A stretch of DNA of 64,000 nucleotides from the NCBI GenBank assembly GCA_022829145.1, contig CM040743.1:23286646-23350645 (forward strand). The letters run 5' to 3'. The notes below the pieces were generated by a model. It did no database searches. It was not told the origin of the DNA and saw only the letters and a list, made by a program, of their open reading frames with translations. Source of the DNA: Albula goreensis (lineage: Eukaryota; Chordata; Actinopteri; Albuliformes; Albulidae). Both the position numbers and the translations under genes were made by a program. This document shows, one piece after another, positions 1 through 64,000 of the stretch (the first letter of the stretch is position 1; each line of letters starts with the position of its first letter).

Positions 1-2562
1 GAACACAGTCTATTCAAACCCTTTCATCTAAGTTGTTTGGTTTCTCTCTGTGTTACAGACTGACAGCTCATGGTAGGTGTTCTAATGACTTTGTTCATTA
101 TTTTAATCAGCTTGTCTCTTCTATGTGTATGGATTGGTGGCTTTCCTTTTCATCTATTTTAATCGTCACGCAAAAGTTTTCAACCCAAAAAAATGTACTC
201 ATATACATAATGCACATAATATGAGCCACAGAAATTATACCAGCACAATTCTAAAGCAATAGGACTTAACATTGGACTTTCATGAATTATGTATGCGTGG
301 GCTACATCCCATCAACCTGCAAGCTGGCAGAATGCATACCTGCAACCCCAATACAAAGCCTGTAATGTGTGTTGTTGTACAGTCACATTAGTCTTCCTGC
401 CAGCAGCTCACATGCAAGTATGACCCTGCTCCATTAGGATCTATCCAGTGCAGGGGAGGACTTGATGGATTGGCTCAATCCGGGCTTTTGTTAACTCTCT
501 ACAGCTCCTTCACCACTTTAAAGTAGTAAAACAAAACAGGTTCTTGCTCCTAGTAGCACCAAGTGGATTTCTCCAAACAAACCTGCCCTGCTCCCTGCGG
601 AGTGCTGAAACAAAAACTCCGGGTGTCTATGATAATGATGAAGTCTTCCCATTTTGCCAGCACACCTCCCCGCCCGAACAGCTCCCACACAGGATGCACC
701 AGGGTCCTTCTCTCGTTGTCACGGCTACCTGGAGGGTGTTGTTTACAGTGGGAGTGTGGGAGTGGGAGTGAAGGTGAGAGAGTCGGAGAGAGAAAAACAC
801 AGAGGCAGAGAGCTGCATCAATTATTTACAGCACAGGTTTCTGATATACAGATAGGACTTATTGAGATTTAAACCTGTTGGATCGGAAACGGGGCACATG
901 GTCAATGTAATGTATCTCTGTCCTCAAAAACTCTTTTGACCAGATGAAGCTCTGGCTTGTGATGTCCTTTCTGGTTGTCCATGGGGAACGACAGTCATTG
1001 ATATTTCTGCAATCTTTCAGGGTGAGTTTAAGGTGAAGGGTTTCGTATTGGTTAAAAAAAAATGTCTGTTTAATCAATACAGCCAACTATTGTTCTTTAT
1101 TCAGTTGTGAACTCATCATTAGTAATGAAATGAATTCAAACATGGGAAGTCATTATGTAGAAGTCAAGTAAATATCATTCACCATCTCCAAAATGTCACT
1201 GGCTAATTGTTGTGCATCATAAGAAGGCATTCTCCGAAAAGGGACAAATTTATTGCAAATCCAGCTAACTCCAAATAATGCCACTACTTACTCCCTTCAG
1301 GGTGGGATATAATTGATAAAAGATTATTAAAAAAGTTTGTTTTTCCTTGCCGTACTTTCCTGGATTGTGTTTTTCAGAATAAAAGGGTTTTTTTGTTCCG
1401 AAAGCATTAATGCCATCAACTTGAGGAGCTGAACTGACAAGATCACATTGACAGTATCAAACCGACAATGTGGTTTGAACGGTGTGATGTGAATAATGTG
1501 TGTGTCTTTATCTCAAATAGACCGCTGGTGCAGATACTGGCTCCTCTCTCCTGTAACAGTGCAACGGTGCAAAATATTTGGGTGTCACAACCAAGCAGCT
1601 CTTATCTCTATCCAAGCTTCATGGTGCACCTCGGCTCCTCTTGTTTACGGTTTCCAAGCCTCCGCAAAGAAGCCACTGGAGGTCCCAGTTATTGATGAAT
1701 TTGAATTGAGTGGAAAGACATAACATTCTCCCTCAAATATTACAGTCAAATTTCACAAAGTAAATCTTGAATATGTTTAAGACATGGACATATTGTTTTT
1801 GAGATCTCATGTTCACTTATGTCCCCAATTTCCTTTTTATCTCTCCACTGTTAGGCGCTCAAAAGAAATTGTGGCTTTGATATTGAAAACAGCTCAGGCA
1901 TGAAAGGAGAGGGGTTATGAGAATGTAAATGGAAGCCTTTTAAGTGATAAAATCCTCCCGTTAACAAACACCCAACTTATAGGCGTTTCTTTAGTATCTC
2001 CCTCTTTTTCTCACTCTTTGTCCCTAAAGATTTTCTTCTTCCCTTAATTAAAATAGACTTGATGCATTTAGTAATGAGATACATTATGTTAATCAATTAG
2101 CAGAACGGCAACTGAGAAATTCCCACACAGACACATGGCTGGCACTAGTGGATGCTCCTTGAACATTTTATGCCATTTTACTGTCTGTCCTGGAATACCT
2201 CAATACTGAATAACAGTGTGAGAAGAGGAACACATTCACTCTTCCTATCTCTCCTTCTCTGTCCCCCTCCTCCAGTTAGACGGCCTGTACTCCAGGGTAG
2301 CCTTGGTGTCAAGGAGATACTTCTAAAGTCTTTGTGCTCTCAGTCGATGAGAAATTGTAAACCCCCTCACTGGTGGTGACTCTGAATAGAGGCCCACTTG
2401 CTGTAGTGTTCCCAGTGGGAGTCAGTGGACTTTGACAGGGCTTTTAGCACACTAAACCTGTATACATAATTAAAATGTACTCCTTAACCTATGTTTGGAG
2501 AGCATATTCTGTAATAGCTGTAATATTTGCATATACACATTTAGCACATACACATATTGCAC

Positions 2563-2843
2563 ACAGTCCATTTATAAAACTGGATATTTACTGCACCAAC
2601 TCAGGTAAAGTACCTTGTTCAAGGGTACAATGACAATGAATTATCTAGGAATTGAACCTGAAACCTCCAAATTACAAGACCAGCCCCAAAACCATGCTTG
2701 TACACAGTAGCTTATATTTATTTGTTTATTTGAGTTGTATAGATTGGTGTAATATATATTGTAAAGATCTTTTCTCAATGGTGTGTCCTATTTGGGATTT
2801 GAGCCTGCTACCTTCTGCATATAAGTTGATTGACCACTAGGCA
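2563..2843. repeat. Old teleost dispersed repeat fragment
   Basis: Segments such as CTGGATATTTACTG, AAGTACCTTGTTCAAGGGTA and GGAATTGAACCTGAAACCTCC followed by TTACAAGACCAG match, as I recall them, the consensus of a repeat very common in teleost genomes (AAGTACCTTGCCCAAGGGTA, GGAATTGAACCTGCAACCTT). A second GGGATTTGAGCCTGCTACCTT-like segment at about 2792-2843 may be another part or copy. The copy is strongly diverged. Confidence 0.6.
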
Positions 2844-4451
2844 TTCAGCATTTACATAGTTGCTTATTGGCCAATTACTTAGTTTGTTACATTAAACTAA
2901 ATTATTTTGCTAAATTTTCACCACAGTCTTTTGTATGCTAAGCATTTCAGTCAAACTAACATTATACTATCACTCTACAAATGACAGTAAATCATTGCTT
3001 CCCAAAAGAGTTGCTTTCAAACAATTTGCACCTCGGAGCACCATCCAACGTCAGCTCTCCTTGCCATGCTCTCGTCCCATTAATGAATCCCTCAGGGGTT
3101 CCGGAAAAAAAAGTGCCTCATCGTCACCATTGCTGCGAGGAGAGCTTCAAAGTGCTTCCCAGGTCATTAGCATGACAGGGATACAGGATGTACGCTCATT
3201 GTCTGAGACAGTGTACTCATTACTTCCCAGACAGCATTTGTTTTTTAGCTACCAGGGAGTCTGAACCCCAGAGTCCGTCAGAGAGGAGACTGTCCATCAC
3301 CATGGAGACGTCTAAAGGAGCTACCTTTTATTTTAGGCATAAATTCATATCGTATTATAGAATCCATCCATCCAGAATATTGGTGGTTCCATACCTGGGT
3401 GTTGCAATGCTGTTACCTGGAGCAAGGAAAGAGCTTCCCTGAAAAGGTTCAGGGAATTATACAGTCATAAATAGATAACATGCAATCAAAAAAAAGCCAG
3501 AGTTGCAAGATGTCATGAATTAGAGTGCCTACTAAACTGGAAAATGACATCTACAAAATTGTTATTTTCCACTCACATTTTTGTAGACGTGTTGATCCTT
3601 CAGCCCTGTGAACCCCAACAAGGGTATCTCTTCCAGGTGGCAGAACCAATCAGTTTACTGAACCGCATGCTGCGTCCTTAGATTATGGTGACCCGCCTGG
3701 TATCAGCATGGCCCGAGCCCCAAGGCGCAAATGACACAGGCAGTCAGGCAGTGTCGCGTTATCTGCTCCATGCAGCAGAGAAAGGCAAGTGCAAGTTCCT
3801 TTATGCTTGCCCCGCTCTGTATTGTCCTCTGTTCCCTGTTCTGTAGTTCAGCAGCAGTGGTAAAGCTGTAGTAATGAACTCTGGTCTTATTTCTGCTCTT
3901 TGGCTGTCATGGACTTTCATTTTTTCCTGTAGAACTTTCCAATGTTCCATTGCCTCTGTATTAGGGTGGCAGCTTTTCTGTCCATATATCTTGTCATTCC
4001 CTTTATCTTTGCAACCCTAAAAACTTACAGCCACTCCTCGCTGTAAGTTACTGCATGTAGCTTTTGGCTTTATTTGCAGTGACAGTTAACGTGGTCCTAC
4101 TGTAGTAATGTGTCATACGTTTGCATATTTGAAAACGGTAGCTGATACCTCTTCTTACGTTCAGCTTTCATAGAAACACACATCTCTGTGCTTCTTGGAA
4201 TGGCACAAATCATTCTTTGTTATTTTCTTTGAAGGCCCAAGGATAAATGATAGGCTCAGATATGCATCATGTTATCAGCTCTGTCACGGTGTACATTCTT
4301 TGCAAGCAATCTTGTGCTCAACGTGTTAACAGTTGTTCCGTGAAAGTCTCAGTTGACAGCAGTGAAAAACTGCAAAAAGGAAAAAAAGTGAAAAAAGCAG
4401 GAGAAGCTGTAAATCACAATCTGACAAATTTGCAGTGGAGCATAGTGTCGT

Positions 4452-4482
4452 GGGGGTGGGGGTTGGGGTTGGGGTTGGGGGG
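4452..4482 (+). other. G-quadruplex motif, GGGGTT repeats
   Basis: Five runs of at least four G are separated by T or TT (GGGGGTGGGGGTTGGGG and then two further TTGGGG units). On the coding strand it could form an intramolecular four-tetrad quadruplex in both DNA and intron RNA. Confidence 0.85.
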
Positions 4483-7400
4483 CTTTCAAATTTCATTGTA
4501 ATGTACCATAACCTCAGACTGCTGTGTTATGCAAAAGACAAGTGGAAAGGTCAGATGATTAAACAGTAATGCCTGTGTGACAGTCTATGGATCCTGTAAA
4601 GTGTACTTTTCTGTTTCTCCAGACCAGCTGCTGGATTTTGCAGTTCCCTACAGCTCACACAGGTATTCAGTGATGGGAAAGTTTGACAAATTGCAATTAA
4701 AGCCTTGGCGAGGCTTGGCAGTGGAACAGAGTGAGATGCCCCGGCGTCCTGCCAATGCATGCCCGCAGCAGCTGGCTGACCCCTGGGGTGCTGACTGCGC
4801 ACGCCCAGCCCCCCGAACACAGCGGGAAGTGCAGGTCATTAAGATCATGTTGCAGAACTACTTCAGAGTTACACCCTGGGAGAAGAAAAAACTGTGAAAT
4901 TCCCCTCTCCCTTACCTCTTCCGCCCCCAGAGTCTCCTTTTTTGTTTCTCTTGTCTTCAACTGCAATTTGCACCAGCTCTTTAGAGGCCCTCTGCCCCAT
5001 CTCTCCAACATGCAGAAAGCTTGAATTGGAAAGTCCAAACACTCCCAGTCCAGTTGCTTTAATGATGAGTTTTCTCTGTGGCCATTCATGTGTACAAAGG
5101 GAAGAACAATTTCAGTCCCGAAGGGCCAGGGTCGTCCAGGTGTCAGAGTTGGCTTCCACTCAGTAACTGATTTTACACCTGCAGCACCAGAAGAGGTAAC
5201 TTCCTGTGCATGTAATGACTTCAATTAAGCAATTAAATGCTGAGGCCAAGAGAAGACCAAAAGAAACTGCAAAGAGGCAACTGTTATCCATGATGTATAT
5301 TACAGACCTAGCAGAAATCCCTCAACAATGGTGTGTATCTTAATGAGAGGGAGCTACCTCCTGTGAAAACAAGCAAGTTGTGAAAGAAGAATTGTTGAAT
5401 TTCAGACAGAGGCATTTAAATTTCACAGTGTGGTGGGAGAGATATATGGTTCCCGTGCCTTGAACATGCACTGCGTCCGCAAGCCAGCAGGAGACTGGGG
5501 AGGTGAGGGTGTCATCGATTCGGCTCGGCGGAGAGAGACGAGGTCTTGTCTGCGACCCCAAAATCTTTTCAGGAGGCAGCGCCTCACGCATCCAATTAGC
5601 CGATCCCCCTGCTGGACCCGACCTTGAATTTGCAAACTTCTCAAGGCGTGAGTCATTAGAACATCTTAAACATGCAAGCGAGAGCGGAAGCTTCTTTTTT
5701 TAAATAAACATTTTCCCAAAGAATTAAAGTTTTGAAAGAAAGATTAATACCGGCAAGCAAGCAGAAAACGTGCCGATGGAATTTAATGAGTTTGTGTCAG
5801 TTGGGGATCAAGACTCTGCTGCACTAATTGAATTCTGTAACGAAGAGAGAGTGCATTAGTGGAGGAAGAATACAAAAATCATCAAGCAGTAGGGAAACAA
5901 TGCACTGTATATACAAATATAATCATTCCCAGGACATAAAGCTACAGTGGACATGGGACTGAGTAGTAATTACCTTATATTTTTTAAACATTTTTACAAA
6001 AATTCTTTATTTCATTCTGTCTGTCTTTTTTATTCCAGTATGCATGCATATAAAGTGTTTGCATGTTATACACACTGTATTCACAAACATGAAGTATTTT
6101 GGCTGCATCGTACATAGTGTACTAGTGGAAGGAGAGGGAATTTTGGGCAGTGTATTATTCAGGGGCAATTCAGCAAACACATTCTAAAAAAAGTACAAAT
6201 GAAAATATAGATGTATTTTGTAGGATCTTTCAGGCAATACATACTACACACATCAATTCTCATGTATAATGGCTGAAAAACAAAATGTACCTCCCAACAG
6301 TAAGACATTGCACCCAGTCAGTAGTAGCAGATAAGCTGGTTTGATTTCACAAGGCTCCAACCATTCTGCTTTTGTAACTCTGAGCACCGCTTCAAGCCTC
6401 CTCGTGTCTCACTCTAATAAAGAGCTTCGTGCCTGCAGGAGTTTGAAAGGCAGAAACGATTCAGTGGTTTAGATGCATAAACAGAAGACAATCATACCGA
6501 CTTTCAAGTGGAACTTTCATGTTACCCCGGGCCTCCTCTGAGAATGAAACTTCCACAGCCAGATCTGACTTTTTAAATGATTAAAATGCGAGGGATCATG
6601 CTTCTTCGCCTCTCATACTGTTTACACATTGTTTTTCCCGTGCAGACCAATATTAATCGCTGCCATTTTGGCTTAATGTGGGGAACGTGCTGGTGCAAGT
6701 CTCAGCAGAGAATTTGCCAATCAGATAGTGACCTTATGCCCCCAATACCTGCACAGGAATGAAATAAGCTTAACGTGTTTGTGACAATCGGAACATGTTC
6801 AGTGGGTAAACTCCAACACAGTAGTGCTGTAATGCCAGTGAACTACATTTCTCGTACAAGTCACTGATAGTAGTATTATAGTGCAGTATAGTACAACAGA
6901 GTATAACAAACTAATATATTTGTGTACCTTTCAAATTTAAATCATGCAGTTTGATTTATGCAATACGAGTAAAATTACAACAATATTGTGTATTCTTCTG
7001 AAATGAAATAAGCAGCTTGACGCAATCATTGATCTTCACAGGGTAAAAGGCACCCAATTTATTAGTTCCTGATATGGTAAATGCCAGTAAACAAAAGCTT
7101 TCAGAATGTGCTTTTCATTTATGAACCAGTTTAGTCAACTTTCATTGTGACACATTCCATTTGTCACTATTACCTTCTCTGTTGATTAAGAATGCGATAC
7201 CAATTTTGTAGTTCATTCTTACCTTTGAAAACTAACACAATATCTGAGACAAATATGTCTGGTAGTTGATGATGATGGTGATGATGATTGTTTATTGTTT
7301 GTTGTGGCAAGGTGCATCACATCTGGAGCATCTATAACAACAAGGAAATAAATACTTGGTAACCAGTGACATTGAGATTATAAGTGAAGGTGAAAAATAA

Positions 7401-10400
7401 AAGTTCTGCTCATAGTTTGGTATGACTCAGTTCTGTGTAATGGGTTCAGGGTACATCACATTTTATTTATTACAATTTGTTTTGTTCTAACATCTGTCTC
7501 ACCAGCAGTGTACCACCAGCCAGTACATTCCTGTTCATCTATTATCATTCTTTTCCCCATTGCATGCAATGAAGCGCAGGTAGAAAGAGATGCGTGACTG
7601 CACCTCTCTCAATTTGTGACAACTTTCCCTATTTCCCGTCTTCGTCGAGAGAACACAATGTCTGCATCTCTCCTTCACTGTCTCTCTTTCCTTCTGTTTT
7701 CGTATTCTCCTCTTCCAGCTGATCCCGTTCGGAAAAGCCCCATAGCCCCGTCTGCATTCCTTTCCAATTAACTTGGCATCATCTGATTCCAATCACTCTA
7801 ATTATAGCAGCAGGGATACTGGGAATGTGGCCCAGCCTGCGTGCTGAGGCCGATGGGATCGGCAACACACCGCGCAGTCATGTGGCCCGGGTTTCCATGG
7901 TCCAATAACAGACATCCACAGTTACAGCAAGGAAAGTGCAATAAAACCACATTAAATGCAAGCAGAGTAAAGGCAACAACCACAAGAACATACTACATCA
8001 GAGTACTACAAGAAGAACAGACACAACAGGAACAGCTAAGCCATAATATCGAAAAAAAAAAAGCCAGAATAACAATGTCTATGACAACAAAAATCAAGAG
8101 TCACTGTACCAATAACAACAGCCTCAACGTTCAGAAAAACAGCCACAACAAACACAATAACAAATTCAGAAACTACTGCCAAGCCTGTGACTTTTGTTGC
8201 TGCAGCAAAAAGGTTCTTGGATACGTGTGGCTCGCGCAGCCCTAGGGGGGAATATCGAATGGGTAGAAGGTCAGCATTGTCGCATTGACACACAATTTGT
8301 GCTCCATTTTGCACAAGGCCATGGCACCCCCTGTGCATCTCCCACCCAAATTTCTGCACGACAATACAACCAGGAATACAGACAAAGCCTTATTTGTGGG
8401 CCCCTCTGTGATGTCATGTAACTGTACCCGTACCACCCCACAGCTTTATGCCAGACCACACCTCATTGCTCTTCCAACTTGTTGCTGGTGGAGTGCAGCC
8501 AGGGACATGCTGCACTGCCTGGCAAGAGCTTGCCAGAGCTAACTCAAACCTCCGCCGTATTCCCTAGGTCCTAGAGAGCCAGGGTCTTCCGCTCAGACAA
8601 GGGCACGTAGGAACGTTCATCGATATTGCAACAACTTAAAACACAATGCACTGCGAGCAAGCACAACACTTAATTGAAATAACTACTTGATCCACAGCTC
8701 TTCAATTCATGCTCTGCATTGAAGTAAATAAAAGAAAATGATTGACAGTTTAATGAAGACCATAATACTGCTGAAGTGTCTTTGCCAGCCTTTTTATGCT
8801 GTATATTATCACATCAGCTTCTGATGTGCCTTTACCAGAATGAAAGGACAGAATGCAGCTTCTTCAAGGGCCCACTCCAGGCAGACGGGCTAGTTAATGA
8901 TCCGCCTTCACTTGAAAGACGTTCATGCTTCCATACATCATTTTGTATCTAGAATTATTAATTAGTCAGCCTTAGTCTCTGACAAAGGCATATTCATCAG
9001 ACAAACTCTTCAATTCGAATTCAACACCGTCCACAAGATTATGAATAGCACAGCTCTTCTCCCTCATTCAAGTTTAAAAATATCACAGGAGAACCTAAGA
9101 CAGCTTTAAAGCCATGGCCTATGTGTAGCTGGTTAATATGCAATGCCATAGGGATGAGGGGCTAAATTACTTTCAATCAGTTGCTCTGCTGAAAGCAATC
9201 AAAAAGGTAATTATATGAACAATACTAAAAACAATCAGTTTTGATGTTAACAACTGCAATTGCATTGCAGCAGTTGTTCAGATTTTGGGATGTCTACCTT
9301 GTTTTATTTAAAGTATATTTCAGCTGAAAAAAAAGAGTACATTTTGCCATTAGAACCTTTCAAGGTTTTTATCCTGTACAAGAGATGGATATATAGATGA
9401 GTTCATTCAAGGACTCTTAGGGCTGTCCCATTTTCTCTGCAGGGAGAAATCCATAAAATGTGTGGTCACATGCCATGCTGCAGAGGTGAAGGGTCACGGT
9501 CTTCTCTCCGTGGAAACTGATGACATCTTTCTGGATGGCTTGCTGAAACCGGCTGTCATACTGGCTCATCTTTATCATGTCTCCCACATGCACAGAGGAG
9601 AGACTCCAGACATTAATTGATGGAACCTCCTACAGAGGAGACTGCATGTCGTCTGTGCTCTCACCAGTCTGATCTGGATATCAGAGGGTTCTATCTGCTC
9701 TGCAGAACTTCTTTGTTGAGTCAATAAGGGCTGGTGATGCAAACCAGCACTATGAATTCAAACCCAGACTGTAGCATATATATATATGATGTTTTCATAA
9801 TCATCCATCACATTAAAAGCAATTTTTTGGGTTATTTTTCTTTTTTGTTTATGTTGATGATACAGCAGTACTTCGTGCCCAGTGTCTGCTGTACACCTGC
9901 CTCAGTGAAACAACGGTCATTTTACTTATGACTCTTTTCCGCCCTGAATGATAAAGAATGATAAAGATTCAATTCCCAACCCAGACTACTGCTAACAGAT
10001 GTTAGATGGTCATCCATTAGCCCTTCTGCTTGACAATGAAAAAGCAGGCTGTGTCTATTTCTATTCTATGGCTATTTCCATTCAAGACCTTCTTCGCACA
10101 TTGGAACTGGGTTAAATGTTAGGCCATTGAGCTTTAACAGGGTCTCTAATGTTGCTTTGTCTAATATTGTTGCTCTCTTCCACATTTGCATGCAAAATAA
10201 AAAACCTATTCCAATACTCTTGTCAATATTCCATTGTTTCAGTGAAGGCCAAACGCTGTATGTGATGCATTCTTGCATTAGTTGTTGATGTATTATGTAT
10301 GTGTTATGGTCATAGCTACATGGGCAGGTCCTGTTTCCAATCGCAGGGCCAATGCACGCAGTGAGCCTCGGAATATCAAGCAAGAAAAAAAAAACATAAT

Positions 10401-11567
10401 TGGAGCTTGTTTTCCTTTGTATGTTTGTGAACAGTCCTCATCAATACATAATGTCTTTTCCCGGGTTTAGAATTCATGGTGGAGCAATGGATCATAAATT
10501 CATTTGGCTGCCTGTAAACACGTTTGGTAAATTAATGACAGGCCAATGATGGATAGTTCTGGGAAAACATGGCTGACGTCTTTGTTCTTGATTGTGTTGA
10601 GCCAGAGAGAGCACAATCTCATCGGTTCTCGATGTTGCATACATGCTTAATTTTTTTATCTTTTTCCTTCTGTGATTTGTCTGCAGATGCCTCAACTATG
10701 ATTTTATGTCTGCTTTATAACTGTTAAAATTTGCTCACAAGCTTAGGATCATCTAGGACTGGATGTTGGCAGGTGTGTTGAGTTTTGTTTGGTGTAAAAG
10801 TAAGGCATTACATGTATGTGTTATTAAAGCACAGCTCTAGAAGAAATTACATTGTTGATTTGATTTGTGTCCACATATGGTCTCAGATGAAATGGAGGCT
10901 GGGGGCCCTACCTTTTCCTTACTAATCTCAATGCAGTTATTGGTTCTACTGCCGCAAGATTCCCCCACACCCTATCTTAAATCAACTGCTACATAAAGCA
11001 AGTTAAAAAAAGGTCCTGTCTGAAGTAGTTTCATTGTCTTTGATTCTTTACTGTGGCCTAACATTAAATTTGCTGGGATCTTTAGTGGAATCAGAGACCC
11101 TGCAATCCATCAAACAAAAAAAAAAAAAAACACTGAACTCAGAGACAGATTCATTTAATGCTATAGGTGAATGCTAACATAAGGCTGAATGTTGTGTAAT
11201 CTGTTCTCACACAACCCTTTTTTAAAGTCTGGAGACATATCCACCAGTTGCACACATGCTATTATATTCATAACACAGAAATCGAAAGTGAACAGGAAAA
11301 TGCTTTTCACGCACAAAATAACGCCTCTGGTTGAGCTACTCCAATGGAATTATTTGTGGTTCGTAGAGAGGGAAGACTCTTGTTTGTGATTTCATGGCCA
11401 TGAGCCTGTCACCAATGTGTTTACAAGGCTATTTTCACATTACTCTATGCTCTTCAATGACAAAGAGGGGGAAACCAGTTGGCCGCTTACAGAAGTAAAT
11501 GGGAGAGTGAGAAAATGATTACATTGCTCTGCGTGTGTTCCCATCTTGGGGGCCCAATGTGCATGTG

Positions 11568-11570
<3 letters not shown>

Positions 11571-11601
<31 letters not shown>
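11571..11601. repeat. (GT)15 microsatellite
   Basis: Perfect GT tract preceded by GCATGTGCAT and followed by GGTGGGGGC. Confidence 0.95.
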
Positions 11602-11602
<1 letters not shown>

Positions 11603-13544
11603 TGGGGGCAGTTGTTTCAACATTGAATAGTGGCTGCATTGAATGGGTCCTATCTATGGGGTAAGTTTGGGTGTGCTGCACTGACTGAGTGCTCTGATTG
11701 AGTCAATAGAGTAGTGGGCGGGCGGGATACGGGCTACTAATCTTTATGGTGTATAGGGCTATGCAGACCATTAGAGCTGCAGAAGTAATTCCCTTGGAGA
11801 GATGTGGCTTTTTAGCGAAGAATAGAAGTGTTCTGTAGGCTTCAGAGAGTGCTGTGGTGCTTTATTGTTGATCCGATGTGAGGGCGTGGGCCAACAGCCC
11901 CGCTCTGCAGTCTTTCATACTCATTGCAGCCCCAGCCAGCCAAAGGAAAGCCAACCAGAAATTATATCTGCTGACAACCAATTAACTCCCATTTCTATTA
12001 TTGCATACGCTAACATCATCCCATCAAATTCTCACAGCCCCACATATGAGCTTGAAAAATGCATGAACAATTGTTGTTTACTGAATTTTGTACATATCTG
12101 TCTTTGATTTAATGAGCCATATTATTTTTAGTGTGGCACAAGTTAAACGTTTCAGCTGAGATCGAGTTACATTGAAAGCAAGTGAAGGATAATAACTGGC
12201 GGTCAAAGGGTTTAAAGAAATCTCGCTTTGAAGTGGCAATGAAACATGAATTTGTTTCAGTTGCAGTTTTTTGCCCATTTGATTTTTAAAAAATTCTTAT
12301 TAGTGACAACCCATGTGAGAAACCGTTTTTCAGCTGGCGGGCCCCGTTGGACCCAATGAACACGTATGTGACATATTTGACGAATACGTTTGGAAGGGAA
12401 ACTCTTGTTTTGTCATGAACTGCGTTGGTGGAAATGCTGCTTTTCCTCATCGTGTTAGGGTTGATGTGCATCCATGTTCTTTTGCACGACTGGTTTGTGT
12501 CAAGGAAACAATTAGTGTCAGGTTGGGTTTTGCCCAGTGAACAGACGGGGATGGATGGTGGCTCTCATGAGTTTAGCTTTAGTGTTAATTTAGGATTTGG
12601 CTGGTGCACAGCTATCTTACCCCCTATAAATTGTTGCTGTATCCAGAGCTGGGTGAAGGGTAAACAAATGAGCCTCCTGACTCTTCCACATACATTCTAT
12701 GACTGTTAAGTTAAAGGTTTGCAATTCAACACTTATTTTTTATTAATCAAATACTCTGGATTGCATGTTTAAATCAGCCAGGCTTTCAAAAATAATATAA
12801 GAAAATCAATGTCATTCTCTAAAATTGTAATATAAATTATTGCATGAAGTTGAATAGTGTCGGCATCCAAAATGTCTTCTACTGCAGTCTAATGAGAAAT
12901 AATATTGCAATTAAAATGTTTTAAAGCTTGCATTTGCTCTTGCATTTAAATAGCCTGGGAAATTATAGAAATTCAGTTTTTAGACACAGACTGCATGAAG
13001 ATCACTGTTGATAACTACTGAACACATTTTTGTCAGATTGTTCGAGTTACAGCTTGTGTTTCTGTGCTTAAAGGCAGTGTTAAACGGAGGTGATGATCCT
13101 CTGCGTTAATAATGTATTTTTGATTTTAGCCTGGCATAAAATTTTAATTTCCTGAATATTAGCTTACTGAGGGAGAGATGGAATCAGATCTCAGAGGTGA
13201 TGATGAAGTGAGTGAAACGCCAATTGACCCATTTAAATTTGCATTAACCCTTCATAAAAATGCATGAGGGCTGATGGTTACATTGTAAAGGAGTTTTTCT
13301 TGTTCTGCAAAAGGCTGTATGTGTTTATGTGCACATACGTGTGCATACGATAGTACATGTTTATTTCTGTGCATGTACATTTCTGTGAATTGCTTTGGAG
13401 ATGGGTGTATTTGTGTAAATTTTTGTCATGCATGTATAATTCATGTTTCATGTTGGCTGTGCAGTCATGTGTTCCACAGATCACAGAAGTCAGGCTATGG
13501 TGATGTTAAGTTTCCGTGTCCATTGAGAGCAGATTTTTTTAATC

Positions 13545-13594
13545 TGTGTGTGTGTGTGTGTGTGGGCGTGCGTGCGTGCGTGCATGTGTGTGTA
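13545..13594. repeat. Compound (TG)n/(CGTG)n microsatellite
   Basis: About ten TG units, then GGCGTGCGTGCGTGCGTGCA, then TG units again. Alternating purine-pyrimidine throughout, so it is Z-DNA prone. Confidence 0.93.
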
Positions 13595-16500
13595 TTATTC
13601 CTCAAGTAATTACATCAATTTTGTAATCACGCAAACATGAATAGATACATTCAGACAACCACATATTATGCAAAATGGTCAAACAGACATTGCTATAATT
13701 ATTATTTTTCATAAATAGTATGATTAGTGAATTGCAATTGTTTATATAAGTATCAGTATATGTTATCAGAAGAATTGCAGTATACTGTCAGCCAACATAT
13801 TGATTAATCTCTTGAGGGGACAAATTGTTTCTTCAGTAAAACATGCAGCAAAACATGTACTTGCCTTTTATTTATCTATGGTAATCAACCATTAACAGAT
13901 CCTCATCAGCTTGGTGCTGTTTATCATTTGCTACCTGACACAGAAATGGTGCTGTTATTCATCAAACGTGATTTAATTAAATGCTTAGCAACATTGTTTC
14001 TCAGAATGATTCGTTCAACACTGTCAGTTAAAATATAATGCCGCCTCAACAGCAACATGATTCGGAGACATTTCCTTGAATGTTATGCACATAGGTATTT
14101 AAAAACGTTTTGTATTCAAATGGAAATTACAATACTACCATTTATAGTGCAGTCTATCTATGATTTATTATTTGTGAAGATTCTGTTCAACTAATTCGTT
14201 GAAAACATGTCTGTTTAATGCTGTTTTGAGATTATCCCCTGTCCTCTATGGTTATATTTTCAGAACTGGCATGGAATATATGTGCACTTCATATATCTGC
14301 TTTGAATGCCAAAACCCTCACTCTCATCATCATGGAGGTATTTCCTGCAGGGAGGGTACGTGTCACGCCGTCGCCACTACCAAACTTCAGATGTAATTCC
14401 CCGGGGGCTTATATGTGTCAGGCCCTATTCTACACCCAAAGAGTCAGGAGTACATATCTTCCATGGCTTTTATATGTCAGGCTTCAGTGCTTCTTGTGTC
14501 CAGACTGTACAGCCTTTCAGCCAAAAACCCGAGGGAGTGAGGCAAAACAATAACACCAAAGAGTGAATCCATACAACAGAGGCAAAAAAAAGATGAGTGG
14601 GAAATCGAGTGAAGCCTAAAAGAAGCCTTTACAAAAGAACAGAATCGCCAAAACATTTCCAACCAGCCTTGCTGTGGCTCCTACCCACCGCTCACGAGGA
14701 TTTAGACATCGATGAGCGCTAAAATCATCAGTCGGGACTATTTATTTTGACTCGGAAATGATTTAATTATGTCTTATGAAGGTCTACTGAAGAGATACGC
14801 ATAAAATATGATGTTCCTACAAGCATAGTGTGTGTGTTACTGTGACCTGCACTGTGTGAGTGGGATCATAGAAAACCTTTCCGTTCTGCCGTGGCTAGCA
14901 CACACTGCCTCACTCCAGAGCCCTGCCAATTCATCAAGCATTCTCCTTCTGCCTGCCCAATTCATGTTTTACAGGATACGACATAAAGACAAGCCAGATC
15001 CCTGGATGCATTGTAGATGCAAAAGTACACTTGTTATGCTGGTGACATTCAAAAAATTATAAATTATAAATCTCAATTCTTTGTATGTTGCATAGCATTA
15101 GCTGGTTGTTTATGGCCATAGTGTGTGTTTGTCAATTTTTTCAAAAATAAACCACAGTAATTGCACCTTACAACCTTCTCTGTGGTAAGATAAGGATACT
15201 GGTAATGTTAATGTGACTGTAATTCAATGAATAGCTAGTGCATAATGGTTTTCCAAGCCATAATAGACACTAAAGTGCAACCAGATGTCTTGCTATCTAT
15301 AGGAATATCGATAGAAAAGCATTAAGGTCACAATGGCACAATCTATGGACCTTCTCTCTGCATGCTCAGTCCCTAGAATGTTTTTCCTCTGTTTTGCCCT
15401 TACCCTGCATTGAGAATTATGGGTTGGATTTTCTGTAGCCGAATGACTTTGTCCTGCAGCCAAATACGGGATTCAATTTCAGGAGCTTTCGCCTGCTTTC
15501 TAGAGCTCTGTTGGGAAGCCAAATGATGGATCGATCAGTGCACATATTTGATGGATTGAGTCAAGGCCTGTGACAGGCAGAGGCGTTTATCCATCCTCAG
15601 CTTGTAGGTAACTGTATGTTGTTTGTGTTGTTTTTGGTAGGAAAGATGAAGGAACATGAAAATCAAAGAAATGTGTACCAGTCAGCAGTCAGCTGATCAG
15701 ATATAATTTACCATATTTTCTTTGCAATTGCTGTCTTCCCAAATCTGCAGTTAATTTCCATTTGATCGTAATTTTGCCTTATCATTCAAATAAAAATATG
15801 ACTCAGGGTTCACCTGATACCGGAGCTTACTGTCCAGCTGAATGTATGAATTGACATTCTAGCCCTGTTCAGACTGTGATGCCAAATAGCGGATATAACA
15901 AAAATCCAGTGAGCTCTTTGCTGCCTCTGATGGTCAGAGGACTGCACCATGGAAAATGCTGCTAAAAACACAATGCGCGAGCAGTTAATCACCTCGCCGA
16001 CGTGGCTGTCGCGCAGCGCTCTGTGGTGGTACGGGGGGGAAGTGCAGGAGGACGCGCCTGACAACAGAGCTTCAAAGTGCGGCTGATTGATCCCCGCGTG
16101 AAAGGAGGCAGGGAGGCCCCTCGTCAGAGCAGGGAGCACATCAAAGCCGACCGCTGATTGACAGCACTTTATACACTGCTTTTGTTTTGTTTTTCTGTTT
16201 TTTTTTTTAAATTCCCAAACTTTTGACATGTGAAACCGAAGCGCTTTTGATGTTGAGTGAGGATAAGCACATCTTCCCTCTTCCTCTCCCTCTGTTGCTC
16301 TCTTTCTCCTTCCCCTCCTCTGTCCCTACATCATCCATGTTACTCTCAGGGTCTATATTAGAAAGCATTTGATTTAATTCAACACGTATTATTAAGGTTG
16401 CATCCATCACTAGTATAACTAGTGCATTAACGTCATAAGAGTATGACATTTATATAAGCTATTACGAATAAATTATTGCGCACCGCATGAACGTTTAGGA

Positions 16501-17040
16501 TTAGGAAAGTACTTATTCTTGGGGAAAACCCGTAAGGCAGGCGCAGAGTTAGAAACAAGAATTTAGAGCTGTTGTAAATATAGATTTATAGCGTAAGGCA
16601 ATGGAGAGGAGTGACACAGACCCAGATTAGCTGCTGTTACGATGCAGAGCCAAAGGACATAGTGCTAAAGGCGGTGCAGTTCACCCGGCCCGAGGAGCAG
16701 CCCAAGCAATGCCCTTTGAGCAGTCCTCCGGAGGAGTCGGTCATTGCTGCTTTAATAACCAATGAAGTCCTCTTTTTGAGCTGGCTGGGCTGTAATATCA
16801 CACTGTAATAGCAGCGGTAATCCTCTCTTCCCCCACCCTCACTCTCAGAGTACACAGGGAGGACTTACAAAGGGCAGAAGGGCTGTGAAATATAACTCCG
16901 TGAAATTATAAAAGCCCATCTGTTTCTCTTTCATTGTATCAATTAATACGAGCAGTGTCCCCATGGGAAGGGCACTGTGCTTTTACACACGCTACCTTTA
17001 ACACCCCATATTTAAAAAAAGTCATTTACGTCTCCCACTT

Positions 17041-17160
17041 TCTCACTTCAGCTCAATTTCTCAATTTCTCTCCCCCTCTCCCTCCACCCTTCTCTCTCTC
17101 TTTCATCTTTCCTGTCTCCATCTTTCCTCCCTCCACTCTCTCTCTCTTTCTCTCCACTTT
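17041..17160. repeat. Polypyrimidine tract, about 120 nt
   Basis: Almost only C and T on the + strand (TTTCTCTCCCCCTCTCCCTC and CTCCACTCTCTCTCTC types) with few purine interruptions. It is a possible H-DNA former and a possible polypyrimidine-tract protein binding region in the pre-mRNA. Confidence 0.85.
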
Positions 17161-20154
17161 TGGCCATATTTATTGACATTGCATTGAGGAAAGGGGATGG
17201 ACCATCAGCACCTGGTCGTCAGCTTTTCAGAGAGTTCCCATCAGTCAGCGGGAGAAAGACAGGGGACTCTCTCATCCTGGTGGGGAAGTGGAGGAATTAT
17301 CATCATTAGGAGCTCGATAGCCCGCGGGCTTTCCATTAACCTTACTCCTCAGAGCGGGATCAGTGGCGGGCGCCCGTTCCTCGGCTCTCAGTTCTCAATT
17401 ACGGTTTCATTTACAGCTCTCCGCCATGGCGAAAGAACGTGCCAGGCTGGTATTAGACAAAATTAAATCCGAGCAGAACGTGTACGCCGCCACATTCTCT
17501 GCCCCCAGCCCACCATTTCTGCTCAGATCACACTCATTTCACAACCCCTTTGCACCCTTTCATCTCAAACGTGGGATCACTGCGGCTTCCTGGCTAACAA
17601 TGGAGTTAGAGTGGGAATGCATCATGTTGTCCAAAGGCCAAGCAGCAGTGGAAAGAACCTTAATTCATCCCCTCCCTTTCGCAGTGCTTCCCAGAGATCA
17701 GCGCTGCTTGAGGATTGCCACTGGGTTCTATAAGTGCTCCTCTAGAATCACAGTATATATCATGACATGCTTGCATTTTATCGGTTGTGCACTTTGAGAA
17801 GTGTGCGATTATGTCCCTGTTTTCCATTTCATATTAAGACTTGTTAATTTCCTGTCTACAGGCTAATTTTGGATAATTTACACCTCAGAATAGGACCACT
17901 GTGTGAATGAGGTTTAGGAGAAACTGCATGCAGAAAAAGCTGGACTGTGAATCAGTGGTAGCTTTGCTCCTAAACCACCACAAGTGAATAGTCTGTAGTA
18001 AATAATACTGTGTTTATATGGATGGGTGGTAGCAGATTGTATATGATCATCTGTGCTGGTATTGTTTTAAATGAGAACATAGTAGCAAATTACAATGAGA
18101 CAGGTAGAATATTCCACCTACTGTGACTATAGGTAGTGCTTATTGTCAGGAGTTATTTATTTATTTTTTTTACTTTTGTCATATTCTGTCATTGTGTGGC
18201 TACACCAGATGTTGATTCTCTGAGAGACATGGTGGATGATTAAAAGTTGTCTGTTGTCATTCAATTACATAACTTTTTAAGAACATATATTTTGGTATTT
18301 TTTGATCATCATAATCAATAATCAGAATGCAATGAATGCTAATTTTATTTTACATAAATTTTTTTCCAGACATAGACCAAGGAAGTCATCACCTAGCAAC
18401 ATCCATTAGTAACAGTAACAGACACAACAATAAATATTACATAAATATCGATATGTATTCAATTTGTGCACTCAGGTTTCCATTTATCTAAGAATGGGTT
18501 TATTTGTCAGCCATATGCAAAAATGCAGAACTTCCTTCCCTACAAAACAGGTTTCAATACATCCCTCCTATACACATGTGTGCTGAGATGTGATATAAAA
18601 GAGGGATTTGCTGAGATGTAATACAATAGATAGAAACTGACTGTCCAGGCAGGAGATTTGCCGGCCTGGCTGAATGCCATTTCCCCTCTCCTCCTTTCAG
18701 TTTCCAGGACAGCACTGGCATTAATGTATTCTGGACCAGCATCCCATAGGTATCCCATGGGCATTGCATGGGCACACATGCACACGCACTCATACACCAT
18801 GCAACAAAAGCAACAATAGCAAAGTGTGCATGCAGTATGGCAGGATAGGATTCGTCACACAGAAATAAAAGCCTGTGGTCATAAGCTCAATGTTTGCATG
18901 CATAGGGTCATTATCCTGTTATTACATTACTGTACATTATACAGTGTAGTTATACAGTGCAGAGGAATCCTCTAATGGGGCCTTTCACTCAATGCCACAC
19001 AAACACCCATTACACAGATATGAGGAGCTCACAGATAATGCAAGGCTTAGATTACAACATTTATTTGCCATAGTGACTGCCATAATGCCCCTGTTCCTCT
19101 TAGCCTGATGGATAGGAAGGTGCTTGCTAACTGAGTCAAGCTGTCATTAAAGTCCCATCTATGAGAGTCTTGATTATGTATACGGATGCAGTCATCCCTA
19201 GGATATCTGTGCAAATCCACTCCCGGGGAACAGATCTGTGATAATGGTGATAAATGATGTTCTAAGAATTCAGCTCATTTGATTTGTGTCCAATGGCTCC
19301 TAGTTGGGTTCTATGAGTTATTTGGTCCAGGAAAGGTAATTGTTTGGACATACATTATCAAGGAATTGAGACTCCACTTAGTAACAACTTTTGCCTTGAT
19401 GTGCATTTGGTACATTAAGTTGAAGTGTATTAATTAGCATTCTGAATTCAGAGCTTATACTTGATCTTTAAGTACTATTTTTGAGTACATTTGTACCATC
19501 ATCAAACAGATATTTTTTTAATCATTGCATAAATGAATTAATTATGAACTACCAGCTGGCAGCAATGTTGTGAAATACAATGGATACAGTTTTTTTGCAG
19601 CGGTAGGTTCATACTTATGTCACAAGACTATTTGTACTTGTTTTACATAACATAATATTACAAAGAAATAGTCTACAGTATATGTCTTATTTGTCCAGCA
19701 TGATGTACCCACGCACTCCAGCAGCTGACATCCTGTGAGATGTTAATGCATTGAGATTTCATATTCACTTTCACAGATTTGACAGGGACTGTCAGGCAGG
19801 ATTTTGCTAATTTCTCAAGATGATGAAACCTGCCTGAAACAGAGTCCCAAAACACAGACAATTCTATAGTCTTCTGGAATTTATTTTCAAAGTTTGGGCA
19901 AGCAGAGCATTTGCTGTCATGCTCTCTCCACTCCCCTGGATTTTTTTAAAGCTGTGTGGAGTCAAGGTAAAAAAAAAAAAAGCAGCGCTTGACTTGGGTC
20001 AACAATGTGCCCTGCTCTTAGTATAAAGGCAGCAGGTTGTATGTTTGATGGGAACGTGGTTGCACTGTTGAAAGCAAGAATCCACGAGTGCAGAATCGTT
20101 CTGAAGCACAGGCATTCAACCGGACTAACCTTCTCCTGTTTGTTTACCCTACAG

Positions 20155-20312
20155 CAACAGGAGCAGGACCCCACAAACCTGTATATCTCCAACCTGCCAG
20201 TGTCCATGGATGAGCAGGAGCTGGAGACCATGCTCAAACCCTTCGGTCACGTCATCTCCACAAGGATACTGAGGGACGCCAATGGGGTTAGTCGAGGGGT
20301 GGGCTTTGCCAG
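20155..20312 (+). CDS. rbms3: RBMS3 exon: first two thirds of RRM2
   Basis: The acceptor is TTTACCCTACAG before 20155 and the donor is AG|GTATGA at 20313. The exon starts in phase 0 and ends after two bases of an Arg codon (local residues 1-53). It opens with [14 protein letters not shown], which carries the RNP2 motif LYISNL (residues 9-14) with its stacking Tyr. The helix 1 region follows ([16 protein letters not shown]), then beta 2 and beta 3 ending in RGVGFAR, most of RNP1. The sequence is nearly identical to mammalian RBMS3, with only conservative changes seen (for example PVSMDE for PISMDE). An open frame continues upstream, but that part is intron: it is unlike the family and is separated by a polypyrimidine tract and AG. 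RRM2 contributes to binding single-stranded nucleic acid together with RRM1, which is encoded upstream of this window. Confidence 0.97.
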
Positions 20313-21409
20313 GTATGACACACCCTCTTCGTTCCCTTCACTATCATGCATTTCACTTATGTTTCCACAAGTTGTGGCTTTATTTGAATTACCTAGCCTC
20401 ATCATGTCTCTTTTTCACTAATTTCTGGAAGGCCCAAACACTGATCCCTGTGGGACTCCACTTCATAAAGGACCATGCTATGACACTACCCATACTGATA
20501 CTGTTTATGTTCTGTCATGCAACGAATTCCAAACCAACTCTGTAATGACTTCTGTAATTCCTACAGATTTCATTTTAACTGTAAGCCACTCATGTGATAT
20601 TTTCTCAAATCCTTTTTTGAAAACCACTTGTGGTCACCTGTCCACTTCCACATTATCAGGGAGAAAGAGGAGGCATAACAGAAGGAGGACAGGCCCCAAA
20701 CCCACAGATGTTCAGGGACAAAGGGATATTAGAGAGAATAAACTTCACTAAGTGTTGCTGCACTCCCCATCACCACTATCAGATTCAATTTACACCAGCT
20801 GGGAGCATAATCACTTTGGACAGGACCACCTAACATCATTAATGATCATTCGAGTTGGTGGCTCAGCCCTCTTCTCCAAGTTCTGGCAGGATGGACACCC
20901 GTGATTGCCTAATTAGGCCTCTGCAGGAGAAGGACGCTGCCAGCCAAACCTAGTGCTGCTTCCTCTCGTGTTCCGCCAGTCATTTCCCACAACACTCCAA
21001 GGGCCAGTTTTAGGATTTCCAAGTGTTAGAAAGCTGTGGCGGTTTTCCCACCATCTTTTTCAGTTAAAATCTGAAAACCCATTACTGTCCAGGATAAAAA
21101 CAAGGAAGTTTGCTTTAGGCTTGATAGTTAAAGTAATTTCACACTGCCACAGAAATTCACAATTTCTTTAGTCTGCAAATGAAGCCTGAATCAATAATCA
21201 TTATGATTTTGGTACCTGTCGATTTATTTTCATTTGAGAACTCCCCTCTGGCTATTTTGTTGCTAGCAGGTGCAGATGATATGCTAAAAAGGTCAGTCGA
21301 GTTTTGGAGTACCTCCCGGTCAAACTCCTGCTCAACAGCTGGGCACAATGTTCCATTAGCTACTCCACTGAGACTGTAACATGACTGGTCTCTTTTCATC
21401 CTGTTTTAG
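20313..21409 (+). other. rbms3: RBMS3 intron within RRM2 (1097 bp)
   Basis: The intron lies between GTATGA and TTTTAG and interrupts the RNP1 motif after its seventh residue. It contains in-frame stops soon after the donor. I see no repeat or second gene in it. Confidence 0.93.
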
Positions 21410-21489
21410 AATGGAGTCCACTGAAAAATGTGAAGTGGTGATTCAGCACTTCAATGGAAAATACCTGAAAACCCCACCAGGCATTCCCG
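21410..21489 (+). CDS. rbms3: RBMS3 exon: C-terminal third of RRM2
   Basis: The acceptor is CATCCTGTTTTAG before 21410 and the donor CCCG|GTAAGT follows 21489, a near-consensus site. The first base completes the Arg codon of the previous exon and the last base starts an Ala codon. The exon encodes local residues 54-79, [19 protein letters not shown] and then KTPPGIP. This supplies the last residue of RNP1 (Met54), helix 2 ([12 protein letters not shown]) and beta 4 of RRM2. The intron before it is only 1097 bp, the shortest in the window, and it interrupts RNP1 itself. The match to vertebrate RBMS proteins is essentially complete. Confidence 0.97.
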
Positions 21490-24319
21490 GTAAGTCATGC
21501 TGATTAATTTCCAGTCGGCTTTGTCTCTTATGAAATATTATGTTTTGCTGAAATCTTCTTGAGTACAGTCCTTTGTTAGTTTTTCTCATATAATGACTTG
21601 CTTATTTTAAAGAGCGACACATTCACACAAGCACACACTATATACATGATGTCTCCCACTGGAGTTAGTATGAAAGCTCAACTTTCCTTGGCAATAGACT
21701 TTTCACTGCGGTATATCTGTGTTACAAAGTTTTTGGGTTCGTTTCCCATGTCTTCCCATTATTCCCCCAAAAATCATACCTTTGAATTACAAAATTATTG
21801 AGTTACCCCATTCTGCTTCACATGACATTTATATATGGCTTTCACCTCTGCAATACTTAAAGTTCATTGGTGTGGTCCAGACTTCCATCGGTCATCAGCC
21901 AATAGGAAACATGAATAATGTGCTAGGTAATTCCCTGGAGTTGAACTGCAATAATAATCATGTTTGTAAAGCTGCAGCTGTGTTTTTTAAAAATCTGGAA
22001 ACTGGTCTATATTATTAGCTTTTGAAAAGGCCCAGGAGACCCTGCATAGACATCCCTTCGATTCTGTAAATATAAAATGTCAGTCTTACAAATGCCATTT
22101 TTATTTAAGGTGAAAGAATAGTATTATTATTGTTATTATCATTATATAGCCACACTTGTGTTGTATTAATGTATTGGTGCATTTATATAATTACCATTTA
22201 TATAATAATAATAAGTAGAAGAAAAAAAGAAGAATGCATTATAAATGCAGTATAAATGCATTATAAATAAATAATTGCAATCAGTAAATCTTGTTCAGTG
22301 TTTGCTTCATTAATTGTAGTTTCTTTACATATGCAGAATATCTTTTAAATATAGTGGTGCATCTCTTCAAAGGAACAAGTTGCAGCTGTGTTCATTTACA
22401 TAATTAGTATTATTTTATTTAAAAGTGACAGAGATGCAGGTTTTACCATCCCTGATGCTAATTGCAAGTATTGTTTCATAAATCTGTCCCTTATTAAATA
22501 TCAGAGAAACAGATTTTAATTTCTCCAACACATTCAAGGCTTTCATAACGTTTTTTTTACATTGTGTCTCCTAGCTATACAGGAAGCTAGTTCAGGAAGG
22601 AAACTAAAGTTACCAGAAAGTGTTAACTTATTGTTTGAAACTATTCTTACATACTAGCACTAAACAAAAAAAAATTACATAATGGCATTTAATGACAATA
22701 ATAATAGTATATGCAGCATAATCTGAGGTTTATTAAAAACTGGCTGGTTGTCACAGCCATTGGCTGATATACATGGCCTGCAGGTGACCATTGCTGTCTG
22801 TTTTTATCATTATTTATACAGAAGCTCTGTAATAGCAGTCTGACTTTGACTTATACAGTATACATACATCAAGTTATACAAATTCTACAGTTTTGCAAGG
22901 ACATTTCAGGTCAAAGTGTCTACAGTAGGCTATGTTCCTGTCGACTATATGAATAATATTTTAAAATCCTAAGAGCCAGGGCAGGCGTCATGTCACAATG
23001 ATGCCATTTCTTCCACCTGTTGGTCCTGGCAGTGCCTTCATCTGTGCTGTGCTAACAGCTTTCAACATTCCATGTACTGTTACTGCATCATGCGTTCAGT
23101 CATCATGTGCTCTGCGATCTTACTTAGATAGAGTCTAACATGTAGACTCTCACACCCTTACTCTAAATGCTCCATTTGTGTAGTGTTGGTATGTTTTTAA
23201 CAACCATTTAGCATGATGCAAGCTTATGACTTTTGCCAAAGCCAGCCACAAGCCAAGCATCTGTCCATATCCCCAAGAAATGTCCCTTGGTCCGTGTTTT
23301 TCACAGGTGTATGTGAATTTTATGGTTGGCCCATCCATGAGGAGGTGATGTTATGACCATGATGTCATTTGGCACAGGTTTCTCCAGTGTCTTTTTTCCC
23401 ATGAAATTATGCATGTCCTGACAACATGTTTTCATATCAAATCCACATATGGGTGCAGCTGTTTCTGCTAACATTTACTGTGTTGGCACAAGCCCAGGCG
23501 ACGTGACGTTTATGTGTTTCAGATTGTCAGGTACAGGAATGCAATACAGAGCATTATCTGTGTGGGCATTTCTGAATTGTCTCTCAATAATGCATGCTTG
23601 ATGCTTGGTTTTTATTGATCTGTAACATTGAGTTGACACCATTGTTTTGGCTAATTGTTTTTTACCCATGCTAAATAACTCAAAAGTAAATGCATTACTC
23701 ATAAACTTTTTTCAATCTTAATGAAATTAAATTTCAGTGTCTCTATGAGATGTTGAGTATACCATCACTTGGTAGATTAAATCCAGCTGGAACTTGTTGT
23801 GCAAGGGTAATGAATCAAAATTTGAAACTAAGCATCGACAGACATTAGTTATGTCTCTCCTCCCCTGCTATCAGTGTGACATAAAAAGACAACACTGCAC
23901 AATGAGTGAAGTTCATTTTACAAGGGAATTATGATAACTCTATTCATACCAAGTCTAAAAGACTGTCTGGGCTCTGTGTTCTCCCCATTCCTTGTTTCAG
24001 CTTGGAACACTGTGCAAACATATGCTCCGGATGTGCTCTTTTGGGCTTGTGGGATTTTAGGGATTTTTTTTCTGCCTTTTAGCCGCTGCCAGGAGAATGT
24101 GTGGACGCTAATGGCCATGCTGGCCTCATCCAAACAGGCTTGACTCCCATAATTACATGTGTGGTAAACCAAGATGCTGATGCTGTCCAAGATAATGATG
24201 ACAGTTGTGTAATAATGTAACCCAGACAAGAAAAAGCATGCCCGTGCTTCAGTGTATGCATCCATGTGCACATGTGTGTGCATGCCCATGTGAGAGTATG
24301 CATGTACCAGCGCTGTGTG

Positions 24320-24323
<4 letters not shown>

Positions 24324-24392
<69 letters not shown>
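24324..24392. repeat. (TG)n microsatellite, about 34 units
   Basis: Uninterrupted TG dinucleotides, followed directly by GGGGGGG and then a G/A-rich stretch with GAGAGAAAGAGACAGAGAG. The repeat creates spurious open frames on both strands. Confidence 0.97.
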
Positions 24393-24393
<1 letters not shown>

Positions 24394-26368
24394 GGGGGGG
24401 TAGGGGAGGGGGAGAGAAAGAGACAGAGAGGCAGTAAACTCCAGAGCGAATGTTGAACGTAATGGCACCTGGGACTTGCTGCAATGGTTTGCCATCAGAA
24501 TGGATAACTTGAAGTGTCTCGTCTCCTCAATATGTCCAGACTGTCCTCCGTAGCCGTCTGATCCTCCTTGCTTTGTGATTCTTTATTATTCTGCTCCTTC
24601 CCAACATCGAATCTCAAGGCGGCTACTGTCTCTGACCTTTCCGGCATGACAGACGCATTATTGGGAGCAAAAAATCCCGCTCTCTTTTCGCCAGTCTCTG
24701 TACCCTCTGAATTAGGAGGCTCAGACTGCAAACTGCTGCAGGCTCAGACTCTCAGGCTGGGCAGATATTCAGGAAATCTCAGCTGGCGTAAATATGCGGG
24801 GCTGATGTATCCGCTTATTGCGATACAGCAACCACACAATGTATTAACTCCTGTCCTTACATCATTGTATACAGTACAATAAACTCGACAGCAGTTGTTG
24901 TTCAGAGAGAAGGAAACTTGTGCAATGGCAGATGTAAGAATGGTGCAACATAGCATTTGGAAAAGGAGGGCCAGGATTCCAGTGGTAAATGTTTATGCAC
25001 AGCGTAAAACCAGATGAGAGGATCTGATTTACTAAATTTGAGTATTTGGTCTCCTAAGCTTTAATTTCTTATGGAGGAAAATCTGAATAATCTTAGTGCA
25101 GGAATGGGGAATTAATTAAAAGAAGGAAGGAAGCGGTTATGCCATGCATACACACAAACTCCACATTTTTACACCTTTTAGTGCTAACTATAGCTCTATC
25201 TGTAAACACAAATACACATAGAAATGAACTGTGTACTTGGCTGCAAGATTTTACTTCCTTGGAGTAAATAGTAATAGCTCTTGCTCAATGCAACTTGTTT
25301 TGAACAGGCTCTTTGTGCACATCAACCAGATACAACTACTGGCAGTTGTGTTAAATTGCATATATAGAGTTTACTCTATGGACACTAGGTAGCAGTATAC
25401 TCTTTCATCAATAATTGGCATCTCATCCATGTGTTTCTACACTCCAGGAGAGATTGGGGGACAGCATCTCGACAATCCGAACACTACCACATATTCATAA
25501 GTTTCATGCCCTCTTGGACCCAACCATCTCTCTCTCCAGCCATGTTGTCAGTATACACCCCAGGTGGTTTTTCTCTACATTCGCATAAAAATACGAACAG
25601 TACCTTTGCCTGTTTTATAGAAGATAAATGACGTTTCTGCTGGTTTATGGGAAAACTGCATAGCATAGCTTGTCTTTCTCCAAACTGAAGAACACACATT
25701 TGGTGAGAAATAGTAAACACACACTCATATTCACAGGTGCATTGATGATACTCATATTCTTTCTGTATTCTAAATTATGTAGTTATGTCTACGGACTGCG
25801 GGTGCCCACTCAGCTGAACACACAGCTGAACAAACCAGGGCTTCCACCACATGCACAGAAGCATATATTCAGACTAACCATGTGTCTGCAGCCATCAGTT
25901 ACATATATTGTTACTGAGTCACAAATTGGGAATGGGGCAAGAGATTGTTTTATGCACGTAGTGTTAATTACCACCATGTTAATTGGATACTCTATCTCTC
26001 ATTTGCAATCATGCTTTTCACAGATGAAGCAGGATTTTACAGTCATAGAGGGGAGAGAGAGAGAGAGAGACAGAGAGGAAACTGGCAAGCCATGTTAATT
26101 ATTCAATTACCCATCACCCAGCCCAGTACAATGCATTCTGCAGGCACTCATCCCAAACATTTAGTCAGCATGCACTTATTCTTGTTGTGTGCCATTAAGT
26201 CTTCCCTGCCAAACAGACATGGCTTCTCAGTGTCTTTAAAGCTATTCTTAAACTCTATGCTGGTCACAAGGGTCGGCTGTTGGGTTCCACTTCCTGTTGT
26301 ACTCTTATTGACTCTGCTACTGCCAATTTCGTAAGCGGAGCCCAGATTTTAATATGTTAAAATGAGCT

Positions 26369-26393
26369 TCTCTCTCTCTCTCTCTCTCTCTCT
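26369..26393. repeat. (TC)12 microsatellite
   Basis: Uninterrupted TC tract. Confidence 0.95.
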
Positions 26394-26639
26394 GGAGATG
26401 AAATTTAGTCACCCTCAGTAAAGTTTTGATAGACAGCCAAACAGAATTGCAGCAACTTTTTTTCAATCTAGGACATAATTGCTGTTTTAAAGTCATTCCT
26501 AATGAAACAGGACCAAAACTTGTTTGTGTTTTTTTTTTTTTGTCCCAACTGAGCTACTCTGCAGGACCCAAATTACAGATCATTTTCTGCACTGCAGAAT
26601 GAGAGGCTATCAACAACATACATTATCTGAAGAGCATAT

Positions 26640-26960
26640 CAGGCTGGCACATTACCTGAAACCTACCTCCATCAGCCCGACACATTACCTGCAGAACAAA
26701 TAAATCAGTTACATTACCTGTGCATAAACTCAAATTTATTAAGCATACCATAGCACCTACAGATATATTGGGTGTGTGAAAATAGCTGCAGATTCTGCAA
26801 CATATTGCAATACCTCCAGATATATTCAGTATTTCACAATGTCTGCACATATAGTCAGCACACCATAATACCCATAGATATATTAGAAATATCACAATAC
26901 GTCTAGGTGTATGCAGCATGTCACAATGCTTGCATATATTGTCAGTATATCACAGCACAT
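26640..26960. repeat. Degenerate minisatellite, unit about 30-45 bp
   Basis: Motifs like CACATTACCTG or CACAATACCT followed by AGATATATT-AGTAT recur at irregular spacing at least eight times. Early units (26650-26720) are built on CACATTACCTG, later ones on ATATATTCAGTAT plus CACAATGTCTGCA. Copies differ by many substitutions and small gaps. Confidence 0.7.
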
Positions 26961-27669
26961 GAAAGCCCCTTTCTTACAGCAAAGGCAAATTCAAATGCAT
27001 GTATGCGCCCTTCAATTTTCTACTGTTTCGTCTCACATCGGGCACCAGCACCAATGTCATAATAATAAAATCACCTGCCGCTTCAAATGACCTGTTGAGC
27101 TGCCAGCGGCAACATTTTCAATAAGATTTGCTTTCAGAAGCGATTGCTCCCATCATTCCCTCCATGGGGAAACCAAAAGGAAAGTTCCTACAGCCAGCAG
27201 CATGGTTGGGGGGAGGGGGCATCTGGGTTAGCAGAGTTGGTGTTTTTTTTTTTTTGGGGGGTGACCTGTCAAATTGCTCTCCTTTGTTAAGATGAATGAC
27301 TGTGAAATTGGGAAATCAGACAGTGAGGAGGAGGGCTACCTGCTATACCCAACTGTTTATAGACAGTGCAGTGGCCACAGCTGGCTGTTGGTAATTAAAT
27401 ATCCTGTCTTTTTATTAGATAATAACAATGAAGTCCAAGCCTTTCAAATGATATTGCCACCATGTTAAATTCTGACTGGATTTTTTTTTTTGCTACTTGA
27501 AAATACTCAACAAAATCTATATGACAAAAGATTGTGTGACTTGGATAATATTCTTTTCCGAAATGGCAAAATTATAAATGATGGGCTGGATTACAATCTC
27601 TCAATGTTAGTGGACAAACTGGCTAAACTACAAATCCCATAATTCTTAGCAGAACAAAAACCCATGGGT

Positions 27670-28023
27670 GCATTTCAATACTTTTTCTTGTCTCCTCGTT
27701 TCCTCCACTCGTCTCCCAAAAGTATGTGGAGGAAAGGAGGGGAGGAAACCAGTGGAGGAGAGGAGGAAATGAGTGGAGGAGACAAGAAAACGAGGAGATG
27801 AATCCAAAATTGGAACAGCTAATCTGATTAGCCCTTGGCTATTGATGAAGTCGTGTAACTTCGGGTTGCTTCCGAGGATACCTAAGCCAATCAAAAGATA
27901 CTGGTCATGAGCACAACGTCACCCAAACATTTGAAAATACTTGTATCCTTCGTTTAGAGGAAATGGAGGAGAAGAGGAGATGAGTGGAGGAGACGAGGAG
28001 ACAAAATTTGAGTATTGGAACGC
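27670..28023. mobile_element. Foldback/MITE-like element rich in GTGGAGGAGAC repeats
   Basis: The ends GCATTTCAATACT (left) and GCGTTCCAATACT (right, reverse strand) match at 11 of 13 positions and lead into TTGTCTCCTCG on both sides. Several direct copies of GTGGAGGAGA-type units lie inside. The superfamily is uncertain. No clean target duplication touches the ends; CTTAGCAGAAC (27645-27655) and CTTGGCAGAAC (28028-28038) flank it at a distance and could be relics of one. Confidence 0.65.
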
Positions 28024-28321
28024 TCTCCTTGGCAGAACCGCCATTGAAAACCTCCCAAAACCCTGTCCAAACAACCAAAATAGCACGAGAGAAATTTAAG
28101 CACCCTTAACCAAAATTTGGATTGATCTGTAATGTTGCACTGTAAACTCTTTCCTGAAACTGTTGATTGTGTTTTTGTCCTCCATACTGATTTCTCAGTT
28201 CCCTTTGTTGCTCTTTCATGGCTTATGCATTAGGTTATGTGGCTGCAATACTACTTTACTATTGCTGGAGTTTACATGAGCTTTAGCAGAAACAGGGCAT
28301 TGTAGTTTATGACACCAAATC

Positions 28322-28445
28322 AGTGTGCATGTGAGTATGTGTGTGTATCTGTGACCATATGTGCATTCACATGTATGTGTATGCATACATGTCTATATGT
28401 GCACATGTCTATGTATATGTGCATACATGTCTATGTCCTTAATGT
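28322..28445. repeat. Degenerate ATGTGC/ATACATGTCTATG repeat
   Basis: Repeated ATGTCTATGT, ATGTGCA and GCATACATGTCTAT words, mostly alternating purine and pyrimidine. Confidence 0.75.
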
Positions 28446-30302
28446 TCTATGTCCATGTGTGGCATGCATTAGCATAGATTAGCATATGTGCTTTTTGTAC
28501 CTCCATGCCTGTGTATTTCTGCTTAAGTGAGCTTTGGTGCATTGGCATGAATGATGGGATCCAGCACCACAACCGATAAATTCAATTACAGCCTGTTATC
28601 ATTATGAAAGCTACATCATTATAATCAGGCTTTCTTCAATTTGTCATGTCACTCATCTGCTTTTTGCTGTATGGCTATCAAATCGTATTTTTTTTATATT
28701 TGGCAGACCAATGCTTTCGAATATTATTCTTTTAAAAAGCTTGCACACTGCATGAAATGTATCCATTACATGCTGCATCTTAATGGAATCTCTTCTAAAA
28801 GACTAAATCCCTTTTGTGTCCCTCCTATCTCCTATTAGTGCGGAGACATGGGGAGTTATTAAAGACCTTGTTAATCAGATCGATTTTGAAAAAGAATCAA
28901 TTCCCTCAAGCTCTTTCTCATTACAATCAATCCCCACTGACGGACAATACTTAGAATTTGCCACATGCTGTTTGTTTTTCCTGTTGAACCGTATCAGTCA
29001 CTAAGACACTGGAAAAAGCTTTTACAAGCATCGGCTATACGCAACACTGCAATGCATTAAACGATTGTATTACAGAAATGACTAACTGCTCCGTTTTCAA
29101 AAGTTCTGAGCTGAACTCATGGTAATAAGTCTCTGTCTCATTGCGCTGTAAGTGATTTTCGTTTAGGAGCCGATGCAATCTAAGAAAGGTGACTGCCAGG
29201 AAGCTGCAGTCGCATAGTGATAAGGGATGGTTTTCATGGTGGTCAATGTCAGATCAGACCATGGTTACATTATGTAGTGACTCTGAAATTTTACAGACCA
29301 AGAGGTTTAATGTCCAACACTCTGTGTTTTTATTTTCTCTTATTTCTTCTAATGGGCAATAAAGAGATGTTCACAATGTTAAGCATCAAAATATTGTCTT
29401 CATCCATACTTCACATCACAGTCAATGTAGTTCTTCTGAAATATCCTCCCTGAAAAGTGTTTGTCAGGACTTACTTTTCAGCCAGGGTTACAGACAAGTG
29501 CTTTTTTTCATGGATCATATGTCTATAAACCAGGAGCTGAGCATCAGCCTACAGTAACTGACACTAGTAGCCTGATAATTCAGTGAGGATCATTACTGAG
29601 GCCCTCGGATGTTCTAATCTATTTGCTATCTGGTAGCTGATGCGTCAAATTAAGATTGAAATGAAGGGGCTAACTTATTTATTTTCTGTATATCCCCATC
29701 AGTTTTGTGGAAGGTAAAACAATTATCTTAAACTGTCTCTCCAACTACACCCCATCCTGGCATCAGAGTTCCTTGCTTGCTTTGGCTTTGTGTATCGTAC
29801 ATGGCTATTTTGGAATTGTATGAAGGGTGTGTCCACATAATTTTTGGTAGTGTCACTTTGGGAGCATAGTCCCAGCAGAGGTGTAAAAGTGGATAGGTTT
29901 CATAGTTTAATGACTGCTAGGTGTGTGATGGGCATAAACACACATAAGCCAATGAGTGTCATCTCTCATTTACTTTAAAAGTCACAAGCATTTTCACAAT
30001 GGATGATGGATCACAATAGATTTCCCTCAAAGTAGCAAAAAAAATCCCAAGCATCGCTTCTGAAGAAAATGGAGCAACCCCAGATATGTCTTTTTAAAGA
30101 AATTGGCAAAATATTTATTGAAATATTTTAAATATTTATTGAATGGTGACAGCCTAGCCTAAAAACCATAGGCTTTTATTTGTGCATACAGTCAAAGCTC
30201 CAAATGTGGATTTGTGTCAAATAATGAATTAATGAATATTACAATTAATAAATTGTATTCCAGAAGTAATACTCTACAGCACAGCCAGTGCAGCTGCTCT
30301 TA

Positions 30303-32035
30303 TATTACTTTCACTTGGTATAAGCAAAGAGTTGTGCTGACTCTTAGTAAAAAGTACTTCTAGTAATATGTGATCACTGCTAATTCTATGACCACTGACT
30401 TCCACTGATGAATTCCTCTTATGCAGTTCTAAAACTATGCAACTTTTGATAACAATGACAGATGACAAGGAAATAAATGTACATGCCTATAAATTCTGTG
30501 TACAGTCATCTCATGCTCTCAATGTCTTTGGAAATGTATTACGTCTACAGCTTCTTTCTTTTTTTGGTTATGGTTGTGTTTCCAGTGAGAGTGCAGCCCA
30601 GCTGGTGTAAGATATATGACTGTGGCACTGCCAGAGCATTGCATGGGTGGTCTCTAGGCACTACGTCTACAATTCACCCGCACAACATGGAAAATTATAC
30701 ACAGGCTCCAGCAATTATATTTACACCTCACTCCATCCAGCTTTTCTAGGGGAGACGATATCAGATTCACATGACAGCGAGTTTAATTGAACAAACAGAG
30801 GGCCAAAAAGACCAGTGATGCACATAGCTTTGTGTGTGTGTCTGTGTGTCTACCCAGAATGTTTCATCAGCCACCTTATGTCAATGGGATTTTGATGTGG
30901 CACCCTTGAAATCCCATTCACATAAGACCAAACAATATGGTAGCAATGTGGTTATTTGTCAGGGACTGGGACAATTTTTTTGTCTTTATCAATTTTCCTA
31001 GTAGATGTCCTTCTAAATTCTCTGTCTATGAATATGCATGTTTACATGAAACATTTGGCGTCACATATGAGAGATTTCTCTTTTCAGTGGTTCATAAATG
31101 AGGACACTGTAGCATGCTCATCTTGTAATACTTATTTTCAATGTCAGTATGCCTCAGATGAATGGGTTTTGATGGTGGCGTATCGAATTGCCTGATGTCA
31201 TATCTTAGAAAGTCTTAACTCAAGATTTCTACAGTCTGTATCATTGATTTATGGAAAGTAACATGACAATATGTCAACAGATGAATGAGCTGGCACACAT
31301 TCAGATCTCACTTAGATTGCTTTCTCTCACTCTCCAATGTACATGCACTCTATCTATCTGTTGCACTCACATATACAGTCATGTGCACACATACACAAAC
31401 CCACACACACAACACACACACAAAGCTATGTGCATCATCTTCCTTTTAGGCCCTCTGTTTGTTCAATTACACTCTGTGTCATGTGAATCTGATATCATCT
31501 CCCCTGGATGGAGTGAGGTGTAAATATAATTGCTGGAGCCTGTTTATAATTTTCCATGTTGTGCGGGTGAATTGTAGACGTAGTGCCTAGAGACCACCCA
31601 TGCAATGCTCTGGCAGTGCCACAGTCATATATATTACACCAGCTGGGCTGCACTCTCGCTGGAGACACAACCATAACCAAAAAAGCAAGGAGCTGTAGAA
31701 TTAATGCATTTCCAAGGATATTTAGAAGATAAGATGGATGCATACAGTCTTTCTATGCATTTACAGTAACTTCCTGCCCTTCTGTATCCATGAAATGCAC
31801 CCTAATGATGATTCATTAAGAAGTCAACTGCTTGTTCTAAGCATCTATTTTTTCCTACGTCATCAACACAACAACCTCTCATTTGCCATAACTGCATAAA
31901 TAAATCATAGCGGAAATCAGTTGCCATAGAATTACCAGTTACTAGAATAATTACTAAAATAACCTTGAATATAACCATTTTTATTAGTAAGAGTCAGTGC
32001 AGCTGCTTGACTACTAATACCAAGTGCAAGTTATG
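30303..32035. repeat. Large imperfect inverted repeat, 1.7 kb
   Basis: The left arm (30303-30850) reappears as the reverse complement in the right arm (31396-32035), separated by about 545 bp. The inner core (30561-30804 versus 31449-31683) differs by eight substitutions and one 9-nt indel. The stretch 30612-30699 is identical over 88 bases. Outside the core, similarity drops but stays traceable through matching landmarks such as CACTTGGTAT, CTGACTCTTA, AATTCTATG and TTATGCAGTT. The innermost ends carry (TG)n and (CA)n on the two sides. I recognise no transposon termini or target duplication at the outer edges. Either two copies of one sequence lie head to head, or a region was duplicated in inverted orientation. 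Confidence 0.93.
30875..30926 (+). other. Hairpin with 18-bp stem in the loop of the large inverted repeat
   Basis: CTTATGTCAATGGGATTT (30875-30892) pairs with AAATCCCATTCACATAAG (30909-30926): 17 of 18 positions match, with a 16-nt loop. It is shorter than a usual miRNA precursor. It lies between the two arms of the 1.7-kb inverted repeat, so it would form the apex of that structure. Confidence 0.8.
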
Positions 32036-33514
32036 AAAGGGCAAATATGAGGTTGTTTCAACAGGCTCCATCATCGCTAAATGTGACTATTGGTAATATA
32101 GCCCTTAATAAAATGGTTATGTGTTACAAACCCCTCTCAAAAATAGCTATTTCTGGTGAAATAGAAATATTTAATAACTCAATACATTGCACAAGCCATA
32201 TAGACCTGCAGATTATTTGGCTGCCATTACTTTCTGCCCAGAGACTTCATTCTGCAGATGGACCCTTTACAATCACACACTCATACAAATTGTCCTGAGC
32301 TGGCTGTAACTTGCCATGTATTTTCTGGTCAGTTCCCCAGGATATCCTTTGCAGAATTGCTTATTCACTAGGAGATGGGGAGAGTAGTGCTATCTGATTT
32401 CAGCCTGGGAAGCAAATACCCTCCCAGATCCTGGAGGCTTATAAAACATGCCTCTAAGTGGTATTGATTATAAACATCTCCCTCAACCCATTACCATGTC
32501 TCAGACTGCTCTTTGTAAAAAAAAAAAAAAGTGTTTTCTGACCTCACCATCAGAGTTGCTGCTTTTATTCTTTCTGCATCCATAAAAGATCATGTATCCA
32601 AAGGCCAGAGTGGACTTGCTTTTTCCTCAGCAGATGTTTCTATTAAGCGACACTCACATACCTTAAATTTTCACCTGTTATTCATATTCACAGATGAATT
32701 TTTACAGTACTGAAGAAATTAATTTAAAGTATCACTTGCTCAGGATAATCACACCAGAGCCACATGTTTCATCCCATCTTTCATTCACTGGAATAAAGTT
32801 GTGCAGAAAAGCTGAAGTCTGGCATTAGCAGCATTCATCCTCTCTGCACTTTAAGTCAATGGGAGAGCATTATTTCATAAATGTGTCATTAATTTTGTCT
32901 AGCAAAGAAATGAGTATACATTTCATTTCTGTTCCTCATACAATGTTTTTCATGTCATTTTGGTGGTGGTTGAACTCGCGTGTTTAGACACGTTGCTCGC
33001 CTGTTGAGTGTTAATATTTGTTTGTGAGCTGAAATCTCAATAACCTCCATCAGATAAGTCAATAAATTCCACTCAGTATGTCTCGATGAATATAAATCTA
33101 GAATAAACTATTCTTCATTGTATATGAAAGGCACTAAATTCATTTTGTCTCCAGAAAAGTTCAAATAGACAACAGTTGGACCCAATACCATGCTAATTGT
33201 TTAACTATGACCTGTATCATATTAATATACAGACACCAGGACACATTCGTCAAATAAGCCACAATGTAATATTGTGAAGATACTGTATTTGTTTGTTTCT
33301 GACTTTAATCAGCAGCATTCTAAGTATATTGTAACATCACTTACCAGAAATAATTAATAATAAAACGGATTATTATAATGACTGAAGATCAGACACTAGA
33401 TAGGCTATCTCTGTATCTGTCAATATTCAAATTACAGCGTCAGACATCTGCAAGAATGTGCGTTTGATCATGAACAGTCCAATCACATCGTCAGCCCAGT
33501 CTTGGCTTTATGTT

Positions 33515-33715
33515 CATAATTAGGCACTTGGCAGACATCCTTATTCAGAGTGGCTAGTACAGCTTATCTTTTGTATAAAACACATTTGCATGGGTGGATA
33601 TTTTAATGGAAAAATTTAGGTACCCTTATGTCTGACAGCAGTACTCCATCTGGAATTGAGCCTGCAGACAGAGTCACAAGCAAGTTTCCCAAATCATTAT
33701 ACTGCACTCTTACCT
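33515..33715. repeat. Second old copy of the same dispersed repeat
   Basis: ATTAGGCACTTGGCAGACAT, TTATTCAGAGTGGCTAGTAC, GGTGGATATTTTAATGG, ACAGCAGTACTCCATCTGG and GAATTGAGCCTGCAGAC follow the same order as the family consensus (AGCAGACGC, TTATCCAAAGCGACTTAC, CTGGATATTTACTG, ACAGCAGTG, GAATTGAACCTGCAAC). The orientation is the same as the copy at 2563. Diverged, with no intact termini. Confidence 0.6.
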
Positions 33716-34759
33716 TTTCGACCCCTTTTGACCTGCAGGACACTTCAAAGCCTTGAAATGTAACTTCAATATGCTGGGAATAAAGAGATCCAATAGTCTA
33801 TGCACTTATTCTTATACCCAGGATTCTTTTCTGAAAAGAAACTCAAGTTGTCTTTGAGCATGACTGAAAATGAATAAAGGCCATGCTTTCATTACTCTAT
33901 TGATTCCATTTTGAACACTTTTCAAAGTCAAGGGTTCTACAAAGTAGAATACATGGAGAATAAACAGCAAAATACTGTCTCTGGGTCACATTAGTGTTTC
34001 CCCAAGTGCTACAGCGTTGCTAACGATCCATAGCTAAGAAATGGGTTTTTAATTTGAATTTTAAATTTAAATCATATCAATATCTCCTTTGAAATGGTGC
34101 CAAATCTATTTGCAGTTTCAAGTTTACAAAAACAACTGAATAACTTTTGTGAAACACTTCCCTCCCTTTCCCCCTCACCCCTACAATATAACATGAGGCT
34201 ATTTTCAAGACATTTTAAGAAGAAAAGCAGTAATAAACAACACCACAAAGACAATATCATGAATTTCATGTCACCACTAAACCACCCCCCTTCCCCCTCT
34301 TGTTCTGTCGAAAAGGAATCTAACAAAAATAAGCAAAGATTAATTGGTTCGTTCCTTAAAGAACCTCAAATCAGAAAAAGGGTACCCTGGGACTTTTAAT
34401 TGCACACTCATTTCCGTCTTAAAAAAGAGATTGTCTAAATCCCTTACTCTGTACAGTTCAATGAGAGGATCTTGCTTACTAACAGGCAGCATTACTGAGA
34501 TCCCCCTGCTGTTTTTCTGAATGTATTTACATACCAAAAAGAACTCTATTTATTACAAAGGTAATAGAAGGGATAATTCAGCGAGTAGAGATGTTTTCAT
34601 TGTTATTGCCCTCATTGCAATGCAACGGTGGGGCATGCTTCCTAATCCAAACGACCAAATGGCTACACTGATTCAGTGCTTTAGTATTCATAGGTGAACA
34701 GTTCCCTCAAAAATACCCATTAATATAATTGTATCCGAATTTTAGTATTTAGTATAGTG

Positions 34760-35246
34760 TAGGGCTGCATGATATAGAGAAACATGCAGTTAGAGATTAT
34801 TCTGTGGTTCATTGTGGTGGCAGTATGCAATGTGATAAACCAAAGATTAATGAATTTTACTCAGTTTCTATTATCATATATTTAAGTATATTGAAAACCT
34901 GAAATAATGGCATTTCAAATATGCGTGTGTTCTGTTCTTCCTGGGTAAAGAAACATCACTCCCAACTTCTCATTTTGACGACAAGTCAACTGGTATGCGA
35001 AGAGGTTCTTTGCTTCACACTGGATTCACTGCTCCCTGCTCATCTTGTGTATGATGTCATCGATGTGCACGCATCTGCATCAAGAGCCAATTGTGCATGT
35101 GTGACTATTCTCTGCTCTCCACGTTTCCATGCAGTTGTCAGCTCATTAAACTAAAATAACAAAATTATTGCAATACATTGTGTTATACATATCGCATTTA
35201 ATTCATTTGCAATATTTAAAAAAATGCCATGAATTGTACAACCCTA
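34760..35246. mobile_element. Non-autonomous hAT-type MITE, 487 bp
   Basis: The left end TAGGGCTGCATGAT and the right end, read on the other strand as TAGGGTTGTACAAT, are imperfect terminal inverted repeats of the TAGGGCTG type common in fish hAT elements. The element is flanked by 8-bp direct repeats GTATAGTG (34752-34759) and GTATAGCG (35247-35254), one mismatch, the size typical of hAT insertion. The interior has AT-rich subterminal sequence with TGCAATA-type motifs near both ends. No transposase is encoded. The single mismatch in the duplication and the diverged ends suggest an old insertion. Confidence 0.85.
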
Positions 35247-36243
35247 GTATAGCGCCCCGTGAACAGCTCAACTAAATGTGATTCATTTTTAGCTCATCTG
35301 AAATGAAAACTGGTCCAAAAGACTGACAAATATTGGCTTAGCAGATACTGTTTCCCAAAGCATTCTACGCAATCAATGTGATCCTTTTAAGCAGCCTATT
35401 GTTTACCTGAGAAATTCAGGTTATTAATGAAGCGAACACCCTGACAGGTAGAGGTGAGGTTTTCTCTGGTGTATGACAGTATGCCAGAGGGGCCTGAAGG
35501 CTTCTGGGTACTCTCTCTTTGGTGCCATGGGCTGCTCAACTGTAATGCATCAACTGAAGGAAGAATGATTCTGCTTCCCACTCAGGAGAACATCGCCGAT
35601 GCTGTGGCTGCTTCATCGGATACAGGAATTAATTGAGAAGTGTGATTATCTTTAGTCTCTCTGCCCCTGGGTCAAAACACAAAGAGTGCTTAACAAAGGA
35701 CTGACTCAAAAAAAAAACTTCCATCACATCTGAAATCCTCATACACCAAGGGCTGCTTCAGTTTAGCTGGTGCTTCTCTCCTGCGTTTTTCCAATTTTCA
35801 CCCCCTACAAGGTATTAAAAATAATACCTGCTGTGCCAGACTAAATATTTTCTATTTCATCATTTCTTGCCCACGAGAAAAAAATTTCTGTGGACCAAAT
35901 GAATTTGGCTGCGGAGACTGTGCTGAGTTTCGCTCTGTGAACAAGGGCTGCTCTTTCAGGTGCTGCGTAATTTGTGGAGGCGGTGGAATGGGGTGGGGGG
36001 GGTTGGCGGTGGGGTGAGACAGAGAGAGAGAAGAGATATCGCACCTGGCTGTTGGACAAACTAGTGGAAAGGTTGTGTCAACAGCATTGTGATCACAGGG
36101 AATACCCTGCCAGGTCCATCCATGGGGTCTCACAGAAAATTACACCTTTTATGTGCTACCACCCCAACCAACTTCCCTAACTATGTTCCCATTCCTTTAG
36201 CTTTATCCATGGTGAATGTGTATCTTCAATGGAATACCTGATT

Positions 36244-36510
36244 ATTAGTCAGTCCTTTTATTACAATTAAGTAGCTACGAGGCTTTTATTGATTACAATC
36301 AGCCATCGTACTTATGTTGACCATTAGTCTGGTACAATGGCTTGATTGATATTTAACAGTAATTGTGGCTGTGCCAATCTTTAATTCTATGCTGTCGCCA
36401 TTAGTAATCATTAATCATTTACCATGGTTTTGTTGATCGTTAATTAGCAGTAGCTCCGTCATTGGTCAATAGTTAGGAACAATGGTTTTATTGATTATTA
36501 ATCCTTCACG
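36244..36510. repeat. Degenerate repeat array rich in ATTGAT and ACAATGG motifs
   Basis: Four related segments begin GGCTTTTATTGATTA (36281), TGGCTTGATTGATAT (36339), TGGTTTTGTTGATCG (36425) and TGGTTTTATTGATTA (36483), spaced 58, 86 and 58 bp. CCATTAGT- or GTCAATAG-like sequence lies between them. ACAATGG occurs at 36334 and 36479. Confidence 0.6.
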
Positions 36511-36799
36511 CTAGAGTTATTTTCAGAAACCATAGCAGCATTGGTAATATGGACGATGGACAGGCCTTGGATAAAATCTCACCACTGAGAGCTATGGCAG
36601 TAGAGACTTCAGCACATATTGAAAACATGTCTCTTTTTCTCTGAATTTCTGCAGTGGCGGGATCAAACTGTTAATATGCACTTTCGGAAATAATTGTGGT
36701 AAGACCAGTCTGCTCCTGTAATTGTACAGTCTGGGATTAAGATAGGTCCATGAGGACTGGAAGAATGTTCTCCTTTATTGCCCTGTCAGTCATTTTATA

Positions 36800-36831
36800 T
36801 TAATATCCATACAGTGTTAATATCCATACAG
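36800..36831. repeat. Short tandem duplication
   Basis: TTAATATCCATACAG occurs twice in a row, separated by TG. Confidence 0.9.
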
Positions 36832-39800
36832 CAAAGGAAAAATTGGAGATCCACTTAATCCTTTTTATTTCATGATGTGATGTTGAAGCACGGCTGAAGT
36901 TTTTAACCCCATTGACAGACCTCACAAACTCCAGGGTTCATGAAACATCAGTCTCTGACAGGTATATTTCCCCACCCTCAACCCTAAAGTGTTGTGTGCC
37001 CACATATGCTCTCAGTTTTCATGTATTAGTACCTGTCTTTGTGTTTATGTGCCTTCACTTTTATCACTTGCATTGTTAATGCACCAATAGGCTTTATCTC
37101 TGCTCTGCGCTTTCATCCAAACAATGTAAACCTACCTTCAAGCATTCTAGCATTTTTTTTAGACGAGTGATTTTGTTGTGAGAGTGAAGAAAATGTTAGT
37201 GAATGTTGTGCAGGTTATGTTGATGGATTTCTCTGAGGAATGAGTCTGCATTGATCTTAAAATCTTTTTCCTTGGTTTTTGTTTTTTTTACAAACCCACT
37301 TCATTCACAAACAGAATATGAACCCTTTTCTCCCCTCCCCTTGTATAGACTTTACATGCTGTTGCCTCTCCTTGTGTTTGGATGGGAATCCCCTTGCTTT
37401 GCTAAAGATGGGCCTGACCTCCCATTGTATCCCTATGGACACAGTGGGCAGCCTTCCTGTCTGTTTCCTGACTGACTGTCAGTCTGACAGCTGCAGTTCT
37501 GAAGCGTAGCACCGAGAGGGATGAGCGCGGCTTTCAGTAACACATTATTCTCCACTAAGCGTTCAATGATGTATCGATCCTTCACTTTCTTTGCTGGGGG
37601 TTCGCAGTACTCTGAAATAATGTTTCTCACTATGGAAAAACCTACCGCATAAACCCAGGGTTGTGATCCAATGAAAATCATCAATTACCATCTGCAGTAT
37701 TGAATGGGAAGCTCAGGTTGGCTGTCAGCAACATTACATCTGTATTTATGAAGAATGTTTATTCAAAGTTCTGGAAGGGCAACGCAAACGTCTGCTTCCC
37801 TAGACTGTGGATGAGGCACCAGCCATCCTGAGAGCTATAGACTGCTATTGATGAGTCAAAACTCATCAGGGATGGCAGCATATGCAAGGCATCAGGGGTA
37901 GGGGTCTTATCTCCAAACAATTGTCTCCACCCCCTCTTCCTCTAAGCCTATCAGCAGGGGCTCGGAGGTTCAGTCACTTACCCTCCAGGAGACATTGACA
38001 GGTGTGAGTAAGGAGCCCAATCCATCACATGGCTAGAGCTCTTCTCCTTGTCCTTGCCGACTGACCAAAGGTTTAATCATAGTTTTTTCTCCTCCGAATT
38101 TAACCCCCAGCTACTGCCTCCACATCAACAGTTTCTCTGTTTTCCTCAGCATGTAGCTGTTAACTATCTTAAACATTTTATGTGAAAAATATGATTCAGG
38201 AAAAACTTATTTTAGTCCTCACAAATTGATCTCTTTTTGCACTAAGCATAGCATATGTTTGTATCATGCTAAAGCTTGAACAGTTTAAAATTTTAACTGA
38301 TTTAATCTATTGTTTTGTTTTCATATTTGCCTCTATTTGTAATATTTTTATTTTTCATGGATGGACAAGTTCCCCTTGATCAATAAGGAGGAGACTGGAT
38401 GTGTCATTTGTGCAGGGACTTTCCTCTTGTTCGTCTCCTCGGTCAGTCTACCTGAGAGAAAGAAATCTACATTTATAGTTAACAATATTAAAAAGTGTTT
38501 TAAGCATATGTACAGCTGTGCCACCATGGAACACTCTACCACCGTAAATTGAAGCTCCCTGTTGGTAAATTTCTCTCACGGCAAATTGAAGTACTGCCCA
38601 GCTTAGTCTGTATAAATAAGGACTTAATGTACTGAATTATGTTTTTCTTCTATTTCCATTCTCAAGATACATAATATTCTTTGATTTCAGTGAAGTATGT
38701 AGATGTATGAAAATAACTTAAATAAAAATTCAGAACAGTAAATTAGGTTGCCATATCCTCCATTTTTTCATAAAATAATATTCCATGAGCTAAATGCTAG
38801 TTAGGCCGCAGTTTACATCCTGAGAGCTGTAGGGCATGTTTATTCCACCAGACCAGATGGGTCTTTCTATAGTTTACAGCAGGCTTTGATTAATTAACTG
38901 TGATATTCCAGGAAGAGCGGAAAATGAAGAAATGTAATAAAGCTTACTGTAAGACCGGACCGTCGTTCCAGCTCTGGCTGCCTTCATAGAGCTGAGGTTA
39001 TTCTTACCGCAGCCCGTTTGGTCCAGGTGAAATCTTTCCATTGTTCCTTGGCCTGTCATCTGAAGCAAGGGTGTCTGAGAGAGTGTTTGGCTTGCAAAAA
39101 CAACGTTTATTCGTTTGCCATAGCAACTCAAATAACAATTGTCTAATTAAGGGTTCTAGGAATGTCCTATTAGCGATAATAGTAGACCTCAAAAAATGTT
39201 TTGCTTCATTTTTCAAATATGGCCTGCAAATGAGTCCTAATAAACCAGTGGTTGTGTGGACTGATTTTCACCCTTCCTCCTTTGCATACCACACAATACA
39301 AAATATATACTTTGTAGACGCAGTGATGGAAACTCCAAGAGAAAGTAACCTTTCTCAGCGCTACAACAGACCTATTCCAAGTCTCCAAATTCCTGAGGTT
39401 CCTCCTAGTTTTATTATTTCAGTAATTACCATTAACATAGCGTTAAGTATTTTCCATGGTGCATGTTAGTACTTACAGTACATGTCTTGTGTAGAGGTCT
39501 CTGCCACAGCAGACAGTGTACTCTTGAAGTTAAATGTCTGGAAGTGCAAAACCACAAAAATAAATTTTGCTTAGATCAGGGTAGGGAAAATGAAAAGCAG
39601 TGTCCTCCATCACACAGCAATGGTCTGTGTTTGTTTTATCGGGCCATCAATACCAGCAACGTTAATATGAAGGCGTTGACAGGGCCCACATCAGACCTGT
39701 AGCTGCAGGTGTGGGACAGTGTTTGGACAGGGCTGCTCGGCTCACGTACTCCGGGTGCGTTTGATCCCAACTTTATCCTCTGTCAGCTACGTCCACAGGC

Positions 39801-42183
39801 AGAGCCCCACCAACACAAAGAACCTACAGTAAGACCCCCAAATCCCCCACGAATCAGCTTCCTGTTCTCATGATCCGCCATGAAACACTCGCCAAGCCTG
39901 GACTCTTTTCTTCTTTCGCTATCTTCCCTCAGCAGTTTGCTCAGTCCAGCATCTGCCTTTTTTTGTTCTTTTTCATTCTCAACCCATCTTTCATTGTCTT
40001 GCACAGCTCCCATCTGCCTGAAGGGAGCAGTGGAGAATAGCCTTTAAAAAATTCCTTTCATAGGAACCTTGGGATTTTTTTTTCATTGACTTTGCTGCTT
40101 GTGGTTTTACCAAAGTAGAGAAAGACGAATACTGGTTCAGATTTTCACAGAGGTTATAACAGGAAAGATCAGAACTGAGCAAGGTTATTTGAGGAGAGGA
40201 CTCATGCCTTTATATAGTCCATTAGATTGACATTAATCAAAATAGAAGACAAAGCATTGGCAAAGATCTGTACTTCCAGGGGAGAGTTTGAGGTCATACA
40301 GTTTGGCTGTTTGGCTGAAGTCTGCATTCATGTAGAACGTGCTGTATAGTCTGTGTCTGGACCTTAAGTGATTTGCCGAATCGATTCCAATTTTGTGATC
40401 ATGCAAAATTATTGCAAAATTCTGTCAATTTCATGCATTATGTTTTCTGTGCCAAGTGAATGAGGAACATGACTGAGGTACAGATATCCCTGCTCATGCT
40501 CTTATATAGCACTGTGTTTTTTCAGTGCTGCCTTGTCATTTACTTCCTGTATTATTCACCAGGGCATGTATACTTCATTCCAATTTACAAAAACAAAAAT
40601 TCTGTTCCAGCAGCTTCAATTTTTTTGTTGCACTACAAAATCAATATTCCTGAACAGACCCATCTATTTTTGATTATTCAGGCTAAAATTTACAACAAGG
40701 GCCATAATTCTGAGAGTTAGTCTGCTGACACAACGTTTCATAAAACAATAACTTTAAAACTAGAAATTCCTATAAAAGGTAATACCATAACTATAGTTAG
40801 CAATAAATAAACTTTACCATGGCCTCAAAATGTTTCTACATCACCAAAACTAACATATTGAGACTGATCAATAAGTAAATTTTAAAAAGATTGTTAACAA
40901 CAAGAATATATTTGTACATTTCTGGGAAATATATACACAAGTCTGGGAAATGAGCACCAGTTGGCATCATGTCAGTTTGCTCTGCCATTAGACCATGCAA
41001 GGCTAAACTATTACGAGATGTTTAACACGTTCAGTGTCTGTCAAAAGAACATATCGTTCTAACTATGCATGTCAACACCATTTTCATTGATGGGGGCACT
41101 CGGGTTGACCAGAACAATATATTCATTAACTAATGAGTGTTTATCAAGCTGTCCTCTTAGTAAAATTAATCCTTTTGAATTCTGCAAATTTTAGCAGATG
41201 AGTAATAAAGTGATACAAAGTACATATAAAATCACATTCTGGTCTTGTTCAAGCATAAATGTATCTCATCGGTCTATTATACTTTTCGTTCTCTGGAATT
41301 ATAATGTGGTCACACAGAGTTGTGCATGTTTTATAATTCAAGGAGAACTCTATCAACCAATGGAGACATTACCACTGCTGTGGTGATGGTGAAAGAGCAG
41401 CAAGACTGCACAGAAAAAATGAGGAGAGGTTGCAATATAATATAGCTCTGAGATGTGCACTTAGACTCACATTTTTATAACATTGGTGTCATTTTGTGGC
41501 AACAAGTACATTATAGGAACATCAAGAGCATGTTATGGCTTTTCCACAGAGTCATACCACTCATAAATTCCTTTCCAGTGCTAATCCTCAGCAGCAAACT
41601 CTGTTCTCAGGCTTGTGTGAAAGCACTGGTTTCCTTATCCCTGATTCTGGGAGTTCTGAGAGCTGTGAAGCACTGCCCCTAGTGGGCACTGTCAGAAAAA
41701 CAAGCTGGCTCCTATTTCACCCTGTGCTCAGCATAGATTGGTGAGAAAAGTCCCTCCATGTACAGCAAAAGAACAAAACCTCTTGTCTCTACTACAGACA
41801 TCTCATGTTACAAAAAATTCCCACTTCTGTAGACAAAAAAGGGAATGCCATAAAGAAATTAGTCTTGGCTGACTGAGCTGCTGAACATTACCGTCTTTAA
41901 GTTATTTACGAGAGCGATTACCCTGATTATTATTTCAACAATACCAAGCTATGCACTTTCAAGGGCTGCCAGTTAGGGATTTTGATGTTGGGTTGGTGTG
42001 GGAGCACTTGCCAAGAGTAGCGGAGAACGTCTGAGAGTTGCATCAGTGTTCAAGAAAGGGGGAGCGAGGAAAACAAACCCGACTTCAAAAAGACTTCAGT
42101 TCTACAGAGGGCCACTGTTTCCTGGGCCTGATCCCGTCGGCTGACCCAGTGGTTTTGTTGTGTCCTCTGTGTCTCCCCTTCAG

Positions 42184-42290
42184 CCCCCACTGAGCCTCTG
42201 CTGTGTAAATTTGCCGACGGAGGGCAGAAGAAGCGACAGAGCCAGAGTAAATACCCACAGAATGGACGGCCATGGCACAGAGAAGGCGAG
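42184..42290 (+). CDS. rbms3: RBMS3 exon: end of RRM2 and basic linker
   Basis: The acceptor is TGTCTCCCCTTCAG before 42184 and the donor GGCGAG|GTGAGT follows 42290. The first two bases complete the Ala codon begun at 21489; the exon ends in phase 0 (local residues 81-115). The product starts [18 protein letters not shown], the conserved RBMS segment following RRM2, and continues with [17 protein letters not shown]. The KKRQ cluster and the Gln, Asn and Lys residues make this linker basic and polar, consistent with RNA contact outside the RRM fold (inference). An antisense open frame over the same stretch is a shadow and shows no family resemblance. The preceding intron is about 20.7 kb. Confidence 0.96.
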
Positions 42291-44858
42291 GTGAGTATTA
42301 GACCTGGTCTTACCTGAGCTTTCCTCACTGTCTGGGGGATGCTGAATAGTCATAATATTTCAATGGCCCCATTAAAATCATGCGCATGTATTAAACACTG
42401 CAAAGCAAATTGTTACCTGAACCACATTATTCTTCTGTCGCTGTATGGTTTTTCATACAGCGTACTTTCAATTTTAACAGTTACGTGTATCGCATGTTAT
42501 TGTTTTTCCCCAAAAAAAAAACACACAATATAATGAAATTAGCCCTCAAGACCCTGATCAGAGTTTGACATTTTAGCTCTGTTCACATCATACCTTCCAA
42601 CCAAGGTTTTAATTTCCACTTATACCCCATCCTTAAAATGATACTGCTGATGGTTAAATCCTCAACGTGTTCCCCTGTAGCACCAGACTGACACTGCCTA
42701 GTACGCAGAGAGTAACACTCAGCAGGAAATGATATAATGATGTTCTCAATAGGGGATCATTAGGAGCCATATTCAACCCTTTTGTTCCTAAATACCATCT
42801 GCACCCAAATATAGCCTGAAAGCCTGGCTTAAGAAAGCATAGAATACCTATTAATGCCTACTAGAATTGGGTTTTAACTGTTAGGTGAGTGCAATAATCT
42901 CTTATAAAAGCAGCCGTTCGGTAACGATAGCAGAAGTTAACAGCTAGGTGACACTTTTACAAGTGCTCCCAGATCACTAATAGCAGAGTTGTTGTGTGAA
43001 GTGGTTGCTTGTCAATTTTCAGACGGTTGAGTTAATTCGCAAGGCTGTGGGTGTTTGTATCAGATGATGGGAGGTGACTTGGGCTCATTAAAGACCTGGA
43101 GGGTGGGGGAAAATGTCTGATTCCATAGCAATACAGGAGCAGAAGCTCTGCACACTCAGGTACAAGCCATTTCTCATTTCCCCTCACACACAGTGACAAC
43201 ACTGAGACTTAATAAACGTCTCCTTGGCTCAGAAGCCTGCTTCATCCGCACGCTTATTTATCTTTATCTCCTCAAAGCTCCTCTTTTGACCTCTGATACT
43301 TCAATAAATAAGAAGAAAGGGGACTAAAATAAAGCATCTCACTCACACGGCTATAATGCCCATTAAATTCCAGATGGCGATGAATGGAATGTCACTGGAG
43401 GCTTTGAGCTGGTTGGTGGTGAAGAAAATCCCACATTCATAGATCTTCAGTACAGCCAGGACAAGAGATGTTACTCTTACGAAACTGTTCCTCTCATACA
43501 CTCTGCTACCTATCGAGGTGGCTGATAAAACAGTTCTAGCAGAGCAGACTGCTTTGTAATTTGTTAGGTGGTCAATTGATCAAGAGACGCAATCTTTGTG
43601 GATCTGTGCTCCATTACAGTCTTGTTGACCTGCCATGGCACACAGATGCACGCACACACACACAAACATACTCATGAAGTATTCTATATGAAAAAATATC
43701 CATTGAAATCCACCCATCAATTCAATGCCAAAGCCTTGGCAACCCCTGGAAACAAAAGGAGAAAAGATTGGTGCTCTAAAACTTTTATAGTTTATTTTTG
43801 AAATACAAAATCATCATGAATAGTGCTGTATCTCTGCATAATATGACTACAACTATGCCCATTTTGTCATTTGTTGAATAATAACAATAACAATTCTAAG
43901 ATAAAAGTTTTACAAAAGATGTACTTACTTCTGCAAGAAGTGAAAGAATGTTGAAATATTTTGTAATAAAATGGAAAAGTAGCATGAATTGTCGTTTTGA
44001 TATTCTTCTAAATCTCATTGCAGTTTCTTTTTTAAATTTATTTATTTCTTTAGTTTTTACATTTATCAGTAATTTGAACATGAAAGGATATGAAAGCAAA
44101 AAATGCAAAAAGAAGAGTCAATGCCACTGGCAAGGCCTCAAATTTAATGTGCAGCTGAAGGCATTCTTTATATAAAATGACTAAATAATTTTGTTTAAAG
44201 ACACAAAACTGCAATAGACTGGTAATGAAATTACAGGATGAAATGCAGGTGGGATTTGATCTCTGAAACAAAAGCTAAAAATACACAAGGATCTTTCAAA
44301 ATAAAATTACACAAAACCAAAATTAAAACTGAAGTTAAAATGGCACGATAAGAGAGGTGCAAATGAAGAGGTTCTCAAATCTTAAAGTCAAATAACCCCT
44401 GCGGCACACAGCCGTGCACGTGCACATGCACACGCAGAAAATGCTTTCTGTTGTGAAACATTTAATGAGAAAGCCACGCCACTCTCCTCAGATCTGACAG
44501 ATGTTTGTGCTCTGAAGTCCAAAACCCAACATGCTGTAGACAGCCTGGGTTTCTCATGGAACACTTGGTTCTGCTGTTTTTGGAGGTGTCCTAAAACGGC
44601 CTTGTTGTGAGACATCTTATCATTCTGTGGGTCAAACGTGCACAGTTAGCTGCTCGCAGTCAGCAAGCCAGGGGATTTCAGATCCAATAATGGGGAGGAC
44701 AGCGATGGCAGATTGTCAAAGGAGAAGCACTTGTTCCCCAGTGCTTGTTAGGAGGTCCATAAACACAGCACCCATAGACTGCTGCAGTACAGCCACTCTC
44801 CGCCACAGACAGCCTAGTTTCCTGCATTGACTGTTTTTGTTTTGGCTGGTCTTGCATG

Positions 44859-44926
44859 CTGGAATGGCTCTGACCAATACCACAGCATCCTACTGTGGCC
44901 TGGTCTGATGGTCACAGCCATTCCAG
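44859..44926 (+). other. 68-nt hairpin
   Basis: CTGGAATGGCTCTGACCA (44859-44876) pairs with TGGTCACAGCCATTCCAG (44909-44926), 17 of 18 positions. Inside, CCACAG pairs with CTGTGG around a 7-nt loop, with an asymmetric internal bulge. The size and shape resemble a miRNA precursor. I do not recognise either arm as a known miRNA. Confidence 0.75.
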
Positions 44927-45026
44927 TCCTTCTTCACAATAAATGACTGTGCATTTCTTTCATGATCTAATTTTGTCACCAGTGGGAAAAAGACAGCAAA
45001 CAGATTTTACAAACATACACACATAG

Positions 45027-45053
45027 TTACATTACATTACATTACATTACATT
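45027..45053. repeat. (TTACA)5 tandem repeat
   Basis: Five copies of TTACA followed by TTTATAAATCAC. Such a TTACA run often marks the start of the dispersed repeat also seen at 2563 and 33515, so the sequence just after it may be a decayed fragment of that family (inference). Confidence 0.85.
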
Positions 45054-45096
45054 TATAAATCACTGTAATCAAGATTAACTACAATCCAGAGGTATC

Positions 45097-45171
45097 TACA
45101 GTAGGGTCCAAAAGTCTGAGACCTCTTTTTCATTCATTTGAACTGGTCTCAGACTTTCGGATGCTACTGTA
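45097..45171. mobile_element. Mini foldback element, Tc1/mariner-like ends
   Basis: The 75-bp segment begins TACAGTAGGGTCCAAAAG and ends, read on the other strand, TACAGTAGCATCCGAAAG. The arms pair over 27 bases with about three mismatches and include the core AGTCTGAGACC / GGTCTCAGACT, around a 21-nt centre. TA at each edge and CAGT at the start are typical of Tc1/mariner-type insertions. No coding capacity. It sits just after a (TTACA)n tract. Confidence 0.75.
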
Positions 45172-46460
45172 TAGCGTATACTGTATACTGTACATTCATA
45201 TCCTATGAATCATTTCTACAGAATTCCTCTTTTTCCATTTTTGCGTGGGGAGATTTTCCTTAAAATATTTGGGACTTCATAATCTGTATTTTATAAACTG
45301 TACACAATGATAATATTAAATGCATTGAGAGCATCTTGTAAATGCCTTAAAAAGAAAAAATGTAACTCTGAGTCAATAGATACAGAGTAATTGCACAGGT
45401 TTTAGGGGGCCACTATTTCTTCTGTCAAAGAATTGTTTCAGTACTTCAGATGATTCAGATTTTGTTTCACATGTGGCGAGTCAAACTGAAGTAGAACAGA
45501 AACACAATCTGGTGTCCCAGCCTTCTTTTTACACGAGCATCCAAAGAAATATGGGATGCTGCAGTAAAAATCTGCCGTTCGCAGCAACTCTGCAAAAGGA
45601 TAGAAATCTCTCCTTTGGGAGTGCTCACAAGAATGCATATGACAGATTGGTGTGCACAGGTTATTGGAAACAGCAGAGGGCCCGGTTTTAACCGCGGTCT
45701 GGAAATCACTGAAATGCAGCGTAGTGATACATTGATTAATGTTAGCCTCATACATGATGGAAAGTGCATTTGTATGCAGCGGTGCACGGTAGCCTTACTT
45801 GTGAGCCTCTCGTCCTCCTGCCATCTGCAAATATTTAAACAGCCCCACGCATCTGACAACCCAGATGGTCAGTCAGAATGTAAGGGGCATATGTGTGTGA
45901 TATGTGAAATGCAGACTTGTATTTCTGCTCCAGACTAACACTGGAAAATTACTACTGAGACAAACGGCCAGGTTTGTGTGTTTATCAGAACTAGCAAAGC
46001 ACACTATGTCCAAAATATGTATGCAGGAGTTAAATTTTGGAGAAATAAAACTGTATGATCAAAGCACATAAACCAATCTTGGCCATGGCTTACTGTTATG
46101 GCCCACTCCTAAGCTGATGTTGAAGACCTGGCCTGCTTTTTGAATAACTTTATGACTTGAATTTGACATATGAAGCCAGTCCCGCAACAGAATGCATGTC
46201 TATCAGCAGAATGGAATCATGATATATTTCCATAACACAAGTTGTCAGGCGAACAGGCCAAAAACTATTTTAGAGTGACTCAGAGCAGGGAACAGAAAGG
46301 ATAACCCTGGCATCATACTTTGTGTTGTCACCTTATAAAACAATATGAGTATGTGTAAGTATGTGTTAGTGATGAGGTAAGAATTGTATTAAATTCAGAT
46401 TGTGTTTTATATGTAAAACTGTAAATCTATTTTCACTGGCTTGTTCTTCTTGTTTTTCAG

Positions 46461-46501
46461 CCTGGTATGGCATTGACTTTCGATCCGGCCATGCAGAATG
46501 G
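46461..46501 (+). CDS. rbms3: RBMS3 short exon (PGMALTFDPAMQNG)
   Basis: This 41-nt exon is preceded by TTGTTTTTCAG and followed by GG|GTAAGG. It encodes local residues 116-128, PGMALTFDPAMQN, plus two bases of a Gly codon completed by the next exon. It aligns with the mammalian AGMALTYDP...IQNG segment but is two residues shorter and has Phe for Tyr. It is too short to stand out as an open frame. It was placed by its splice sites, by phase agreement with both neighbours, and by the family motif GMALT-DP. Its function in the tail is unknown. Confidence 0.93.
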
Positions 46502-48483
46502 GTAAGGTCCTCTTCCAATTCATCAAGTCATCCAGATCATCACAATAAGCCACATTCCCGTCTTAACAGCCAATAGCATTGCCAACATTTAGCATTCTCG
46601 AGTTTGATGTGGGCTTGGTTTGGTTGGCCCTTCCATAAGGTCCCCCTCTGGGAGAATAAGAGAAGGAGCAGTTGATGCTGGTCCTTTCTCATGGACCAAT
46701 TAGAAAAAATAGCTCACTGCCGTGTGGGAAACATCATGCTGCTTGAGAAGTTGTCTTTCTGATGACTCATTAAACCATGGTCCTGATTCATTGTAGACGA
46801 GTGGAGTTTCCCAATGTCTCAGCAAAATTCATTGTGTGGCTTTTCGATCTATTCCCACTCTAATTAGCTAAAAATGGCTGCTGTGTGCCACTTCAGTGGG
46901 TGCTCAGCATTGTCAGATCTTGAGGCGAGCCATTAATCCTAATTTTATGGAATTTTGACATCTACAAGTATCACTCCTCCAGTCACACAAACTATTCAAT
47001 AAAATATCAGGTATTTAATTCTCTGTGTTTGCATTTACTTGACAGTAGTGATGTGTAGGTTGGCTGTTTTTACACCCACCTTATCTACCCCAAAACCACC
47101 CAATCTGATATCTTTCTAGACTAAACAATGATTCAAACCCAAACACAGCTGCAAATATAAAATAAAACATGAAAGTTAATTGGCTCATTGTGACAAAGCT
47201 TGCTTGATCTAGAGCAGAATTTAATTTGAATCAAACAATAATAACAGGATCTAATAATCCTCCTTGGAACCTCTGTTCTGTGCACTGGAAAATAAAAACT
47301 GCCCTACTGTGTTATCTCTCCTAATGCTATGAACCCTATCTGTGATCCTGCTTTAGGGGACCTCTATAAGAAGTGAATTGTCTGTGTCTGATCCTGAATT
47401 AGCTCACACAGTGCATACAGGCGCCGGTACCACCAGTACAAAAATAGGAGATTGCTTGTAAAATATAAGATGCTAAGAGTAATAATTAGATTCACTGCAG
47501 GATGTGGAAGTAGTGCTATGCAGAAGGAATGTTGGGGGGCTGCCAGAAAACCCAAGACTTGGAATAACTGCACCTGATAGCTTAACATCCCTCCAGCTAC
47601 CTCAGCCTAGCGTTTTTGGTTCTATATATTAGATTGAATGGGAAAACCAAAAGGTCCTACATCAGAGATACTTTCCCGTTATGCCCTGCTCCCTATAACA
47701 TTGGGAGAACATGAAAATCTACCTATGAATATACGTTAATATGCATTTTTATGGCTCTGCAAATATCCTGAATTAATATCCACGACAGAATAGACAGCGG
47801 TGCTTCTACATCTCACAGTCAGTATGCTGATTTCTATACAATGAAAATACAACATAATAATTTCTGAATGTTTTCTGAGAATCTCATCATTAATTTCACT
47901 GGTATTTTACTTGAGCTTTGAAAATTAATGCTAATCTATGTCATATGCCATAAATGCATGAAGAACTGCACTGTGCAGGGTTATTATAGCGGATTATAAA
48001 CACACTTGAAACAAATGTGAAAGCAAATAGCGATAGAAACATGTAGCGAATAGTATGTTAATGATTCATGCAGATAGAAGGTTCGCTCGTGTTTTCTAAT
48101 ATATATAACCTTATGAAATTACTATGGAAACCATAATGACATTTCTTGTATTATTTTGAGTCCAGGAAGTATGGTCATCAAACAGTTGTCAAGAATATAC
48201 TGTACATCTCACAATCTTTTCAAGCTCAATGTCATCTGAGACACAAAGAATTGAATTGTGTAAATATTACATTGAAATACAGGAGGGCTAAAACTGACAT
48301 TCACAGATAGGTTTTGAACAATATCATGCAATAACCAGTCAGCACTCTCCCAAGTGCTGAACTCAACACTTTTTAGAGCTAGGCTTCTTACAATGCATTG
48401 AGTTCCCGGAAATACTGTTGATTCCTATTTGCACTATCTGGCTCTGTCTGGCCCAAAACGCAAAATATACATGAAGGCTTTCT

Positions 48484-48549
<66 letters not shown>

Positions 48550-50335
48550 TATAGTTATTACTGTACCTTTCATCCATATATATATATATAGGATATAAGA
48601 TGTAGAGTAAAGGGCTGTTTGAGCTTATAAAACCAGACTGCTGGGATCAAGAGGCCATCAAAGACTTCATAAAAGTTTAATGTTTTTTACAAAATACAAT
48701 ATTTCTTGTTATGTCTTGTTGAAGCCAGGCGTGAGATGGAAAAATGTGGTGGCAGTCTTCGGGCAGTGGGTTATTACAAAGAGTAGGCGTGAGGTGGATC
48801 CCTCGTCGTGTGAATTTGTGCTTCTGAAATGAAAAGCGTCACGAGGAGAAGGAGGCCTTGACATTTGACACTGACCAAAGAATATACTGTATGCGACAGT
48901 GCTGGTGTTCAGATAAAATGTTCACTTCAAAGTGAACTTCAATGGTCGCTCATCTTCAATGATCGCTATGAATCCTTCGAAATTGGGAAGGATCATTTGA
49001 CTCAATTGCATAATGGGGTATCCAATTAAAGGCTCCATTGAGTCAAAGCAGAGTTTAGAATCTGCCATAACTTGTCAAAATCATTTTGCAACAGTGATTT
49101 GGATGTTCTCCCATGTAAGGCAATGTATATGTCACAAATATGGTTTAACTTCTAATGAATACTCTCCTGGAGTTCCATTTAAGACTCTACCTCAGCTTCG
49201 CTGCACTAATTTGCACAGCTAAGACCACTGCCATTCTTTTCCAGGAATTACATAAAGTCGACTTCCCTTATGTAACCTCTGTCTTCTGAGGTTTTAACAA
49301 TACTTTGAAATGCACCTTCATATTGCCGCCCACTGAAGAATGTGTGCACAAAAGACTTGTTTGTAGTGTCCCTCCACCCACTCCATCTGCTTCCATCTTC
49401 AAAAGCAAACGTGCAAAATTAATAGCTGCGCAGGCCTGTAACTCACAGCTGTGGTATCCTGCCTTATCAAACACAAAAAGGTTTGCATCGGAGAGACATT
49501 TTCACAGTATATTGAGTAATAATGTGCACTGTGTGTTTTGTGATATAAGATAAGAGGGAATAAATGTTAAAGAGGTTATTTATTTCTAGTTCTCTCTGAA
49601 AGTTTTTCTTCCTTTGGATTCTTGGAAGATTTCACAGATTCCATACCCTTTAATTTATGTCATACATGGTGCAATGAATATGGAAGATACACAGATGTCA
49701 CAGACACTGTTAACTTAAATTTATGATTTTTGTATTTCAGTGATTACACAAACCATCATGAAGGTAGAAATTGTACTGTGTTACCACTATCACTTTGTTT
49801 AGAGGCAACATCCAATTCTTCTTCAAATTATGTATGTTCTTATGATACAAAATCAGCCTCTTCGGCCCCACGTGGAGCCTAAACAGAAGTATCTTTGAAC
49901 ACTGGCTACTGACAGTAGTGTACACATTGTATGTCCATACTGGAATCAAGGTAATAAGTGCAAAAGATTGCAGGATGGGTCATTGGGCTGTATTGATGAA
50001 TTTCTATCCTTGTAGAAGAGATACTGCCAAATGACCCGTCATAAATCAAACCAAGCCAAATTATCTCATTGAAGGGGGAGATTCTTTTGGAGCCAGGCTA
50101 TGGTCCCTAATGGGGTGCCAGTCTAACTCCAGTAAAAATTGTCTGTTGGTGTGGAAGACCAAAAGGATAAGATCCTCTGTAACGGTTGAGTTCTTGCACA
50201 AAGAGGTGAGGATAGAGAAGGGGGGGAAATACTTTTTTAATGAAGAATGGATGGTGGTAGTGATGTGAGGAGGTGTGGTTTCTCTACACTTCCTCTAACA
50301 AGTTTTTCTGCCTCCTCCATGCTCTCCCTCCCCAG
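46502..50335 (+). other. rbms3: RBMS3 intron (3834 bp)
   Basis: The intron is bounded by GTAAGG and CCCCAG. It contains (TG)30 at 48489-48548 with a short (TA)n tract just after it, and a small palindrome with a 16-bp direct repeat at 48920-48967. Nothing else stands out. Confidence 0.9.
48489..48548. repeat. (TG)30 microsatellite
   Basis: Uninterrupted TG tract, with a short (TA)7 tract at 48577-48590 just downstream. Confidence 0.97.
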
Positions 50336-50432
50336 GTTCTACTCCTCGCCTTACAGCATTGCCACGAACCGTATGATTGCACAGACGTCCATCACGCCTT
50401 TCATCGCTGCTTCTCCTGTTTCCACATATCAG
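50336..50432 (+). CDS. rbms3: RBMS3 exon: [13 protein letters not shown] tail segment
   Basis: The acceptor is CTCTCCCTCCCCAG before 50336 and the donor ATCAG|GTGGGT follows 50432. The first base completes a Gly codon; 32 codons follow (local residues 130-161), ending in phase 0. The product begins [20 protein letters not shown] and ends [12 protein letters not shown], one of the most conserved parts of the RBMS tail; only Ala for Pro after RMI differs from mammalian RBMS3. The segment is Ser, Thr, Tyr and Pro rich with no recognised fold. The open frame runs on past the donor into a G-rich stretch, which is intronic because the next exon continues the family sequence at VQSTSWMPH. Confidence 0.97.
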
Positions 50433-52546
50433 GTGGGTGATGTGGAGAGTCCAGAGGCCTGGACGGGCTGGGGGAAGGGTGACTTAGTATGGCATTGTGG
50501 GTGGGGAGACGAAAAGGGAAAAGAAATGGGTGGAAGAATACTGACAGAGAGAAGCCAAAGAGAAGAAAAGTTCAGTTCTAACTGCCCAAAAACATTCCCA
50601 GTCCGCTATGCCTACCCTCCCTTTATCTAGTTTGAAGTCTAGAATGAACTTTGATTCTCCTCAGTGAAATTACCCCTGACTAGTCTGAGATAACCACGAT
50701 CTCAAGACCTATTCATTTTCTGCATTAAGTAAACGTGAAATATTTAAAAATGAGGTCTCATTACTAAATGTTTTTCATTGTCTGGTAATTATTATTTACA
50801 TCAGGTATTGTTGCTTTAAACTGTTCAGTGATTCCAATGCAAGGCCCCAGCTCATTGTTAAATTTAAATATCAATAAATGTTATGCATTCAATTTTTGTA
50901 ATTGTGTCCACAGTGAGGAGTACCGGTTCGTGGTTTCAGTTCCATTACCTATTTGTTTTTTATGCCTTACTGTAGGTGTAATTTATGTCTACACTATGCA
51001 TTTCATCATTCCTAATAAAGGACATCTTGTTTATTTAATGCTTTAAATATGTAACGCATCAGTAGTTTGTAATAATACATTCTGTTCTAATTAGTTTTTT
51101 AATGAAAAAAATTATAAAATGAAGCCATTGTGGGCATTTTTTCTTATTAGCTCTGCATAAATTCAAATAATGTTAACCCAGTGTACATCTATGTGAGATT
51201 TCGCAAACATTGTCTGTTGCTTTAAAACAAAGGTTCACCCAGATTGCAGTATATCTAAATGGGAGCAACATTTCCTCGAAACTTTCAAGTGTATAGTCCA
51301 TGAATACATGTGAAAAGATCATAGTAAAATTTCATCTGAACCGTTCTTTCAGAAGAGGCGCAAGCTGGTGACCTTCCGAAAAGCCCCATATCTTCAAGGG
51401 ACATTTTGTATTATGAATTTCTATAGTCACAAGATTTATAAGGGGACATTTTTGTTTGTACTTTGATACATGCCCAAATTTAACTTTGAATTTGATTCTA
51501 ATACGTGGATATAGATCCACCCCTCAACCTCTTCCCTCCTCTGCCAGTCTTCTTTTTATACACAGGCTGCTGAAGGTTTTTTTGCTTGACTTTCACCAGC
51601 GCTGATTAAAACCCAGGTCCAGCCCTCAAGATGGTTACCAAGCGCCCGATAATCCTTGTTGCGAAGGCTTCCTAAATTGATTTAGCTAAAACAATGCCAA
51701 GGCTTTGTGGAATATTAATCCTCACAGTTGCAATATCAGCGTTGCTTCTTGTAATATTGCCCTTCAGTGAAAAGCACTCACAAGGTTAGTCCTTCATCTT
51801 CAGTTTTAAAAATGAGGAAGTGAGTGAAAACAGCCTTGGCAACCACAGGCACAAACAGGAAAGAATATTTAATGTCTCATGTTTATTATTACCAAAACAG
51901 GGAGAAAAGGGATCTGAGATTTCTATTTTCTATAACAGAAGAGGCACAATTATTATTTTTACTATTTATACACATTTTTATTAACAAAGGTTACATGATA
52001 TATATACGATTAGTTGTCTTTTATGTATATTTTCAAAAACTCAACTTGATCATATGAGAGTAATGTTTCCATAGAAATATAATTAATTTCTAATTGCCGA
52101 TTAATAACTTCTGAAATTAAAAGTATAAACCAATGTAAAGTATGACATTAGATAATTAATCATAGAGCACATTTAAGAGGATGTTTATTTTAAACCATGA
52201 ATGGAAAAAAGAATAAATAATTATTTACAGTTAATATGGAGAATGCACATATTTTCAAAAAGATGGCTTGACTACCAAATGACTACTGAATGTACGTTGT
52301 ATTTATTATTCTCAAAAATCAGTGCAATTAAGCTGCATGTTTAATGCTTCTTGGTACTGCATGCAAATGGTGTCTCAAATTTAAAACATGGTTAATCTTT
52401 TAAATTGGAGGAAAAAGTGAAATTTTTCATATTCAGGGCACATTTGTATTTATGATGCCTTCATGAAGCTTTGATGATGGAGGAACAGGGAGGAGGCGCG
52501 GGTTAAAATTAAGCATTGAAAGGATTTACACTTTTGTTCCACTCAG
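50433..52546 (+). other. rbms3: RBMS3 intron (2114 bp)
   Basis: The intron is bounded by GTGGGT and ACTCAG. It is AT-rich, especially 50730-51130 and 51880-52340. I see no repeat element or extra exon. Confidence 0.9.
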
Positions 52547-52597
52547 GTCCAGAGCACGTCATGGATGCCTCACCAACAGTATGTTATGCAACCAACA
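52547..52597 (+). CDS. rbms3: RBMS3 exon: VQSTSWMPHQQYVMQPT
   Basis: This is a 51-nt exon of exactly 17 codons (local residues 162-178), phase 0 at both ends. The acceptor is TTCCACTCAG before 52547 and the donor CCAACA|GTGAGT follows 52597. Mammalian RBMS3 has PP where this fish has QQ; RBMS1 has a clearly different segment here, so this exon is one of the best arguments for the RBMS3 paralogue. Because it is a symmetric multiple of three, skipping it would keep the frame, so it could be a cassette exon (inference). Confidence 0.95.
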
Positions 52598-53096
52598 GTG
52601 AGTTCTTCTTCTTCATCACCTCCTTCCTCCTCTGCTGTTTTTGCTGCTGCTGATCCAGCTTTCTTTGCTTGATTGATTGTGTAACAGAATGCCATGTTTT
52701 TATGACAATGCTACCCAAAACACTTTCTCAAAATGACGCTGTAACATATGTGGCTTCATTTCATATCTCTCATATTTCAAAATACGCTCATCACCCCTGT
52801 GGGGATATTAGTTTAGCCTTTCTATCAGTATCCTTTGCAGCCCACCCACAGACCAAGGTATTTAATTATACACACTTTATGCTGAGTGTGTGTGCTTGAT
52901 CATGATGTCTCTGACGCTAATGCTGTGGAGTACCAGAGCCAGTGAAAGATTCAGACTGTGCCCTCTCCCCACTGTGACCGTTACCACCTAGTTTACACAG
53001 CTCAGTTACCTTCACTCAGTGTGTAATCCAACCACAGCAGGGATTCTGCCTCCTTGCTGCCCCACCATTTTCAGCAGCTCCTAGTGCTGTAGATAC

Positions 53097-53122
53097 GTGT
53101 GTGTGTGTGTGTGTGTGTGTGT
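53097..53122. repeat. (GT)13 microsatellite
   Basis: Perfect GT tract in the intron upstream of the last visible exon. Confidence 0.95.
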
Positions 53123-53501
53123 ATTTACGTTATACCTTTGGTGACAGCAGTTGTGACTGTGCATTGGCCATGCAGTGCAGCTTTGCTGGCCTAGACCTCT
53201 ATTACATGCAACATCTAGAGACAAGATGAGAATCAATTCTGGTTATCCAGGAAGGAATTAGCCTATTGACCACTAAACAAAGACATTTAGCTGCTCCGTG
53301 GTTGACCACTGCAGGGACAAATGTACCTATATGTAAGAATAAGTTCATTCACTTCAGGGGTCAATATAAAATATGTAGAAAGTAATGGTTTTTGTTGCTA
53401 CGCAGACATAATTACCACAGCTGGTTACACACTTAACTCTCCTCCCTTGGTATGATTGTTTGTTTGTTGTAAGGTTGAAACAAGAACAAAAACAGCACAC
53501 A

Positions 53502-53578
53502 CTATAGTTTATGTCTCCAGGACCAGGACTCTGATAGGTCTGACAGGATACTCTAGTTTACATCTCCAGGACCAGGGA
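53502..53578. repeat. Tandem duplication with CTCCAGGACCAGG unit
   Basis: CTATAGTTTATGTCTCC then AGGACCAGG recurs about 50 bp later as CTCTAGTTTACATCTCC then AGGACCAGG, three mismatches in 26 bases. Confidence 0.8.
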
Positions 53579-56060
53579 ACTGCTGATATAACATATCATA
53601 TATTATATGATAGTCATGAATCATGTCAGCTAACTGGAAATATTCATTTCGAATTGTATTCATTTGTAAGCGTGCTCAGGCATGTTATTTTGTCCTGTCA
53701 CTGCAGGTCTATCTGAACTATGCACAGATTGGACACCTGGTGGTGTTATAGTGCATAGGACAATGTTCCAGGCCAGATTGTTTACCTGAGAACCATAAAT
53801 ATTTGTACACATGTCTCTCCCCTCATCAGAAACAAATTTTCCTCAAAGATCAATACAATCCACCAAATTTGATTTTCCACCATTTTTAATGCTAATTCTA
53901 CTCCAAGACTTTACAGATTTTCATTAAATTCACCTCACAGTCTCTTTAGATCTCTCTCTTAAATTTGACTACTTTTTAAGTAAATATTTTTAAAGGTTAT
54001 GTTAAAAGATGGCCCAAAAGATGTGCATGTATGTATGTATTCAGGTTATACTCCATGGCCGGCGATCCTGACAAGCGCGGCACGTGCATATGTCTCTGTG
54101 TGCTGTATGTTGTCATATCGTGTTGGCTGGAACAGATTCAAGTTTTCCAGACCCTTCTGTTCCCTCTGACATAGGCCATGTGGCCTATCATCCCCATGGC
54201 CTCCTCTCATTGTGATTTTATCACACATGTACTGGAGCAGCATTACCCTCACACCAGCTGTCAGACCAGCCTGTGTATCACCTTGTAAATATATGTCACA
54301 GTTTACCTGCAGAAAACATGTACACATGAGATCTCTGTCGAGCCCCAACAGAGTGTAACCGGACTACGGCTCGTGACATATATGAGTTATTAAATGTGGA
54401 CCATAGTGGAATTGGTCTCTTGGCTTTGGACCATAGAGCTGAGCAATGATTGGGAACATTGATTTTTAACTGAATGGTTTCAGGTTTAAATAACAGATGA
54501 AACACTTATGTTATGCCCTATTATTAGACATGCTTCTGCAAGTATCCGATGTAATAAATGGATCATATTGTAAAAAAAAAAGGTATGTGAGTCATCACAG
54601 ATACATGTGCCCGCTAAGCAAATACATGATATAATTTAATATCTGTAATGAATAGAGCCACTGGACTGTGTAAGAAAATATAGAAGCAGATTCTGTTTGA
54701 GCAAATTCAATCTAAAGCACATGGAGCTTGCAGAAATCCATGTAATATTTCTGTAAAATGAAAAGGGAAGTAAAATAATGTTCAATGTAAGTAATTTATG
54801 TTTGTCTGTAAAACTCACCCTCGTTTGTTTAAAAACCCATTAAGCCTTTGGGAGGCTGATTTCTCAATCTTCCAGTCCTCATACCTTCATGAAAAAACCA
54901 TGTTTCTGTGGAATAAAGTTTGTTATTAAATGTACAGAAAAGACAGCATGGAACAAATGCCTGTTTCACACACTTCTGAGGTATATACAGTTATTTGGAT
55001 GTGAAAGCTAAAGGCAGCTGACATTTTAACACCCAGTGTACCTGAATGTCAGGATCATTTTTCTGAAACATTGGTTGTATTTGTTTCCATGTCAAAATAA
55101 ATAACTGATTTTCTTCTCACATACACAGAGTTTACAGTCACTTCTCTCTACTATTTCACTCTGGGAAGCTCAAAAGGAATGTTTTCATCTTTTTTTACTA
55201 ATAAAGAAAGCATGAATAAACCACAAGCCAGCAGGCGATCTAGCTTTGGTCGCTCAGACATGGTGCAGCCTCATCTAGCGCTCTTACCTTCCGAACTGAG
55301 GCTCTCACAAGCTGGGGTATGAGCGCTTATGCTGTCTTTGTCTTTGACTTGCAGTGTTCAGGCGTCTGTGTTACAGCCAACTGGACATCAATCAGCACAG
55401 GTGGGGCAAAGAGACAGAGAGATGGAGGGAGGGAATGAAAGAGAAAGAAACAAATTGTTCCTCTAAAGCCCTGTGCATTTCACAAAACTTCACTTCTAGT
55501 CCATGTACACTGCCAAGCAAGTCCAAAAAATGTATTTTGGCAGTCATTTCCTGGCCGGAAACACACACAAAAAAAATGTTCTTCATGCAAGCAGTAGAGG
55601 TGTCTTTAGTATGACTGGACACCATTAGTCTCTTTAAGAATTCACTATGCTGTGTTTTAATATATTTTAAGGGCCAATTATCATATTCACACTCAATTGA
55701 ACAGTGAAACTACATCCTCATCCAGTGGTCAGATAGCATTCACATCTGTAGAGGTCTGATAGTTTGCAACTGAGACATTAAAATAATGTTGTCTGTTTTA
55801 TAGAATGTGTGGTCATCATTAACCTATCCATGTTGTAAAAGTGATTGGGCTGGGTTTATGTCGTAATGGACATTGCAACTGCTGCCCTTACTAGAGTCTC
55901 TTCAAGAATGTATAGTATCTCAGTGTGGATGGGTTATAACATTGAATTTTAAAGACTTCATCCTGCGGCTTTTCAAACTCAAGGGGAAAACTGAAGAAGA
56001 CCACAATGCAAGTAAACAATCTCTGATCTTGTGTAATCCACATGTAATACACATGTCATG

Positions 56061-56062
<2 letters not shown>

Positions 56063-56121
<59 letters not shown>
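56063..56121. repeat. (TA)n microsatellite, about 29 units
   Basis: Perfect self-complementary TA tract in an intron, able to extrude as a hairpin. Confidence 0.97.
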
Positions 56122-56124
<3 letters not shown>

Positions 56125-58883
56125 TATGCTGCAGTACATTATTCTATATTTCAATTCCACCATACGGGCATTTGTTAACATATTGATGTTTCATTTAAAA
56201 ATAAATATAGAATTGACAATAAATGTTTAGAATTTCATTTCTTTCGATATGGACTGTTTCAAACTAGATTTTAATCTGATCCAAACAATAGTCTCTGATT
56301 TGATTGATAGTAGAGCTTAAAAATATGTGGGCACAACTTTAAGAAGTTCAGAGAGAGGTTGATCCATTATCCATGCTGGCTGCCAGACGGGCCCCCTGTA
56401 AGGGCAAGAAACATCTCCGCGCTCCAGGCCCATCTATCATCATCCCTTGCAGAGGGTTGACCCACGCAAATTCCTTGGCTAGTTCTGGGATGCTGGGAAC
56501 AGAGTATGTTTTGGTGTCATGCTTCCATGACAACCATCATCCACGCTCTTCCCACAGCCCCACGTGCTCACATTTGCTTGCATGACTGCCTTGACGTCGC
56601 CAGTGCAGACCAATGACAGTAAGCGCCCCCATCCCCCCAACCCCAGCCGCTCCCCGCCCCCACAACCCCCATCAATAAGAAAGTCATGGACAAACTGCTA
56701 AGATTCAAGGTCCTCTAAATACAAATACCTCCAGTACTACCAGCTTAGCAAATCAGAATTGGCTAATTAGCTCTTTTATTTTTATCCTAGCAAAGCACTA
56801 GTCTGTATGCCAAGGAAAGCTCTGAAATAGCCCCATCTGCTGGTCATGCTTAAGAGAGCCCCCTCTCCTCGTTTGTCTCAGTATTTCAACTTTGCTTGAT
56901 TGAATGTTGATTACTTGATCTCATAGAAACTTCATCAACATCACCTGTTAGTCTTTGCTTTTCCACATTATCACTTGCTGAGAAACTGTTTTCTTTGTGT
57001 GGTTGAGTGACACACTTTTGGCGCATGAAAATAATCTTCCTCATAGATCACGCATGAGTTTTGTCATTTAGCAAGGCATAAATCACACCACTGACCATCT
57101 GTTTTCTGCACTTATATATGATATATGTTAAACATGAGTATAACACTTCACCACCATCGTTACACAATCAAGGGCAACTCTCTAAAGCTGAAATACTTCA
57201 AGTTATGTCTACCTTTTATTAGTATTGGCATGTGATGTTTTCTGATGTTGCCCAGCAAGCTCAGATATCGTCCTTCTCCTTACATATGCACTCAGACAGC
57301 CAGGGCCAATAGACAGCCTCTAATAAAGTCATTCTGTCTCTCTTTCTCTCTTTCCTTCCTTTTCTCCTGCCCTGTCAGATCAATGGCCACAATATTCTGG
57401 TTTCATCTTAAAACATTTTCTTACAATAACTATGTGGAGTACCCCACTCTACCAAACAAGACACACATACACATAGACGCACATGCATTTGTTTCAGCAA
57501 CATTCCCACAAATTAGTGTGGATTTCTGCTATTGTCTCTCTTGCTTTCCTATTCTAGGGGCTCTCCAGCAGGTGCTGCCTCTGTTATTGGTACTGCTCAC
57601 AATACACATCTTTTTGAGATGAAACTATGGGATCCGGGCGGAAAGGATGTGTGTGTGTAGAGAGAGAGGAAGCGTTCTGTTTTGATGTGTGGAGGAGACA
57701 GAGCGATTCTGACCACAGATGTCTCTGCTGTTTGTTCTTCAAACAACCCTCAGAGAACAAGCAGCAGGGTATTCGTTGCAGAAATAAAGAGTGGATCCTA
57801 GCAGAGGAACGCTGCGCTCGGAATGTTTCAGAAGTTGACGGTTTAAAATGTGGTTTATGTTAATATTTAAGGAATGATTCCGAGCTGGCATTCCCTCTGG
57901 TTACATTTATGTTTTAGGAGCCCAATATTGCTGCTCCTACATGCTGGAGATTATTAGACTTTTTGCTGTCATGGTATAATCTAGCAGTAGATCCCTATGT
58001 CATGTATATAAATCCTTACACAAATTTTGTGGTCAAACATATGTGTTTTACAGTTTTATTCAGATGTCATGTCAAAGCAGGATTTTAACATCAAATAAAA
58101 AAAGCTACCCAACTGTCACACCCCATCTGCTTCCCAACCACTTTTTGGGCAGTTAAAAATGTCAAAAGCCTACAGCAATGTAGTTAAATTACCCTGGTTA
58201 TTAATTAAAAGTTCTGACCACAGTTTCCATTTGGTCCAAGCCCAAAATCTGTAAATCTGTGTTTCTGGTTCACTGGACACATTTTTTCACACACATACAC
58301 TCACACGTTATGCTGTTGTGCATGTATTATACTATCTGTATCATGTACATCATGTCACGGCAAAAGAATCATGTCACATTCACACTGTTGCACCATTGAG
58401 ATGTAGAAATGTTTTCTTACCATGAGTGCTCTTTTTTAAAACCACTCAAATCAGCCTCCCTGTCTTTCTGTCCTATGATTTACCTTTCTCCTCATGCAGG
58501 AATGTCAGTGCAGCTCAGTCATAGCAAATTACACCCTGGGTCTGGGCCAACATAATCACAAGTTCTCTTGCAGGACAGGCTCAATGTACTCCACACATGG
58601 TGTTATGAGTAAACCAAACATGTGCAGAATATATATGAGCATGTATGAAGTTGAAAGTTAAAAAAGAAAAAGATAAATGTACGCATAATTAGGTTTTGGA
58701 TTACAAGAAAAGTTTTGATTCCAAAAAAGAAAAGTAAATAGTTCCACCTGAAGGTTGTCAACCCATGTAAGCAGTGATCCATATGCACGCACACAAAAAG
58801 CACACATGCACTCATGCTGGTTTTATGGTATGCATATATTTGGCCCCAAAGATCCAGCATGTTCCCTCTTGTCTTATCCACAG

Positions 58884-58994
58884 GGTGCTGTGATCACGCC
58901 AGCCATGGATCACACCATGTCCATTCAGCCAGCAGGCATGATGGGACCTCTCGCCCAGCAGATGAACCACCTGTCCCTGGGTTCAACAGGAGGT
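58884..58994 (+). CDS. rbms3: RBMS3 exon: [20 protein letters not shown] tail segment
   Basis: The acceptor is GTCTTATCCACAG before 58884, phase 0. The exon encodes local residues 179-215: [20 protein letters not shown], then [17 protein letters not shown]. The sequence is Met, Gln and Pro rich, like mammalian RBMS3. The 3' boundary has two candidates: GGT|GTATGT (exon end 58994, phase 0) or GAG|GTGTAT (exon end 58992, phase 1). I chose 58994 because mammalian isoforms insert or skip a 16-residue segment exactly after the matching TGT, which implies a phase 0 junction, and GTATGT is a good donor. Translation past it (VCITPLHTM...) is unlike the family. The next exon, expected to begin YM(T/P)A, was not found before 64000. 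Confidence 0.93.
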
Positions 58995-61900
58995 GTATGT
59001 ATCACACCCCTCCACACCATGCTGTTACTCTCAGTTGCTCAGGAAAACCAGGAAGTATATCATATTTTTGGCAGAAACAGACAAATATTTTTACATGGAT
59101 TAAACAGGAACTGCGAACTGTTGTTTTCTGCCTGAACTACATTTCAGGGAGGCAAAGCAAGGGGAGGGAGTATTGGTAAAGGGGTTGGGGGAGTACTATT
59201 GCAGAAAAACACTTAGGTGGGTTTTTTCTGTCATTTGCGGGCTTGGGCTTGTGGGAGATGGGGGTGAAATTAGATAGAATGCCGGAACTTCCTGTCTGTA
59301 ATTCTGTGTCTGGACTTTTAAAATCCACTTGCCGCGCTACAGTTATAAAACCTTGAGGGAAGGATGTCGTGCTGGGGACTGTGTGCCTCCGCGTGATTAC
59401 ACAGGTTTAAACTGTAGCGTATGTTTTCATGCGAGCTGTCAGGCCGTGATGTGGCGTTCTCTTAAACTTTAAAGAAAAGTATGCCGCTAATCAGTACCAG
59501 CTGTGGTAACATTCTGGATTCCGCTCACTGACGTGGGCTGAGAGGTCAACAAGAAGTGTAGGAGGGTGCTGTGGCAGAATCAAGTTCTTCCCAAGACATG
59601 GTTTGTGCACTTCTTGATAGTTTTCAGTCAGGGTAGGTGTATCATAGCAGAGTCATTTGTCAGTGGGAATAGCTTCTTTCATACTGGGGTTTCTTGTTTA
59701 AAATGCACTTTGGCTGCTCTGGAAATGTTGTACGCGGGGCTAATGCTTGACACTAAAGCCTCATGCCAAGGCACTTCAGACAGCTCCGTGTTGGAAACGC
59801 CCGGAGAGCACCTGCGCCAACCGCTCACCAAACGATTTGTGGGTCGCCATGGCAGCACGACAGCCCTGGCTTCATGGGCCACCAGAAGCAAGCCAAAACC
59901 CCCAGAATATCCCTGGATGTTCTTTCGCGGCGCGGGTTTGCCAGCGGTGCAGGCTGTGACTTCTCTCAGATAAAAGAACGAAATGTTCCGACTCGCCCCA
60001 GCAGCAGCGACTGGAGAATTCCAAGAACGTCTCGTCCACAATAAAAAGGAAAGACACTGAAGCCCATTAAAGTTTGAAGTTTACTGCGTTATGCCTTCTT
60101 TCTTTTTTTCTTTTTACTTTGAGATCCACGTCTTTCCAGGTGCCCGAATCCAGCTTTTCATACTTTGCCCGCAGCATCTCCTCTATTTTATAGAGTGTGC
60201 TGGCATAGATTGCGCGTTGGGCTTCAGCTCTGCTGTTAAGTTCGCGGTCGCTTGACTGACTTCCTGTTGTCAGAAACAGCTTTTGAGATTTCCTGTTGTC
60301 ATGCAACAGGAATAATGATCAGCTGCTTGTCACCAGTGAGATAAGGTGATGCTATGTGAACTCACTTATCTTCTTCACAATCACCTTTGGTCTCTACACA
60401 CTGGGATCAAAGGTTTTGACTCATACCAGTGAGAAGTTGAATAGGGTGGTGTTTGGTGAGGGAAATGGCCACCGGTTAGCACAGAGAAAAGATGAAGATT
60501 TTAGCCCCAGGCAGGATGTGTAGTTCTGAACTGTGGAACAACATCTGGGGGGAGGTCTGTGTCCTCTCTGAGATGAATTTATCATGAACCTCAATACTCC
60601 TCGTTCAAAGTGGCTTTTTCTTCCTTAGCGCTTCAGGTTAAGCCTGAGGTCTTGTGACAAATAGAATTCTCTTAACCTAAAAGCCCCACATTATGTCCCA
60701 ACCAACCATTGGTCCTCTGGTATGTATCCTGGCCTCTCACCTGTGCACACATTGCATCCATAGAGTGGGTTCCATAATGCAGGCTGGACATTGTTAGAGA
60801 TAGGGTAGCTTTGTACTATTACCTATTACAATAAAGTGACCTGAGTTAAATATCATTTAGTTGAACTGGACTGAATTAAGCTGAAATGAATGGATCTGTA
60901 TTGAAATGAAGTGAACATATCGTAAACATTCATATATTGTGAAATGCTAATTTTCTTGAATACATTAGCAGAAATATGTTTTTTATTAGCAGTGCTAGCA
61001 ACAGTAAGTTCAGCTGTGTAGTCAGATGTTGACCACTGATGTTCTCCTTATGTTGACCACTGTTTCCTCACTGATGCTTTATCACTTATGACCCAGAGAG
61101 TACCATATCAAGTTAGCGCACAGTGTGGCGAGTAGATCTTTCTACCTAGTTGTTCTACCAGTCAACAGCCTTCGGGTTCTCTGAAATGTGCACACATCTC
61201 CAGTATCAGGGCATCAGAATATATTGGGAGCCAAGCTATATAAATCAAGTTTCCAGGGGTAGAGTAATTGAGGGGGAGGTATAGTATGTAGTAGTAGTAT
61301 ATAGTATGGTATAACTAGGTAGTGTAGACATAACCAGTGTAATATTTAAAAAAAGCCTTTCCTTCATGCCTTTCTGTCATCGAAGACAAAGTGCGAAAGT
61401 TGAGCTGATGACACTGAAACCGCCAACACTAGTTCCAGTCCAGCCTCTCCATTAGCCTACCTCTCTGCTTCTCCGCTCTGCTCTCATGTTGCTCCGTCGA
61501 TTCTGCCGGAGAGGTGATTTAATGACCACATCTGTTCCAGGCCCAGCCTGGCCCACTCCCCACTGGCAGAACCAGGCAAGGCCTGTCTGAACCTGTCCGT
61601 TTCCCTGATTGCACCCCCTTCTCATTACCCAGCACCAGAGAAACTTTCTAATGGATCTGTCATAGGAAAAAAACGATGAGGCTAGAGACCGGCGCAGCAT
61701 TCATAATGAAATCCTTAATGATTAAAAAAACACCTACATTAGTGTTTTACCCTAATTGGTAAACACTGAATACAGATAATCTAATCATTTTTATTTTATC
61801 ACCCATGCAGCAGTTCCGGAAGCTCGTTGCACCCAGTCAGAGAGGGGTAAACATTGAGAAACGTTCATGGCGTCCCCAGAGTCCTTAAAGACATGATCAG

Positions 61901-62404
61901 ATTGAGCTTAGTGGAGAGTGTGGAAGTTCCCACAAGTGCTCTCAAGCTCATCAAAAGCTGTACTGAGCCCTCTACTTCATCAGGCATGGGCCATCTGTTA
62001 CAGCCTGTGTGTGCGCATGTGTGCGTATGTGTGTGTAAGAGAGAGAGAGAGAAAGAGAGCGAGATTGTATGTATGATTTTGGGTATACACATGTGTGATT
62101 ATACATGCATGGGTTCACATGCATGGTTGTGATAGAGATTGTGATGGAGAGAAAGAAAGAGAGAGAGAGAGAGAGCTGTTTGGGATTTGGGGAGGCTTCA
62201 CTTCTCTGGTTTAGATGTGTGGCACTTGTGCCCGTCAGCAGATGGGTCCTGATCGCTGGAGATGGTCCTCCCTGGACCTGGTTAGAAAGGGTAATATGTG
62301 TCACCTTGAAAACACACTCCAAAGAGATCAGAGCTCTGTTATCCCCAAATCAGCCACCTGTAACTCACACCTCTGACTGTGATTGCCGACTACTGTGCTG
62401 GAGT

Positions 62405-62434
62405 ACAGACAGACAGACAGACAGACAGACAGAT
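62405..62434. repeat. (CAGA)7 microsatellite
   Basis: Tandem ACAG/CAGA tetranucleotides after GGAGTACAGA. Confidence 0.93.
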
Positions 62435-62732
62435 GCACGGTTGGGGCTGCTGATTAAAATATAAACCAATCACTTCAAATTGAAAGGAGTGGCCTGTTTA
62501 CTCAAGAGCCCCTTTGACTTTGCTTGGGTGCCTGGTTTGATTTTGCTGAGTGCATTACGCCGCTCCACTTGTTTCCCTTGACATCTTCGCTGGGTGAGAT
62601 AGCTACTAAAATAAGTGATGGAACAAGAAGGGGGGGGAGGAGTCCTGCATTTGTATGCATATCATTCCCAGAGAAGCGCAGAGAAGGTCACTGAATGAAT
62701 TGGGGAGAGTTACAAGTGGATCATAGAGAGAG

Positions 62733-62734
<2 letters not shown>

Positions 62735-62782
<48 letters not shown>
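62735..62782. repeat. (GA)24 microsatellite
   Basis: Uninterrupted GA tract preceded by GAGAGAGGAGGA. Shorter GA tracts occur at about 62038-62060 and 62155-62176. Confidence 0.95.
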
Positions 62783-62783
<1 letters not shown>

Positions 62784-64000
62784 AATTCAGCCATACCATC
62801 TTCGCCCACAGTGGTGTGACAATCCTCCACTCCCCGCGGCGACGCAGGACCTCCTTGGCAGCGTCAGTTAATCACCCGTAACCGTGGCCTTTAGCTCCTC
62901 TCATTAGTGGCGGTGCGACAGAGCCGTGCCGGATCTATTACTGTCGCTGCCGGTAATGACACTCAATGGGAACTGGGCGGCCAGCCAAAGAGGGCCGGAA
63001 TGCTTTTCATTAACGGGACGCTCCACCTGGGGGTGGAGGGAGCTGGATCATCCCTCCCTCCCTTTCCTTCAGTGCATGGGGGAAAAGACACCAACCCCAT
63101 CGTTTTATGTCTGAGCACATCCTTCCCTCATGCAATTGCTATCTGGCCTTGGAATTTCTCCCACCCCCTTCCCCCAGATTCTCTCGTATACTCCACGTAA
63201 TCAGTGTCTCAGCAGGGCCTCCGTCCTTCAGGTAATAGCCTGACTTAATCCTCTAATGGTGGTGTGGATGTCAAGAAGTCATCCGCTTGCTCTGTAAAAG
63301 GTGGATTGATCTTGGATTGCTGATTGTTTCTTCTTTCCGCTGTGGCCACTTTGGTACCTGAGTTCCTGTTTGAGTGAGGCAGTGAGTGCTCCCTCTAGTG
63401 GCCCCTGTGGTTGCTACAGCTTTAGGCATATCCTATAAATCTGCATCTCCACGCGACAGTGCAGCAACAGTAAATCAGCATGTTCACATGAATATTAGTC
63501 TGGGATTGAAGGTTGTGTGATCCCAGGTGGATTTATGTTGTACCACTTGGCAACTTGTTTTTCATTAATTATCTCAGATGAGCATAGCTGCGCAGACTAA
63601 GTTACATTAGTTTATAGGAATTCTTATGATTTTTACAAAATCCACGATAAATAATAATTCCTTTTCAATTATATTCTTCACTTATTCAGCACCTATACTG
63701 TATTAACAAGAGGTAGAAATCTGGATGAGAAATCTTTGAATGATTTTCCATGCCCTGGAAACTTTTCAGGTCAATAATTCCTTTCCAAAAAAGGTTCCCA
63801 GTGTCACGATAAAGGAATGAAAATTAACACATTCATAGATTTAATATTCAAGTAAAAATGGCGATAAACTGACGTATATACAAGTACTGCGCTATGTTGC
63901 GTAGTCCTCAGCCACATACTTTCTGTCGCCCTTGGCTATGATTAAAACAATGACACGGTGTTGTCAGCGCTGTGACAGTTTGGCGTATTGCTGACATTGC

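What the first reader, a model, noticed from the sequence alone, without database searches (positions are those of the whole stretch)
30303..32035. 1.7-kb head-to-head inverted repeat inside the largest RBMS3 intron
The two arms, about 550 and 640 bp, are reverse complements and lie 545 bp apart. In the pre-mRNA the stem would be a long duplex, a natural substrate for ADAR editing and able to bring flanking splice sites together, for example for circular RNA formation or exon skipping. I see no transposon termini or target-site duplication that would make it an ordinary repeat insertion. The sequence shows the structure; the role is inference.
Basis: partly seen in the sequence, partly recalled or inferred. 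Interest (0 to 1): 0.75.

Follow-up and report, generated by a model that had tools for sequence, protein, structure and literature searches.

The report
Inverted duplicate of ancient noncoding element
Inside an intron of a fish RNA-binding-protein gene, an old conserved noncoding sequence, probably a gene-control element, sits in two nearly identical copies facing opposite ways; the RNA hairpin this makes is most likely a by-product.

Summary
The inverted repeat is real: arms ~30303-30850 and ~31403-32045, ~550 bases apart. It is the only long one in the window; 20 control 10-kb regions had none. No dispersed family was found: a core 30-mer with up to 3 mismatches occurs at exactly two places in the 932-Mb genome, the two arms. 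The intron is not the largest of the gene.

Arm identity is very uneven: inner core 266/277, outer parts 198/255 with many indels. The core also has an outside relative: 31510-31616 matches, same orientation and collinear position, the equivalent intron of the second rbms3 gene (76/104 aligned bases; 0 of 1000 shuffles as good). Some alignment settings show this match only weakly or miss it. No inverted repeat was found there.

Best reading: an ancient conserved noncoding element, probably an enhancer, was copied in inverted orientation beside itself; both cores stayed alike through purifying selection, perhaps helped by gene conversion. The right arm is probably ancestral.

A long pre-mRNA duplex is predicted and ADAR editing is plausible, but no sign of selection for pairing was seen. 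Both arms lie in one intron, the wrong geometry to promote circular RNA. Enhancer function and other fish genomes could not be tested.

The parts
30303..30850 (-). Left arm: the inverted copy (matches the right arm and the second rbms3 gene in reverse orientation)
   Evidence: Alignment; minus-strand match of 30628-30741 to the second rbms3 intron
30553..30841 (-). Core of the left arm, 266 of 277 aligned bases identical to the right core
   Evidence: only two genome places for the core
30851..31402 (.). Spacer, no similarity between its two halves above shuffles; its right end is CA-rich
31403..32045 (+). Right arm, probably the ancestral copy
   Evidence: Same orientation as the match in the second rbms3 intron, slightly higher score than the left arm (160 against 152)
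31412..31691 (+). Core of the right arm
31510..31616 (+). Block shared with the intron of the second rbms3 gene (C20:7594249-7594358), 76 of 104 aligned bases identical
21490..42183 (+). Host intron of the C3 rbms3 gene, + strand
   Evidence: Exon matches; splice sites read

Best explanation
The core is an ancient conserved noncoding element of the rbms3 intron, most likely a transcriptional enhancer, already present before the gene was duplicated. In the C3 copy of the gene a stretch of about 600 bases holding it was duplicated in inverted orientation next to itself. Unconstrained outer parts diverged to about 78% with many indels; both cores stayed about 96% identical, mostly by purifying selection on the DNA element, perhaps helped by gene conversion between arms. 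Proposed working: two copies of one enhancer acting on rbms3 or a neighbour regardless of orientation. Shown: the repeat, its uniqueness at the sensitivity used, uneven identity, collinear relative. Inferred: enhancer activity, selection on both copies, direction of duplication. The pre-mRNA duplex and any editing are taken as side effects.
For: Core 266/277 against outer 198/255 identical, Fisher p 8.7e-11. Block 31510-31616 matches the equivalent intron of the C20 rbms3 gene in the same orientation; Smith-Waterman 27 against maximum 23 (mean 15.4, sd 1.44) in 1000 dinucleotide shuffles, and top under five of five scorings against 520 control 1-kb windows, e.g. 27 against 18. It is one of eight plus-strand matches at E<=0.01 between the two introns, all eight in collinear order, six of them outside exons. 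Within the block the arms differ at 1 of 107 bases, in the rest of the core at 10 of 170 (p 0.055, hand-entered counts). At the one differing site inside the block the right arm has the C20 letter (read by eye). The C20 intron shows no inverted repeat. Core found only twice in the genome. No Rfam match at gathering score in the window; none of four ORFs reaches a Pfam cut-off.
Against: The C20 match is modest and depends on scoring: with lenient gaps it barely beats controls (238 against 235, and 249 against 236, of 732); blastn +1/-1 gives E 0.038 for the right core and no listed hit for the left; blastn +2/-3 misses it; Gumbel fits give only p 0.011-0.075 per kb, though the fit is poor; unrelated control regions reach 38.4 bits against 40.1. 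Gene conversion alone could also give a core alike in both arms. No chromatin, reporter or cross-species data were available.
Confidence: 0.62

Rival explanations
1. Gene conversion: an old inverted duplicate whose inner 290 bases were recently homogenised between the arms; no selection on either core is needed.
For: High identity is one continuous inner tract ending at the spacer junction, with a fairly quick drop outward (windows 0.94 to 0.72 over about 75 bases). GC of both cores is 0.44-0.45 against 0.34 in the outer arms, as GC-biased conversion would give.
Against: It does not explain why the same tract holds the block shared with the C20 gene. The C20 block is GC-rich too (0.60), so the GC is probably old.
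Confidence: 0.22
2. Selected RNA hairpin: the duplex in the rbms3 pre-mRNA (ADAR substrate, Dicer substrate or splicing brake) is the function, and pairing keeps the cores alike.
For: Very stable predicted fold, 88-pair uninterrupted helix, far below 20 other window pieces.
Against: No excess of G-U-compatible differences on the transcribed strand: 14 against 17 for the other strand, p 0.72. The related intron keeps a single core with no inverted partner found. No Rfam match at gathering score. A fold of a near-perfect inverted repeat is stable by construction.
Confidence: 0.1
3. Remnant of a foldback or long-terminal-inverted-repeat transposon.
For: Two inverted arms around a unique spacer is that layout.
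Against: Only two places in the genome match the core; no target-site duplication or sharp terminus seen by eye; no Pfam match at cut-off (four ORFs). Whole-genome search does not reach copies near 75% identity: the outer right arm did not find its own partner.
Confidence: 0.05

Closest known systems
Conserved noncoding elements kept by teleost co-orthologues (Woolfe and Elgar 2007, PMC1896008; passages seen)
   Same: Noncoding block shared in order and orientation by the introns of two duplicated genes, with shortening of the conserved part. That paper reports significant length degeneration in one copy for 62% of overlapping pairs, and places the teleost duplication 300-350 million years ago.
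   Different: Here one of the co-orthologues holds the element twice, side by side and inverted. Conservation outside this genome was not tested.
Duplicated CNE families (dCNEs), mentioned in the same paper (figure legend passage)
   Same: More than one copy of one conserved noncoding element in a genome.
   Different: Those dCNEs lie near paralogous genes elsewhere in the genome; this pair is local, in one intron.
Intronic inverted repeats such as paired Alus (ADAR substrates, circRNA drivers)
   Same: Would form a long intramolecular duplex in pre-mRNA (predicted).
   Different: Not a dispersed repeat, and both arms lie in one intron, the competing geometry.
circRBMS3 (human, exons 7 to 10; PMC10042691, abstract and passages)
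   Same: Circular RNA from the same gene.
   Different: No link to this repeat: a human circle, and a pair inside one intron does not flank any exon.

Membership tests
Conserved noncoding element | Noncoding | tested here: met
   Far from exons; four ORFs without Pfam match at cut-off, best weak one E 0.014 below cut-off; indels of 1 and 2 bases in the C20 alignment
Conserved noncoding element | Shared by anciently separated loci in the same place | tested here: met
   Collinear match to the second rbms3 intron; modest and scoring-dependent
Conserved noncoding element | Conserved between species | not testable with these tools
   No other fish genome is held
Enhancer | Drives expression in an assay | not testable with these tools
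   No functional data
Foldback or inverted-repeat transposon | Multiple genomic copies | tested here: not met
   Two places only, the arms themselves; copies below about 80% identity would be missed
Foldback or inverted-repeat transposon | Target-site duplication and defined ends | tested here: inconclusive
   None seen by eye in the ends printed; an old one may have decayed
circRNA-promoting inverted repeat | Arms in different introns flanking the circularised exons | tested here: not met
   Both arms in intron 21490-42183
ADAR substrate | A-to-G changes in RNA reads | not testable with these tools
   No RNA data; only the fold is predicted
Known structured RNA | Match to an Rfam family at gathering score | tested here: not met
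   0 in the window; four weak matches in 30200-32150, all below gathering scores

The most novel reading that the evidence does not exclude
A dual-use element: an ancient enhancer was duplicated head-to-head, and the resulting pre-mRNA hairpin has itself become functional (editing, or tuning of rbms3 splicing), so that DNA-level and RNA-level selection together hold the two cores nearly identical.
Probability: 0.08. Interest if true: 0.65.

Novelty: new member of a known kind. Interest (0 to 1): 0.36.

Why it matters
Local inverted duplication of a conserved element is a small natural experiment: one old copy, one flipped copy, and an unduplicated relative in the second gene. With other fish genomes it would show whether both copies are under selection, whether gene conversion couples them, and whether an intronic hairpin is tolerated as a by-product. 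It is also a caution that a genome-unique intronic inverted repeat need not be an RNA device.

Tried and rejected
Transposon pair: rejected for lack of other copies, within the stated sensitivity. Circular-RNA driver: wrong geometry. Structured RNA families: none at gathering score. Coding exon: no Pfam match at cut-off in four ORFs. Arms longer than stated: the apparent extension to 30208/32133 is not above chance. Assembly foldback: not tested with reads; unlikely because the arms differ.

Steps that gave nothing: pattern was badly made (wrong spacing) and says nothing; (bacterial promoter scan) was irrelevant; the viral-contig scan found 0 and does not bear on fish conservation; the first script failed and was rerun; one of three blastn settings did not run. 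Papers: ten searches. RBMS3 with intron and conserved noncoding found 0 papers; RBMS3 with ultraconserved found 3, seen in listing only.

Full report
The window has one long inverted repeat: arms about 30303-30850 and 31403-32045, about 550 bases apart. A self-search of the 64 kb at E<=1e-10 gave this pair alone; the same search of 20 control regions of 10 kb (7,499 bases N) and of the C20 intron gave none. Similarity beyond the stated outer ends is at chance level: 23 of 197 other pieces score as high.

Host gene. Exon matches to a recalled RBMS3 protein lie on the + strand at 20152-20322, 21408-21497, 42183-42299 and beyond. The intron, read from the splice sites, is 21490-42183. In the genome-wide protein search the C3 gene shows larger gaps upstream, of about 34.9, 26.9 and 39.9 kb, so the intron is not the largest. 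Strong matches fall in six loci, on C3, C20, C5, C12, C6 and C14; I read these as two copies each of rbms1, rbms2 and rbms3, as expected after the teleost genome duplication. Only C3 and C20 match the first residues of the query, and I take them as the two rbms3 genes (inference).

Not a dispersed repeat at the sensitivity reached. DNA searches with each arm found two places each, itself and its partner. The spacer found itself and one 52-base CA-rich match on C17. A 30-base core pattern with up to 3 mismatches occurs exactly twice in 932 Mb. The limit is shown: the outer right arm did not find its own diverged partner, so copies near 75% would be missed.

Uneven arms. Core 30553-30841 agrees with its partner at 266 of 277 aligned bases (JC distance 0.041) with 5 gaps of 14 columns; the outer parts agree at 198 of 255 (0.265) with 15 gaps of 113 columns; Fisher p 8.7e-11. 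One duplication with uniform neutral decay does not give this. Either the core is constrained or it was homogenised.

An outside relative of the core. I fetched the equivalent intron of the C20 gene. Block 31510-31616 matches C20:7594249-7594358 in the same orientation, 76 of 104 aligned bases. It scores 27 against a maximum of 23 in 1000 dinucleotide shuffles searched over both strands of the C20 stretch, and above all 520 control 1-kb windows in five of five scorings. At E<=0.01 there are eight plus-strand matches between the introns, all collinear; six lie outside exons: 24097-24225, 27260-27343, 28569-29002, 31510-31616, 36644-36725, 41831-42122. The left arm matches the same C20 place on the minus strand. 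Outer arms and spacer showed no C20 hit among the four best listed per query.

Results against this match, told in full. With lenient gap costs it barely beats controls (238 against 235 and 249 against 236, of 732). In a 510,703-base database it reached E 0.038 with +1/-1 for the right core, was not among the best four for the left core, and was missed with +2/-3; a third setting did not run. Gumbel fits gave p 0.011-0.075 per kb, from a poor fit that included N windows. With the intron as query, ten hits at E<=0.05 came from the 20 control regions, the best 38.4 bits, against 40.1 for the block; one off-diagonal minus hit and one hit to the reversed C20 sequence also appeared. I rest on the shuffle test together with collinearity and orientation.

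Polarity. The right arm has the orientation of the C20 block and scores slightly higher (160 against 152); at the one site in the block where the arms differ, the right arm has the C20 letter (by eye). So the left arm is probably the inverted copy. Within the block the arms differ at 1 of 107 bases, in the rest of the core at 10 of 170, p 0.055: suggestive only.

RNA reading. The fold is far more stable (-838.8 kcal/mol) than 20 other window pieces (mean -452.9, sd 45.4, lowest -534.1), with an 88-pair helix; but any near-perfect inverted repeat folds so. Differences compatible with G-U pairing on the transcribed strand number 14 of 68, against 17 for the other strand, p 0.72. No Rfam match reached gathering score. 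Back-splicing is affected by competition between pairing across flanking introns and pairing within one intron (PMC10401440, one passage); this repeat is of the second kind. Editing by ADAR is plausible as a by-product and untested.

Mechanism. Most likely an ancient noncoding control element was copied head-to-head in the C3 gene and both cores have stayed under constraint, with some gene conversion possible. Enhancer function is inferred from the class of element, not shown. The main rival, gene conversion alone, fits the uneven identity but not the coincidence with the C20 block. Comparison with other fish would decide; none is held here.

Noticed in passing
28569-29002: Strongest noncoding block shared with the second rbms3 intron (446 columns, 65% identity, E 2.9e-38): a good candidate regulatory element in its own right.
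   Followed up: partly
41831-42122: Noncoding block shared with the second rbms3 intron (E 2e-28), ending about 60 bases before exon 42184; may include splicing control signals.
   Followed up: no
24097-24225, 27260-27343, 36644-36725: Three weaker collinear noncoding matches to the second rbms3 intron.
   Followed up: no
31370-31440 and 30828-30850: The inner ends of both arms are TG/CA-rich; the duplication junction may lie in a simple repeat.
   Followed up: no
28357-28459: Short tandem array of about 38-base units, two copies.
   Followed up: no
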